Source: Ianthella basta (lineage: Eukaryota; Porifera; Demospongiae; Verongiida; Ianthellidae). From it: 64,000 nt of DNA. Shown here in pieces: positions 1 to 64,000 of the stretch (position 1 is its first letter; the number at the start of each line of letters is the position of its first letter). The stretch lies in the NCBI GenBank assembly GCA_964019415.1, contig OZ025874.1, positions 4,608,196-4,672,195 of the forward strand. Reading direction: 5' to 3'. The position numbers were made by a program, and so were the translations under genes. Under the pieces are notes generated by a model. That model did not search any database, was not told the origin of the DNA, and worked only from the letters and a program-made list of their open reading frames with translations.

Positions 1-29
1 CATTAAAAATCATACTGTCACAGGTGCAG

Positions 30-1300
30 ACCAAATGCAGCTTGAACAGATGCTGTGTATCAGTCCACATACTCAAGAGGAAACAGCAGATCCCATTCTG
101 GACTGTTATGCCACTGCACAATTGCCAGAGAGGTCAGGCAGATCAAAGTCCATAAAGCCAGCAAGTGTCCAGATGCAAGTTTCACTGAGGCCAGGGCATA
201 GGTTTTCAAAGATGGTGAGCTGGTGTGCATCCATGAAACTTGATTTTGCAGACATTATTCGAGCTTATTCATCAAATCGGAAAGGATAATACGTATGTAC
301 ACCCATCAACAGCTGTCACTCCGGCCATATGCATGAATAAGAATTGTGAAGTAGTAACTGGAATGTCCTGGCACAGCATTAATATATGTGTCCCATATGT
401 ACATGTTTCTGACTGATGATAGACCCTCTTAGCCTTACTAGCTTCCTTCAATGCATTCCATTGTTTTGCTGCTGTTACTATATAGAGTTCTTCAAGCAGC
501 TGGCAACAGAAGGGAGCTACAGTCAAGCCTTTGACCCTCAGCAGGAAAGCAACTTCTGCTGATTCATTTCAGAGAGCTGCAAGAGGGTCAATGTCTTTAG
601 GTCAAATGACTGCTGCCGGAAGACAACCCAAGGCAAGATCTGTTATTGTAACTTGTGCCTTGCACCATACAGGGCATGCATTCATGGGTTTGTGATCATT
701 CCTTTCTCTATCTGTGACACTTGAAGTAGTGCTGATGAGACAGAACAGGAGTGTACCACCTTATTATTAAATCTTTCCTAAAGCAACAATGGGCTTCTGA
801 GTATGTAAATCATTCCTGGATCCTAGTAGTTTAGCTAATTCTGTTGCTAAACAACCAGCCTGAGTTGAAGAATGACCTAGCAGTGATTCTAAGTGACTGC
901 GAAAAAATTCATGGCATAATTTACACCTGCTGACCTTACATACTCTGCATTTGGAAGAATCAGTCCAAGTATATACTGAGCCAAAAGCAAAGCACCCACT
1001 TGCACAACCTATGCTCTGGACTTAGGTTATTAGAGTCCATGTCTATGTAGACATTGGAGCCCCAAACTAATGCTCACATATTCAACTCAGTAGCAGGCAT
1101 TTCAATGGAAATGCCCCTTAGGACAGCACTCTAACTTTCATCAGCACTCTAAAATTTCATTCAAAATCAAGCTATTTGGCACTTTCATTAGCCTTTTCCA
1201 ATCTAGCTGTACTGGCTACAAATGAGGAACAATTTGCTGCACAAGGATAGGCAGTACTATTAAAGCTGATACAATTTCCAAACTCTTGACAATTTCAGTC
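30..1300 (-). pseudogene. Decayed reading frame, family not recognised
   Basis: On the minus strand, several stretches read as protein-like sequence in broken frames. One stretch carries a cysteine array of the form CxxCxxxxCxxC (reads CRVCKVSRCKLC, near 920-960), followed by about 50 residues of plausible protein. Another, at 272-526, reads as 84 residues rich in Leu, Ala and Lys. The pieces are in order and cover about 1.2 kb, which suggests one decayed coding sequence, possibly from a transposon. I see no transposase, polymerase or other diagnostic motif. An intact multi-exon gene is unlikely because the breaks lack convincing splice sites. Confidence 0.3.
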
Positions 1301-1960
1301 AGCTTCCAATTGTAATACAGTACAAGTGGGTTTCTCTTGTGCAGTAAAATCAATACGTTATTGCATTAAAATTTGCATTGCAAGTTCCTTTTAGACTGTA
1401 CGGAGTGCCACGTACATAATCACTGTTGTGTAATCTGATTTTAGACCACTGATGACTTTCCATTAATCAGAAAGTCTGAATTAAAGAGAAAGGACTACTT
1501 GTTAGCTGCCTGTCTGTCAAGAGACAACTACAAAGAAAAGTTTCATCATCTTCTGTACTGGGAGGAGCACGAACACGAAGCTGTGTTGACAGATAGGTGA
1601 GTATGCAACTGCACGTGCAATTACCACTTTTCTCAGGTAGTTTCTTGTGTCACTGAAGGCTGAGTACAATATATCTTGTTTAAATTGATGTTAGGACATG
1701 ATGGGAAGTAATAAGCTCTGTTTTTGTCTTTGTGGTTCCAAGACTGGTAATGCAAGTTGGGGTAACGGCATGGTTGGAATGTTTAGAAATAGTTTGAGGT
1801 CCAAAACACAGGGATTGTACATAGTCGAATCTGATGTATGCATTTGGATCTAGGTTTATATAGCAGCATTGCATTGTAGACCTGCAGCCTACTGCCATTG
1901 TATGCTGAATCTGGAAGTAAGCTTGTATGCTGCATAGCCTTCATTGATGCCCAAATGTAA

Positions 1961-2474
1961 TGGTACTCCTTCATGACTGAGAGCTGCATATTGTCTGTCC
2001 AAGGACACCATTGACTTTTGGCTTCCATGTATACCTCAATAATAATAATAATAACTAGTGTATAAAAATTCCTTTAGAATTAAAGGGGATTTAGGAATGG
2101 CCAGCAGAAAAAGCATAGAAACATGCAACAGTAACTCAACATCATGGTGAACCACATTGCCATGAAGTTTGCTATGCATTCCAAATTTCCTTGTGCAGCT
2201 ACATGGGCCCAAATGTCTAGCTAGCTAGTCCCATGTAGCTACAAGGAAATTAGGAATGCATAGCAAACTTCACGGCAATGTGGTTCATCATGATGTTGAG
2301 TTACTGTTGCTTGTTTCTATGCTTTTTCTGCTGGCCATTCCTAAATCCCCTTTAATTCTAAAGGAATTTTTATACACTAGTTATTATTATTATTATTGAG
2401 GTATACATGGAAGCCAAAAGTCAATGGTGTCCTTGGACAGACAATATGCAGCTCTCAGTCATGAAGGAGTACCA
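1961..2474. repeat. Large near-perfect inverted duplication
   Basis: Two arms of about 245 bp face each other around a short centre near 2210-2220, which contains CTAGCTAGCTAG. The right arm is the reverse complement of the left with only a handful of differences, so the duplication looks recent. Each arm includes an AAT/ATT trinucleotide run and ends in the same TGGTACTCC sequence. Transcripts would fold into a long hairpin. No flanking target-site duplication is clear. Confidence 0.85.
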
Positions 2475-2559
2475 TTTTTGGATATCCAAAGGACTATGGT
2501 TACATTAGATTGATACCAGCGCTGACTAATACCCTTTCCTTAAATTAGCTGAAGATTGT

Positions 2560-3231
2560 GCAGAGCATCAAGCACAGTTATGCCACTTTAGATGAAGCGG
2601 CTGCCGTGTACTGTAGGGTATACCAGCGCAACAAAATGGCGACATTGGGTTATCTTTAATACACGGGGAGGACAAATTTCCTGCCCGCTCCAGCGCTGTA
2701 CTTATCGGATTGCCACCGGCGCTCAGATCCTAGTCCTTGACCTAGGTACATAAGTCCTCATACACGAATTGGGTCCGTAGGTGACCTGTGTCGTGCGCTA
2801 GGAGCGCGCAAAAATTTGGTGGGAAGGAGAACAAGAATAATATGAAAAGACAAAAATGGGGTACGAGCAGCCTATGACGCTTTTCTCTTACGCGCACTCC
2901 GGGTTGCCTTTGGGTACACTGCCGTCGTCAATACATCAAAAGAAGCCTATCTATGGCCTTTAATTGTTCTTTGCCACTGCCGTTTGGCTAGTTTCGCTGA
3001 AACACCCTAACACATTAAGATAGGGATGCCATTTTGAACCGGACACAAGCGTGACGTCTGATAATAGTAATACACATCCGCATTCCAGAAGCCAAAGCCT
3101 CCTTCATGCATGTGTCACACCATCATTGTGGTGATTAAAAGCTAATTCCTACAGTAAGTTGTAGAACCTTTCTGTATATGACGATTCTTGTATGTAGCTA
3201 ACAGACTGTCATATACTTTCCCACTGTCCAG
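2560..3231. promoter_or_regulatory. CpG-bearing stretch upstream of helicase gene; possible promoter
   Basis: This stretch has more CpG than its surroundings and contains AAAATGGCG, which resembles a YY1-type motif, near 2634. It lies just before the first recognised helicase exon. No initiating exon with a matching splice phase was found in it, so it may be a promoter, an intron, or neither. Confidence 0.2.
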
Positions 3232-6200
3232 ATGTGATGGCAAGTACAACATACAGCTGTCCGGTCAATACCTACCTTATCATGTTAGGAAGAAGATTGA
3301 GAACTTTCGCTACTCATGTGTGATTCAGATTCTGGGCATGACTGTAGACCAATGTGAATATGTAGTTCAAGCTGCAACTGAGGCTGAAGTGTATCTCTCC
3401 TACTCCTCTTCTACTGGTTTCATTGGTGGAATGGGCACAACAAGGGATGGACAACCATTACTGTACCTTGCACTAACCGAAAGACTGAAAGTGCTAAGCA
3501 AGTGTCCAAAAGCTCAAGAAGCTAAAGTGGAATTTCTCTTGAAACACAGCTACTTTCAGAACCTCCATCGTGCTGTAAACTGGCTTCCCCAAGCAGGTAT
3601 GAGTAAACTACTGCCAAATGTTAGTGACCTGGAAGAGTATGTGCTAGATCCAGAGAAGAAGTACCGGAAACCACAAGATAATTTTGTCTTGGACTATGAG
3701 TACCAATTTGATGCCCTAAAGAGAATCTTGTGGGCTTCACCTCATGCCCCTTTCATTGTCAGTGGCCCATTTGGAACGGGCAAGACCAAACTTTTAGCAT
3801 CTACTGCTTTGAAGTTGTTGCAAGGAGAAGGACGGCCACCTCCCAGTGGCAGACCCCGCATACTCCTTGCTGCTCATCACATGCAAACTGCTGACTCATA
3901 CCTCGACCTTTACTTTGGACCTGCTAAAACGAATAGCATGCAGCTAAGGGGTGTCCGATTGATTCGACTGGTTGTCAATGTCAATACATATCAATACAGA
4001 GGACAGTATAGGAATTTCCTTAAAAGTGCTTTCAAGGTGAAAGATGTGCTTGATGGATATCAGTTGATTATCACTACACTGCTCACTGCTCTTCAGCTGA
4101 AGTGGCACTGCAAGCATTTGCAGCCAGGTTTCTTTACCCACATCTTGGTGGATGAGGCTGCACAGGCCAGAGAGCCAGAGTTGACTGCAGTGCTGTCACT
4201 GGCAGATGAGCACACTAAACTGGTGTTTGCTGGAGACCACCTGCAGGTGAGACATTCTATGTTTCACTGCAATGTACAATTAGTTGTGCTTGTGGTGTCT
4301 GCACTACAGTTTAGAGTATGTAATGACTATAAAGATATTTATTCACTCAGTGCATAATAATGTCATGGAATGTTTTGTGTATTAGGTTGGTCCACGCACA
4401 CTTGTCCTTGGTGAGGAAGCTAAAGAGAATGGCCTAGGAGTATCAGTGCTGGAGAGATTGCACACCTTGTACCACAGTCATGAGTACTCAGAAAGGGCTG
4501 AAGCTTACACTGCCTCTCTGCTGACCAACTACCGCAGTCACCCTGGGATCCTACGGCTGCCATCTCACCTCTTCTATGATGCCACACTACAGGTATGTAC
4601 ATATGTATGCCGCATTTTACAGTTAGTGAATTGTTCGCTGAAGAAGTGTTACTTTTTTGTACCATGCTAAAATGACTTTACTCTCTACTCAACATGCCTG
4701 TTATGAACATATGTAACCAATGTAGTGCTTGTTGAACGGAGTATTCTGACTGCTCCTACCATTCAGTGTCGTTCCACCAGTGAATTGCACCCAAGAACAC
4801 AACAGCCACTGCACTTCATTTGCACATCTTTGAAGCAGGGGGAAGAGTGTGTTCTGGCCAAAGAAGTGGATCTGATGGATGAAGGACAGAAGGAGGCCAT
4901 AGCTATTCTTGATGCTGTCAAGAATTATTGTGCTGAGTGTCCCAAAGAGTGGTGTAGAAATGCACCAGATACATCTTTCTTGGAAACCATTTGCATTGTT
5001 ACACCATGGAGACACCAGGTACTGTACCACTGTGTACAGTTCATGCACGCAATGTCATGCATACTGTGACACTCTGTATTACTCCTCATTTTCTGTAGCA
5101 AAAACAAGTGTTAAACTTGCTTCAAAGTGAAGAGTATAAAAAGTTGGAAGGAGTGGATCAGACAGTGGCCTATGATATTCAAGGTAGGAAATGTCAACTG
5201 CAGATTTGTGCATTGTGATGCAAAACTGCCAAAGCACCACAATGTCAAGTATCCTCTATGCCTCATTCCATGGCATAGCAAGATGGCCTTGGCACGGTTT
5301 TGGCACAGTTTGGAGCAATTACTACTTATCATGTCATGGCATTTAACTTGCCATGCTGACATGGATTAGATCTCATGGTTCAATCCAGTTCTAATACCTA
5401 GACGCACAAGAATGATGTGCACATGTGTGAAACAAATTAATAATATAGTAAAGAATACGTAGGTAGGGTGAATAATTATCAAGTGATGACCTCATGCATC
5501 AAAGAGACCGCCAGTGCAGTATTCAAATACTGCACTGCAGTAAACAAGAGCCTCCAACACTTCATTATCACCTAAATTGTGTCAACCAACACCGCTGTAA
5601 AGTAAACAAAGAGTGAGCAGAAAGGTCATGAGAATCAATTTAGCCATGAAGTTGAATGTACCAACTTCTGGAGAAGTGGGTACTTGCTCATGAAAGAGGA
5701 GTGCACACATGTACATGCTTTCCCCACGGATGCATTTACTCCTGGGAAATGAGCCGGCATGCAATCGGCGCCAATACACCACATCCATTGCTCACCACTT
5801 TGCTTCTGTTGTGGGCTGAGCCAAGCTTTCCGAGCATGTGCAATCCAGCTGAGCCAAGCAAAGCGTCAAAGTCTTCGTGACGTCTTCGCATATTCGTGCA
5901 TCACTCATTTTGTTGGGTACTGTGGCCACAGGTCTGCGAGTACATTGAATGTTCCTGGTCAGAGTGCACAGGAACAGAAGTTGGTGACACCGTTGCACAG
6001 CACTTGGAAGTACTACTGAGGCAGCGTGGAGAGGCTACGAAGCGACTTTAGCCTTGTGCTACGACGAGATTACCACCAGTTCCAATGCAGCTCCTCAGCA
6101 AGACGCACTAAAATTCAAATTGTGGGTGATTATTTTTTGGTAAGCCACTTACTACACGCCTTCGATGGCATATGGCATTTTTACTGCACTTGCCCTTGGG

Positions 6201-9200
6201 CACTTCGCGCTCTTGGGTCGTGCAGTAAATACTGTACGCCATCAAAGGTGTGTAGTAACTATTACATACAGTATGAAAGTTAATCAAAATATGGAGCAGT
6301 GATTGAATACATTCCCAGTACATCACAGAATCATTTGGCATAGCTTGCTTTAGTATAGTTGTTACCATGTGAATTCAGTACAACATGACATATGTATCTG
6401 CTTCCTTAAACTATTTGAAATTATGTAATGTTTACTTTTTCAGTACCTCTAGTCCCTCTTCTATCGATTTTTCCGCACATTCAAAACACATTACCTCAGC
6501 TCTGCTAAATGACACCTCCCTCCTATCATAACTTTCCACAAAACATTCCATCGTGTGCCTTGCAATCATTAGTGCAGCTGCTTCAATAAGCAATGTACTC
6601 ATATCTAAACATGTGGTTGTCATCACTATGCTCTTTGCTGTGATCAGCTTTGTGATCCCACTCATTTTCTTCCTTCTCGAAACAGTATCAATCGTCCTTT
6701 ATTCACACACACACTGAATTTCCTACTGTTACCTCTATCCCAGGCCAGTGGTATTGTAGGGTTCTACATGTCTAATTATCTAATAGCCAATTTTCACATT
6801 GCATTCTTCACTCTCCTTCAAACTCTCACAGCTGTAGCCTTCTTCAGCCCCCACTGCATGCTCAGAATACAACTCATTGTTTGTAAATTATATTCCAGCC
6901 ATTCTACATACTCCACCATTACCACTATAACACCTACAAAGGAAGTACAGTACCTTACATCACCAATTGTTTAGCTGTGGTATAGCCAAGGTATACAATG
7001 TGGCGATGATATCCAGCTCTGTAGCTCAAAGGAAAGGAGGTGACAGAAAAAAAATTAGCCATGACCATTGAGCTCAAACTCGGGACATACACTCTATCAC
7101 AGGGATGCAGTCACGTGAGCCACCAATCCCGGCCACAGAAATTTGCCTCCCATCACCCTAAATAGCAAGGTATACAATATGCAAGGGATGTGGTGAGTGG
7201 AAGAAAATTAGCTACATCTGAGACTCGAACTCAGGTCCTACACTCAATTATGTACAGAGTTTCAGTCACCAAACCATCATTCCTAGTCACGGCATTAGCC
7301 ACCTTTGTCTTAAGCGCTAGCTGCAGGTGGGCTGCAATGCAGTGGCCACTTGAACTGTGTTTGATGGACGGCTGGTAGTGGCTGGGACTGAAGGCTGTAA
7401 CTCCACACTGAAGCATTAGTCCCAGGCTCCAGCCTTGATTGCTGCTGAGTTTCCTTTCTCTCACTGCATTCTTTCAAGCTGTGAATTGGATACCTTTGCC
7501 ATGGATACAGCCAGTTCATAGAACTCTTAACGTAATTATTTTAGTTAAATTAGTCCTGCTTAGTTTAGATCCGATGTAAGTTCTGTACGTCTGTTAATCA
7601 CTTAGCTCATGCATGAAATGCTATGCAGCACCTGTAAAGGTAGCCTCTGTCTCTGTTATTTACTGCAGGTCGCCAATATCGTGCAATTTTTCTGTGCACT
7701 TCTGAGCCTGTCCTGGAAGATGGCAGCACAGCTAACCCAACCAAGAGCATCTGTGACAAGTCTGTGTTCAATACTGTCATCACTCGAGCTCAGTCACTGG
7801 TTGTGGCTGTTGGCAACCCATTCCGCCTCTTTGCCATTGAAGAGAAGAACCCCAATGGAGCTGGATGCTGGAAGGAGTACGTCAGGAATTGCATGCAGTG
7901 TCGCTCTTTAGAAGTTAATGCAGAAAGGGACAGGTCTGCTCTCAATGCTCTCCAAGAGGTTGTCTTCAAGAGAATTGACAAGCAACTCACTGCAAAGGAA
8001 ACAGTTGAAGGCTCTGGTGACTCTATATTGGAAGCATATAATACAGTATTGAGTCGCAAAACTCACAACAAGAAGGCAAAGCTTGCCCTCCGGTCCTTAG
8101 ATGGTGATCGCGGGTGGACTGTTTGGACAGAGAAGAAACCAGCTGGGAAAGCAGTAACAGACTCAAATGAGAAGACTGACTCTGATCATGTCCTGTGCTG
8201 CCTGGAACAGAAGTCACCACGAAAGTGCACTGCTCAGCCAATGGACCCCAAAAGGAAGGAGATCATCCTTCAAGGAGTTAACAATCGGCGATGTGCTTTT
8301 GACCAAGCCATTGTTAAAGTCCAGATCATGCATGAAGGCAGCAATGGAGAACAGTATGGCCGGGTTACAAAGGTGGTAGAACAAGGTGATGCCAAACAGT
8401 TTGTCTGCCGAGTTGATCAGTATAATGCAATCTTCTTCTTTCCAGTTGACCGAAAATCACCAAAGATTGTAAACCTACCACAGCTAGCTCGTACTCTGAT
8501 CCGGTTAGAATATCCTGATGAGGTCAGTGAGAATCAACTACAATCAAGCAGACATGATGTCATCTGCTTTGACCCAGAATCTGTGAAGCCGGGCCAAGTC
8601 CCAAAGGTTCAGGAATCAATCCCACTGGACATTGCTGTCCATCTCTTATTTGTTGTCTGGCCTCTCAATTGGGACATAGAGCACCGCTGGCCTCTCGGTG
8701 TGGTTGTGGGAGCTATTCCGAAGGGGGAAACCTTCTTCCATGCTGAGCGCCTCCTCAAAGTGCAGTATCAGATTGATGACCCAAACGCTGAATGTGATGA
8801 CAGTGAGGGTACTGTAGCAGATATCCCAATGCTTCCCTCTATGAGGGAGCCCCACTGGGATGGAGCCATCACCATTGACCCTGAAGGAGCCATTAACCTC
8901 GACGATGCACTTACATTGACAGAGTTGGAGCTCACAAACAATGGGAGCACTGTGTTTGAATTTGGGGTCCACATTGCTAATGTTGGGAGATATCTTCCTC
9001 AAAAGAGCAAACTGGATGACTTGATTCTTGAGAAGGGCACCAGCGTGTATGGGCAATGTCAGGGAGAGTTCAGGTTCCAGCCCATGCTGCCCAAAGAGTT
9101 TAGCTCTAAACTGTCTCTCAATCCACTTAATGCTAGGTATTCCATATCTGTGACCGCTAAAGTGATAAGAGCTGAAGATGGGAGCCTACAGTTTCCGAAC

Positions 9201-12200
9201 AATGAAAGTGTTGAAATTCACTTTAGTGAAGATACTGTGTGCTCCTTGCTAAAAATCACATATGAGGAAGCTGAGACACTACTGGAGTGTCATGACAGTT
9301 CTAGTATAGGAGAAGACAGCCTGCGTAAGAGGGTTTTGAAATTTAATGAACACTTTGCAGAGCGGAACCTGTTGACTTGCCAAGAGAGACTGAACCTACT
9401 CAGCAGGATTTCTTGCTTCCTTCATCAGAAGCGGTTGGGCTCAGCTGGTATGGTATACAGTATCAATGACTCTGATAGTGAAAGGCACCCTCAGGCACAC
9501 TTCCTTGTGTCTGAGCTCATGATATGGGCCAATGCCTCTGTGGCTAGGAAGCTGCTGGAGTCTCGTCTACCAGCTGTGCTGCTTCGTGTGCAGCCTCCTC
9601 CCAATCAGCAGAAGATTGAAGTGATTCAAAAAAGGTTCTCATCTGTGATTGCATCAACTCCACTGGTGAGACTTAGTGCATATGTTGTTCACAGTGAAAT
9701 GTGTATGACTAGTTGGTTATTCATGTAGTATATTTGAAAGTGGTTGAGCTGCTCTTGTACTTGAATGTGCAAGAATCAGTTATATGGTGGATTAGGAAGC
9801 AGTACATATACATACACTATATACTGCTGTATGTTTTTGTAAGTTCAGTGAACTTGTGTGCTTTATGTCTGTAAGTCAGTTGCTTCCAAAGTCCATGATT
9901 TGTGTCTTCTTTCTCTTCTCTCTTCAGTTTGCAAGAATGCAGCCTGATAAGGAAGATCTCCCCATGACTGAATCATACATCATGCTAGCAGATGTCAAAA
10001 ATGAGCTGATGTCATATCTGAAGGATGGCAAGCTGCAGCAAGCTCATAACCTCCTATGTTCCTCACGTTGCCACCCACAGCTAGCAGTAGTGGAAGCACA
10101 CTGTGCAAGAGCTCAAAATAGGGCACAGTACCAAATTATAACACCACATGGCACTGGAGATAAGAATGGTATTGTCTGCATAAAACATCACAGTCTCAAC
10201 ACAGAGTATACCCACTTCACCTCGCCTCTTCGTCGAGCTGCTGATGTGGTTGTCCAACGCATGCTTCTTCAAGTGCTGGATGGTGTTGACAGTGCTCCAG
10301 AGGACTCTGTTGAAGAGCTAAAGAATGCTGTGCGGAAGTTTAATGTGCAGAGTAGTAATGCAAAACGGTATGAGAATGCCTTGTCAGTGCTGGACACTGC
10401 AATATATGCAAATAGGTCCTCAATTCGCACTACAGCATACATCAGCAATGTCACCTCTGGCAGTGTGGAGCTCATTTGTGCAGATCATGCTCTCCGTGAC
10501 ATTCCACCGCAAAACAGAAGCATTAAGGCATCCATTCTGATTGCTCCAAGCTATGATGGAAGCAATGGTCCAGAGCAGTGTATGTGGAGACTGCGAATTG
10601 CTAGTCTACAACATGAGCCTCCAATTGATTTCCGTGCTTATGAGAGCAAAGATTTTGTTAAACCCGGGGAAGGCAGACAACTGCAAGCAAACATGGAAGA
10701 CAGAATAACTCTTTTTGTGCCTTCAAATGAGAAAGATGTGGCATTCAAAGGCCATTCAGTAGTGGCAAAGCACAAACAAACTGCTGTTCTGATTCCCCCT
10801 ACCAATTGGGTGTATGTTCAGACATTTATTTGTGATCCAGAAAGTGTTACAACTGCACAAGTATTGAGTGCTCTCTGCAATGAAGGCTGTAATGCAGAGG
10901 TCCAGATTAGTGCTTGTGTGACAGGTGAAGAAAATAACATTTGTACTGATGTTTCTGAAGATGATGACACTTGCAGTAAGTGTACCAGTAAGGCAGAGGA
11001 GAATGCTAAAAATGCTGAAGACAGTACTAATGAGGAAGTTAGCATTACAGATGCCACTGGTTCCACTGGTGCCAGTGGTACTACATTATATGACAAAGGA
11101 GGAGCTTTGGGTATTGAACCTTGCAAAGCTATTGATGACTCCATTTTCTGCTCATTGGATATTCTAGTTAGCTTGAATGTTTTTAAGGATCACAAAGTGT
11201 GGCTTACTTGCAGTAGTGCAGAGCACATGCTCACAGTCCAAGTGCAGCTGATGGAGATGGCCCCACACTTACATATTTGTGTGCAGCACAGGTCCAACCC
11301 TGTGGCTTGCTTCTCCAATGTGACCACAAAGCAAGCATCCAAGTCAGAGTACAACAGCATTGAAGAGTACTGTGAGCTCTGGATTGATACCTATTTGGCA
11401 GAGTGTGCCTCCTCCAGCATTGAGGAGAGCAAGAAATCTGCAAGAATGATTCTTGTGAGGAATGTACCACTGCCTTGGCCAGAGTTGGAGATCCCAAGCA
11501 ATGCCTATGATGAGCCATACTACCAACCGAAGGGTAATATTTCTTTTGTCATCCCTAAAGACTTTGTGGCAGATTTGGGTGACTTCTTTCAGTTTGAACC
11601 TGGCTGCTTAGTGTGCGCCAGGTACGAAATCCAGCTAGGAGACAGAGAGATTGGGCTGTTGAAGGAAGTCTGCAGAAGGAGATTTGGTGACTTCCAGAAG
11701 GGGGAAGATCATGTGAAGAGGTTGTTAGGTACCTGCAGCGATGGATATGTCAGGGCTGTGTTTCACATGGTGGTCTTGACAGTTGTCAAAGATGAGTCAA
11801 AGCAGGAGGAGGGCTCAAGCAATTCTGAAGTAGTTCCACTGCAAGTGAGTGTCGGTATATCAGAAGTATACGTAGTATGAATATGTGCATTGTGATGTTA
11901 TGTTGACGCTATCTGCCTATGTACTTTCCACAAGTACTCCATTTGCTCTAACAAAGTACTCCATTTGTAGCAGAGCCAGGAGCAGATGCAGCAGTTTTTA
12001 GAGTAACATTTCTATGCCTAAATGTGCATTGACAGAGTAAACACATTGTGTGCAGTTCTGCTGTATTCAAACTTGCATATTGCATCATTCCTTGTATGCA
12101 TCTAGGTGACATTGGCCATGAAAGGTGAGAACAAGGTATCTCAGGTCATGGCAGCATTGCTGACAACTCAGCAGTACACATGTGACATGGAGCTGTGCCC

Positions 12201-15200
12201 ATTGACTACTCCAAGCAAGTGAGCACTAGCATCTGTTGACAGCAGGAATGCATTAAATGCATGCTCAGCTTGTAATGTCTGCAATGCACCAATATATTAT
12301 TTAGGTGTGTTTGTCCTAAGAGTAGATCATTTTCCATAACTTTTTTATCACATCATCTATTGTCACTTGTCACAACAACGTCACCACATTATCTAGTGTC
12401 ACCACATATCAATACCTGAGTGCTCCACTTGTCATCAATCCTTGATGAGGTAGTTGGATGCTACTAAAATGTTGGGAATCAATTATCCATAGTGTCTACA
12501 AACTCCCTATCACTGTAGAAACAGTGTGATAAAATAATATAACAGTTAAGATTCATGGGCTAAACTAAAATAATGACCACATGGATTGGCGTGTGATAAT
12601 TAGAAATGTGGTGAAAATGACTGTACTCCCCATTTTTTGTGAGCTACAGCTGACTGAGAACAATGATTAGGAGAAGATGAAATCTAAACGGGCCAAGACT
12701 GCTTTGGCCCTAGGACATGAAGCTACAGCTCTTCTTCTTTTTCACCATTTTTCAAACCTATGTATACAGGAATAGAGTTCTGCTTTCTGTTTTATAGCAA
12801 CATAACTTACAGTCAGACACTGCCATCCCAACATAGACAGCACTCCCATGCTGTTTAAGGACCACCACTTTGAGGAGACTATAGATCTGCTGTGTATGAT
12901 TATCATAATAATTATTGTGCATAACATCATCCAATGCCAATTTGCAGGAGAGTCTTCAGGTCCTTAGTGCAGTTGGGTGAAAGGAAGCAGGAAGGAATGC
13001 AGAGTAGTCCTAAAGACGTCAGGATGAATGAATCTGTCTTACTGAAGAGCATTGTCCTAGGAGACATTCCCAAATTGCAAGAACTAGAAAGTTTGTACAT
13101 CATGCATGCACAGTTGTTATACAGTACAGTACACTGTTGTGATGTTATACATATTTTCACATGTTCGGCTGAGAGATACCTAGTATGGCAGTTTGTATTT
13201 ATTGCCTTGCTATACATACATGTTCTATTTATTCATCTATTAAATTCAGGGTATGTATTCTGATATTGCATTGATCTCCCTATACATGGACTGCACTATT
13301 GCAATCCTACAAACAAAGCTACTGATCTTCCTTCAGGACATGGCCCTTGCTTTGTTGATGTGTTCCTTGCAAGGAATCCTGATGTGACTCAGCTATGGGC
13401 AAGTTCTACAGCAGATCACAATAGTGGCCCATGCCAAGACAAGAAGAATACTAAGCCACTCAACAAGGAACAGGTTGAGGCAATCAGACTGAGCATGATA
13501 AACAGTTTTCAACTGATCCAAGGCCCACCAGGTGAGACCACAATGTCAGTCTAATCCGTATATCCAGTGTGTGCGAGGCTGGGTTCTTTGGTACTAGTTA
13601 TCTGGGCAGATAAAGCTTTGACTACATGTTGCTGTTGTGCAGTATTTTGTTTAGGCTGCCTAGATGTGAATATTCCATGAAAGTGAATACGTAGCGACGT
13701 ATGTCACTGCAGAGAATTACGTACTTTGTCCAGGCTATATAATGTACACTGCAGTTCTATTACAAGTGTTTCTGTTATGATTTAGGCACTGGAAAGAGTG
13801 TCACTGGAGCACATTTGGCTTATGCTTTTGCACTGCTGAACAGAGCAGAGAAGAAAAGCCAACTAACAGAGAAACCATGTGTCCTGTATTGTGGGCCTTC
13901 TAACAAATCAGTGGAGGTTGTTTTAAGTGAGACAGTGGCAACATACCATAGAAGCTGTAGGCTGTGACTTAGAGATTGAGCTTGTTTCTGTAATTATAGA
14001 TGTGAATGATTGTAGGCATGAGTACAAGTGGTAATATGGTGTATGCATAGCTCAAGTGCACGGTTCCTGACACTGCACTACGTACATACCTCTAGGGCTG
14101 TTGAAGCCCATGTCTCACAAAGTGAAGATCCTCAGCATATATGGAAAGATGATTGAGCGTTTGGACTACCCTGCCCCTTCGACTGGGATCATGGAACCTA
14201 AGGTGAAACCAAGCCATCAATGCCCAGAGGACTTGCAAGAGTTTGCACTGCACCACAAAGTGCATCAGCATTCAGCATTCAAAGCTGCCATCAATAAATT
14301 GGAAGTCAAATTTAGAGACCTGAGTCAGAGAGGAGCTGTTCCAAAGTCTGAGCTACGACAGCGCTACAAGAGACTAGTTGAAAATGCAGAGAAGGATATT
14401 ATTCACAAAGGAGCCTTTGACATTGTTTTATGTACTTGCAGTGAGGCTGCCAGTGGTCGTGTGAACAATAACCTGGCTCCTGTGCAGTGCATCATTGATG
14501 AGGCTGCAATGGCAATGGAGCCAGAGTGTCTGGCAGCTATCAGCAAGGCCTACCATGTGGTCCTGATTGGTGACCACAAACAACTGCAGCCAGTCATTGA
14601 CAACAGGAAAGCAAAGGAAAATGGACTGGGTACCTCTCTCTTTGAGCGGTATGCCATGCTTGGGACAGATGGCCGCACCTTGCCTTTCATCACCATGCTG
14701 AGAGTGCAGTACAGAATGGTGAGCTATTCTGGTGCTAGATACCTCTAAAAAGGGTCTGTGGACTTTGTGCAAAACTTCATGTTAATTTAACAATTATCTA
14801 GAGCATGTATTGTGCTTGCCCAAATGCGTAGAAACCTAGACCTCCATTTTGTTCTACATAGTAGTTTGACCCAGCCTCTATTCTAGCCTGGTTAATATAA
14901 ATTGTCTTACATAAAATCTGTATTTAGTTGTTAGAGGCAACATTGACATGGTGTGCGCTACTTTGAGAGATATAGAGAGCATTTGTGAGGACTTAACACA
15001 TTTTTAATGTAGTGTATTTGTCCGAATAGATGCCTGGGCCTCTAGGTTTTCCAGAGGTTTTTGACCCGACCTCTATTTGAGCCCAGCTTCAATTAATATC
15101 TGGTACAAAATTATCTGATACCTAGCCATAAATCCTATATAAAATCTGTGATAGCACATCACTGCCATTGTGATCTGCACACGCTGAGCTCTTTCTAGGA

Positions 15201-18200
15201 GGTGAGAGTGGAGAGAAGTTGCCACCTTCACATTTTGGTCTGGTCCAGTGACACCTATCTCTCTCACAGCAGATTCTATTGTGGCTCTTCTGTGCTCACT
15301 CCATACATTCAGCTAGAAAAGGTACATGTAGTGCAAGTCCTCTTGGACATCGCTACAGCCAGATATTAGGTAAAAATATTATATATGTAATTTAATAGAT
15401 GCTGCTCTCAAATAGAAGCCAGGCTCGAATAGACGCCGGGTCAAAACTTTCTGGAAAGAAATAGAGACCCAGTCCTCTATTTGGACATATACGGGATATT
15501 CCAGACCCGGCATCAATTCGGACCTGGCCACTATTTGAGATGCATCCTCTATTAGAAAAAATCATTGCTCGGATCCCCAGCTTCTATTCAAGCTCCGGCT
15601 TCTACATGGACAAATATGGCAGTCTGGATCTTGAGCAGTTACGGCCATCTCCCTCCTAGGTGCTTCTTTGCACTTCTTTCAGGCTCATTCACAGCCTTCA
15701 GTTGGAGGGGGAAGTCATACAATTTGTTATGGACATCCCTGCAGCAGCAGGACCTCCAACTTGCCATTTCCTGTGTTTGGGTCAATCCTTAAGCCTGCAC
15801 TTTAGTTGCCTAAGACACTCGATGATTGGACTCGCCCCAGTGTCAACTCGAATTCAACCCCCAATACAGATCACTTCTGCTGAAGCCTTGCTTCTGTATT
15901 AGAGCCCAACTTCTATGTAATAGTTAAATGCTGACCAAGAGGTGTCTCTGAGATTTAGAGCACGAAGCGCCCGAGTGCTGAGTGGTCTAAATCTTCAGAG
16001 ACATTGATTGGTCAGCATTTAAGTGTTATATATAGATCCCAAATGATTGGGTGAGGAGCCGGCAGCGAATCAGTTTACCTACTCGTCCCTGTGTCATCAC
16101 GCATCTTCCGGAAGTAGTTTGCTGCTCCTGACAGTGGCAGAGAAAACGTCGTGTGATTCAGGTTCAAGTTGGGTTGTTCATCTCGCAGTGGACGCTTCCT
16201 ACTGGTCGGCAATGGATGCGACGCGTCAGCTAAGCATAAGCTTACTCACTGTCAGTCACGTCAGTCACAGCATTTTCCAGAGTGGTTTCTCTAATCAAAG
16301 CCTGTTCCCTGCTCGTAGCTAACGAGTTCCTTTCTCAGCTATGGTTCGTAGCTGGATTGTGGCTTTTCCCTGTTTCTCAATGAAACAAGTGAGCTGGGTG
16401 ACCTGTGCATCGAATGTTGTGGCGTCAGCTACTGTTGCCTATCACAGCTGCATTTAGAGCATAGCACAAACACCGCGCGTGCCACAGAATAGTGCATGGT
16501 CGGCATTTAGATGCACTGCGCACAGTGCATCTCTGGGATTTACGTAGATGCACTGGCGCCAGTCTGGCGAGATGCAAGCACTCGTCCTATTGGCTACATG
16601 TTTGTCCGCGAAATGCTTGCTGTGCGTCTATGTAAATTAATTACAGCGTTTAGACACCCGTTACCATGGCAACGGGATCTATACATATACAAACAAATGC
16701 AGTATGCCTGATTATCCTTTTAGTTGATCCATCACCACCAGTCATGAACAGTTTCGTTATCACTTGAAGAGTGGCATAAAGTTAATCTGAACTGTAGCGA
16801 TCGCCACACCATACTATTTGTAGGTAGTACAGTAGGCAATGTTAACATCTGAACTTGGCTCTGCATGTATTTATGTATGGAATTATGTGCCTGCAGTACC
16901 ACATGAATACACAATACATATTGCATAGATTACTTATAAGTGTATTTACTTTATATCTGCAGCAAGAGGCAGTTTGTGCATTTCCTTCTGACTTTTTCTA
17001 TGGAGGAATGCTACAACCTCACAGCTCTATTGGCAGAGCAACCATTCATGGTCTTGAGACGTTCTGGCCAAATGGTACATTACACAAATATATAGACTGT
17101 AGATTGAAATTTGCATGCTAGATTTTGATGAATGGTCACATGCAGACATTCCACCATGTATACATGTCCTCACACAGACATTTGGCCACACATGCAGGCA
17201 CACTACATACATGCATATTTACATTGCATGAACTATGGTCATTTAAATGTGATAATGATTACGTTGTATGCAATAATGGCAATAGCAGCACTGGAATCTC
17301 CTAATTTATTCAGCTAAGTGGCCAATTGTCTTCTGTGATATTGATGGTCATGAAGACGGTAACACTGGAACACAGAAGTCTGGTAAAGACTCCAAGAGCA
17401 ACAGCAATGAGGCAGCACAAGTGGTGAGCTGTGAGAGGATGGTGTATATTTGCTCTTCAAATTCCATTGTTAGGTCTAAGTTAATCCAATGCATATTAAT
17501 GATGATCTACTTGCAGTGGTAATAACTGCATGTGATCTACCAGTAACTATATCAGAGCTTGCTTTGCCCATGCACTGCTGCTATATACTTGATAGCAGGA
17601 GAACTCACGTTCTGTGGGCTAACCTGCTATAGTGAAGCCTAGTTTGAAGCAGTTTCAACAAGTACTGGATGAGGGTTCAAGTGTCTTTGGTTGTAATTGG
17701 AAGTTGTACAGAAGCTGTGATTGCAAGTAGCCAGGCGGCAATGGGCTGGGAGTTAAAGTTGGACAAAGCCTGGATGGGCAATCTTGACACCTGTCCACAT
17801 TGTTTTCCCAAACATTCATGCTGAACTTCAAGAGAAGGCGGAGCAGTGGCAGACCTCTGCGAGAGGAGAGCTGGATGTGGAGTGAAGAAGTAGGGAACAC
17901 AGGGGACCCCTTTATAGCAATTTCTACGTGATTCACTTTGTAACTGAGTATTTGGCTAAATTTCACTGCTTCCCGGAGAAATATGAAAGAAAAGCAGACC
18001 ACAAATGGATACACAGGCACAAATGAGCCTAATGTATTGATGCTGATTAAGTTACCATTGATCAGGCATTCTTCTTCTTTTGTCCTTCCCCAGGTAAAGA
18101 TTGTGCAAGTGTTGCTCAGCAAATACTGCAACTCTGTGTGTCCCGAAGACCTGGCTATCCTGACACCCTACACAGCTCAGAAGGAGCTGATAAAGAGGAA

Positions 18201-19965
18201 ACTCAGTAATGAGACTTTGAAGGTCAAAGTGCAAACCATTACTGAGAGCCAAGGTGTGTCTGTATGTTGTGTAACATGAGGATCAGGTAGTGGCTTCAAA
18301 TGTTAAACTCCTACATATGTATTCTACTAAGCTTACTACATACAGGTACGTATGTAAAGTTTCTGCATAGTGTTTTCTTATCACTGCCATCAACAATGTG
18401 TATATTATATTACTCAACTCAATCTTGCCATAATATTACAGGCAGTGAGTTCAGAATTGTGATATTGTCCACTGTGCGCTCCCAGCCAGCCAAGGACATT
18501 GAGAATGAGGAAGTGGTCCAAGCTGACAGACAGTGGATGCGAGAGAACCTTGGCTTTGTTACAGATGAGCACCAGATCTGTGTTGGGATTACTCGAAGTC
18601 GGCTAGGACTGGTGATAGTTGGTGAGCAATAATCTGATTGAATGCTGGGGTCTGCATGCATGCACCATTCACTGTTGTGTGTACACCAGTAAGTGGTTTG
18701 AGGTTTGAAACTAAGGGTGCCAAACCTAAGTACATGAAGGAGAAACACAAGGTTTCACAATAATGTACAGCCCTATTCTTCAGTATTCCATACACTGCAG
18801 GTGTGTGACTATTAGACAGGCACAATAATCTACAGTGTACATGCTTGACAGAATGTCTTGTTCAACCATCATTACAGTATGGAGATGGAGATAGCAAGTG
18901 GCCAAGCGTCATACTAGGTGCATGAATTGGCAAATACATACATACATGCATACGCATGAAAACTCATCCATTCCATAAGGTCATGTGAGTATGATTTGGG
19001 TAACTTCATAAATTTTAACTTCCAAGGACAGTAATTTTGACACCAGCAAATGGGGGTGTAGCTACATGTATTCCAGCAATGGAAGTGCCAACTCTAGGTG
19101 AATTCTTCACTGGTGTGCTGAGCATTCAAAGGAGAGCAACCTGCTCTGGGGGTACAGCAAATGAGTCCATTGAGCTTTAGTTTAAGTTATATACTTGTTA
19201 ACATACATATACTGAACAGGTACACTTATGCATATATCTACAGTAACTCGAGCGCTGCACTGCCACTAGTACTTGCAAGCAATAGCTATTTATAATGCAC
19301 TAGCACAAGCAATCTCATGCCCTATAGCTTCAACATGCATTACCCCAGTATCTAAAGTGACAGTGTTACAGCCCTGTGTGCCAGGTGTGTGAACCCATAT
19401 GAATGATCAACCATATGCTTATTTTGTTATCTAATATAATCTTCCCTGTACCATGACAATGCATTGTGCAGTCACTATTTCATTGAGCCACACCATCTAC
19501 GTAATTTTGACCATCGTGGGTTGAATTCACTTAAGTTTTGGCACTCATGATAGGCAATTTTGCCATAAAGTTAGAGACAGTTAGACATTAGTCACTTACT
19601 AATTGTCAGTGTCACATGATGATTAACTGTTGCAAAATATCTGTCAGGATTGCCTTAGGATGATGGCGGGTTCATCTGCTAAAACCATCTTCACCTTCAG
19701 TCAATAGCTAATCATTGTGAACAAGAGTTGAGCTGACACACTGTACCAAGCTCACCTCCTCATTCAGCATTAACTACGTACTTGAAGTCTGTACACATCA
19801 TGACATGTCTTCACTGCCGTTGCAGGTAATTCACGTCTGCTACAGTATGACAACACATGGAAGCAGCTGGTGCAACATTACAAGGAGAATAACTGTTTCA
19901 TCAGTGGTAGAAATTTCCCAAAATGGCCCCCTGAATTTTCTCTAGCAAGAAGCATGATGCAGTAG
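3232..19965 (+). CDS. HELZ2-like: HELZ2-like helicase-RNB-helicase protein (5' end not found)
   Basis: The architecture is an SF1 UPF1-like helicase, an RNase II/R (RNB) domain and a second UPF1-like helicase, as in animal HELZ2. Exons: 3232-4246, 4386-4592, 4767-5018, 5099-5183, 7669-9665, 9928-11844, 12106-12218, 12948-13090, 13337-13531, 13786-13926, 14096-14718, 16963-17074, 17314-17423, 18094-18253, 18442-18621, 19826-19965. All junctions keep phase and give 2462 residues before the stop. Helicase 1 has GPFGTGKTK (about residue 178) and DEAAQ (307), and ends with FNTVITRAQSLVVAVGNP. RNB has TIDPEGAINLDDA (about 920) and HFTSPLRRAADVVVQR (about 1280). Helicase 2 has GPPGTGKS (about 1972), DEAAMAMEPE (about 2155), QYRM, and GITRSRLGLVIVG near the end. 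In RNB the second of four expected acidic residues reads Asn. The first exon lacks an ATG and starts mid-codon, so upstream exons encoding the N-terminus, which in HELZ2 carries CCCH zinc fingers, are missing. In vertebrates HELZ2 acts as a nuclear-receptor coactivator and interferon-induced RNA helicase/exonuclease; the role here is inferred. Confidence 0.88.
6149..6258. repeat. Short foldback repeat (MITE-like)
   Basis: Arms of about 40 bp are reverse complements: TTACTACAC...ACTGCAC on the left and GTGCAGT...GTAGTAA on the right. The pair spans 110 bp in a helicase intron. No transposase is present. Confidence 0.65.
6978..7302 (-). repeat. Two tandem copies of a tRNA-derived SINE
   Basis: Read on the minus strand, each copy begins with a tRNA-like head and has a B-box-like block: GAGTTCGAGTCTC in the copy at about 7163-7302, and CCGAGTTTGAGCTC in the copy at about 6978-7135. 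Both continue with a shared body (GCTAATTTT-C/T-rich) and share a 3' tail containing ATTGTATACCTTG. The order and spacing match tRNA-type RNA polymerase III SINEs. The two copies differ at many positions, so they are not a recent duplication. Confidence 0.6.
12219..12947. other. Intron of helicase gene with a relic repeat motif
   Basis: The only structure seen is at 12442-12473, where TTGATGA, a short stem (GTAG...CTAC) and AAAATGTT follow each other. This resembles a decayed copy of the hammerhead-like core found at 32867-32900. No coding signal is seen. Confidence 0.45.
14811..15620. repeat. Nested repeat family with inverted ends (MITE-like)
   Basis: A unit at about 15009-15496 has long imperfect inverted ends. 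The left end contains GTCCGAATAGATGCC and TTTTTGACCCGACCTC. The right end contains the reverse complement, with ACGCCGGGTCAAAACTTT and CTCTATTTGGACATAT. Partial copies of the same ends lie at 14811-14900 and at 15497-15620, so several copies have inserted next to or into each other. No transposase is present. It lies in the 2.2-kb intron that interrupts helicase 2. Confidence 0.65.
15923..16022. repeat. 100-bp foldback repeat
   Basis: Arms begin and end with GTTAAATGCTGACC and its reverse complement GGTCAGCATTTAA and pair over about 40 bp around a short centre containing GCACGAAGCGCCCGAGTGC. It fits a MITE-type hairpin. Confidence 0.65.
16025..16690. promoter_or_regulatory. CpG-rich island with RFX X-box-like palindrome inside helicase intron
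   Basis: This stretch is richer in CpG than the flanking intron. At 16658-16677 it holds a near-perfect palindrome centred on GTTACCATGGCAAC (16660-16673), which is the classical X-box bound by RFX factors. A second near-palindrome of 24 bp lies at 16508-16531 (AGATGCACTG...CAGTGCATCT). A CTTCCGGAAG block near 16109 resembles an ETS site. It may be an internal promoter or enhancer, or a repeat carrying such sites. Confidence 0.4.
18622..19825. other. Last intron of helicase gene
   Basis: This is a 1.2-kb intron with scattered ACATACATGC-type microsatellite and no coding or transposon signal that I can recognise. Confidence 0.7.
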
Positions 19966-21772
19966 CATTTGAACACTGAATATATAATCGATAACTATTG
20001 TCCAGTTTTGTATGCACTTCACCTACTATATTATTATTTGATATTATTATCATGTACCAAGAGTAGATCCTACTCTTGCATGCACTCAGTAGTGTAAGCA
20101 TATTGTAACTCTGTAACACTATTCTTTATATATGTCTGCATTAACTGTAGAAGCACTGCTAATAATATTGCATAATACCATATATGTCTGTACAACCTCC
20201 GTAAGTACACTATTAGGTACATGACCAGATATGGAACACAGACCTACCTGACTGCTGACTACCCTGGACTGTCTACCATGTGTGATGCCCTATGGCACTA
20301 TAATACTGACTTCATACTTCATAACAGTCAGTAACTGTGCTTGAGTGACACAGTAATTTATCCAACATTGGGAACTAAGCACAAACTTAGGCTATATAAG
20401 CTAATAAGAAAAGCTTACATTAAATTGTACAATACATCTAATTAATGTCCTTCACTTGGTCAAACATACCGGACCAGACTACCTAGGCATGCTTACCTGC
20501 TTGTACCTCGAGGTCTTCCACTGCCTAGTGGCTTTGTGGCTTCTCCTTCAACGAACGTTGCTAACATAATGACGTCGTCGTGAAGGGTAGCTGCTCATGA
20601 CCACCTACCCGCAACGTGGATTGGACTATGTACATTAGAATGACCGTGAGTCGGCGGCCTTTTAGTACCCGCCATCTTGGTGGATACATTACGTCACAGT
20701 GACGTGACGTTGCATCCATTAACCTGTTTAACCACTATGCGGTTAAACTTCATTCAATCATGCAACACATCTTCTAGACAGGAAATGATTCAACAACACA
20801 CATCAATCATCAGCATGAATTCAGTCATTTATTTACATCTGCAGGCCATTTCTAATATTGTCCAATGATCATTATCGATGTCTTCCTCTTGGCCACCTTC
20901 CATACCCTCCATTCCCCACTCCTCTTCTAATTTTTCCTTCTACTTCTCTCCCTTCCTTACTGACTTCACCAACCGGATTTGCTCCAGTCTCCATTTAATC
21001 TCATCATTGTAGTATAGTAGTGATACAATCCTTATAACACACTCCCTCAGTTATACTCATGACCACTGCATTCAGGCATCCGTCCAATCCACCTGTATTA
21101 TACTGGCACTTAGGGACAAACTGCATGTAGCCCACATCAGACTGACACATCTGGCTAGAATATTGATTGTACTCACCAAGTGCAGCATCCAATTAACTCA
21201 TGACCTGGGAAGTGAGGCCAGCCAAAACTAAACTCTTAGGTCATGTGCAGGGCTCCCCCATTATCACCTGCCCAAGTCATGCATACCTGGACTTGTCATC
21301 CAAATTCCGAGTAATGAGAGGACATGTTTATAGGATCCAGGCCAGACTCATCAAGGAAAACCTACAGTGGAGCAATCTCAAGGACTTTAGCATGCAGTGA
21401 CAAGCTGGCCATCCTGAGTGACTTAGAAGCACTACGACTACTCACCCCAGACCTATTCCACATATTACTGACTACAGCGCTGCATGTCGCTATGCTTTGA
21501 AGTACAGACACTTCTCAACTTGAGTGCTAATTATAAAACAACGAGCGTGATGAGCACACGCTCTGAACCACACCTATATAGCGGTAGTCTAGCCGCTAGC
21601 CCCAACTGTGTCGGCTAGACAACAACATCCGCCCCTTTCAAAATGGAGGCCATTTTCGCCTAGGTGTCACATACCAGGGTCACGTACTCCCCGTGCCGCG
21701 TGTGACGCACACCGCCACCCGACCCCCTCTCAGAGTAAAACACCATCGTCACCCACCCCCCTTATACGAGCC
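19966..21772. other. Spacer between helicase and SLC26 genes
   Basis: A cluster at 20569-20710 holds TGACGTCG (20570), CCGCCATCTTGG (20669, YY1-like), TTACGTCA (20689) and TGACGTGACG (20700), CRE-like sites that suggest a promoter. It could drive the SLC26 gene through an untranslated exon. The stretch 21190-21480 reads partly as a protein-like frame on the plus strand without a recognisable family. Just before the SLC26 start there is another CpG-bearing stretch with AAAATGGAGGCCATTTT near 21640. Confidence 0.45.
20569..20710. promoter_or_regulatory. CRE/YY1-like motif cluster, candidate promoter
   Basis: Three CRE-like sites and one CCGCCATCTTGG motif lie within 140 bp in an otherwise AT-rich spacer. 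The nearest downstream gene on the same strand is the SLC26 transporter about 1.1 kb away. No TATA box or initiator is clear. Confidence 0.35.
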
Positions 21773-24700
21773 ATGGACGGCGGTGCTGCTGTGATGCCCG
21801 TAGAGGACGGCCGGAGTGGAGAGGACAGCGAAAGTCCTGAAGAAGAACAAATAACACCGGAAGATGGTTGCCTTCCTGCGACAGTAGCCGTACAATTCAA
21901 CAGGGAGCCTCGCTTTCGGCCGCTCCCAAATGAGAAGAAGTGTTGTCCTCTCCCAGAGCCCATTCGCACCAGCCTCACACCTCCCATAGCACGGCAACAA
22001 TGGGTGAAGTTTATCTTGCTTCGTCTCCCTATACTCCAATGGCTCTGGACCTACCAACCTAGCTATATTATCGGGGACCTCATCTCTGGGATAACTGTGG
22101 CTGTGATGCACATTCCTCAAGGTAAGTGCCTTCCCTGTAGTTAAATGTCTGTGTGCCTCGGGCATCAAGCCTCATGCCGTGTTATTGTACTGTTGGTCAC
22201 TGTATGTATGTATGTGAAATGTGCAGCGTGTTGCCTATGCCAGCTCCAGTGGGCTGTGTTCAGTGTTGTCCTGCATCCAGTTGCCCTATTAATGTGGTCT
22301 TGTTCAATGAGGAACGGTCGCTGTTAAGTGCCAGGATACCCATATTGTCACAGCTATGTATAGTGGGCAAAGGCTCCTCAGGCGGCCCAAAGCACTGCAC
22401 TTGTGTGGGGGCTGCATTAGACACAGAGACCACTTTGCACCTTGGCAGGAAGTGTCCCCCTCCCCATTGACACTGACTGGGACACACGGGTAGAGACTCT
22501 GTATGCTATGCTTAGGTTCACAGCAATCAGTTGTCTGCTTCCAACTCACTAGTGTCTACCCATGGCAAGGCACAGCTACCCTAAGAACTCCAATTTAATA
22601 CAGCATCTTGTACATACATACATGGCATGACTTGTTTATTCCCCATGTACCCCAGACTCTGACAGTACAAGGTGGGGTGTGTGTGGTTGTGCAAGCTGTA
22701 GAGCTCCGTCATGTGCCTTTTGTTTGTGTATGAGTTGTCAATGTGCAGTGCAGCTCTGGGGCTAGTACCCATCGCACTGTATTGATCTCAATAGCCATAG
22801 AATACAGGTGACAGGCTCCGGGAAGCACTTCCACATTTCTTCCTCCTCATTTCCTACTGCCAGACATTGTCCAGGTCTGTGGAGGGGTAGTCACATAGGC
22901 ACCTCTATCCTCATTCATTCAATTGCCCATTGTGTGTTGTATACACCTGTTGCCTGCTCTGTGGCGTGTGTGGAGATGTGTCATTACTGACCACTGTGTG
23001 TGAATTACACACACACCGTGTGATGTGGTACAAGTGGTGACTAGCTTGTTCCCTTTGTGCAGGTTTGGCATACGCCCTCCTGGCCAACCTCCCTCCTGTC
23101 TATGGGCTGTATGCATCCTTCATGCCCTCTATTGTGTATGCTTTCTTTGGGACGTCAAGGCACCTCTCCATGGGTAGGTTGTGTGCACATGTACATACGT
23201 GTGTGTAGCTAATTGTTAGGTAGTTTAAGAACAGTCCCTGGACAGTTTGTGGTGGGGTAAATTAATGGCAAGAATAACTCTTATGACAGTTTAGTATGTG
23301 CCAAGGACATAGTCTATTTATATACATACGTATACACACACAGATGTACTAAGTATGTAGTAGACTGGTTGTCCTGTAGAACAGTCACTGCTAGAAAGTG
23401 TATTAATGTAAATATGTACGTGTTCCCAGAAGAGGTTGTGTGTTGAGGCATAGCTAACTGATCCCTCTGCAGTTGTCCATACAATACAACAGCATTCTAC
23501 GTTGTGTTTTATTCTCTTCTCACCTACATGCACACAAGTGCACTTGTGCGCACATCTTTGTTCATAGACCTGTCCAACATTGGTCTTCTTATATGGTCCT
23601 GTCACAACAAATCGCCTCATACCCTGTGCCATCTTTTACAGGTACGTTTGCAGTGGTCTCTCTTATGGTGGGAGATTCCATCAACAAGGTGCTTGCTAAC
23701 TACCCACTCATTGATGAGGCCTGCCACATCTCCATGTCTTCCTCAGACGTCACTGAGGGTTTACTAAACGGCAGTAATGCCACCATGTATGGGGCTTGTG
23801 TGACAGTGGATCAGTGTAGAGACATGTGTAATGCTGTCACCACCAGTGTTGCTATGACAATAGCATTTGTCACTGGTGTCATTATGGTGAGTACTGTAGT
23901 GTTGTCACATGTGTACACACTGGTGGAGACACTCAGTCACATACGTACATGTGTACAGTACTAGCAAATTATTATCCTTCATGAGCTCATTGTGGGAGGT
24001 GGGTTATTTGCCCACTTGGAATTTTAGCAAGCCATAAGTCACCATAGTATTGCTCCCTTATTCCCCCCCCCCCCCCCCCCCATTTCTTGGAACCTCAGTT
24101 TTGCCCCCCTTCCCTCCCCGCATGACGAATTTTCCAAATACAGCACTGCCCTTGAATGTCACTGAATTTCTGCACTCATACGTGTGCACTTATGTGTGCA
24201 ATAATTGTACATATGTCCCAATACCTGCTTTGTTGCTCTCATACACTGTATATACTCTGCTGTTTTCCCAGGTTGCCATGAGCTTCCTCCAATTGGGCTT
24301 CATCACACTGTTCCTCTCCAGTGCCCTTGTCAGTGGGTATACCACTGCTGCTGCAGTGCATGTGGCAACCAGCCAAGTGAGGCATCTGCTGGGTATTCCT
24401 TCCATCAATGCAACAGTAGACCCAGGAGTCCTCAGCGTGCCCAATGTGAGTGCTCTGCTGTACACATATGCATGAGTGACTCTTTGGCACAGGGTAGCAG
24501 AGCTGCTAGTGCTACTACTCTAGTGTGTGCTAGTGTGGAATGTGATAGCAGAGCTGTGTGTGTACTCCTTCGCACACTCACATCCTTGCCTCTCCCTCAT
24601 TCCCTTGTTGATGTGTCTCATTTCTAACCCCTTACAGTTGTGGATCAAAGTGTTTCAAAACCTCTTTCAAGGCAATGTCAACTGGGTCACCATCATCATC

Positions 24701-24851
24701 TCCATTCTGGCCTGCACCTTCCTCATCATCATTCGCAATGTCAACGCGAGACTGACAAAATTCAAGTATTACAAGAAGTTCCCTGTACCAATCCCTTCAC
24801 AGCTGATACTAGTAAGCTGGGACTCTCTCCTATGGGCCTGGAGATGCTACG

Positions 24852-24902
<51 letters not shown>

Positions 24903-27900
24903 TGCAAGCGTGCGTGTGTGCGTGCGTGTGTGCGTGCGTGCTGTACATAGTGAGTTGTATTGTAGGAACGTTGGGATGTGGTAGGCAGACAATAGGCCCA
25001 GTGCCTAGTAGAGTGACACAAGCTGTATTACGAGTATGATGAATAGTGCATTGTTCCTTATTACATCATTGTGTAGTGTTGCATGTACAGTACTGTATGT
25101 ATAGTGCCAACCTCACACAACCTTACCTCTGATTGAACCCATGACTTGTGAGGTGTCAGACATGGTGTTATCCATAAATGTGATCAACTTACTCAGCAGA
25201 CTTCACTTGGTACTTAACATTACATAAGTTGAACCTTGTCCCTGGTTATTGAGGTGAAGGAGGTGGGGACTTGAATCAAGCACTGTTCTTCCTGTTCCTC
25301 TCATCAGTGCCCAAGTCAATTGTCTCTCCTTCCTGCTCTTGCATCATACCTCATAATCAGGGTCAAAGCTTAACCCAGACAGGTGCTGCACAGCCTGCTG
25401 TGCAATGGCTGAGCTGTTCTGGAGCCACAGTGCTGTATATAGCACGTGGCTGTAGGGGTATAGCAAGGCAGTACCGACCTCCCTGTGTGGTGCATATTGT
25501 TCTAAGCACTTACTCTCCAGCAGGCAGCAGCGAAGAGAAATGCACTTCACGCTCCAAGTGGTAAACTGTCACCCTGTGTTACTCCCAAGCATTTGCATAC
25601 CCTGTTGCTTGTTCAAAAACTTTATTGTAAACCAAAGTCATGACTAGAAACTGTGTTCAGCAGATCTGCAAGTCTAACTTGGAAATCAGCCATCACATGT
25701 TCTTGGGACACTGCACTAACCCAACATTTGACCCTTTATCAAGGGGTGCTCATCAATGGGTGTACATAATAGCCTATCCACTGATGAAGACCCTGGGATC
25801 ATGTCCTTATGTCCACTAGGCACTCGTGATCTGCAAGCATCTCTAGTCAATGGAGAGATGGCTGTGGTCCACTCCTGCTCACTCCTGTGATGACTATTTG
25901 TATTTGTATCATAACATCTATTCGGCACTCACTAAGGATATTGGAGTCAACTAAGCACCAATACATTTCAAATTCCATGCCAGTGGGTTGTTCCAGGCTG
26001 AAACAAGTTTTGGCAGCCTCAATCCAACCCAGATTGGGTGTGCAAGTGAAGTCGTCTGTGATATAATTATGGTGTGAAGAGGCCTTGTCACCCACTGGAA
26101 TCTCTTCTCCCGCCCTGCAGGTTGCCATCACCACTCTCATCTCTTATCTTGCAAAGTTTGAGCATAGATGGGCGGTCAGCATTGTTGGGGAAATCCCACA
26201 GCAGTAAGTGTGAAATGAGGCACATACGTATGTACATGCATACAGTACATATGTACATATGTATGTCCATCTATGAGATTTGTGCATGTACTATCATGCA
26301 TTCATGAAGGTGCAGTGGGAGACCTGCACAATTAGTAGCACTTTGTTTGTGTTAGCACAGACTATGGCACTTATGTAACTGTAATGTAGAAGTGCTAGTA
26401 GTGCTACTTGTACCGTATACATACAAATTTTTGTAGGACGTTATTTACGCGAATCCTTGGAGGTTCACGAAATTCAAATCGCGAAGATTCTTACAATTCT
26501 CAGGGCAATATGCACATACAGAAGGCGATGAATGGGTATGTAAGTGCGTAGTAAACGTTTCTTTTGTGCGGAATGGCCAAGAAGACGATCAAAGATTACT
26601 TTAAGACCATAGACGTCTTTACCAAGGACTTGCCAGCATTCATCCAGTGCTCAAGTGTTCGGGCTGTAAGGGAGGAGCTGAGAGCCATCCAGGAGCACAC
26701 CGACACAAAGCTTACCAGAAGATCTCTTTTGAGGACAAAGCCAGGATTGGACAGTACGCTGCCAAGAATGGTGTCGGTGCTGCTCTGCGCCACTTCAGGA
26801 GCACCAGAATGTTCTCTAGCCTAAAGGAGAGTACTGTTAGTGGCTGGAAGAACGTGTATTAGGGCGAGCATGTACGTTGAGTGGAAGTTTCCTGCCTGTG
26901 CAAGTTGTTTATGCAGGGAAGACACCTGCTTGCCTGCCAAAGGTAGACTCTCCTCCTGATTGGCATGTGGCATCCAGACATCCTTGTGAACATGATACCC
27001 ATGAACACAACTACTTAGATGGAACGAAGACATCCATAAACAGTCAGAAATGATACTCCAAGCGCCAGTAGAACGAACCAAAGCATACAGCGATGTCTGA
27101 GCCACACTAGGTGTTGATATCTTGCACACAAAGGAGCCATTCACAAAATTTTCAAGGCTTTGCATAATTAAAATTGCGAAAATTGTCCGGTAAGGGGCAT
27201 TCGCGGATTATACATCCAGCAAAAATTTGTACATGTACGGTATCTACTTCAACACATTGGGTCCTTGCACAAGGGGCTGTGCCTTCAGGCAAGGATAGAA
27301 CTCAGCTTGTTTATGCTGCTGTAAGTGCCTCCCTCTCTTGTGCACGCTCCTGTTCTTCATTGCTTCCACCTGCCCATGTCTGCATACCCTCTCCTCCCCT
27401 CCCTAGGCCCCCACCTATCTCAGTTCCCAATGTTAACTACATTATAGGAAGTGTCATCCAGGATTCTTTTGTCATTGCAATAGTCACTTTTGCAGTCAGT
27501 GTGTCTCTGGCACAAGTGTTTGCTAAGAAGTCCAACTACCAGATTTCATCAAATCAGGTATGTACGCTTTTGAGTACAGACACGCAGGTGTGTCGCCTGT
27601 GGTAGTTATATGCATACACATGTACACACATGCGTGTGTAGATATATGTACATAGCATGCTATGTATGTTAAGTGTCTCCAGTGTGCGTGTACCAGGGGT
27701 ATGCATGCATGTGTGTGGCATATGTGTGTGCAAGTGTATGGTACAGCCTAACCTACTGCTTACCACTCTCTTCCCTCTCTCTGACCTTAGGAGTTGCTTG
27801 CCTATGGCCTGACCAGCCTAGTGGGCTCATTCTTCTCCAGCTACAGCCCTTCTGGCTCCCTCTCCCGGTCCACTGTGCAGGAGGCGGTTGGAGGGAAGAC

Positions 27901-30900
27901 ACAACTTGTGGGACTCATCTCCTCAGCTATCATTTTAGCAGTAATCCTTAGTATTGCCCCTTTGTTTGAACACCTGCCAAAGGTGGGAACATTACAACAA
28001 CCACACACACACACATGCACATCTTACTTGTCTGTAGTAGTGACCAGTATAAAGTGTTGTACATAGCTAAGACATGGCTCCTTTTTGTCTCTCTCATTCC
28101 TTCTTCCCTTCACCTTCTGTCATTCCTTCCCCCTCGCTTCCCCTCCCTTCCCCTCGCTTCCTCTCTCTCTCTCCCTCTCTCCCCCTCACTCCCTCTCTTT
28201 CCCCCTCACCATACACATGCTGCAGACTATCTTGGCTGCAGTGGTAGTAGTTGCACTCTATGGAATGTTCAAACAGGTATTACACCTCATTAAGTACTGG
28301 AAGCTGTCAAAGCTAGACTTTGTAAGTTGTGGGCCATGTCTGTCATTCATGTGTACTGGCAGGGATGTACATACTGTAACATTATGTTGACTGTTCTAAA
28401 GCTACAAACTTGACTAGCATTCAATAACAGTCATTATCTCTACCTATATGACACCAGTCAGCACATTCACATGTCCACTTGACACTAAACACCATCTCTA
28501 AAGGCAGTATGTAGGTGATCAACAACCAGTTCATAACTGGTTAGGTTGGCCATGTGAGAGGATAGTACACATGTATGCCCTGTCGGACGGTAGAGGCACC
28601 CACTACAGGTGTAGCATGCCGTTTAGTCCAACATCAAAGAACCCTAGCATACAGTGGAGTAGTACTGAGGTGTCTCTCTTCAAGGGAGACACCTAATGAG
28701 GAGCAAACTGCAGATTAACATACATACATAGCATACAGTCATCAGTCGTGTGTGTGGTCTGTGGAGTCCCTGTTGGGAGAGGTACGTATGTAGGGGAACT
28801 GTGTGTTATTGTGTACTTGTATGGTGTGTGTTTCCCTGTGCAGCTCGTGTGGATATTTGTGTTCCTTGCCACTGTGCTCCTTGGAGTGGATCTTGGCCTA
28901 CTGGCAGGTGTTCTGTTCTCATTGTCCATGGTCCTCTTGCAGATAATACTGTGAGTGGTGCCACCGTGTACTGTGTGTGTGAAGGTGTGCATGCGTGAGT
29001 TGCAACATGGAGATGTTGAATGATGCAACTTATGTATGTATAGTGGAATCTCATTAACTGGAGCCTCCAGGGGACCTCATAAACAGTATTGAAATTCAAT
29101 ATAAATTTAGTAGAGTATGTACGTTAACACAATCAAAGGGTCATAACAGCGATGATTAATGTCATTAGACTGTAGTAGCAAAATAATCAGTAACATTGGC
29201 CTGTTTCTTCTGCTGTACTATTGCTGCATCAATGGATGAACAAACTTTCGTTACTTGTACGGCAGCATCAGTGCTTTCCAGATAAAGGGAATATTGCTCT
29301 ATCACATCCATAGCGGCCTTTGATGGATGGTGGAAGCTGCAGTTCATTGTGCACTTTGAAGTCATCACTGTTCTCGTCACTAGTGGTGACACCATTGTGA
29401 GTTCTCTGATAATCTTGGATGATGTCTTCGTCTATAAGAGCAGCACTGGTTTTGAAATCAACATTAGAATTGACCCACTCTTCAGGGTTTACTGTGGCTG
29501 GTACCAATTCAGGCTGGATAGATTGCAGCTCTTGCATTTTTTCCTGTAGGTCGGCAAATGTCAGCGGCACTTTCATTGATTATCTGCTTTACAAAAACAT
29601 GCAGTAATTGTGCTTTCTTTCACCTGCCTCCACGCAACTTTTAGCATCAGCATGGCATCTAAGATAGTAATTACTGACATTTTTATGGTGCTACTGTTGT
29701 ACTGTTCATCAATTTCTTGTAATGCTCTCTGTACCAATTGTGTCCTTTAGTATGCTTTCAAGGTGCGGAAAGCACCTTGTCCATCGGCTGTGTTTTAGGC
29801 ATAGTGTTGGGTGGTAAAAATACGAGGGTGACAGACTGGAGACCATCTACATTCGGTTGGGCTAAGCAGTTATCTACAAAGAGTACCACCTTTCTTTCAT
29901 CAGCAGAAATGGTTTGATTAAACTCATGAAGCCATTCAGTAACCAACTCCGCAACCATCCAAGACTTATGATGATGATAATGACAGGGCAAATTCTGGAC
30001 TCCCTTGAAGCATCTAACAACGGCAACTTATCTCCTACTGCATTGGCACCACACAGAACAGTGATCCTAACTTTGCTGCTTGCCCCCATGGCATTTTTCC
30101 TTCGAAAGATGCAGCGTGTGATTCGGAAGAGATTGGTAAAACAAACCACTTTCATCAACGTTGTAGATATCCTCTGCTTTAACTTGAGAAAGAATTGTGG
30201 GGAGGGTTGTTTCAGTCCATGGTGCAACCGTTTCTGCACTTACAGATGCACCTTTTTCCATAATGGTGTTATACCTGTCGCTAATGGAGACAGACCTCTG
30301 GGCTCTGGGCTTCGACATCATCTTTGTGCTGCCTGCACACTTTCTGCTTTCACAGAATCCGGAACACATGGTGCATGGCACTCGAAACAATGGCCGATGC
30401 TATCAGAGAAATGCTCTTCTTGCCATCTTATGTCAGAGGATACCACAAATACAAAGTTTTCTGGCCTCTGCATCTTGGGCAGAGTTTAGGTACTATGGCT
30501 GAAACCACAAATCCCCTGAACAGATTTGCTGTAGCAGTTCTGCTGGATGGTGATGTGGTCGGCACCTCACCACAGGAAAACTTGGGCGATATGTGTCAGT
30601 CAGCTTCTTTCTCCAGGCTGATGTTATGAAATCCTGCACAGTGGTTGTTACGGGCCAAGCAGTAACTCTTGGTGACAAGTAGGGCATGCAAGTTCCCTGT
30701 AACATGTGCTTTAGTGGCACCCGTGCTTTCCTAGAAAGGCTACAAAGGGGTTAGAAACATTGGAGCTATGATTTATTGACTCTGTAGTACTTTCATTGTT
30801 GTTAAATGTACATTTTAGTAATAATATGTTCCTCTAAAAGTGTTCCAATTAACATAATTAACGATCAACTAACGAGAGACCTTTCTATACTTCTGTATAG

Positions 30901-33900
30901 CACTTGTCCAAGGACATCAAACACTGTTCGATTTAGCATGCTGTTCGAGTTAAACCAAAGTCAAATTAACATGATTCCACTGTATGTAGTGAATGTATGT
31001 ACGTATGCTTGGTGTTTGTGATGTTGTGTGGTACTTACTGTACTTACCGTACTGTACAGTATGAATGTGTGTGTTTTTGCACTGTTCAGCTTGGTTGTGT
31101 TGTACGTACATTCTAGTGGTAGATAGCAAGACTTATACTGTACATACTTCTTTGCTTGTGTTCTGTGTTCCTTTGTAACAGACCACAGGTCTATATGTTA
31201 GGCCAAGTGCCAGCAGAGGGAAACAGGGATGGCAATGATACAGACTTGCAGGTTAGATACGTACGTATGTATGAACACAATATGTGAATGGAGGGTTTGA
31301 TGCTACAGTGTACCTGCATGTGTGCACTCTCTGAAACTGCATGCAAAAGGAGGGGGAAGGGGTAGAGGCAGTAGTAAGGGGAGAGGGATGGTAGGAGGGA
31401 GTGAGGGAGGGAGGGAGAGGAGAGGGAGAGGGATGGTAGGAGGGAGGAAGGGAGAGAAAGATGAGGGGAGGGTGGGAGAGAAAGATGAGGGGAGGGAGGG
31501 GGAGGGTGGGGGGAAGGAGATGACTGTGTTGTTCTTTCCATACTTTCCTTCCCAGGTGTACCCAGTAGAAGGGGTTCTCATTTTTCAATTTGTTGCTCCT
31601 CTGTGTTACCTTAACGTGGGTGTGTTCCGCTCAAGGCTGTTGATTGAGTGTAAGGTTGACCCCTTGTCCAGCCTGAGTAGCTCTCAAGATGGCTGCTTCA
31701 TGAAGGGCTACTCAAAGGTCAGATCTGGGTGCAGTTCTGCACTAAAGGTATTGTGTATCTTGGAATCCATCCTTCATTCTTTTTTGAGTGCTGCATGTGT
31801 GGTGTATGTGTTGTGACAGTACAGTGAGTTTTATTACCAAATGTGTTATTGATGAGAGTACAAGTTGTTGTCTGTCTGTGTAGTACATAGGATCAAAGTG
31901 AGTTTCACACCATTTCTGCAGTCTCTGTGGTTAGTTTGAACAATCCTGAGTGGTTAGGTAATTTGATGTTATTCAAGCTTGTTCTCACACTAACCAAAGT
32001 TCACAATGATTCAGACATTTCAGCAACTATTCAGCTGCCTTCATCAGTGATGGCAATATACAGCACTCCTACCATTTATAAAAGGGGGTGGAGATAGATG
32101 ATGATGGGTAGAGACAGTTGATGGTGTGAGTATGAATAATGTTAAAATAATAATTTCACAATTATTAATGAATTTTATTAATAACAATATGCACAGATTG
32201 TAAATAGTATAAGACAGTTGGCTGTAAGAAAGATCCAAAGCTAACTAATCTAGGAGGGCTGTGTACACTTCAGGCAAGGTTCCTTTCTCCCTGTTCGAGG
32301 GTCACCCTGTGGACCACACCAAGTCAGAGGTTATTGACTGCCACCCTTAACCACCACACGCTGTCTATTAGAGAGTTGGCACATACAACTTAACCAGAAC
32401 GGCTTGAACAGGGAGAAAGAACCTTGCCTGAATATCACTAATAATAGGCATAAGTGTACCCAGCCCTCTTAGATAAGTTAGTTTTGGATCTTTCCTTACA
32501 GCTAACTGGCCTATACTATTTACAACCTGTGCATATTATTATAAATAGAATTCATTAATTGTAAGATTTATTATCATTAGTAGTAGTAGTAGTAGTATTA
32601 ATAGGGAAATGACAACGAAATAATGATAAATTAATGGTATAAATTAGTGAAGAAATGAACTAACCATAAATATGCAAATTAATGATGATTAAATAAATGA
32701 TACTACAATATCACTAATAATAAGCATAAGTAAGATTTATAATTTTATTTTATTGTAAAATTATTATTTTAACGTTATTCATACTCACACCATCAACTGT
32801 CTCTACCCATCATCATCTGTCTCCATCCCCTTTTATAAACAGTAGGAGTGCTATATATTGCCATCACTGATGAAGGCAGCTGAATAGTTACCGAAACGTC
32901 TGAGATCATAGTGAACTATGGTTAGTGTGAGAACAAACTCGAATGACGTTCTCTGTGGTTGCATCAATCAGTCTTACAGAATATGTAAATGGATTGTGAA
33001 TCAATACTTGAAAAGCACTGTACTACTGTCTTATGTTTGTACTAGCTGAGAGATCTTTCTCGTCGGCGGAGACGTGCAGCTCGTGCTCCTGAATGCCCCA
33101 GTGCTGCTAGCACAATTGGAGAAGACACGGAGCAAGTCGGGGCCACTCGCGATGCCACTGTCAATGGCAATGAGGATGGGGAGCCTTGTTCACCACTTTC
33201 AGATCATTCAGACAGTAAGCTACAGAGGGGAGAATCATACCACATAGAACTTGGTGACTCTGAAGTGGAGGCAGATGTGGAACAGCCTCAAAGTCAAGAG
33301 ACAGCAAGGAGATTACATACCATCATTGTGGACTGCTCCGCCATCACATTTGTTGACTCCATTGGGGTAGACGAGTTGGAACAGGTGCGGCTTGCTCTGT
33401 AGACTCGCACACGCACATGCACACATGCACGCACGCACACACGCACGCACGCACACAATGATGACTCAGGTATGCAGTGAGATGCACCCTATCTCTGCTT
33501 GCTGCTGTATGCCTCGGTACTGTAGGTTGTGGCAGATTATGAGAAGGTTGGGATACAAGTGCTCCTGGCAGCAGTATCCAGTGAGTGTGGACCTTGTACA
33601 GTTACTGACATAACATGGTGTAATGCACAGCACAGGTGGAGCCTTAAACAGTTTTAACTTGATGAAATACAGTAGTCACATAATATTGTCACCTGCGAGT
33701 GGAGAAGCTGCATGGCCACTAACCAGTTTACATCCGTACAGCTGTAAACCAGCCAGACTGTTATTAGTGGAAGGTGGACCTATGTACACCTCTTACAGTA
33801 TAATGAGCAGCTGGTTGGCTGCAGATAAGCTTGGGTTTCTACTCGGACTAAAGTACAGTGTATGTACATCTTCTATGCACATTTTCTGCAGAGCATGTTT

Positions 33901-34707
33901 GGAGGATGCTAAAGCAGAGCGGTTTTCTCCAGAGATTTGGAACAGAGTGGTTGTTTCCTTCTGTCAGCGCTGCCGTGAAGCATGCCTGCTCAGGAGAAAC
34001 ACTGGTCAGTGCTCCATTGTCACTAGCCAGTGTAATGTAAAGAGTGTAGTGTGTCTAAAGGCTGCCCACCTACCTTAGTATTTAATGCGCTCACATATGT
34101 ATGTGTGTTTGTATTTGACCACGGCTGTTCTGTGTATGGGTGAGTGGTCAGTAGAGAGCTAAACATGGCATGCAGCCATCACTACACGACTGGGCCCCAG
34201 CTCCATTAATGCCTCAGAGGTGTTTTAGCAAGCACCCAGCACACACACACATGCACCACAGCTGTCTCCGTTCTTGCACTGTCTGCCCTTGACCATGCCA
34301 TGGTGCTATTATTAATGCACTTTGGTATTGTGTTGGAAACTAAGAATCTCACTCCGTGATGTCTTCCCACATTCCCTTGAAACATGGGAAAGATGTCTAG
34401 GTGTGAGACTACCATTCAGTGTTCACCAGCATTGACTATCACCACCTTTGGCGTACTCTTCCAAGGTGGTACTTTTGTGGTAGCTTGCATAAGCACAGGT
34501 TCAGTGTGTCCATTTATGTGCACAGCAGTGCTGAGTGTGGTGTTCTGTTGTTATGCACTGTAGGAACGTGCCAAACTGGAGAGAAAAGAGATTCTGTTTG
34601 CTCATGCTGACCCAAGCTCTAGGACAGGACCCACCAAGCACAAGCACCTTTTACACCAGTCCCTAGAAAGTGGTAGTCTTACCTCTCACCAGCACTCCGA
34701 TGACTAA
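21773..34707 (+). CDS. SLC26-family anion transporter with STAS domain, 864 aa
   Basis: Members of SLC26 exchange sulfate, chloride, bicarbonate or other anions across the plasma membrane. Exons: 21773-22121, 23063-23173, 23642-23886, 24272-24445, 24638-24811, 26121-26203, 27407-27557, 27791-27982, 28226-28321, 28844-28950, 31182-31251, 31556-31747, 33046-33384, 33526-33580, 33892-34004, 34564-34707. All phases agree. The start is the first in-frame ATG, before an acidic cytosolic N-terminus of about 75 residues. LPILQWLW and the [20 protein letters not shown] segment match the sulfate-transporter signature. Hydrophobic segments follow in exons 3-10. [13 protein letters not shown] and GEIPQQPPPIS lie between membrane segments. 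STAS starts at VEGVLIFQF (exon 12) and contains [13 protein letters not shown] (exon 13). Between these lies a variable Arg-rich loop, usual for animal SLC26. N-glycosylation sequons occur in the exon 3 loop (NGSNAT). Exact paralogue and substrate cannot be told. It is intact. Confidence 0.93.
22122..23062. other. First SLC26 intron
   Basis: A 0.94-kb intron. I see no coding, RNA or transposon signal in it. Confidence 0.7.
24000..24190. repeat. Poly-C-bearing dispersed repeat, copy 1
   Basis: A run of about 19 C (24063 onward) is followed by a block with GAATTTTCCAAATACAGCAC and TCACTGAATTTC. A related sequence lies at 43570-43745 with the same order: C run, GAATTTTCCAGATACAGAAC, then CAAATTTCATGCAC. 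This supports a dispersed repeat rather than simple sequence. Confidence 0.5.
24851..24942. repeat. (GT)n microsatellite with GTGC variants
   Basis: About 90 bp of GT dinucleotides shifting to CGTG repeats lie just after the exon 5 splice donor of the SLC26 gene. Confidence 0.9.
24943..26120. other. SLC26 intron 5, remainder
   Basis: This 1.2-kb stretch has no gene, RNA or transposon signal I can support. Some short minus-strand frames are open but do not read like protein. Confidence 0.6.
26413..27240 (+). mobile_element. Internally deleted pogo-like DNA transposon
   Basis: The element is bounded by inverted ends starting CCGTATACATACAAATTTTTG on the left (about 20 matching positions) and the reverse complement of CCGTACATGTACAAATTTTTG on the right, flanked by TA duplications at 26411-26412 and 27241-27242. 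Inside, on the plus strand, two overlapping frames at 26564-26862 read as a transposase N-terminus: [10 protein letters not shown] and, one frame away, [18 protein letters not shown] and [10 protein letters not shown], as in helix-turn-helix domains of pogo-type elements. The DDE catalytic part is absent. The right half reads on the minus strand as a 114-codon frame (26821-27165) with [10 protein letters not shown], loosely like a HIRAN-type segment; this is uncertain. It sits in SLC26 intron 6. Confidence 0.7.
28090..28215 (+). repeat. Pyrimidine-rich tract before SLC26 exon 9
   Basis: More than 100 bp are nearly all C and T (CCCTCGCTTCC and CTCTCTCTC units), ending at the acceptor of the exon at 28226. 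It is an unusually long polypyrimidine tract and could also form triplex DNA. Confidence 0.8.
29041..30982 (-). mobile_element. Tigger/pogo-type DNA transposon, decayed
   Basis: Terminal inverted repeats read CAGTGGAATCATGTTAATTTG at the 30982 end in 20-base agreement with the T-AGTGGAATCTCATTAACTGG end at 29041, flanked by TA. The minus strand carries a transposase in several frames. In order it shows an N-terminal part near 30.4-30.7 kb, the first catalytic Asp in [11 protein letters not shown] (about 30150), [18 protein letters not shown], the second Asp in LFVDNC (about 29870), and the third in [14 protein letters not shown] (about 29790). The C-terminal tail reads [10 protein letters not shown] near 29190. 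The order and the D,D,D spacing match Tigger elements. At least two frame breaks separate the pieces, so it is inactive. It lies in SLC26 intron 10, opposite to the host gene. Confidence 0.85.
31338..31520 (+). repeat. Purine-rich (GGGA)n tract
   Basis: About 180 bp consist almost only of G and A (GGGAGGGAGGGAGAGG-type units), ending about 35 bp before the acceptor of the SLC26 exon at 31556. The strand asymmetry is extreme and could form G-rich or triplex structures. Confidence 0.85.
31970..32945. repeat. One-kilobase foldback element with hammerhead-like arm motifs
   Basis: The left arm (about 31970-32300) and right arm (about 32400-32945) are imperfect reverse complements. Shared blocks include ATTCAAGCTTGTTCTCACAC against GTGTGAGAACAAACTCGAAT, and AGACAGTTGATGGTGTGAGT against its complement. 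A second block near the centre, GGCAAGGTTC...CTCCCTG, pairs with CAGGGAG...ACCTTGCC. Both arms hold CTGATGA followed by a short stem and GAAA (minus 32018-32047; plus 32867-32900). No protein is encoded. It occupies SLC26 intron 12. Confidence 0.8.
33411..33460. repeat. (CA)n/(CACG)n microsatellite
   Basis: CGCACA- and CACGCACG-type units follow the donor of the SLC26 exon ending at 33384. Confidence 0.85.
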
Positions 34708-35540
34708 TTGCTGATAACTAATCCCATTAGATATATACATAGGTCTCCACAGAACATGTACTTACGCTATTGACACCCTCCACCCATTGCAGTGTACAAT
34801 AAGCACATTAGGGCAGTATCAGTGGATGTGTGTATCCTGTGTGCACTCATGTTTGTGACATTCATCTGATGATATTTCTATTCATTGTGTATACATTTAT
34901 ACTTTAATTGTGTCTGGTGATAACAAAGCTCAGTGCAGTACACAGTTCTGGGTATGCTCAAGTGGGCGTTTCACTGGCATTATTGTGAGGACGTACAGTT
35001 GCCGCTGAGACATGTGCTGGCTCTCTTACAGTGGGAACTAAGGACACAGCATGGGCCATGTTTGTGGGAGATGTCGCCATGTAAGGGGTGGGGTGAAGCA
35101 GTGTGACGTTTGACCTTTACAGATATTTGTAAAGATACACTGGAGCTGGTGTGGCTGAATCACTGAGTTCAGGGCACTTTTAGTAAAGGTTCAGTGGGTA
35201 TATTACACAAGTCTAGACCTGTATACTGTATTTGGTATAAAAGCATACTTCTTACTTCAAATGTTTGATGACCACTTAAATTATTAATGCACAAGAAGTT
35301 TGTATCTGCCTCAGTGTCTGTTCACATTGAATGTTAGCTCCTACAGTAGTTGTCCAGGGAAACTGGATGTTTGTAGCATTGTTTCTGTGAGGATGCATGT
35401 GTTACAGACCAGGTAAACCCAGTTTAAGGTCCTCTGTTGTGTGAGGGTGCTTAGTATAGAATGTATGGGAGTTCAGTTTTATTTGGCTTTGCTAACGATA
35501 AAATTATAAGAGCTTCATTTATCGACTTGATCACATGCAG

Positions 35541-35738
35541 TGATTTCGTGATTTACATATATTCCTGAATGACATTTACGCATTGCACTCAATCACGTGA
35601 GTAAAGTATTGGAACAATAGGCTTGCATGCAGATCGAAGCACATGCTTCAATCTACATGCAAGCCTATCGTTCCAAGCTTGACTCATGTGATCAAGTGCA
35701 ATGCGCAAATGTCAATCAGGACTAGAATTTGTGAAACT
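35541..35738. repeat. 200-bp foldback repeat
   Basis: Arms of about 95 bp mirror each other around 35643: GACATTTACGCATTGCACT on the left and AGTGCAATGCGCAAATGTC on the right, and AATAGGCTTGCATG against CATGCAAGCCTAT near the centre. It is a typical MITE-like hairpin without coding capacity. Confidence 0.8.
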
Positions 35739-35952
35739 ACTGTAGGAAATTTATCAACACTTGCTAGCTACACAACATATGAAGGATAGCCATGAGATGC
35801 ATGTATATAGTACATTAATGTGAGACCACTGCTCATGCCTAAACATACCAAAAGTGTGTACAGTAACTGTTAGGAAACCCCTTTTGTGGCCCAACATGTA
35901 GCTAAGTGTGTACCATGCTTTCCAGGGCAATATTCTTTGCTTGTCTGTGCAG

Positions 35953-36374
35953 CACCGTGCGGTATCTGTTGAGCAAGTTGCGAGGGAGCCAGTGCAGCCA
36001 ACTGAACCACCACCACCACCACCTGAGACAGCAGCACACCAGTTGGATGACTTGAGTGCAATGGATACAAGCATGCGAGGAAATGTGAGCCACTATAGCT
36101 AGCTAGCTGCCAGCCTGCCTACTGTGTTCATACCATGCATGCCCTTGTTTAAAGACTGAAGGAATGTTATTAGTCATCATTGTCACACTTCATGTAGTCT
36201 AATAATGTTCTGTAGTGTATCATGACTTGTGTGAAAACTGTAGTTAGCACTGACACAGTGTCCTGTTGTAAGCACTTTCATTCAATTCATGGTGCTGTAG
36301 TTATAATTCTCTCTGCTCTATCTCCCTGCATGTTAACCTAGAGTGAACCTGACAATACCTCAACAGACCGATAA
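35953..36374 (+). CDS. Possible alternative 3' exons of the SLC26 gene
   Basis: An open segment at 35953-36084 has a good acceptor (GTCTGTGCAG) and donor (AAATGTGAGC), a length of 132 nt, and reads HRAVSVEQVAREPVQ, a run of six prolines, then LSAMDTSMRGN. It is in phase with a second segment at 36342-36374, after CTAG, reading SEPDNTSTDR and a stop. The phase also fits SLC26 exon 15, which ends at 34004, so skipping exon 16 would replace the last 47 residues with this tail. Support is only phase, splice sites and protein-like composition. The alternative is a chance frame or an unrelated small gene. Confidence 0.3.
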
Positions 36375-36784
36375 AGAAGTTAGGTACATTATAAATTACT
36401 ATTTCTCATTTTATTGCAGCAATTATGCATGCAATTGCATTAATCTAGTGTCTTCAATGTTGTTTGCAGGCACATTGGGTATATGTCCTAATTTAACTGT
36501 CATGCTGTTCTATCAACAAACCATCATCAATTATGTGTTTTGTTCATTGGATTTTAATTTTAAATTGTCTGCAATTGGCTGTTTATGTCACAGCATAAAT
36601 CACTGAACAAGGCATTAAGCAGTTTGCAGTGGACTCATCTGGTGAATTTGGAAATCACTAGCACATGCACCATGACAATCTAAACGAATTACCTGCTTCG
36701 ATGGTGTATTGCATACTTTACTGCATTCGCCTTCAAGCCTCATGCAGTAACACAATATTATACGTACTATCAAAAGAGTGTGTA

Positions 36785-37226
36785 CAGTAGAACCTGTCTA
36801 ATACCCCTTTCACTTGCACACCAAACTGGGGGGCATTTGAACCAGGTTGAACCTCAGTTAATGCATTCACACAGGCGACTTACCCAGAACCCAGGTTAGG
36901 AAAGTGGGTTCAACCCAGCTAGGAGTAGAGTTAGACCTGGGTTGAGAGGTGTGAAACCAAGTTAGAATACACGAGCGAGTGTAGATAACAATGCGCACTT
37001 GAACAAAAGCATTCGACCTGGGATCAACCTGGTTGGCCAACCCGGGTTTGAACCTGGTATGTGCAGGTCCATGTGAAAATGGTATAAGATTGTCACTGTG
37101 CTAGGCAGACACCTCCTTACTGGCCCTAAACAGCACTAAAGCATTGCAGTCTAACTCTGTAGAGCAGCCACCTCTCTATATAGGTCAGTCAAAACTGCCC
37201 ACAGGTGATTGTCTTAGGTTCCACTG
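36785..37226. mobile_element. Non-autonomous Tigger-like MITE with a nested second MITE
   Basis: The outer ends CAGTAGAACCTGTC and (reverse complement) CAGTGGAACCTAAGAC are flanked by TA at 36783-36784 and 37227-37228, as in Tigger-type elements. A second element at about 36801-37086 is inserted within it. Its ends start ATACCCCTTTCAC and (reverse complement) ATACCATTTTCAC. Neither carries a transposase. Confidence 0.7.
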
Positions 37227-37668
37227 TAGTAGCTAGTACTTGCACATTTAAGGGCATAACGTAACCCTATAGTTTGTTGCATGTGCAGAGGCACATGCCC
37301 TGGCCTTTCTGTATGTTTCGAACATCCACAATACAATTAATGCTAATAACTGTGCATAAATATATGCATGTATCAGTGATGAGGGTAAAACTGGGTTAGT
37401 AGTGTCTGCAAAAGATACCCCAGAGCCCCTACAATGGTCAATGATAACTGCTCAGTTACAAAGTGTATACAAAAGTTGGATGAAGAAGTCAATGTGACAG
37501 TGATGAGTGACAGCATGTACATGAACAAGCCATACAAAACAGATAAAGTGAGTCACTACAGCGATGAATATTACTGGTATGGGTATGCAGTGTGTGTGTT
37601 CGTGTGTGTGACTCATTCAGTCATTTAGTGCTGCACTTGCTTCATGCAGCAACTTACAGTATACACAA

Positions 37669-40600
37669 CTAAACCAGAGACTCTACAGAACTGCCTGGGT
37701 TGGGCACAGCAGGGTTGCATGCTACTGGCAATGCAGATCGGAAAGAGTCCATCCACAGTCTCTTGTCATATTCACTGCTTGCCTGAAGAACATGTGAGTG
37801 GCGAGTGATGGCAGGGTTCTTACACGACAGCACAAACATGTGTTTGGCGGCTGTAGAGGCAAGAAAGCAGAAGAGCTTACTGTCAACATTTGTACACTTT
37901 AGTTAAAGCACAATTGCACACAAGAACTATATGTATAGAAAAGTTGATTTGAGAAGGCATTCCTACCAATGGAAATCACAGTGCTGTAGTTCACCACGAG
38001 CCTACAGACTACAGGGTTTGGAAAGGCCAATGCATGGAAGTGCAGTTTGCACTTCACCTTGCATGGCTTGTACCAATCACACTTACCGCTACTGTTCATA
38101 CTCAGAGATCCCCGAAACGATCCACCAACTTTCGTTTCACCATCATCTACATCTTCAACAACAAGGTCTTCCACTGGAATAGGCTACAACATGAGGGAAA
38201 GTGGTCACAACACTCACAACTACACCTATTTATTATATACAGATGTTGTGTACATGCACAACACTACAACGCTATTGATGTAGGTACACCCATCCATAAT
38301 CATTCTACAATAAGGAATACAGTGAAACCTGTCTAAGATGGCCGCTGTATGTACACACAAGGCAGCCACCTCTTTAAACAGCCAGCCTCCTTGGCCTGAA
38401 ATAGCACAAGCATAGCACTAAAACATTAGACTCCACCTCTGTAGTACAGCCAACTCTCTGTAAAGGCCAATTATAACTGGTTCATAGGTGGCTGTCTACG
38501 TACACATGTCACTGTAGTTACTACACACTATCAATGCAGTACCACATTAACTGCATGAGTCCTGAGGGTGAGTGCAGTACATCATGCAGATTACTGAAAT
38601 AGACATGCATGGGCATTTCAGTTCACAGCTGCACTGCATACGGAACAGCAATGGCAAAGTGTCCTGCCCGTGCGGACATCTCACAGGATAGCTCCAGCAA
38701 CTTTGATGTGGATGACGACAACTTCAAGATATGTGTCACAGATTGGCTCCTGCTAAGTCGACTGCTGACATGGACAAATGTGTTAGACTCAAGAATTGAC
38801 AGGATGCCAGAAATTAAACAAATTCTCTTGCCAGAAGGGCCAGAGAGTATTCGGCTTACAGACAAATACCCCAGCTGGCGTTGTTCCAATTTACCACAAA
38901 AGACTGCACAGTCGACGGCGAGCAGTATCCACCAAAGAACTTGCAACATTATTCAATGGGCATCCAGCAGTACAATTGAGGCCAGAAGGGCAACACTATC
39001 TATTTATGACAAACAAGGAGTTCACAAGACTGAGGTAGCTAGTACAGGATTGTGGTAGCTTGTGCAGGACCGAGGTAGCTTGTATCCAGAGGTGCAGTAC
39101 GTATGTACAGCTAGTTAGTAAGGGCTATTCACAAATTAGAAACATGCATTACACAAAAAGCACACCCTATATGGAACACACAAGTTGGGATTTAGCAGTA
39201 GAAGGGAGTTGCTCACATTGCGGTACACCTGGAGACTTGGCACAGGTCCATTCCTGGTGGAGGGGCGGGTCAAGACAAATACTTTATCAAAGAGATAGGC
39301 TTGGAGTTTCTGGAGTGGAAAGATATCACAGTAGTCAGCTACGTAGCACACACAGCCAACACAGGCACAACACGTATAACTATGATGCACATACGTGTAC
39401 AAAACTACATTGTACTAGAGTACAAGGGAATGCAGTATCCAAGGCTACATGAATGGCTGAAGCTATGGCACTGTACATGACACCAGTCACTAATACTATG
39501 TATGTAGCATTCTCAAGTGCCATAAACCAATGTACGTATATTCATGGGACAGCACACTCCCAAACCATGTGTGAGGATGTGTATGCAGGACAGAACCTGA
39601 AGACTAGAAGTTTCTAAGTGCAAGACTGAGCCTAGCACATGCACACGTCTGACCTCCACACCACAGACAGTAGTACAGCATGATGGTTCACTCACAGAGC
39701 CACTTTTATTGCGCAACACTCCACTGCAAATAATGAATCTTGAATCCAGAATTTGTGGCAGTTTCTAAACATTTTGTAGACACAGTACATGATATGAAGA
39801 CAAATGTTCTGCATATGCAACAATTCAGACAAGCATTTACCCTGCAATCACTGTGGTATGTACTGCCAAGAGCACGCTTGGTATTATGTGCTATTATTAT
39901 CCTTTTAACAGTGAAAATTAGGTACATACTCAGAGTAGTCAAAGAAGTGTGTATCACTGTTAGAGTCATCAAAACATTAGCTGACTCTTGTTGTATTCAC
40001 CTCACTCATTAAATAGGCAGGAGCATATACATACAGTGTACATACAAAACCTTGCTATAAATCCTATTATGTACATAGGCACATTCCATATACATGCATC
40101 CTGGCTCAAGGCATAATATATATCAGTATGCACATGCCAAAATGGCATCTCGTGCTCATGGCTTATGTTCAAGCCTCACCTGCACACACACACCAGGTCT
40201 CTCTCACAGCTCTTACCTGGCTGTCAAAGATGTACTCCAGTTGAGACAATACGTGCTGACACTTGGCCATCCCAGTGCAAGAGTCCACCTTCCTAATGAG
40301 GCTATCCAAGTCTTCCAGCTGTAGGAGGGAGGAGAGGCCATGGATTAGTGGAGATGGAAGTGAAGGCAGTATAGGTACGTAGGAGCTGCATGTGTAAAGC
40401 AGGGACCACTCATAGACCTGTGGTGTAATTATATTAAGACCCTGTCTAGAGAACATTCGATCACGCAATTGACAATCTACAGAACAATCAATAACCAAAA
40501 TCATGGTCATCTTATCAGATCCTTTGGGGCACTGAGCCCCTGCCCCTGTACCTGAGCAGACAGCCCACAAATGCAGAGTATCCCAAGCAAGTGTAGGTAC

Positions 40601-43600
40601 ACTACCCACGACACGATTATACATACACTGTATGTGTGTACATCTACATACGATACAAGCTAGTAGTAGTTTGAGGAGGGACTAAACATCCAAGGGAACC
40701 ATTCAACAGCTGCTCCATACGTATCAATACGATAAGCATACATATGTACTGTACAACATCAAGCAATGTGAAGGTCACAACTCACTGCTTTTTGCAGATC
40801 CTCTTGGTCAGGGTGGTCAGGCGGAGTCTGCATTGGACATCACAGCAATAACCCAAGTAACCATACATGTACACATCCACAAAGATATGTACTTATGTAC
40901 ATGTATGTAAACATTACCACAAGTACTGTGCTGATAAAACAAACAGACGTCATGAGACATACCACACGCTTAATCTCCTTCACAAGCACAGGATACTTCA
41001 TAAGTCTGCTCCTTGGTGAGTCTGAACAGGAGAGGTACATGAAAGAGATGAAGGCAATAGAAATGCACTGATGTCTCATATAATTATACGTACATGTGAT
41101 CAGTCATAAACACAGGATATGAGCATAGGATAAAACATATATTTTAAACTCTTTCAATCACTGGGTGCTACGTGTTCACAAACAACTGAAAGGAACACAT
41201 TGCACAAAGGGGAAGTGCAAAAGAGGCAAGTCCAGAATATGCATTTAATTGAAGGGTTTGCAATGAAAGGGGAAACCAACCTAGAAATGTCCACAGTTCA
41301 ATCTTCCTGGAAAACTCTGAGTCAAGGCAGCGCTGCAGGAAGTCCACCACTGCAGGGTTGTGCTTCTTCTCCTCCATGACATACTTGGCAGTTACCAGGT
41401 TAGCACAGTAGTCAAGGTAGGGTGACATGGAAGGGATCCACTGTAACATGACAGGACCCACTCTATCAATCACTTCATCCACTTTCAAAGCCTCCAATTG
41501 TTGGACCAGGTCTGTGAGTGTCCAAGGTGCGTAGTGCAGCGTTACACAATTACACACAAAAATGACTAGGTACATCATATACGTACTTACGTATGTGGGC
41601 CCATGCACCACACATCAATTTACACAAAACAGGAAGCCTTACTCTGTAGTCTCTCTATGTATATGCCAAACTCACGACTATGAAAATTAGAACATAGGTA
41701 TGTACAAAGAACAGTTTGTTAAACAAATCTGACTGCAAAGACAAGGTGATGTAAACATGTACTGTTAGCCTCATATCCGGGACTTAGATAAAAATGAAGG
41801 CTTGGTATGCACTTTTCACGCTAACCAATTTTTGGTTAAAATAGGATATTCCAGTATTCCTCTGTGTCACGATGAGTACGTACAAAGGCCTAAGCACAAG
41901 GCTAGTACCCAGGCCTTCAAAAGATTTCATCTCTCCTTCAGTGGCCCACGGCTGCGAAGGCCTGGGTACAAGGTACGAGTCGCTAGAGTGCATGGCACAT
42001 AAATATATCGACGTCATTTTACGTCACATCCCCATTACAATTATGCATGAATTTTGTGGGTTGTTTGGTATGAAATGCATACTGTACTTAATAATGTACT
42101 GTACGTAGTTTGCAGTGTTTATTGTATTTACACATGCACAACATAGCCTGACCTTCGTGCAAAGGCAACAGGTTCTGTATGTTTCCAAATATCCGGCAAT
42201 GCTCCTCAGCAGAGAGCAAGTTCAGCCTGAGCATTGGTTGGAAGAACACCTAAGGGAGGACAGGATGGGTCACACATACACAAGCTTCAAATGTGCCAGC
42301 TGGTGACACTGATATACTCACATTTATGACCATTTTCAGGTCTTCCACCATCTCCATTTCAGTTCTTAACAGTGAATATATTGCCTGAAGAAGTATACAA
42401 GTGATCACAAACTATCATTCTCTACCACAAGAAAAAGTAGCCTACGCACCTACCTAGGTATCTGAACATTCTGAAGTACGTATGACATTGTGCACGGTAA
42501 GCCCCAACACTACCAGAGACACACACAGAAACTTTGTCACCCGATGAAACCATACATCAAAGGTGAAAACAGGATTTTTGTTGTATGTATATTGACCAGA
42601 TTGGCTATACTGTAACTTGTGTTGGAACACTTGGCTCTTAATTTGGCCAATAGTTGTTGAAGCCTACTGTATTACATTGGCTTCTGTTCAAGTGTTCTGA
42701 ACAAATGTCAAGTATTGATCTTTCAAATGTTTTGCTGCCAAGCACTGCAAATAAATATACTGTGGCTGTCATTGGAAGCGTTAGATCTACTGTAGCTACC
42801 ATTACTCCATTCAAACCCTGTTAGAAGCTGATGACAGCTGCCTCAGGGTGTTTTTGCTGTGCCTTCTAGCTTGCATCCTCACATTGCAGTTTCAAAGTTA
42901 GCACTATAGTACAAAATAGGAAACAACTGCATCACTCAAAATTTTCTTAATTGCTTTATTGCTCGATCATTTCACCTTTGAACAGCAACAAGCCATAATT
43001 ATCATAAATATTATACACTATTCACATCTCTCATTAAACACATGAGACCTAGTGTACTGGATCTCCTCCCCACTCATACACTGTACCTCCTGTCTCTTTA
43101 TGTCTTCCTTTGAGAAGTGTTCTAGATTCTCCTCTCCAATGACTGCAGTCCAATTCTGTGGGATATGTGCTTTGTGTATCTTCATCCGTTTGGAGGGTGT
43201 CCCTTTCTTGGCAGTAGCAGGCAGATAGTACTTGGGAGGTGGCAGAGGATCTCGGCTGAAGCTGAATGATCGCTAAGGTACACAATAGGCTAACTCACTA
43301 GGGCACACAAAATCTTCCAAAGCAAACACTGAAGGCATGCCACATACAGTAGATCTGCAGGAACTACACATGTTGCATAGGTACGTACTCTGAAGATTAA
43401 ATGCACAATACATCCTGAGAAAGCATTATGCACACAAACATTAGTAAATGACAACACCTGTCTGCATACCCAGAGGCCTGAGTGAGGCATTGACCAGTCC
43501 ATTGTGCTAACCTAACCATTCTCACTGCAATGAACCACCCCAGTCTGATGTTCATAAACCTAGCCTGCAGTTTAGCCGTATCTCACTGGCCAAACCATAG

Positions 43601-44720
43601 CTATAATCCCCCCCCCCCGGAACTAGAGCAAGTCACGTCAACATATTATCCCCCCCCCCAAAAAAGAATTTTCCAGATACAGAACTGCTCCATGTCCAGT
43701 CAAATTTCATGCACAGTAAATTTCAGGCAGCATTTGTGTCACTAAACTAGTTAATGTATATGCAACGCAAGTACTTTCTAAAGCTGTACCTTTAGATGTT
43801 TGCTGGCTCCCTTTTGAGAGTCCTTCACAAGTGAAGCCAAAGAAAGAAAACTCAGTGGCCTTCGGAACTTCTTTTTGGATGGCTCAGAGAAAGAGACATT
43901 AGTCACACTCTGTGTGTCATAGTCTGTTGTACCTTCCCAGTCTCGCTTTCGGCCCTTCCTGGCTTTGTCTTTTTTGGAAAGTGTCCCCAAATCAGAACTG
44001 ACTGAGGAGCTGGTTGGCAGGCTGATAATGCAAAACAAAAGCAGCAGGTGATCCCAATAACATACTATTGATTAACTTAAATGTAAGGTCTATTTAAAGA
44101 TACTTCTAATGACCTTACTGCAACACCAAGAGGGAGTCTTTGACCAATACTGACATACTTAGTAACCTTTGAGATGGATGAGTCTACAATGGAACCAGTT
44201 CTAACTGACCTTTATGGAGAGGTGGCTGATCTACAGTGGTAGATTGCAATGCTTTACTAAGTGCTATTTGGGGCCAATGAGACTGGCTGGAATCAACAAA
44301 AGTTGCAAAACAATATAAAATGACATCTAATCAAACTTAAATGATACATAGCGCAATGTAAAGTTTGAGCTGTTTACTATAAATAGCCAGACACGTACTG
44401 TATATAGACGCGGCATCGTAGCTCGGCCGGCATGACAAAAACGGCAACCACATTCCGCAACACAGCACAGTAGATCTATTTATCTCTGTGGACGCATAAC
44501 CACGAAAATAGCTTGCTGCACATGATAACTCCATGCAAAAGAAGGTTCCAGAATCAAGGCTCATAAATTGTGTGCTTTTAAGGTGTCCTATTAAGATAAC
44601 GCCACAAATCCCTCACCTAAGACTGAAATTCGATATCCTAGAGTCTGCTGAAGGAGACAGTTTGCTGGATGACACAAATGATAGTCTGATGTCTTCGTCA
44701 CGCAACATCGGGGACTCCAT
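37669..44720 (-). CDS. NET1/ARHGEF3-like Rho guanine nucleotide exchange factor, about 511 aa
   Basis: RhoGEFs of this subfamily load GTP on RhoA. Exons in order: 44617-44720, 43790-44021, 43087-43272, 42322-42384, 42153-42249, 41281-41511, 40963-41021, 40786-40827, 40217-40318, 39789-39808 (inferred microexon), 39696-39723, 39217-39309, 38087-38183, 37669-37850. The sum is 1536 nt, in phase. The N-terminus is Ser-rich with a basic stretch KKDKARKGRKRDW and KKFRRPLSFLSLASL, as in NET1/ARHGEF3. The DH domain (about residues 170-355) has IKRQE, MVEDLKMVIN, DFLQRCLDSEFSRKIELW and SPRSRLMKYPVLVKEIKR. The PH domain (about 365-495) has VFVLTRPSTRNG, PIPVEDLVVEDVDDGETK, GGSFRG and LWMDSFRSAL. The protein ends ESLV, a class I PDZ ligand like the ETLV end of human NET1. 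Length matches human ARHGEF3 (526 aa). The least certain part is the 20-nt exon. Confidence 0.9.
38320..38514. mobile_element. Tigger-like MITE, second copy
   Basis: Ends CAGTGAAACCTGTCTAAGAT and (reverse complement) CAGTGACATGTG are flanked by TA. The interior shares the GGCAGCCACCTCT and CTCTGTAGTACAGCCA blocks with the element at 36785-37226. It is in a RhoGEF intron. Confidence 0.65.
38609..39038 (+). other. Unrecognised protein-like sequence in RhoGEF intron
   Basis: Two overlapping plus-strand frames read like protein: one includes DVDDDNFKICVTDWLLLSRL and continues to about 38900; the other (38796-39038) includes STKELATLFNGHPAVQLRP and ends EFTRLR before a stop. They may be one coding sequence with a frame break, carried by a transposon or a retained gene copy. 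I recognise no family. Confidence 0.25.
39032..39092. repeat. Short tandem repeat, about 20-bp unit
   Basis: Three imperfect units share GAGGTAGCTNGTNCAGGA and follow the protein-like stretch that ends at 39038. Confidence 0.55.
41900..41970. repeat. Small foldback repeat
   Basis: GCTAGTACCCAGGCCTTC on the left is mirrored by GAAGGCCTGGGTAC on the right, 70 bp in all. A related start (TAGTCTCGTACCCAGACCC) lies near 55306. Confidence 0.55.
42385..43086. other. RhoGEF intron
   Basis: A 0.7-kb intron. I see no gene, RNA or repeat signal in it. Confidence 0.7.
43570..43745. repeat. Poly-C-bearing dispersed repeat, copy 2
   Basis: Two C runs (about 43609 and 43652) are followed by GAATTTTCCAGATACAGAAC and CAAATTTCATGCAC, matching the copy at 24000-24190 in order and spacing. 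Confidence 0.5.
44187..44300 (-). repeat. Tigger-like MITE fragment, third copy
   Basis: On the minus strand it shares AGCACTTAGTAAAGCATTGC, GATCAGCCACCTCTCC and ATAAAGGTCAGTTAGAAC with the interior of the 36785-37226 element, and ends TGGTTCCATTG next to TA. The other end is missing or diverged. Confidence 0.55.
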
Positions 44721-44773
44721 TATACCTCTCACTGCCGAATTAAAATTCAAATTTTGCGCGATTGCGATATGTC

Positions 44774-44786
44774 TACGCATGCGCAG
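44774..44786. promoter_or_regulatory. NRF-1-like site upstream of RhoGEF start
   Basis: TACGCATGCGCAG fits the palindromic NRF-1 consensus and lies about 55 bp upstream of the RhoGEF start codon, in a CpG-bearing stretch (44740-44870) that may be its promoter. Confidence 0.45.
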
Positions 44787-46094
44787 AAAATAATAGTATT
44801 CATGTGACTCGTTTGGCGAGGCGCTCTGCGGCGCGCTCTGTGCGCACCACTTCAAAGAGAACAATGGTACAGCTGATTTAATACACACATAAAGCCAACA
44901 GTGATACCCTGTACTTAGCGGTGCTGGAAACGATTCATTCCAGTGTACTATCGTACGCTGAATCTTCGTGAGGTTACCGGACGGAACTGGGCCACCCATT
45001 CGTGATCGTCCGAAGTAACAAGCATCCACCAGGAAGGTGAGTTGTTGTTTACCGCATGCAGCCAGTCGAGCAGCGCGTGTATGCTAAAGCTACGTTATGA
45101 AACCTCCGACAAACCGTTTGTTTATGACAAGTCAGGAGACGTAGCGATGATCACGTAGCACTAAGCAAGCGTTACACCTCACACACACTGCGAAGGGATC
45201 GAGCTCTGTCTGAAGTGGAGAGCAACTGGCAGCCACCTTCTGCAGCACAGAATGCATTGAAAAGTGAGTCTCCATTAGAAGTGGAGGCCGTATTGGACCC
45301 TGGACTGTCATTGACCGGCCGGGCTGTGGTTCGCTTCTTGCACGGATTTTGATTTGTAGCATCCGACTTGTAGCTGCTGCTAGAAATGCATTCTGTGTGT
45401 GCAGAAGTGGACAGCCGTCCTACGACCACTGACAGTCCAGGCGCTCCATCGACGGTCTTAGGCGCATGCACATGGATGTTGATTATGCTTGCTTGCAAAC
45501 ATAATATATTAAATATGGGGGAGGGACTGGAGTATCTACTGGGCGCCTTGACTCCATTAGTATTTACAGCCTATAGGCTGCACTGTAATAACAGGCAGTA
45601 TATTTGCTTAAAAGACTAGTGCTGCTCTGACAGAATTGCTACACTGATATTGAATGCATTCACAGTAATATCTCAAATCATAGGTGAGAGTGGTTAAGCA
45701 TTAATTTTGAGAGTACGTTTTTGTCTCTGGCATCTTCCATTTTAATAGATATCCTGGTAATCCAATTGCTTTCTGTCAACATTATTGATAGCCAATCTAT
45801 TTTCTCTTACTTCTAATGTATACACTGCTATGTATGACCAGCCTCTAAGTGCAGCAGTTTCCTCAGTTGCCACTGTCACTCTGTTTGCATATGTAGGCAA
45901 GCACTTTGTGGACAGATCTTGATCCTATCACACTAATAATGTGTTGCACAAGGTGTTATGGCGTTACTGTACCCTATGACTGTGCATGTCTACATACCCT
46001 TTTATGTCCTTGAGACAGCAGTGCTAGATAATTAACAGCAGAATGAGTACTATGTAGTATATATGCTTTCTTTTCTCTCATTCACAGGCACACA
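44787..46094. other. Spacer between divergent RhoGEF and noggin-like genes
   Basis: The two genes point away from each other. A minus-strand frame of 108 codons (45172-45498, Ser-rich) is open, but its splice phase does not fit the RhoGEF exons. The 46084-46090 sequence CACAG just before the noggin-like start could be the acceptor of an intron in the 5' untranslated region. Confidence 0.45.
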
Positions 46095-46841
46095 ATGATG
46101 AGAGTACTGTTGGCAGTAATAGTGGTTACTGCTGTGCAGGTGTGTGCCACACGACGGAGGCCACCTTTCATTCTTAATAATCTTGTGGCATGTGGTAAAG
46201 ATGCTGATGATGACAAACCATCGGTTGTTCCAACCATACCAATAGCACCCACTGACCTTGACAAATTCTGGCTTCCTCAAAGTATTGCTGTGGATCCACC
46301 ACGAGGAAACATTAACTATCAACTATTGGAAGCTGAGTATATGAAAAGATACGGGATACCTTTTAATTCATCTCTGAGTGCTGTAGTCATTCCACCTGGA
46401 GAAGAGGGTTCCATTGATTACAAACTGACAAGACGTCCAGTGCCTGTTGTTCTATATCCTGATAGCCCTCCTATCAATCAGGATCCGGACTTGCAGGCCC
46501 AAGCTACAGAATTTGCAAGACTAAATAACCTAGGAAGATGTGATGAGACCATTACGTTCGAGTGGGTACGGCTACCAGATTATTACTTCCCACCCTTTGC
46601 ACTGACAGGGCGTTGCGTACCCGCTACCCCATCATGCGCGTTTCCTCCAGACGCAGGCTACCAGTGCTCACCAAATGTACGGGACACACAGCTTTTGGAT
46701 GTGCTTCGCTGGGATTGCTGTTATGCATTGGTTGATAAATGGTGGATGCGCAGGTGTGGCTGGCGGCATGTCCGAGTTCCTACTATTATTCACTGCGCCT
46801 GCGAGTGCGACGGTTTTCATCCAGCCACTAGCTTTGCTTAA
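46095..46841 (+). CDS. Noggin-like secreted cystine-knot protein A, 248 aa
   Basis: Noggin binds and blocks BMP ligands outside the cell. The coding sequence is one exon. The start codon pair MM precedes a signal peptide (RVLLAVIVVTAVQVCA), then a pro-rich region, then a cysteine-rich C-terminus of about 70 residues: GRC, SCAFPP, YQC, LRWDCC, RRCGWRHVRVPTII and CACEC. Human noggin shows the same order: LRW, a cysteine, RCGW, a run to P-II, then CKCSC. An N-glycosylation sequon (NSS) lies in the middle. Length is slightly more than human noggin (232 aa). It differs from noggin by an extra Cys (DCC) and by an unusual C-terminal tail after the knot. A second paralogue lies 3.3 kb downstream on the same strand. 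Noggin-like is firm on pattern; true BMP binding is inferred. Confidence 0.75.
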   Translation: MMRVLLAVIVVTAVQVCATRRRPPFILNNLVACGKDADDDKPSVVPTIPIAPTDLDKFWLPQSIAVDPPRGNINYQLLEAEYMKRYGIPFNSSLSAVVIPPGEEGSIDYKLTRRPVPVVLYPDSPPINQDPDLQAQATEFARLNNLGRCDETITFEWVRLPDYYFPPFALTGRCVPATPSCAFPPDAGYQCSPNVRDTQLLDVLRWDCCYALVDKWWMRRCGWRHVRVPTIIHCACECDGFHPATSFA

Positions 46842-47350
46842 ATCGTGAACATACTACTCATTCAGAAACACTAAGTTACTAGTCATGCATTGTGTCAATG
46901 GTTTCTAAGACATTATATTGTGTATTGTAGTCCCCCTGTAATACTAGTCACATTAGTATCCAATAATCACACACGCTGCCAAATGTATGTGGTAGTGGCT
47001 GAGTGAGTGTATGTGTTGTAAGTGCAATCATCATGATTTATTTCAACAATGTTTGTGTGTTTTTCTGCGGGAACGTGCTGGAAGTAAGCACTGGTATGTT
47101 ATACCCTGAGAGAAGTGGATCTACGTATCCTGCCTGTGATGCAGGTGTTTAAAGTAATTTATATTTTAATGTTCACAGTAATTGCTCAGTGTCCCTCAAG
47201 CAAGCCCCCCACAATGATTGCTTAATTGGTAGCTTTGCCCTCCTAATCTTGCTACATCTGTTTAGACACTTACAACTGCAATCAGTGTGCTCTCCTGTAA
47301 CCCCACTTCCAGCCTGTGTGATACTTGAGCTGCCTTTAAGTCATGAGCTT

Positions 47351-47356
47351 AATAAA
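47351..47356 (+). terminator. Candidate polyadenylation signal of noggin-like gene A
   Basis: AATAAA lies 510 bp past the stop codon of noggin-like gene A and is the first canonical signal seen downstream. Confidence 0.4.
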
Positions 47357-48496
47357 GCCACTGATTCATGCTTGTTGTATGAGAGCCTGCAGCAATGATG
47401 AGAGCTGCACTGCATCATATCCTATCTATCTATGGGCAGCACTAAACCGCTAAGTGATGCCAAATCATCTGGAGCAACATAAATACACAGTGGTGTCCAC
47501 TGTGACAGAATGCACCTTTCATGTACCATAGTCAAGTATGCATAATGCAAACTAACCTGTCATACTTTGTAGTAATTTAGCAAATTTTGTGAGTAACGAG
47601 CTAAAAATTAGTACCCACCAAATCCTAGACTGTACAAATGCTGGATTTAGTTGCTGATAAAATTTGTAGCCTTAAAGTATCTCCTCCCTGATTGTAGAGC
47701 TACACAATGGCTAGGATAAACGCAAAGTGCTATTACAGTACATTTTAAGTTCATGATTCAACACAGCTAGGATGTCAGACTTGTGCAAGTATACAATATC
47801 TTAGGTCCACCATTAGTCCTGTCCCCAGCCCACTTCCAGCCTCCATTTGCATGGGACAGGAGGTCTGGCCTTTTAGTTAAAATCCTTGATACTACCTGAA
47901 CATTCTGGCCTGGTGATCATAATTGCCATGTCATCACAGGTAACAGTTGAGCACCTGTCTCATCTAGTCCAGAGTATACCTGTACATGGCTGCTATCATG
48001 GACATCCAGTGACTAGAATCATAGGGAATGATGGTAGACCTTGTATGAAGCATACCACCTTGCACGCCTTCCTTGATTTCAGATTCACTGTGACTACAAA
48101 CGGCCCAGTATAGGTGATTCAGGATAGTCCCTAAGGCAGAGGCATCTTCGTTTTCCTACCCATCAGTGAAGGAAATCTCTTTGTTTCATCAATTGCCGAT
48201 TTTGACTCGTACTGTACATATGTCACAAAGCAGTCTCTGTTATTTAATATATTTGTCCAAAACTCCGTGCCCACTGTCCATGATCACTGCAAGGGCAATA
48301 TTGTGCCACCAGTTACAGTACGTGACACTATAACATGCCATTTCAGTACCACTGTGTGCAAGACGAAGAGAGAGTCCTTTCCTGTAGAAATTGCACAGTT
48401 TTTTAATACGCAATCAGTGCAAATATGTGATTATGCTATTGTTACGTTATGTGTTATGACGTATATATCAATGTCATTGATGTCAAGCATTTGGAC

Positions 48497-49017
48497 TGAA
48501 GATGCCAGCCCAACTAGTCTGGCCTGCTATTCCCTACACCCGCCCCTGGTTGTGCGTGGGCGAGAAAGTAGGGGTCTAGCAGAAAATGTGAATTTCATAC
48601 CTCATGTTGACCAATCAGCTTGTGACTACCAATTTCACACCAGCAGTTACTAAGTTGGGCGATCATTCTTTGCCAACAGAGTAGGAGCAAAAGCTGCAAG
48701 GAAAGCACAAATACGTTGTGGATTGGAGGTGTGACACAGTCTGTGGAGTTCATCAACCTGGGATGGTGGCATTATCCCCAGAAATCAGTGACTGAATTTT
48801 GTGCTGAAGCTGTCTAACTGATCTGTGGAAGAAAGGAGTAGTTCTAGAAGATAAATTAATCGATATCCTTGTTCATCTGAGTCATCAGCATCGTCTGTAC
48901 TCCTAGTTCCCTGTTAGATTTACAATTACTTTTTCTGCTAGATCTTACTTTCTTCCCCAAGCACAATCAGGGGGGTGGAAGTAGGGAATAGCAGGCCAGA
49001 CTAATCTCCAGCCTGAC
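48497..49017. repeat. MITE with about 55-bp inverted ends
   Basis: The left end has AGTCTGGCCTGCTATTCCCT and the right end has its reverse complement AGGGAATAGCAGGCCAGACT; similarity continues for another 25 bp inward on each side (GGTTGTGC against GCACAATC). The 520-bp element has no coding capacity and separates the two noggin-like genes. Confidence 0.75.
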
Positions 49018-50109
49018 CCATTAAGAATGGCAATCAGGACTGGCACTCGAGACACAGCTAATACAATTTTTGTAACTTGTATTGTGTACATTAATTTTCA
49101 TCATTTGGCACAAGGCAGATGTAAAGTAGGCATTGCTGAGCAAAATGGGGGTCTGGCTATGCAAGACTGCTCACACGCTATGTGTATGTCCTATTTAACT
49201 GTGATAACTGTTGCTTTGATGTGAAATGTGATGATTTATTAGTCAAAGGCAACTTAAAATTATCGCTTTGTTTTTTGAGCATATAGCTATACTATCCTTA
49301 TAAGGAGTACGATGGCTCTGTCTGTGTATGTCGTACATCCGTTTGGGCCACGGGGGAAAGTTTTGGTCAGTGGTCTACAATGCGTGTAGGTGTACGTATA
49401 TACACCTTTTAGTCTCATTTCCAACCCATTTATACCAGCCAATTTGCATCTCATAAGCATTGTGGTCACGCTATCGTGCATATCATTATACACAATGGAT
49501 AGAGTCAATACAATGTCCTATAATACTGTCATTAGCAAAGACACTCGGCCCTACTTATGGTCATTAGGCACGGCATGCTACAGCTCCGGATTGCACCACG
49601 GGCAATTCTACGGACCGTAGACTGTCATGCAGACTAGCAAGACGTCCAAGTTGACCTAAAATGTAGAAGTGCGAATGCATGGAAGAGACAGCACAAGACA
49701 ACATAAGAACATCATTCTGTTTACTGTTTAATCAGTGCATGAATCAGTGAAACAGCCACTGCATGGCGCTTCCTCAGGCTCACCCCACAATGCTTTGCAT
49801 TCTCTAATGTATCATCTTCTTAGTTTATTCGCTGAAATTGAGCAAACAGTATGTCAGAGCAGAGCGCCAGCTTCAAGCATGGGTACCATTTCCTATGTTT
49901 CTCATACTTAAAACCAAGTTTTGCTGCCAGCTCAAGCTGTCGGATGTGATGTCATCACAATTATGTCACCTTCAATTTTAGATCCACTCATACCTGAGCC
50001 ATAATGGTAAGTGTCTATTAAGAATTTGCACAACCTGCTAGATTCTTATTTTCCTTGTCCCTGCTTCTTACCTCATTCTTTTCTCCCTTAAATGTTTGCA
50101 GGTTTCACA

Positions 50110-53100
50110 ATGAATTTTGTGGTAACAGCTCTTGCACTCTTGGCACTTGTGGCTTGGAATGAGGCATACAATGCCCCTCCTGCCCCTGGTCCCGGAAGTA
50201 TCTATGATCTGTTGACATGTATCGGGCCACCTATTAGGAACCAGTCCACTGAGTATCCTCCAGTGATTAACCTAGTTCCAGGTATGTTTTGTTTCATGAC
50301 GTGCTAATTTAGATTGTGTAGCAAGGTTTACAGTGCAGGATAATGTGTCAGTCTGCCTATGAAATGCAAATGTACAGTCCAATTACCTGATATGCTCTGT
50401 GGTTATGTATGTTTAAGGTACAGGTCACAGCTCTAAAAATTTGAGAAAAGGTTATCAGACAGCACGGTAGTGCTGTCTATGTAGGGATTGTTGTGGTCAT
50501 TTGTATGCTGTAATACAAACGGAAAGTGCTCTGCAACATGATAGCCTATTCAAACAGAAGTAACACACCTTGCAACCACAGCTTATCCTAGGCTGCCCAC
50601 CCAGCCACATCTTACAATGTGCTTGCTACACACCCTACCATGCATTTGGGGCACATACCTTTGCTGCCACTGTTGTTTGGAAGACTTTCAAGTAGACCAG
50701 CCATTGCCCATGTGCAATTTTCATTCCATAAAAAGTCAAGAAACAAGGGTGTGTAAAAACTTTCCTCCAAAAACAAGGGCAGATGTAGGGATGGTGCAGC
50801 GTGTCTCTGAAGGGCATGGCAAACCACTTGGCGGAAAAAGTGTAGGAACAAGTAGGAGGGCCGGTCCATGCAAAGAGGGGGGGTAGCTACGTGGATATAC
50901 GTATATGGAGTCTGAATTTCACAAGCTTTGGCAGTGAAGTGTACAATGTTTGTGCTGGCCTAGAGCTAAACAGTGTGGGCATGAAAGTGGGTGTGCTGGT
51001 TTGCAGGCAGCGATGTAATGAACAGCTATGGTAAGCATTGATATTGCAGTTGAGCTTAGTGGTTTGCCGGGGTCTCATGGCAGGGCGTGATGGCTACATA
51101 GGAGATGAACCAAAAAAATATGGAGCCTGCAACTGATACATGGAACATGTAATGAATTGGAAGAGTCCTAGAATCTAGGAGGTGCTAGATTATAGAGCAC
51201 AGCAAAGGGGTGATTGAGTAGCAATTTGCAGGGCTTAACCTGGTGGAATGCTCTACACATGGCAGCAAACAGTTGATGAAGGTATCTGCATGGGCATCAG
51301 CAAATCTGGCTGAGGGAATAACTCTGCAGTGAAAGGGACCATGACAGTGACCTGCCACTGTTTAGTGTACACATTCCTGTATAGATTCTGGATACAGTGT
51401 TTGTTTATTCAACCGTTTGGGGCAGACATAAGCAGAATTCCCTGAAACTGTTTTATTTCACCTGAGATGAAGCCCTTCAGCCTTCATTTAGAATATTAAG
51501 GAAGTGTGATTAATTAGCGATACATAAGCATGAGCAATATATGTACTCTAGCATTCTATATCACCTTACTTGTTCCCACAAGCTCAGTGGATTCATTCAT
51601 GTCATGCTCTTTTCTTGTACAGCCCTACAAAAAATGCCTTGGCGTCCTCCAAATGGAACTGTTCCATTGTATTATGAGAGTTATAACACGATATTCAATG
51701 ACTCAGCACTTCGGAACAGGCTAATTGACCACATTGGGCGAGAGACATACGAAAACTTCACTGCACCCATCACCTTCATTGTTGAAACTCCAACTGATCC
51801 GGTACCCAGTGCTAATGCACTGTTAACAGGTCCTGGATGTCAGATTCGGCCACTGCCAACACGGTACCCCAACATTTCCTCTACCGCAGTGATTAATGCT
51901 GGCCTTCTGGACATTCTGGTTTGCAACCCAAGTTTTTTCATTGGAACCCTTATACCATATTACTTTCCTCCTCATATTGTCCAAACAACCTGTGATAATC
52001 AAATTGGAGCTACGACGTGAGTTACTGTAAATACTTAATAATTTATCTTATTGTGAATACCAATAGTATTCAGTGGTGCTAGCAGCCCTTTCTCCTGTTA
52101 TTGGCATAGGTGGTATGTAGTTATGCTACTGTAGAAATGGCAATGACAGACATGTCCGTCACATTTCACAGGTGTCACAACACACTACGAAACACATGCT
52201 AGACATGATGTGAGCATTGCCATGATAATGGTTGCCACACTGACATCTACAGTATTGTTAGAAATGACATTTGACGAAGATGCAAAGTAGATTTATAATC
52301 AGTTATAGAACTAAGTAACAAACCATGGCTACAGTACTGAGGACAGTGCAGGTGACTTGAGATGCTGAAGGAGAGGAGAGAATTCATTGGTGATAATACC
52401 GAAAGTGATGTATGTACACAGCAATGTGTGGCTCCTAAGCAGACTTTGGCAGGAAGGTGGTTTATAAGGCTCCAACATTAGTTCTTTTGTTCATAGAAGT
52501 GACTTAGACAACATGAAACCAGGAAAGTGAAAAAGGATAGATTCACAAAAGGCACAAATCTGCCATTTTCTCATACACATCACTAAAATATTGTGATAAC
52601 TAATTGCTCACAATGTACCATACTTTGAATGCAATGTAAATTATAGTTTCTGCTGCAGTGTGACCAATGCCTTAGAGGGCGCCCTATGTCGTGTATAGCT
52701 GTGATCATCTGCCAACTTGGCTATGATGCTATGCATGCAGGTAACGTGTAGTGAAATAATTACATTTGATCATATTAGTACAGAAATGAACTTGGTAGAT
52801 GTTTTAGTCTGTGTATATTCGTTCTTGTTGTTATGAAGATGGATGCTACTGCATTCATGGAGGCTTCCTAATGGTGCTCCTCAGCACTGATTGATCACTT
52901 ACTGTGTTGTGACTTCCAGTTGTATACTTTTGCTACTGTTTTAACTCAGTTTTCCACTTTATAACCCAGGGATTTATATACCTTGCTTCAGAGAGAGATA
53001 AACCTATAATTATCTAATCCCAATCAATGTGCATGTGAATGTGAATGTATTAGCCAGGATAGAGTCTCCGTCACACCTGGTTTAATGTGTCATTTGAAGG

Positions 53101-53375
53101 GTAATTTTCTGTACATGTTATAATGAAATCCCCACCTATTGACACTGGTACTGATCTTGTAAATGATGTCCTCTTATGTGCTCCCTCCCTTCAGCTGCTC
53201 TATTCCAATCGGAGCTGCTATGTGCGTTATTGACCTGACGTGCAATTACAATACGCCAATGCTCAAGTGGGACTGTTGCTGGACCTGGGATAAGGAACAG
53301 TCAACTTTTGTCTATTCGTGTGGTTGGAGAAGGGTGTTTGTACCTGTTCCCACTGGTTGTGTTTGCTCTTGCTAA
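50110..53375 (+). CDS. Noggin-like secreted cystine-knot protein B, 248 aa, three exons
   Basis: Exons 50110-50281, 51623-52016 and 53195-53375 join in phase and give exactly 248 residues, the same as paralogue A. The signal peptide is NFVVTALALLALVAWNEA after the start Met. The middle holds several N-glycosylation sequons (NQS, NGT, NDS, NFT, NIS). The C-terminal knot has TTC, CSIPIGAAMC, LTC, LKWDCC, YSCGWRRVFVPVP and GCVCSC, and ends in CSC as vertebrate noggin does. It shares YYFPP, L(R/K)WDCC and CGWR-V-VP with A, and a WxPPxG-like block in the middle. The two introns, absent in A, hold a dispersed repeat (50455-50560) and no genes. The role is presumably BMP antagonism, not shown. Confidence 0.78.
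50455..50560 (+). repeat. Dispersed repeat with TGTAGGGAT motif, copy 1
   Basis: It has CAGACAGCACGGTAGTGCTG, TATGTAGGGATTG, and CTGTAATACAAACG. The same order is seen at 60898 and a diverged form at 63105. The first part is itself a short palindrome (GACAGCAC...GTGCTGTC). Confidence 0.6.
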
Positions 53376-54699
53376 AAATGACCTGGCTGCACAGAAATAG
53401 AAGTACCGTGCTTTGTAGCCTGTCCTACATACACACATTCAGTATGGACTTTGTAGCTTGTGTAATTAGCATTCACACTGCACACCTAATAGTTTGTATA
53501 CCTCATTAGCATTAATCAGAATTGATGGTGCAACCCTGGAAGAAATGCTGGTTGTGTAATTCATGCTCAAGTGATATCCTGGGAACATTGATCAAAGGAA
53601 GACAGCCAAATTATCTTCATGTGCTCTACTAGGCCTATTCATGACTCAGTCATAGGGATATATTATACATTTTCCAAAAAGAACAAGCTAGAGGATTGTA
53701 GGGATGGTGCAGTGCCTTCAAAATGCATGGGCATAATTCAGAATGAAGGAGGCTGGAACAGTGACTCAGTATCACTCCAATTAAATGGAATCGACTGCAT
53801 GCACCAGCTTGCATCTTGATAGAATTCCTAGCACATTTGCAATAATCCCTACAACTGGCAGCATCTATATGGGGATGACATTTGCAAATACGTAAACAAG
53901 ATGCTTCCAGATGTAGGGATTGCTGCGTGTTAGGGGTTTCTAATTGTGCTGTGAGTTAATTGTGTTTAGTGACTGACTTACTTCAGCAAACAGAGGCTAC
54001 ATTAGCCACTGATGGAAGTCGCACACACTGTATTAAGCCTCAACACCTCAAGTGGAGATGCTGAATGGTCCACCATGCAGAAGAAATACAGTAGCTGTTG
54101 AAAACTGTAGCAATTGGCAGTAAGGGAAATTGAAGGATGAAGCCATCAGAATGACTGTCAGACAATCTGAACCATGCACTTTATGTACTCCTTGAGCATT
54201 TCAGGTGGTTCTACATAACTTTGGTTGCACTTTGTGTGATGCTAATTATAATTTTCAGAGAAAATTAAATAGTGAACAATGGCAGACCTCATCAGTGAGA
54301 GACATACTGGAAGTGAAGGAGTAAGCTCCAACAAGGAAAGAGTGGCTAACTGCACCCCTATGATGCTTTGAAGTTTCTGTGTGCCTCTCCACAATAATCG
54401 TATGTTTGGCAGCATTTCATGACATGCTGTTGAAAATAGCAATATATATATGAAAAATAGACCAACAGACAGACAGACAGACAAACTCACAGACATCAAT
54501 AATCTAAATGTACATAATGATGGTGGTATATAATTACATGCAGCTTACAATTGCACACACACACAAGTGGGCAATCATGCCACTAAATTACAAAAATAAA
54601 TCAAGCATGCTATGAACAAATCATACAATGAATACAATTAAGCATTATTAGTACAGATTATAATAATATACAGTAAGCTATATATATATACCTTGACTG
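53376..54699. other. Spacer between noggin-like gene B and the CAAX-protein gene
   Basis: The two genes converge here. Three TGTAGGGAT-type motifs occur (about 53697, 53845 inverted, 53917), and a short AGAC microsatellite (54465-54483). I see no gene. Confidence 0.6.
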
Positions 54700-57600
54700 T
54701 TACATAATGGCACACTTTCTGTTAGTAGCAGCCTTTGTGGTGGTGGGAGACTGGGAGGACTGTGGTTTTGCACTTGGAGGGTGCACAGTAGGAGTAGCTG
54801 TGCTTACCACTGAGTCTTTGTTAGCAGAAACTGCATGACAATAATAATACACAATGCAAGGAGTTCAGTAGTGAAGTGAAGGACATATTCATGTCAAATA
54901 ACTCATAAACTCTATGTCTTGTGACACACTATCAAAGTGGCAGCATTTCATGATGAAGCCCCTCAACAGAGAGAGGGTCTTATGCCAGAATTCTATGCAA
55001 CCTCAAGTGACAAGGTGGTGTTTACTCCGTTTAATTCTAATCAAAGGTTGGTAGTATTCACTTAAACCTCATAGGACTCTTCCTACTTAAACACTCCTGC
55101 TTGTGTCATTAGTCATTGATGAAGGTAGCCATAGCACTGCCAAAATGTCAGATTTTCTATAATTGGATTGACAATCGCTGTAGACTGATATGAGCTTCTA
55201 CAACCTCATCAGTTATCATTACTTTCATTGTGCTTGCATACATCATAATGAACCCATGACTTTCCCAGGTAAAGTGCATTATCCGGCTTTGAATGGAGGT
55301 ATGGGGCGACAGTAGTCTCGTACCCAGACCCCACCTGTCTGCCGGCCATTTAATGGTGATGTCATGCATGGACGGAAAGGGGTCTGACACTTTTCCTATG
55401 CGAGAATTTGTTTATGTCTTGGAATGCTGGGACAGTGTGAGGAATGTTAATTGGCAGCATACGGCTCGCTGGACTGTCAGAACGGTGGAAAACCAAAAAC
55501 GTACAGCATTGTGGGCGGTGATTCATGAAGAGTCTCACAGATTAGGCTATGCTGACATTAATTCCAAGCCAGTCTCAGCAATGTCAGCGATCTGGTAAGG
55601 AAAATGCGTTATAGCCAAGAACTTCAATGAGATGGTCATCTTCGTAGGTTGTCTTCGCTGTTTAGCCATCGGTGGCCCATGTTGTAGTACCTATAGATCC
55701 TCTGACAAGTTTATTCTCCACTTTCGCCCGTAATAAGAGAAGCATCCAACTCTTTCTGATGCCATGAGCAAACTTCTGCACTCTCAGGCTGCTTCAAAAG
55801 CTGGATTATGCCTTTGCCAGAGAGCTCTGCTTGGAAACGTAGCAAGTGCTCCTACATGAGAACACAACGGTTTCGTTCGCATTTCTGCTCCCCTGACGCT
55901 TACATCGTGCAAATGTTTGATTAATTGCATATCTGTGGTTGTGTGGGTGGAAGAACTCCCGTACAGGTTTGGCTTGGTCAATACAAGCATTTAACTTGTG
56001 TTTTCTGCATACATTTCATAGGCAAGGGGGCAACCCTTGCACTTTGCCTATGTAATGTTTGGGAAAAGTGTCAAGTTTAGTCAACTCCTCTTTATATATA
56101 TATAGATATCAAAATAAGTGGTCATGGAGCGATTAACAAAGACTACCACCTGGTGTTATAATGCACTATTCGCAAACATGCCTGTTGGGTGGAGGACAAC
56201 CAAAGAGTATTGATCAAAGCACATAATCAAGTCTTCATCACCTGAATCCTTGTACCTGGTACTATGAGAAGTAGTGAAATTGGCATATCCAGGTACAGTG
56301 TGTACATGCTAAAGCTATGATCATATATGTACAATAGATGCCAGTAATTGCCATCGGCCAACATTGAGTATTGATGCACTCACGAATTGGATTATCCATT
56401 GAGCCATTAGAAGTTCTCACTGCTCTTGGGCGGGATACAGTGCTCAGCTGATTTAATTCAGTGGCTCGTCTGCGGCACATGTGACATCCCTTTGACCACA
56501 TAGCAACAGGTCCATTAGCTGAACTTCCTGCACAGAAATGAGTTGTATTATGCATAACAAAGGGATGAATAAGGCTGAAATACACTCAGTCAACCCTTTC
56601 ATACTTCAGAATGAGGAAAGACAAATTCAATTTCAGTCACAGATTGCTGCGTATTTGTTGGTTCAGGATAACACACGGGGGAAGGGGGAGGTGATACTGG
56701 TTGCCATCAATAGAACTTCTGTTCCCAGGCTGCTGAGACACCAATACTGGTGTAGCAAGCTGGTAGGCATAGTATCCAGTCACAACCCTTATATCGACAA
56801 TTTCTTGGTTTTCCCCTGGCAGCAACATACAAGAAGACTAGATTTTGATGAACTCCTTCTCATAGATTGTTTCCCATCACACATGCACACATGCCTGCCC
56901 TGAAGATAGAAATACTTACCGGAATCACAGAATGTCCAACTAGAATTCTTCTTGCACAAGCAACAGAAATGTTTGTCTTGCATCATGCACTTGTGGCCAC
57001 ATGGTTTCTGCAGATCGGCTTCTGAGAGCACCGAAAAGATAAACGGGCTGTCTTCGCCACGGAGGTCATACACTGGAATGCAAGGCATAGAAGGTGAGTA
57101 TGGACATAAAGGTGATATATTTGCAAGGACAGCTGAATTGGTCGTGAAGGAGATTTGTTTCTCTCTAATAAATAAGCAGAGCAAACCAAATGTACAAACA
57201 AATTCCCAAACAGAGAAATAATCCTTACATATCAGACAATTAGTCCCTGTACATGATGAGCAGTTCAAATGCAATTAGCACACTGTGCTCTACCCACCTG
57301 ATCTAGTCTGTGGCCCCCTAGCAGAAACTGCTGCAGGTTTAGACCAGTCTGCATTCAAGACAATTCCCTGGTGCCCACGATTCAGGGATTGGCTTCTCTG
57401 TATGTCAGCAGCTGCCTGGTAGTTAGGTGAGAGCATATCAGTCTTTTCTCGACCTTGGAGTTGGTCCACAGAACTTCCTCTATTATGTACATCTGAAGAA
57501 AGGCCTGAGCCAGGTTTAGCAGAGCCCTCTGTAAGGAATGAAAGGGGAATGCAGGCTTAAGAATTACAGGCAACTATGAGTGTGCTTGTGTGATTATTAC

Positions 57601-60600
57601 AGCTTTTGGAGAGAAATTGAAACTGTTAGCATAATTATGTATGGGTATTAATGGAAGTCACAACTTGAAAAGTGTAGGCAAGGAAGAGAATTTGATAGCA
57701 AATTTTCCCTTCCTTGCCTACCTATCTTTCAAGCTGTGACTTCCATTATATTCACTAACACAATGTGAAGTCAATTATCTCTATCTCTATCTCTCTATCT
57801 ACAAGTCAATTATCCACTCACAGGTTTATTCATAACTAAAATAAGTACATGTACCCTCTACACCCCTGTACATCTACTAGCCTCTGCACACCTGGAAAAA
57901 CAACATCCTCCTCCGGTGTGTAGCATGATGGAAAATACTCAATTGTAACAGCAGCTCCATCATCACAGCTATTTCCACTACCTGAGCTGTGGCCCCCAGT
58001 AGGTATAACTTTATGGCATGAACTGGGGGCTGCTGCTGTCAAGCCTTCAGTTGCTGGGCGGCAAGGAGGTGTAGGGGCACTCTTAGCAAGTGTATCCCCT
58101 GCTGCGGTACTTTTGGCACCTTGCATGACACTCCTCTGTAGATTAAGTGATGCTGGATTCTTCTCACTGGTGACTGACAGAGTTTGATCTAAGCCTGATG
58201 ACCCAGCAATCTGTGAGTCGCTGTAAGAATTTCTGGCAAGCCCTCTATCACTGCTTTCAAAAGAATGATGGCGTGACAAATCTATTGTCTTCTGCTTCCT
58301 GGCTATCTGCTGACTGTGTGGAGGCATATGTACCAACATCTGTTGAGGCTGTGGCTTGGCATTGATGCCTGCATGGAATAGTAACCATAAGTACAAGTTG
58401 AAGAAAAAGCAAATTAAAGTCAAATCTCAATTCACATATAATGCTCTCTGGGATAATTTGGCAAATTGTGAAGCAAATATTGCACTGATTATCCTAAAAT
58501 ATGTAGATGTAAAATATTCAAAATTACGATGGCTACAAAATTACATATGTACAGATGCATTGATGTAAAACAGAATGATGTAGTGATGCCAACTACAGAT
58601 GTACATAAGAATGTACTTCTTAGTTCACTTAGTGTTGCCACACCAGTCATTGAATAATGATTGCCTTGACACGACAGTTCAACACAAAGGGAAAGTTCTT
58701 CTAGTGAAGTTGAAAAACGCTTTTCACTAGTTAGGCATCGTATGACCCTCCACACATGGAAGGGGCAGGTTGAAGTATAATACATCAACTTGTCCATGTG
58801 GAATGCAAATATGTGTTGTGGAATGGCGTAATGTTACGCATAACATTTGGCTGCAAACATTCATGATGGCTCACAAGGAAGCACTGTGTAATTCATCATT
58901 CACTGCGACAAGCAACCGATTCGGACAATCGATGGTTCTTTAATCAGAAACACTAGGTCGAACACTGGTGGAAGACACATGTAAAACAGGCACTTGCCAA
59001 AGTCAGTCAGCTAAACCACAAAACATCCATGCTAGAAGCCATGCCAGACATGACCTGAAGTTGCTCTAGCTTCATAGCAGAATACCCAAGGCGTTGGATG
59101 ACTTCCATCGCAGTGTAGAACACTCACTGGTCTGCTGACATTCGTGGACACAAGTGCAATAAATATTTCACACCTTTCCTGCAATCTGATTGGGCACACG
59201 GTATTGTTGGAGGGTGCACAAGTAGATACATTAGATTTAACCTGACCCTTCCGTTTATGGAGGGGTCACACACCGCCTGACTAACTTTTGACATAAATTT
59301 GAGTCTCTTTCATATTTATGGGAATTGATGCATCAGGTTACACATACACATAGTCAAACTTACACACAGACATGTGCTGCAACATGTACACTCACTCTCA
59401 ATTTCATCACACACTTGCAGTTCAGATGCTAGGGAAATCATCTACCACATACATATGCTCACCAACTCCTATACTGGCACATGCTTCTAAATAAGAAGGT
59501 GGTCCTTCCTCTCTTGGTATAAGCCTGTCAGGCACTGGCAATTCTTGCTGAAAGTCATGGGGGGTGATAGATTCAGCAGCCATTTTGTCACTCTGTCCAT
59601 TGGTGTCAGGAATCTCAATGGAAACAACCTGCGCTTCATGGGGGAAGGCTTCAGTCTGAATGTCAGGAGGATGTGCACTCATACTGCTAACCTGGCCACT
59701 TGCCACTAAATCCTGCAGTACACACAGAATAGGAGAAGTGATGACAAACAAACAATGTATGTACACAGCATAATATACAGCACTACGTACATAGATTAAT
59801 ATTGCAATATCCATATATGGACATCATAACAAGAGCAACAACACAACACTGCAGACTATGACACAATCTGTTTGTATACCCTAGCAAGCATAGCATTCAT
59901 ATGCTAGCACTGATAGTGACACAGTAAGCCACAGGGGCTTGTGTATTCGTATAGTGCATGGCAGCCATAATAATGACACAGCTTAGTAAACTGGCAGGGC
60001 TGTTAATGTGGAACTCAAGAAATAGTACCATCAATAGTGAACAGAACACATGTCTGGCATTAAACACAGACTAGCTATATTTATATTGATAGTCAATTTG
60101 CACTGAATAGTATTCAAACCTTTCTGACTTGCTGAGCATTCACATCAGTCACTGCTGTAGCAGTGCTGGATTCACTGGCACTGTGCATAGATGATGGCAT
60201 CAAGATGTTGGAGGAGCTTACTGACTGCACATCAGCAGAAGTGCTAGAGGTAGCCCATGCATCAAAATTTTCCAATCTAACATCATACACAGACTTGGCC
60301 ATGCGCCGTTCATGCTCCCTCATTTCCTTTGCAGCAGTTCTAGCACGAGGAAGCCTGGGAATGTTTGGTTCCACCAGAGAGTGCAATGAAAGCTGCAACC
60401 TACTGGCTCCAAATCCAGATGGCGGAGGCACAATGGGCTGTTTGTGTCTCTCAATACGAGCAGTATCCCTCACAGTGGCAGGTTGTACAAACCCATCCTC
60501 CAATTTCGCCTGCATGATCTGGTCAACTCCAATATTCACAGGCTGTGTCTGAGAACGTTGACCTCTTCTTTGTTTCTTCTTTGCCCTGGCATACAGTTGC

Positions 60601-61700
60601 ATATCAGCCATGGGTGCCCTCTCACCTGATCTCAGTAGGGCTTGCTCCTCCTCTGTCACAGCAGAGGTTAATGAGACCTGACTTCTAGCTGACAGCTGAT
60701 GATGCTGTACTGGAGCTTCAACTTCCTGCCCTCCAAACACAGCCAGCAGCTGCCTCAGAGATGTGCGGTGATTAGGGTTAGCTGACAGACACCTTGTCAC
60801 AGCCTCTCTTACTCCAGGAGGGTACTGCACACAGAAACATTACACCATGGCTACTATCTTTCTGCAATGCTTTTATGGGTGCATATAATTGCACATCATC
60901 AGACAGCACGTTAGTGCTGTCTATGTAGGGATGGCAGTGGTTGCTTGTATACTGTAATACAAACGAAAAATTGCGCTACTCCTGAATAGAACTGAAAACC
61001 GGCAAACAAAGCTTCCCATTAAGAAGCGGGGACTGAACAGAGCATATAACTAACCATGCTTCCTAGCGAAGGTGCGCCTACATGTAGAGAGCGCCCTCGG
61101 CTTTTCCATATTTCATCTTCTTCCTCTTCTCTTCTTCTCTGACAGCTGTAGTGCACATACCAAAGGGACCAGGAGAATACTTCTCGCACCATATGGCATC
61201 AATTTTGGCTGGCCGCATTCCTTTGTAGGTTAGAAGGCAGCGCAATTTAGTGCTGAAGACAGCGCTTGTCACGACTCCTGCATTAACCATCGAACCTAGA
61301 TTCAAGGGTGTAGGACTATACAGTGCGACATATTTGCATGTAGGGACGATGGTTAGTGCTCCACTGTATAACAGCCTTTACTTGTTTCTGCTCTTATTAT
61401 GCCATCCCTACATTCTTACAATTTTTGTAGAAAATTTTTATTATGTCTAGTTTGCAAGGCTTGCAAGTATCATACAGTACAGTACATACAAGGAGTGCTC
61501 AGCAATGTTTCCAAAACTTGGCTTATATGAAGCTCAGAGCCAAATTTAGGGTACAGAGGCTTCCTGCCAACAAGCTAACAATACCAATGTAGTAGTGGTA
61601 TGTACCTGTTCTGGTATTGACACCTTCACTTGTTCTGGCATGTAGTCCACTTGACCGGGTAGTCCATAGGATCCAGGGTAATCGGGTAAGGAAGGATTAC
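54700..61700 (-). CDS. Kinase-like protein with PPxY, Cys/His cluster and CAAX box (5' end missing)
   Basis: Exons: 61606-61700, 60120-60824, 59463-59712, 57892-58368, 57298-57528, 56920-57072, 56384-56527, 54700-54830. They join in phase and give 727 residues ending in RKCAIM, a CAAX box predicting farnesylation. The first visible part, VSIPEQYPPGVREAVTRCL and NPNHRTSLRQLLAVFG, resembles subdomain XI at the end of protein kinases; the catalytic N-lobe and loop are not in view. Then come a basic stretch ARAKKKQRRGQRS, a long Ser-rich disordered region, GPPSYLEA (a PPxY WW-domain ligand, in the third exon), and a cluster CGHKCMMQDKHFCCLC with a following FC and GCHMC that could bind zinc. The 5' exons should lie upstream, beyond 61700 or outside the window. 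I do not recognise a family with this arrangement. It probably works at a membrane in signalling; that is inference. Confidence 0.75.
54831..56383. other. Last intron of CAAX-protein gene
   Basis: It holds a diverged hammerhead-like motif at 55116-55150 (TTGATGA, stem GGTAG...CTGCC, AAAATGTC) and a short block TAGTCTCGTACCCAGACCCC at 55306 related to the foldback at 41900. No coding signal is seen. Confidence 0.5.
57649..57748. repeat. 100-bp hairpin repeat
   Basis: TAATGGAAGTCACA and AGGCAAGGAAG on the left are mirrored by CTTCCTTGCCT and TGTGACTTCCATTA on the right. It lies in an intron of the CAAX-protein gene. Confidence 0.75.
58369..59462. other. Intron of CAAX-protein gene
   Basis: A 1.1-kb intron. 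No gene, RNA or repeat signal was recognised. Confidence 0.6.
60896..61412. repeat. Dispersed repeat with TGTAGGGAT motif, copy 2, with inverted end
   Basis: It starts with CAGACAGCACGTTAGTGCTG, ATGTAGGGATGGC and CTGTAATACAAACG as at 50455. At 61395-61412 it ends with ATGCCATCCCTACAT, the reverse complement of the starting motif; a further inverted pair lies at 61338. A 75-codon minus frame (61078-61305) is open inside. This suggests a small DNA transposon with TGTAGGGATGGC ends. It is in the first visible intron of the CAAX-protein gene. Confidence 0.5.
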
Positions 61701-63104
61701 CTACAGAAAAGGAAACACAAAAATCATCAATAGCTGACGGGTGGCCGAAACCTAATTAATGCTTGTCTAAACTGGCACAGCATACACTGTTCCATGTAGC
61801 AAGGAGATGTGTTTATCCAACGTAACAGTGGATTGCAATAGGGCTGTTGAAAATTAACAGGAAGCACTTGTGATGTCATGCAATAAGAATATAATTTGCA
61901 CACTGGGACTTGGTGGACATCCTAAAAATCCCTCATTAGGGCTATCAAATCAATCAGCAACACGTTAGTGACTCCAGTAATTATGGTGCTTAGATCTTAC
62001 TGCTGAAAGGAAAACAATGTATGTATATGTATGAATGTACGTACATATGTAAGTATGTATGTATGTACATATGTATCTCCTTGGTAATATGTAGCTCCTT
62101 GGTGTAGTCTATTGTTGCCTTGTTTTGTGGTGCTGGATGACTTCCTTCTCTATCTGCATATTAGTTGCCATTAGGATGTTACAAACATGCTAATGAAGGT
62201 GCAAAAGCAAGATAAGATAGCGGATTGTGCACAGAAGTGGAGTGCCAGCCAGATAATAAATAGCTTTGCTATCCAGCAACAACTGCCTGGGCCAATTAGG
62301 AAGATTCATTACATAGAGATCTCAGACAAGCAGCATAGGCAGGGCTTCAAGTATGACTATGAACAGTGAAGTAAGATCAAGTTGCCCAACAAGCAGTAAA
62401 AGATAATGGTGGGCAGCCATGGAGGTATAATTTCAGAGGACACTCAATTCAACTTCAGGCGGGAACACTGAAGCTCGTGACAGTAAGGGAGACAGAGCAG
62501 TGGTGAATCCTCCAGTGCTGCTGGACGTGTCTAACTCTGCTACTGTTTGCCTCCAGCAGACATTGCAGAGGAACAAAGTACAAAGCAGGAAATAGTGAGG
62601 ACCTTCATGGGTAAGTGCAAGGAGCAGCACAGGCCAGGGCACTGACGGGAGCAGTACAGGTTGGAACACCAAGTGGGAGCAAAGTATGTGTGTGTGAGAG
62701 TTCAAGTGCCTTGGCTCCAATCGGATGTTGTATGGAAGCTGTGATCATAAATTGCCGTGGGCCACGAGGCAAACAAGTTGAAGCTGAAGAAAAAGTTGGA
62801 CAATAAGCAGGGAAGCCAATCTCTACCACCCCTTCCCATCCCCCAACCACTTTTGAAGTGGTTTACCAAGGAACATTTGCTAGTAATCAAGTCGAGCTAC
62901 AGAACAACTGCAAGAAAGTGCCTCTGTCGTGGGAGAATCAGACATACTGGGAGAAAGCTGCCAGGATGAGCAAGAGAAGCGACCTGGACCACTTTATGGT
63001 GCTTGCCACATCGTTCACCATAATGTTTCTGTTTTGGTACCCTTCATGGTATCCTACAAAATGGCCAGAAAACCGAGACCAGGCACTCGTACACTAATAC
63101 AATC

Positions 63105-63230
63105 CCGTCTATACAGGGACGGTGATGGTAGTTTGTGTTTTACAATACAACCGAAAGGTAGCAGAGTTCCTGTACAGAGCTGAAAACCAGCAAAAATCTA
63201 CCCACAAGAAGAGGTTGTACACTAACCTTA
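63105..63230 (+). repeat. Dispersed repeat, diverged copy 3
   Basis: TCTATACAGGGACGGTGATG, CAATACAACCGAAAG and GCTGAAAACCAGCAAA follow the same order as in the copy at 60896. Confidence 0.45.
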
Positions 63231-63664
63231 CTGTCAGGCGAAAGAGTGAGTTCATGTTGAATGCGAGCCCCTCTAACGGGCACATACATATGCAGAGGTT
63301 TGAAGCCTCCGTATACTAGGTATGTGTTAACAAATAGAAACCAAACTTTCCCAGTGTTCAGACGCCATACCTAACCTTGATCTAAGTGGGGCAATGTGCG
63401 CAAATAAGGTACTGATGAGGAGTGACTGATGAAAATCCTTACACCATCTGTCAGCCATCTTGGATCTATGGAGGGAGTAAATGGTTTTCATACTGCAATG
63501 CAGAATAGGGGAACAGAGCTTCGTCAATGGTGCGTCGGACTAGGGAATCGGATGCGATGCAAAAGAAGAACCAGCTGTGCATAGTTATAGAAGCCACAGA
63601 TTCAAGTCACACTTAGCCTGGTCAGTATCTCATGCACAGGAGGTGCATTAGATGCTGAGCATGC

Positions 63665-63706
63665 AGGCAAGGTGCATCAGGCAAGGTGCATCAGGCAAGG
63701 TACATG
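63665..63706. repeat. Tandem repeat, 14-bp unit, three copies
   Basis: AGGCAAGGTGCATC is repeated, the last copy with one change. Confidence 0.85.
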
Positions 63707-64000
63707 GTATAGGAGCATCCCTAAAAGTAATGAATCAACTCTGCAGTGAGTTCTGCAATTAATGGCCAACTCTCTCTTACATTTAATATCTGACCCACAA
63801 CATGTGTACATACCTTAACTACTGCTTACCTAACTATCATTGACCTCCCTGACCATGTGCTTCAGCACTATTTATGTACTATATATATAAAAACACCATA
63901 TATGTACATGTTTATGAGCAAAACTTCTGATGTGGGACTTTATTGGCGTTGAAACAGACGGCAGCCCAAACACTGACAGTGAGAGCAAAAAGCAACACTG

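Follow-up and report, generated by a model that had tools for sequence, protein, structure and literature searches.

In other animals, noggin-type proteins block growth signals, and noggin dimerises via its last cysteine. The pair of genes described here is noggin-like and lies in a sponge genome, with one of the two genes split by introns. Noggin genes are known from vertebrates and invertebrates and are stated in PMC7483449 to have no introns in their coding sequence. Noggin-like proteins (planarian nlg, pea aphid ApNL1 and ApNL2) are noggin-related and come in several copies per genome; they are described as variable in length and without a conserved clip. In the passages of PMC13121700 that treat them, noggin and noggin-like are separate bilaterian genes and sponges are unmentioned. 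The terms for invertebrate comparisons occur in the Noggin4 paper (PMC4789793) in the reference list only.

A sponge noggin is not new, since one from Suberites domuncula (Mueller 2006, cited in PMC3323548) is said to be expressed as stem cells become sclerocytes. Cystine-knot proteins of Ephydatia, Amphimedon, and Oscarella are reported in PMC4079206 to mix features of glycoprotein hormones, bursicon, and BMP antagonists, in a comparison that left out noggin. Our pair shares a demosponge origin with the first of these two systems and a putative sponge cystine knot with the second. In 2011, PMC3169577 concluded that noggin and other diffusible antagonists postdate the core pathway, given their absence from Amphimedon and Mnemiopsis. 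A noggin-profile gene on a multi-megabase demosponge contig argues instead for an older family, one that Amphimedon lost or in which it went unnoticed.

A tandem gene pair in a demosponge

The window, a stretch of 64,000 nucleotides from Ianthella basta, was initially read from its sequence alone as carrying a tandem pair of genes with equal protein lengths and different exon structures, in what looked like an early-branching animal. Both parts of that reading hold. Gene A has one coding exon and gene B three, each encoding 248 aa (for B in the preferred model), and the mitochondrial contig of the assembly is that of a demosponge (code 4, 25 tRNA predictions, atp9). We consider it probable that A and B are old tandem paralogues belonging to the noggin-like cystine-knot superfamily. 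Their coding parts are as follows.

46095..46841, + strand: gene A, noggin-like protein; single coding exon from the ATG at 46095 to the stop at 46841, 248 aa
50110..50281, + strand: gene B coding exon 1; hydrophobic leader, mature N-terminus, Cys37
51623..52016, + strand: gene B coding exon 2; middle region and start of the knot (Cys158, Cys181)
53195..53375, + strand: gene B coding exon 3; remaining knot, LKWDCC, CGWRRVFVP, CVCSC, stop

The two introns of gene B (50110-53375) measure 1341 and 1178 nt, are both GT-AG, and fall in phases 1 and 2. An alternative donor after 50290 would lengthen its protein to 251 aa. Intron 2 lies directly 5' of the Cys190 codon, within the knot, where the first reading had put it. 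The N-termini of both proteins are hydrophobic by eye and are candidate signal peptides.

Similarity to noggin

Both proteins contain the L(R/K)WDCC and CGWR-V-VP motifs that had been taken for the noggin pattern. Profile searches bore this out for gene A but not for gene B. Against the curated cut-off of 24.1 bits for Pfam Noggin (PF05806), A scored 33 bits (E 6.9e-8, residues 153-238) and B 13.7 bits, under the threshold. A search of the PDB with A gave noggin (1m4u, E 0.0073) as the sole match with E <0.1, and the same search with B, or with its exon 3, was empty up to E 10. Aligned with the human noggin segment of 1m4u, A scored 107, where the maximum in 5000 shuffles with cysteines fixed was 62; B scored 70, equalled by 2 of 5000 such shuffles. 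A two-sequence profile of A and B scored noggin at no better than E 0.11.

By alignment, nine noggin-type cysteines (knot and dimer, with disulfides predicted) are kept in A and B. Eight of these are inside the segment aligned with 1m4u, and the first (A Cys149, B Cys158) is upstream of it and presumably corresponds to human Cys155. With Noggin the pair also shares the C-terminal knot, LRW-C, CGW, and the C-x-C-x-C end. It differs from Noggin in two extra cysteines, an even number, common to A and B: the second of DCC and one near the N-terminus. The DCC cysteine had been described as shared by the pair and absent from vertebrate noggin; the first point stands and the second holds for human noggin, the vertebrate compared. 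Judged from sequence, A and B appear to have a noggin-type C-terminal framework, more weakly so for B.

The BMP-binding clip is a further difference. Against A, the human clip (Gln28-Glu48) had a local score no higher than that of 7819 of 10000 shuffles, and against B no higher than that of 3675. For the clip of ApNL1, the one Noggin-like protein compared in this way, the corresponding counts were 8639 (A) and 1705 (B) of 10000. The N-terminus of B, PAPGPGSIYDLL, had looked by eye like a human-type clip and was dropped as a candidate when the shuffle test gave it no support. Neither protein thus has a detectable clip, though these scores leave room for a strongly diverged one, and for this reason we file both as noggin-like and not as canonical Noggin. 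A noggin-type knot without a conserved clip places them in the Noggin-like/Trunk/PTTH superfamily, with the knot match of B below the Pfam cut-off.

Structure predictions were unusable, both for gene A, modelled with the exons of B as added rows (mean pLDDT 35.2), and for the C-terminal core, supplemented with pieces of the B exons (mean pLDDT 45.6), and the low values probably reflect few relatives. Foldseek on the core model, meaningless at that confidence, placed PDGF first (E 1.0) and noggin third (E 1.9). The low-confidence model had a helix followed by two strand pairs, noggin-like by eye and without weight as evidence.

Proposed ligand binding and possible functions

The most likely role for A and B is as secreted dimers that regulate TGF-beta-type ligands. 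Both would be secreted and, as in noggin, dimerise via the last cysteine. A Cys33 would pair with Cys209, and B Cys37 with Cys217, tying the N-terminal arm to the knot. The match between Cys33 and Cys37 is one of position alone, because the N-termini of A and B do not align significantly (score reached by 2851 of 10000 shuffles). That the two proteins bind TGF-beta-superfamily ligands and limit their access to receptors, as secreted modulators without a recognisable human-type clip, we rate as an evenly balanced proposal. The genome has ten TGF-beta ligand-domain matches, all ten above cut-off, and together with the clipless pair these form a system in which to ask whether BMP trapping was the family's first function. 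A broader scenario is quite doubtful: the superfamily may have duplicated before sponges and other animals diverged, its first members being clipless general extracellular regulators with the N-terminal arm fixed by the extra disulfide, and the free BMP-binding clip arriving later.

Alternatively, A and B could be Trunk/PTTH-like ligands, clipless members of the same superfamily that activate a receptor tyrosine kinase rather than trapping BMP. PMC9071555 groups Noggin, Noggin-like, Trunk, and PTTH into a single cystine-knot family and describes pea aphid ApNL2 as a Torso ligand and ApNL1 as both inhibiting BMP and activating MAPK. Trunk has been reported from a ctenophore (PMC6660194), and the undetected clip is also compatible with such ligands. 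However, gene A has hits to the Noggin profile and to noggin in the PDB, the pair has no Pfam or PDB match labelled PTTH or Trunk, and PMC6660194 also states that Porifera lack the moulting-pathway components investigated there. We therefore regard Trunk/PTTH-like ligands as unlikely.

Intron history

Gene A conforms to the noggin rule of an intron-free coding sequence and gene B, with its two coding introns, does not. Given what is stated of known noggins, A has the usual structure and B is the exception. The first reading had linked the pair to retroposed or intron-loss duplication; this comparison does not support retroposition, since A need not be a retrocopy if noggins are reported to be intronless in their coding part. 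Each gene also has an acceptor-like site just before its ATG.

46066..46094, + strand: acceptor-like site of gene A, 7 nt upstream of the ATG; CAG with a pyrimidine tract, the exon starting at 46088
50080..50109, + strand: acceptor-like site of gene B, 8 nt upstream of the ATG; CAG, the exon starting at 50102

The tract of gene A has 17 pyrimidines in 19 positions, and at least 17 are reached by 3 of the 3182 ATGs in the window, its own included; that of gene B has 14 of 19, with at least 14 reached by 54 of 3182. Upstream of the two genes there are seven candidate first-exon donor sites. Each acceptor-like site is likely the end of a 5'UTR intron of its gene, and their similar placement suggests that this intron is shared. 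In the history we favour, a 5'UTR intron would be present in both genes, A would retain the usual intronless coding structure, and B would have gained two coding introns.

The opposite course, in which a B-like ancestor with introns gave rise to a gene A that lost them by retroposition or partial cDNA recombination, is improbable. Gene A does lack both introns of B. In 3'-biased cDNA recombination, the 5'-most intron is kept and later introns are lost, a pattern that gene A would fit. Loss in A is needless, however, if known noggins have no coding introns, and the acceptor-like site by its ATG, expected to be missing from a spliced-mRNA retrocopy, disfavours full retroposition. The 959 bases that follow the stop of gene A contain no run of at least eight A, although an old copy could have lost such a run.

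Relationship between A and B

Returning to the two genes as probable old paralogues, their proteins are 28% identical over 277 alignment columns, with 29 gap columns in each, so that the equal length of 248 aa looks coincidental. BLASTP gave E 4e-10 for the single comparison over 113 columns, and the local score was 122, where the best of 2000 cysteine-fixed shuffles of B reached 80. On these comparisons, the relation between A and B is not due to chance. Among identical residues in degenerate codon families, 23 of 32 have differing codons, pointing to a protein sequence conserved over a long time. The alignment runs in the same order in both, YYFPP (B exon 2) preceding WDCC/CGWR (B exon 3). 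A genome search with protein B retrieved A (E 7.9e-5), and protein A as query missed B. It is very improbable that B is an unrelated cysteine-rich secreted protein with a convergent motif, or that its exons belong to different genes: the one-way genome search, the sub-threshold Noggin score, and the empty PDB search would fit, but the BLASTP match, the cysteine-fixed shuffles, consistent splice phases, and the shared motif order all speak against this.

Genomic context

Searches of the genome with PF05806, protein A, and protein B found no further noggin-like copies; those with PF05806 and protein A also missed B. Two further matches to protein B, on C6, were at chance level (E 2.05 and 3.19). 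The DAN family had no genome match, and the control genomes gave none either. The Chordin domain also had no genome match, and one control genome matched. The silicatein motif pattern had 0 matches, though it would miss a motif that varies or is interrupted by an intron. Homeobox matches numbered twenty-seven, twelve of them on the minus strand, and none was Hox-like by eye. Between genes A and B, and outside both, lies a MITE-like dispersed repeat (48515..49003, strand unassigned) with 32-nt terminal inverted repeats.

Gene structure and family assignment

Two noggin-like genes stand where they had been proposed from the sequence alone, and we regard them as a real and informative tandem pair:

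46095–46841, plus strand: gene A, a single open reading frame of 248 aa, with its ATG at 46095 and its stop at 46841
50110–50281, 51623–52016 and 53195–53375, plus strand: gene B, preferred model, GT-AG exons, 248 aa

For gene B, pairings of GT donors and AG acceptors near the exon ends proposed earlier were enumerated by script, and two of them gave an open protein; the alternative uses a donor 9 nt further on and encodes 251 aa. The introns of the 248-aa model are 1341 and 1178 nt long, in phases 1 and 2, and the second falls just before Cys190, within the C-terminal cystine knot. The sequence-only reading of one coding exon against three, with one intron inside the knot, agrees with these models. 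Equal length also holds (with the 251-aa form as the other possibility for B), but as the proteins align at 28% identity over 277 columns with many gaps, it looks like coincidence.

Searched against Pfam with hmmscan (E up to 1), each protein matched a single family, Noggin (PF05806; cut-off 24.1 bits). Gene A scored 33 bits (E = 6.9e-8; residues 153–238, profile positions 135–211 of 211) and gene B 13.7 bits (E = 0.058), so the noggin pattern read in both proteins is borne out by the profile for A and falls below the cut-off for B. The top PDB match of A was human noggin (1m4u, E = 0.0073), with three others at E of 0.58 or more. Neither B (up to E = 10) nor its third exon alone matched any PDB entry, and a two-sequence profile of A and B reached noggin at E = 0.11. 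A and B are homologous, matching each other at E = 4e-10 across 113 columns. To separate similarity from cysteine spacing, we permuted the non-Cys residues with the cysteines fixed. The A–B score of 122 compares with a shuffle maximum of 80 (n = 2000), and that of A against the human noggin segment, 107, with a maximum of 62 (n = 5000); the corresponding score for B, 70, was equalled or beaten in 2 of 5000 shuffles. Together, the Pfam, PDB and shuffle results point clearly to A as a relative of noggin and to B as a relative of A, and weakly to B as a relative of noggin on its own account.

Cysteines, clip and proposed mechanism

Mature A has 11 cysteines (33, 149, 174, 181, 191, 208, 209, 221, 234, 236, 238), Cys17 being assigned to the leader, and mature B has 13 (37, 130, 158, 181, 190, 199, 205, 216, 217, 231, 244, 246, 248). 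Eight in each align with the human noggin segment; a ninth, N-terminal to it, presumably corresponds to a further human noggin cysteine. Beyond these noggin-type nine, the number is even in both proteins (Cys33 and Cys209 in A; Cys37, Cys217, Cys130 and Cys205 in B). Common to both are a cysteine near the mature N-terminus and the second cysteine of WDCC (A Cys209, B Cys217), the latter as previously read. We propose that these two would pair together, and the extra disulfide may fix the N-terminal arm. Between the N-termini of A and B the alignment score is at shuffle level, being reached in 2851 of 10000 permutations.

Passages of PMC9071555 describe human noggin as binding BMP-7 through an N-terminal clip, Gln28–Glu48, with Pro35, Leu46 and Glu48 critical; noggin-like proteins as lacking the clip; and clip-deleted ApNL1, a pea aphid noggin-like protein, as still inhibiting BMP, more weakly. 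The human clip (query sequence confirmed against 1m4u) scored no better in A and B than in shuffles (reached by 7819/10000 for A and 3675/10000 for B), and the ApNL1 clip score was matched by 8639/10000 (A) and 1705/10000 (B). Unlike human noggin, neither A nor B has a detected clip. With both clips at shuffle level, we file the two as noggin-like proteins, not canonical Noggin.

Most likely, A and B would act as secreted dimers with a cystine knot, binding TGF-beta-type ligands extracellularly and restricting their access to receptors, as noggin does, with the human-type clip missing from the mechanism. The main rival is that they would instead be receptor tyrosine kinase ligands of the Trunk/PTTH kind. 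For A and B as traps of TGF-beta-type ligands, candidate ligands are there: the genome has ten TGF-beta domain matches, all over the cut-off. Five of these lie in two tight clusters, L006, L007 and L009 at C23:4392694–4403109 and L008 and L010 at C12:7239002–7245827. The chordin domain had no match in the genome, nor did DAN, in a search without a working control.

Introns and retroposition

Known noggins are without coding introns, as stated in part of PMC7483449, so it is gene B, not gene A, that departs from the usual structure, and a gain of introns by B is a simpler account than their loss from A. Directly 5' of its ATG each gene carries an acceptor-like site, which reads CAG/GCACACAATG for A and CAG/GTTTCACAATG for B. 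The two strands of the window have 3182 ATGs between them; a tract of at least 17 pyrimidines out of 19 precedes three, two of them gene A's own ATGATG (through spacing), and at least 14 of 19, gene B's value, precedes 54. The site is thus rare for A and uncommon for B. If true, a 5' UTR intron common to A and B would mean that A is not a retrocopy of a spliced mRNA. Given this site and an intronless structure usual for noggins, a retroposed origin of A is not supported.

Genomic setting

No third noggin-like copy came up in genome searches that used PF05806, protein A or protein B; the PF05806 and protein A searches also did not retrieve B, so a diverged further copy may be missed. Other features of the window are:

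3182–18632: coding segments for AAA_11/AAA_12 helicase and RNB domains
21593–33402: sulfate-permease (SLC26-type) gene pieces (Sulfate_transp 17.7 bits, STAS 20 bits, both under cut-offs)
41168–41614, minus strand: exon with a RhoGEF domain, upstream of A and B
48515–49003: element between A and B, bounded by 32-nt terminal inverted repeats that are 91% complementary

The first, perhaps two genes, we take to resemble a HELZ2-type helicase-nuclease gene. A 511-base query with the last gave at least 81 matching pieces genome-wide (40 of 60 candidates scored), a number that counts pieces rather than elements, with the query, each of its two arms and incomplete copies among them; the element is therefore a dispersed MITE-like repeat.

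Noggin in sponges

The pair is of a known gene type, here in a phylum reported to lack it, with B an unusual intron-bearing, divergent copy. Noggin is given as present in cnidarians, Trichoplax and bilaterians and absent from Mnemiopsis and Amphimedon in part of PMC3169577. Sequenced sponges, Oscarella excepted, seem to lack BMPs or Chordin according to sections of PMC11226491, which hold no mention of sponge noggin; PMC4079206, on sponge cystine-knot hormones, omits noggin from its comparison. An excerpt of PMC3323548 (citing Mueller 2006) states that Suberites domuncula expresses noggin as stem cells become sclerocytes, so a demosponge noggin is already claimed and ours is not the first. No title on sponge noggin was among the matches listed in the open-licence literature, and the genome papers on Ephydatia and Oopsacas do not use the word in their main text.

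The host animal

The assembly amounts to 209 Mb in 96 contigs; C7 carries the window, and C96 (21,233 bp) is a mitochondrial genome. Nine in-frame TGA codons in cox1 indicate genetic code 4. Pfam identified ATP synthase subunit c (atp9), atp6, atp8 (as YMF19, with the ATP-synt_8 profile under its own cut-off) and an NADH dehydrogenase subunit; there are 25 tRNA predictions (20 + 5), and the remaining genes were read by eye from open frames. The combination of a mitochondrial atp9 and a complete set of tRNAs is indicative of a demosponge and speaks against cnidarians and ctenophores, in keeping with the early-branching animal supposed earlier. The absence, judged by eye, of Hox-like homeodomains among 27 genome matches (42 candidates; E ≤ 1e-6) agrees. 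In C96 (L041, L042), open frames away from the main genes, such as those containing HMGVLNPLWVFHNW and TPSGARQ, share similar short peptide-like stretches, a hint of short dispersed repeats; exact 25-mers common to L041 and L042 occur only in the two tRNA-Ser genes.
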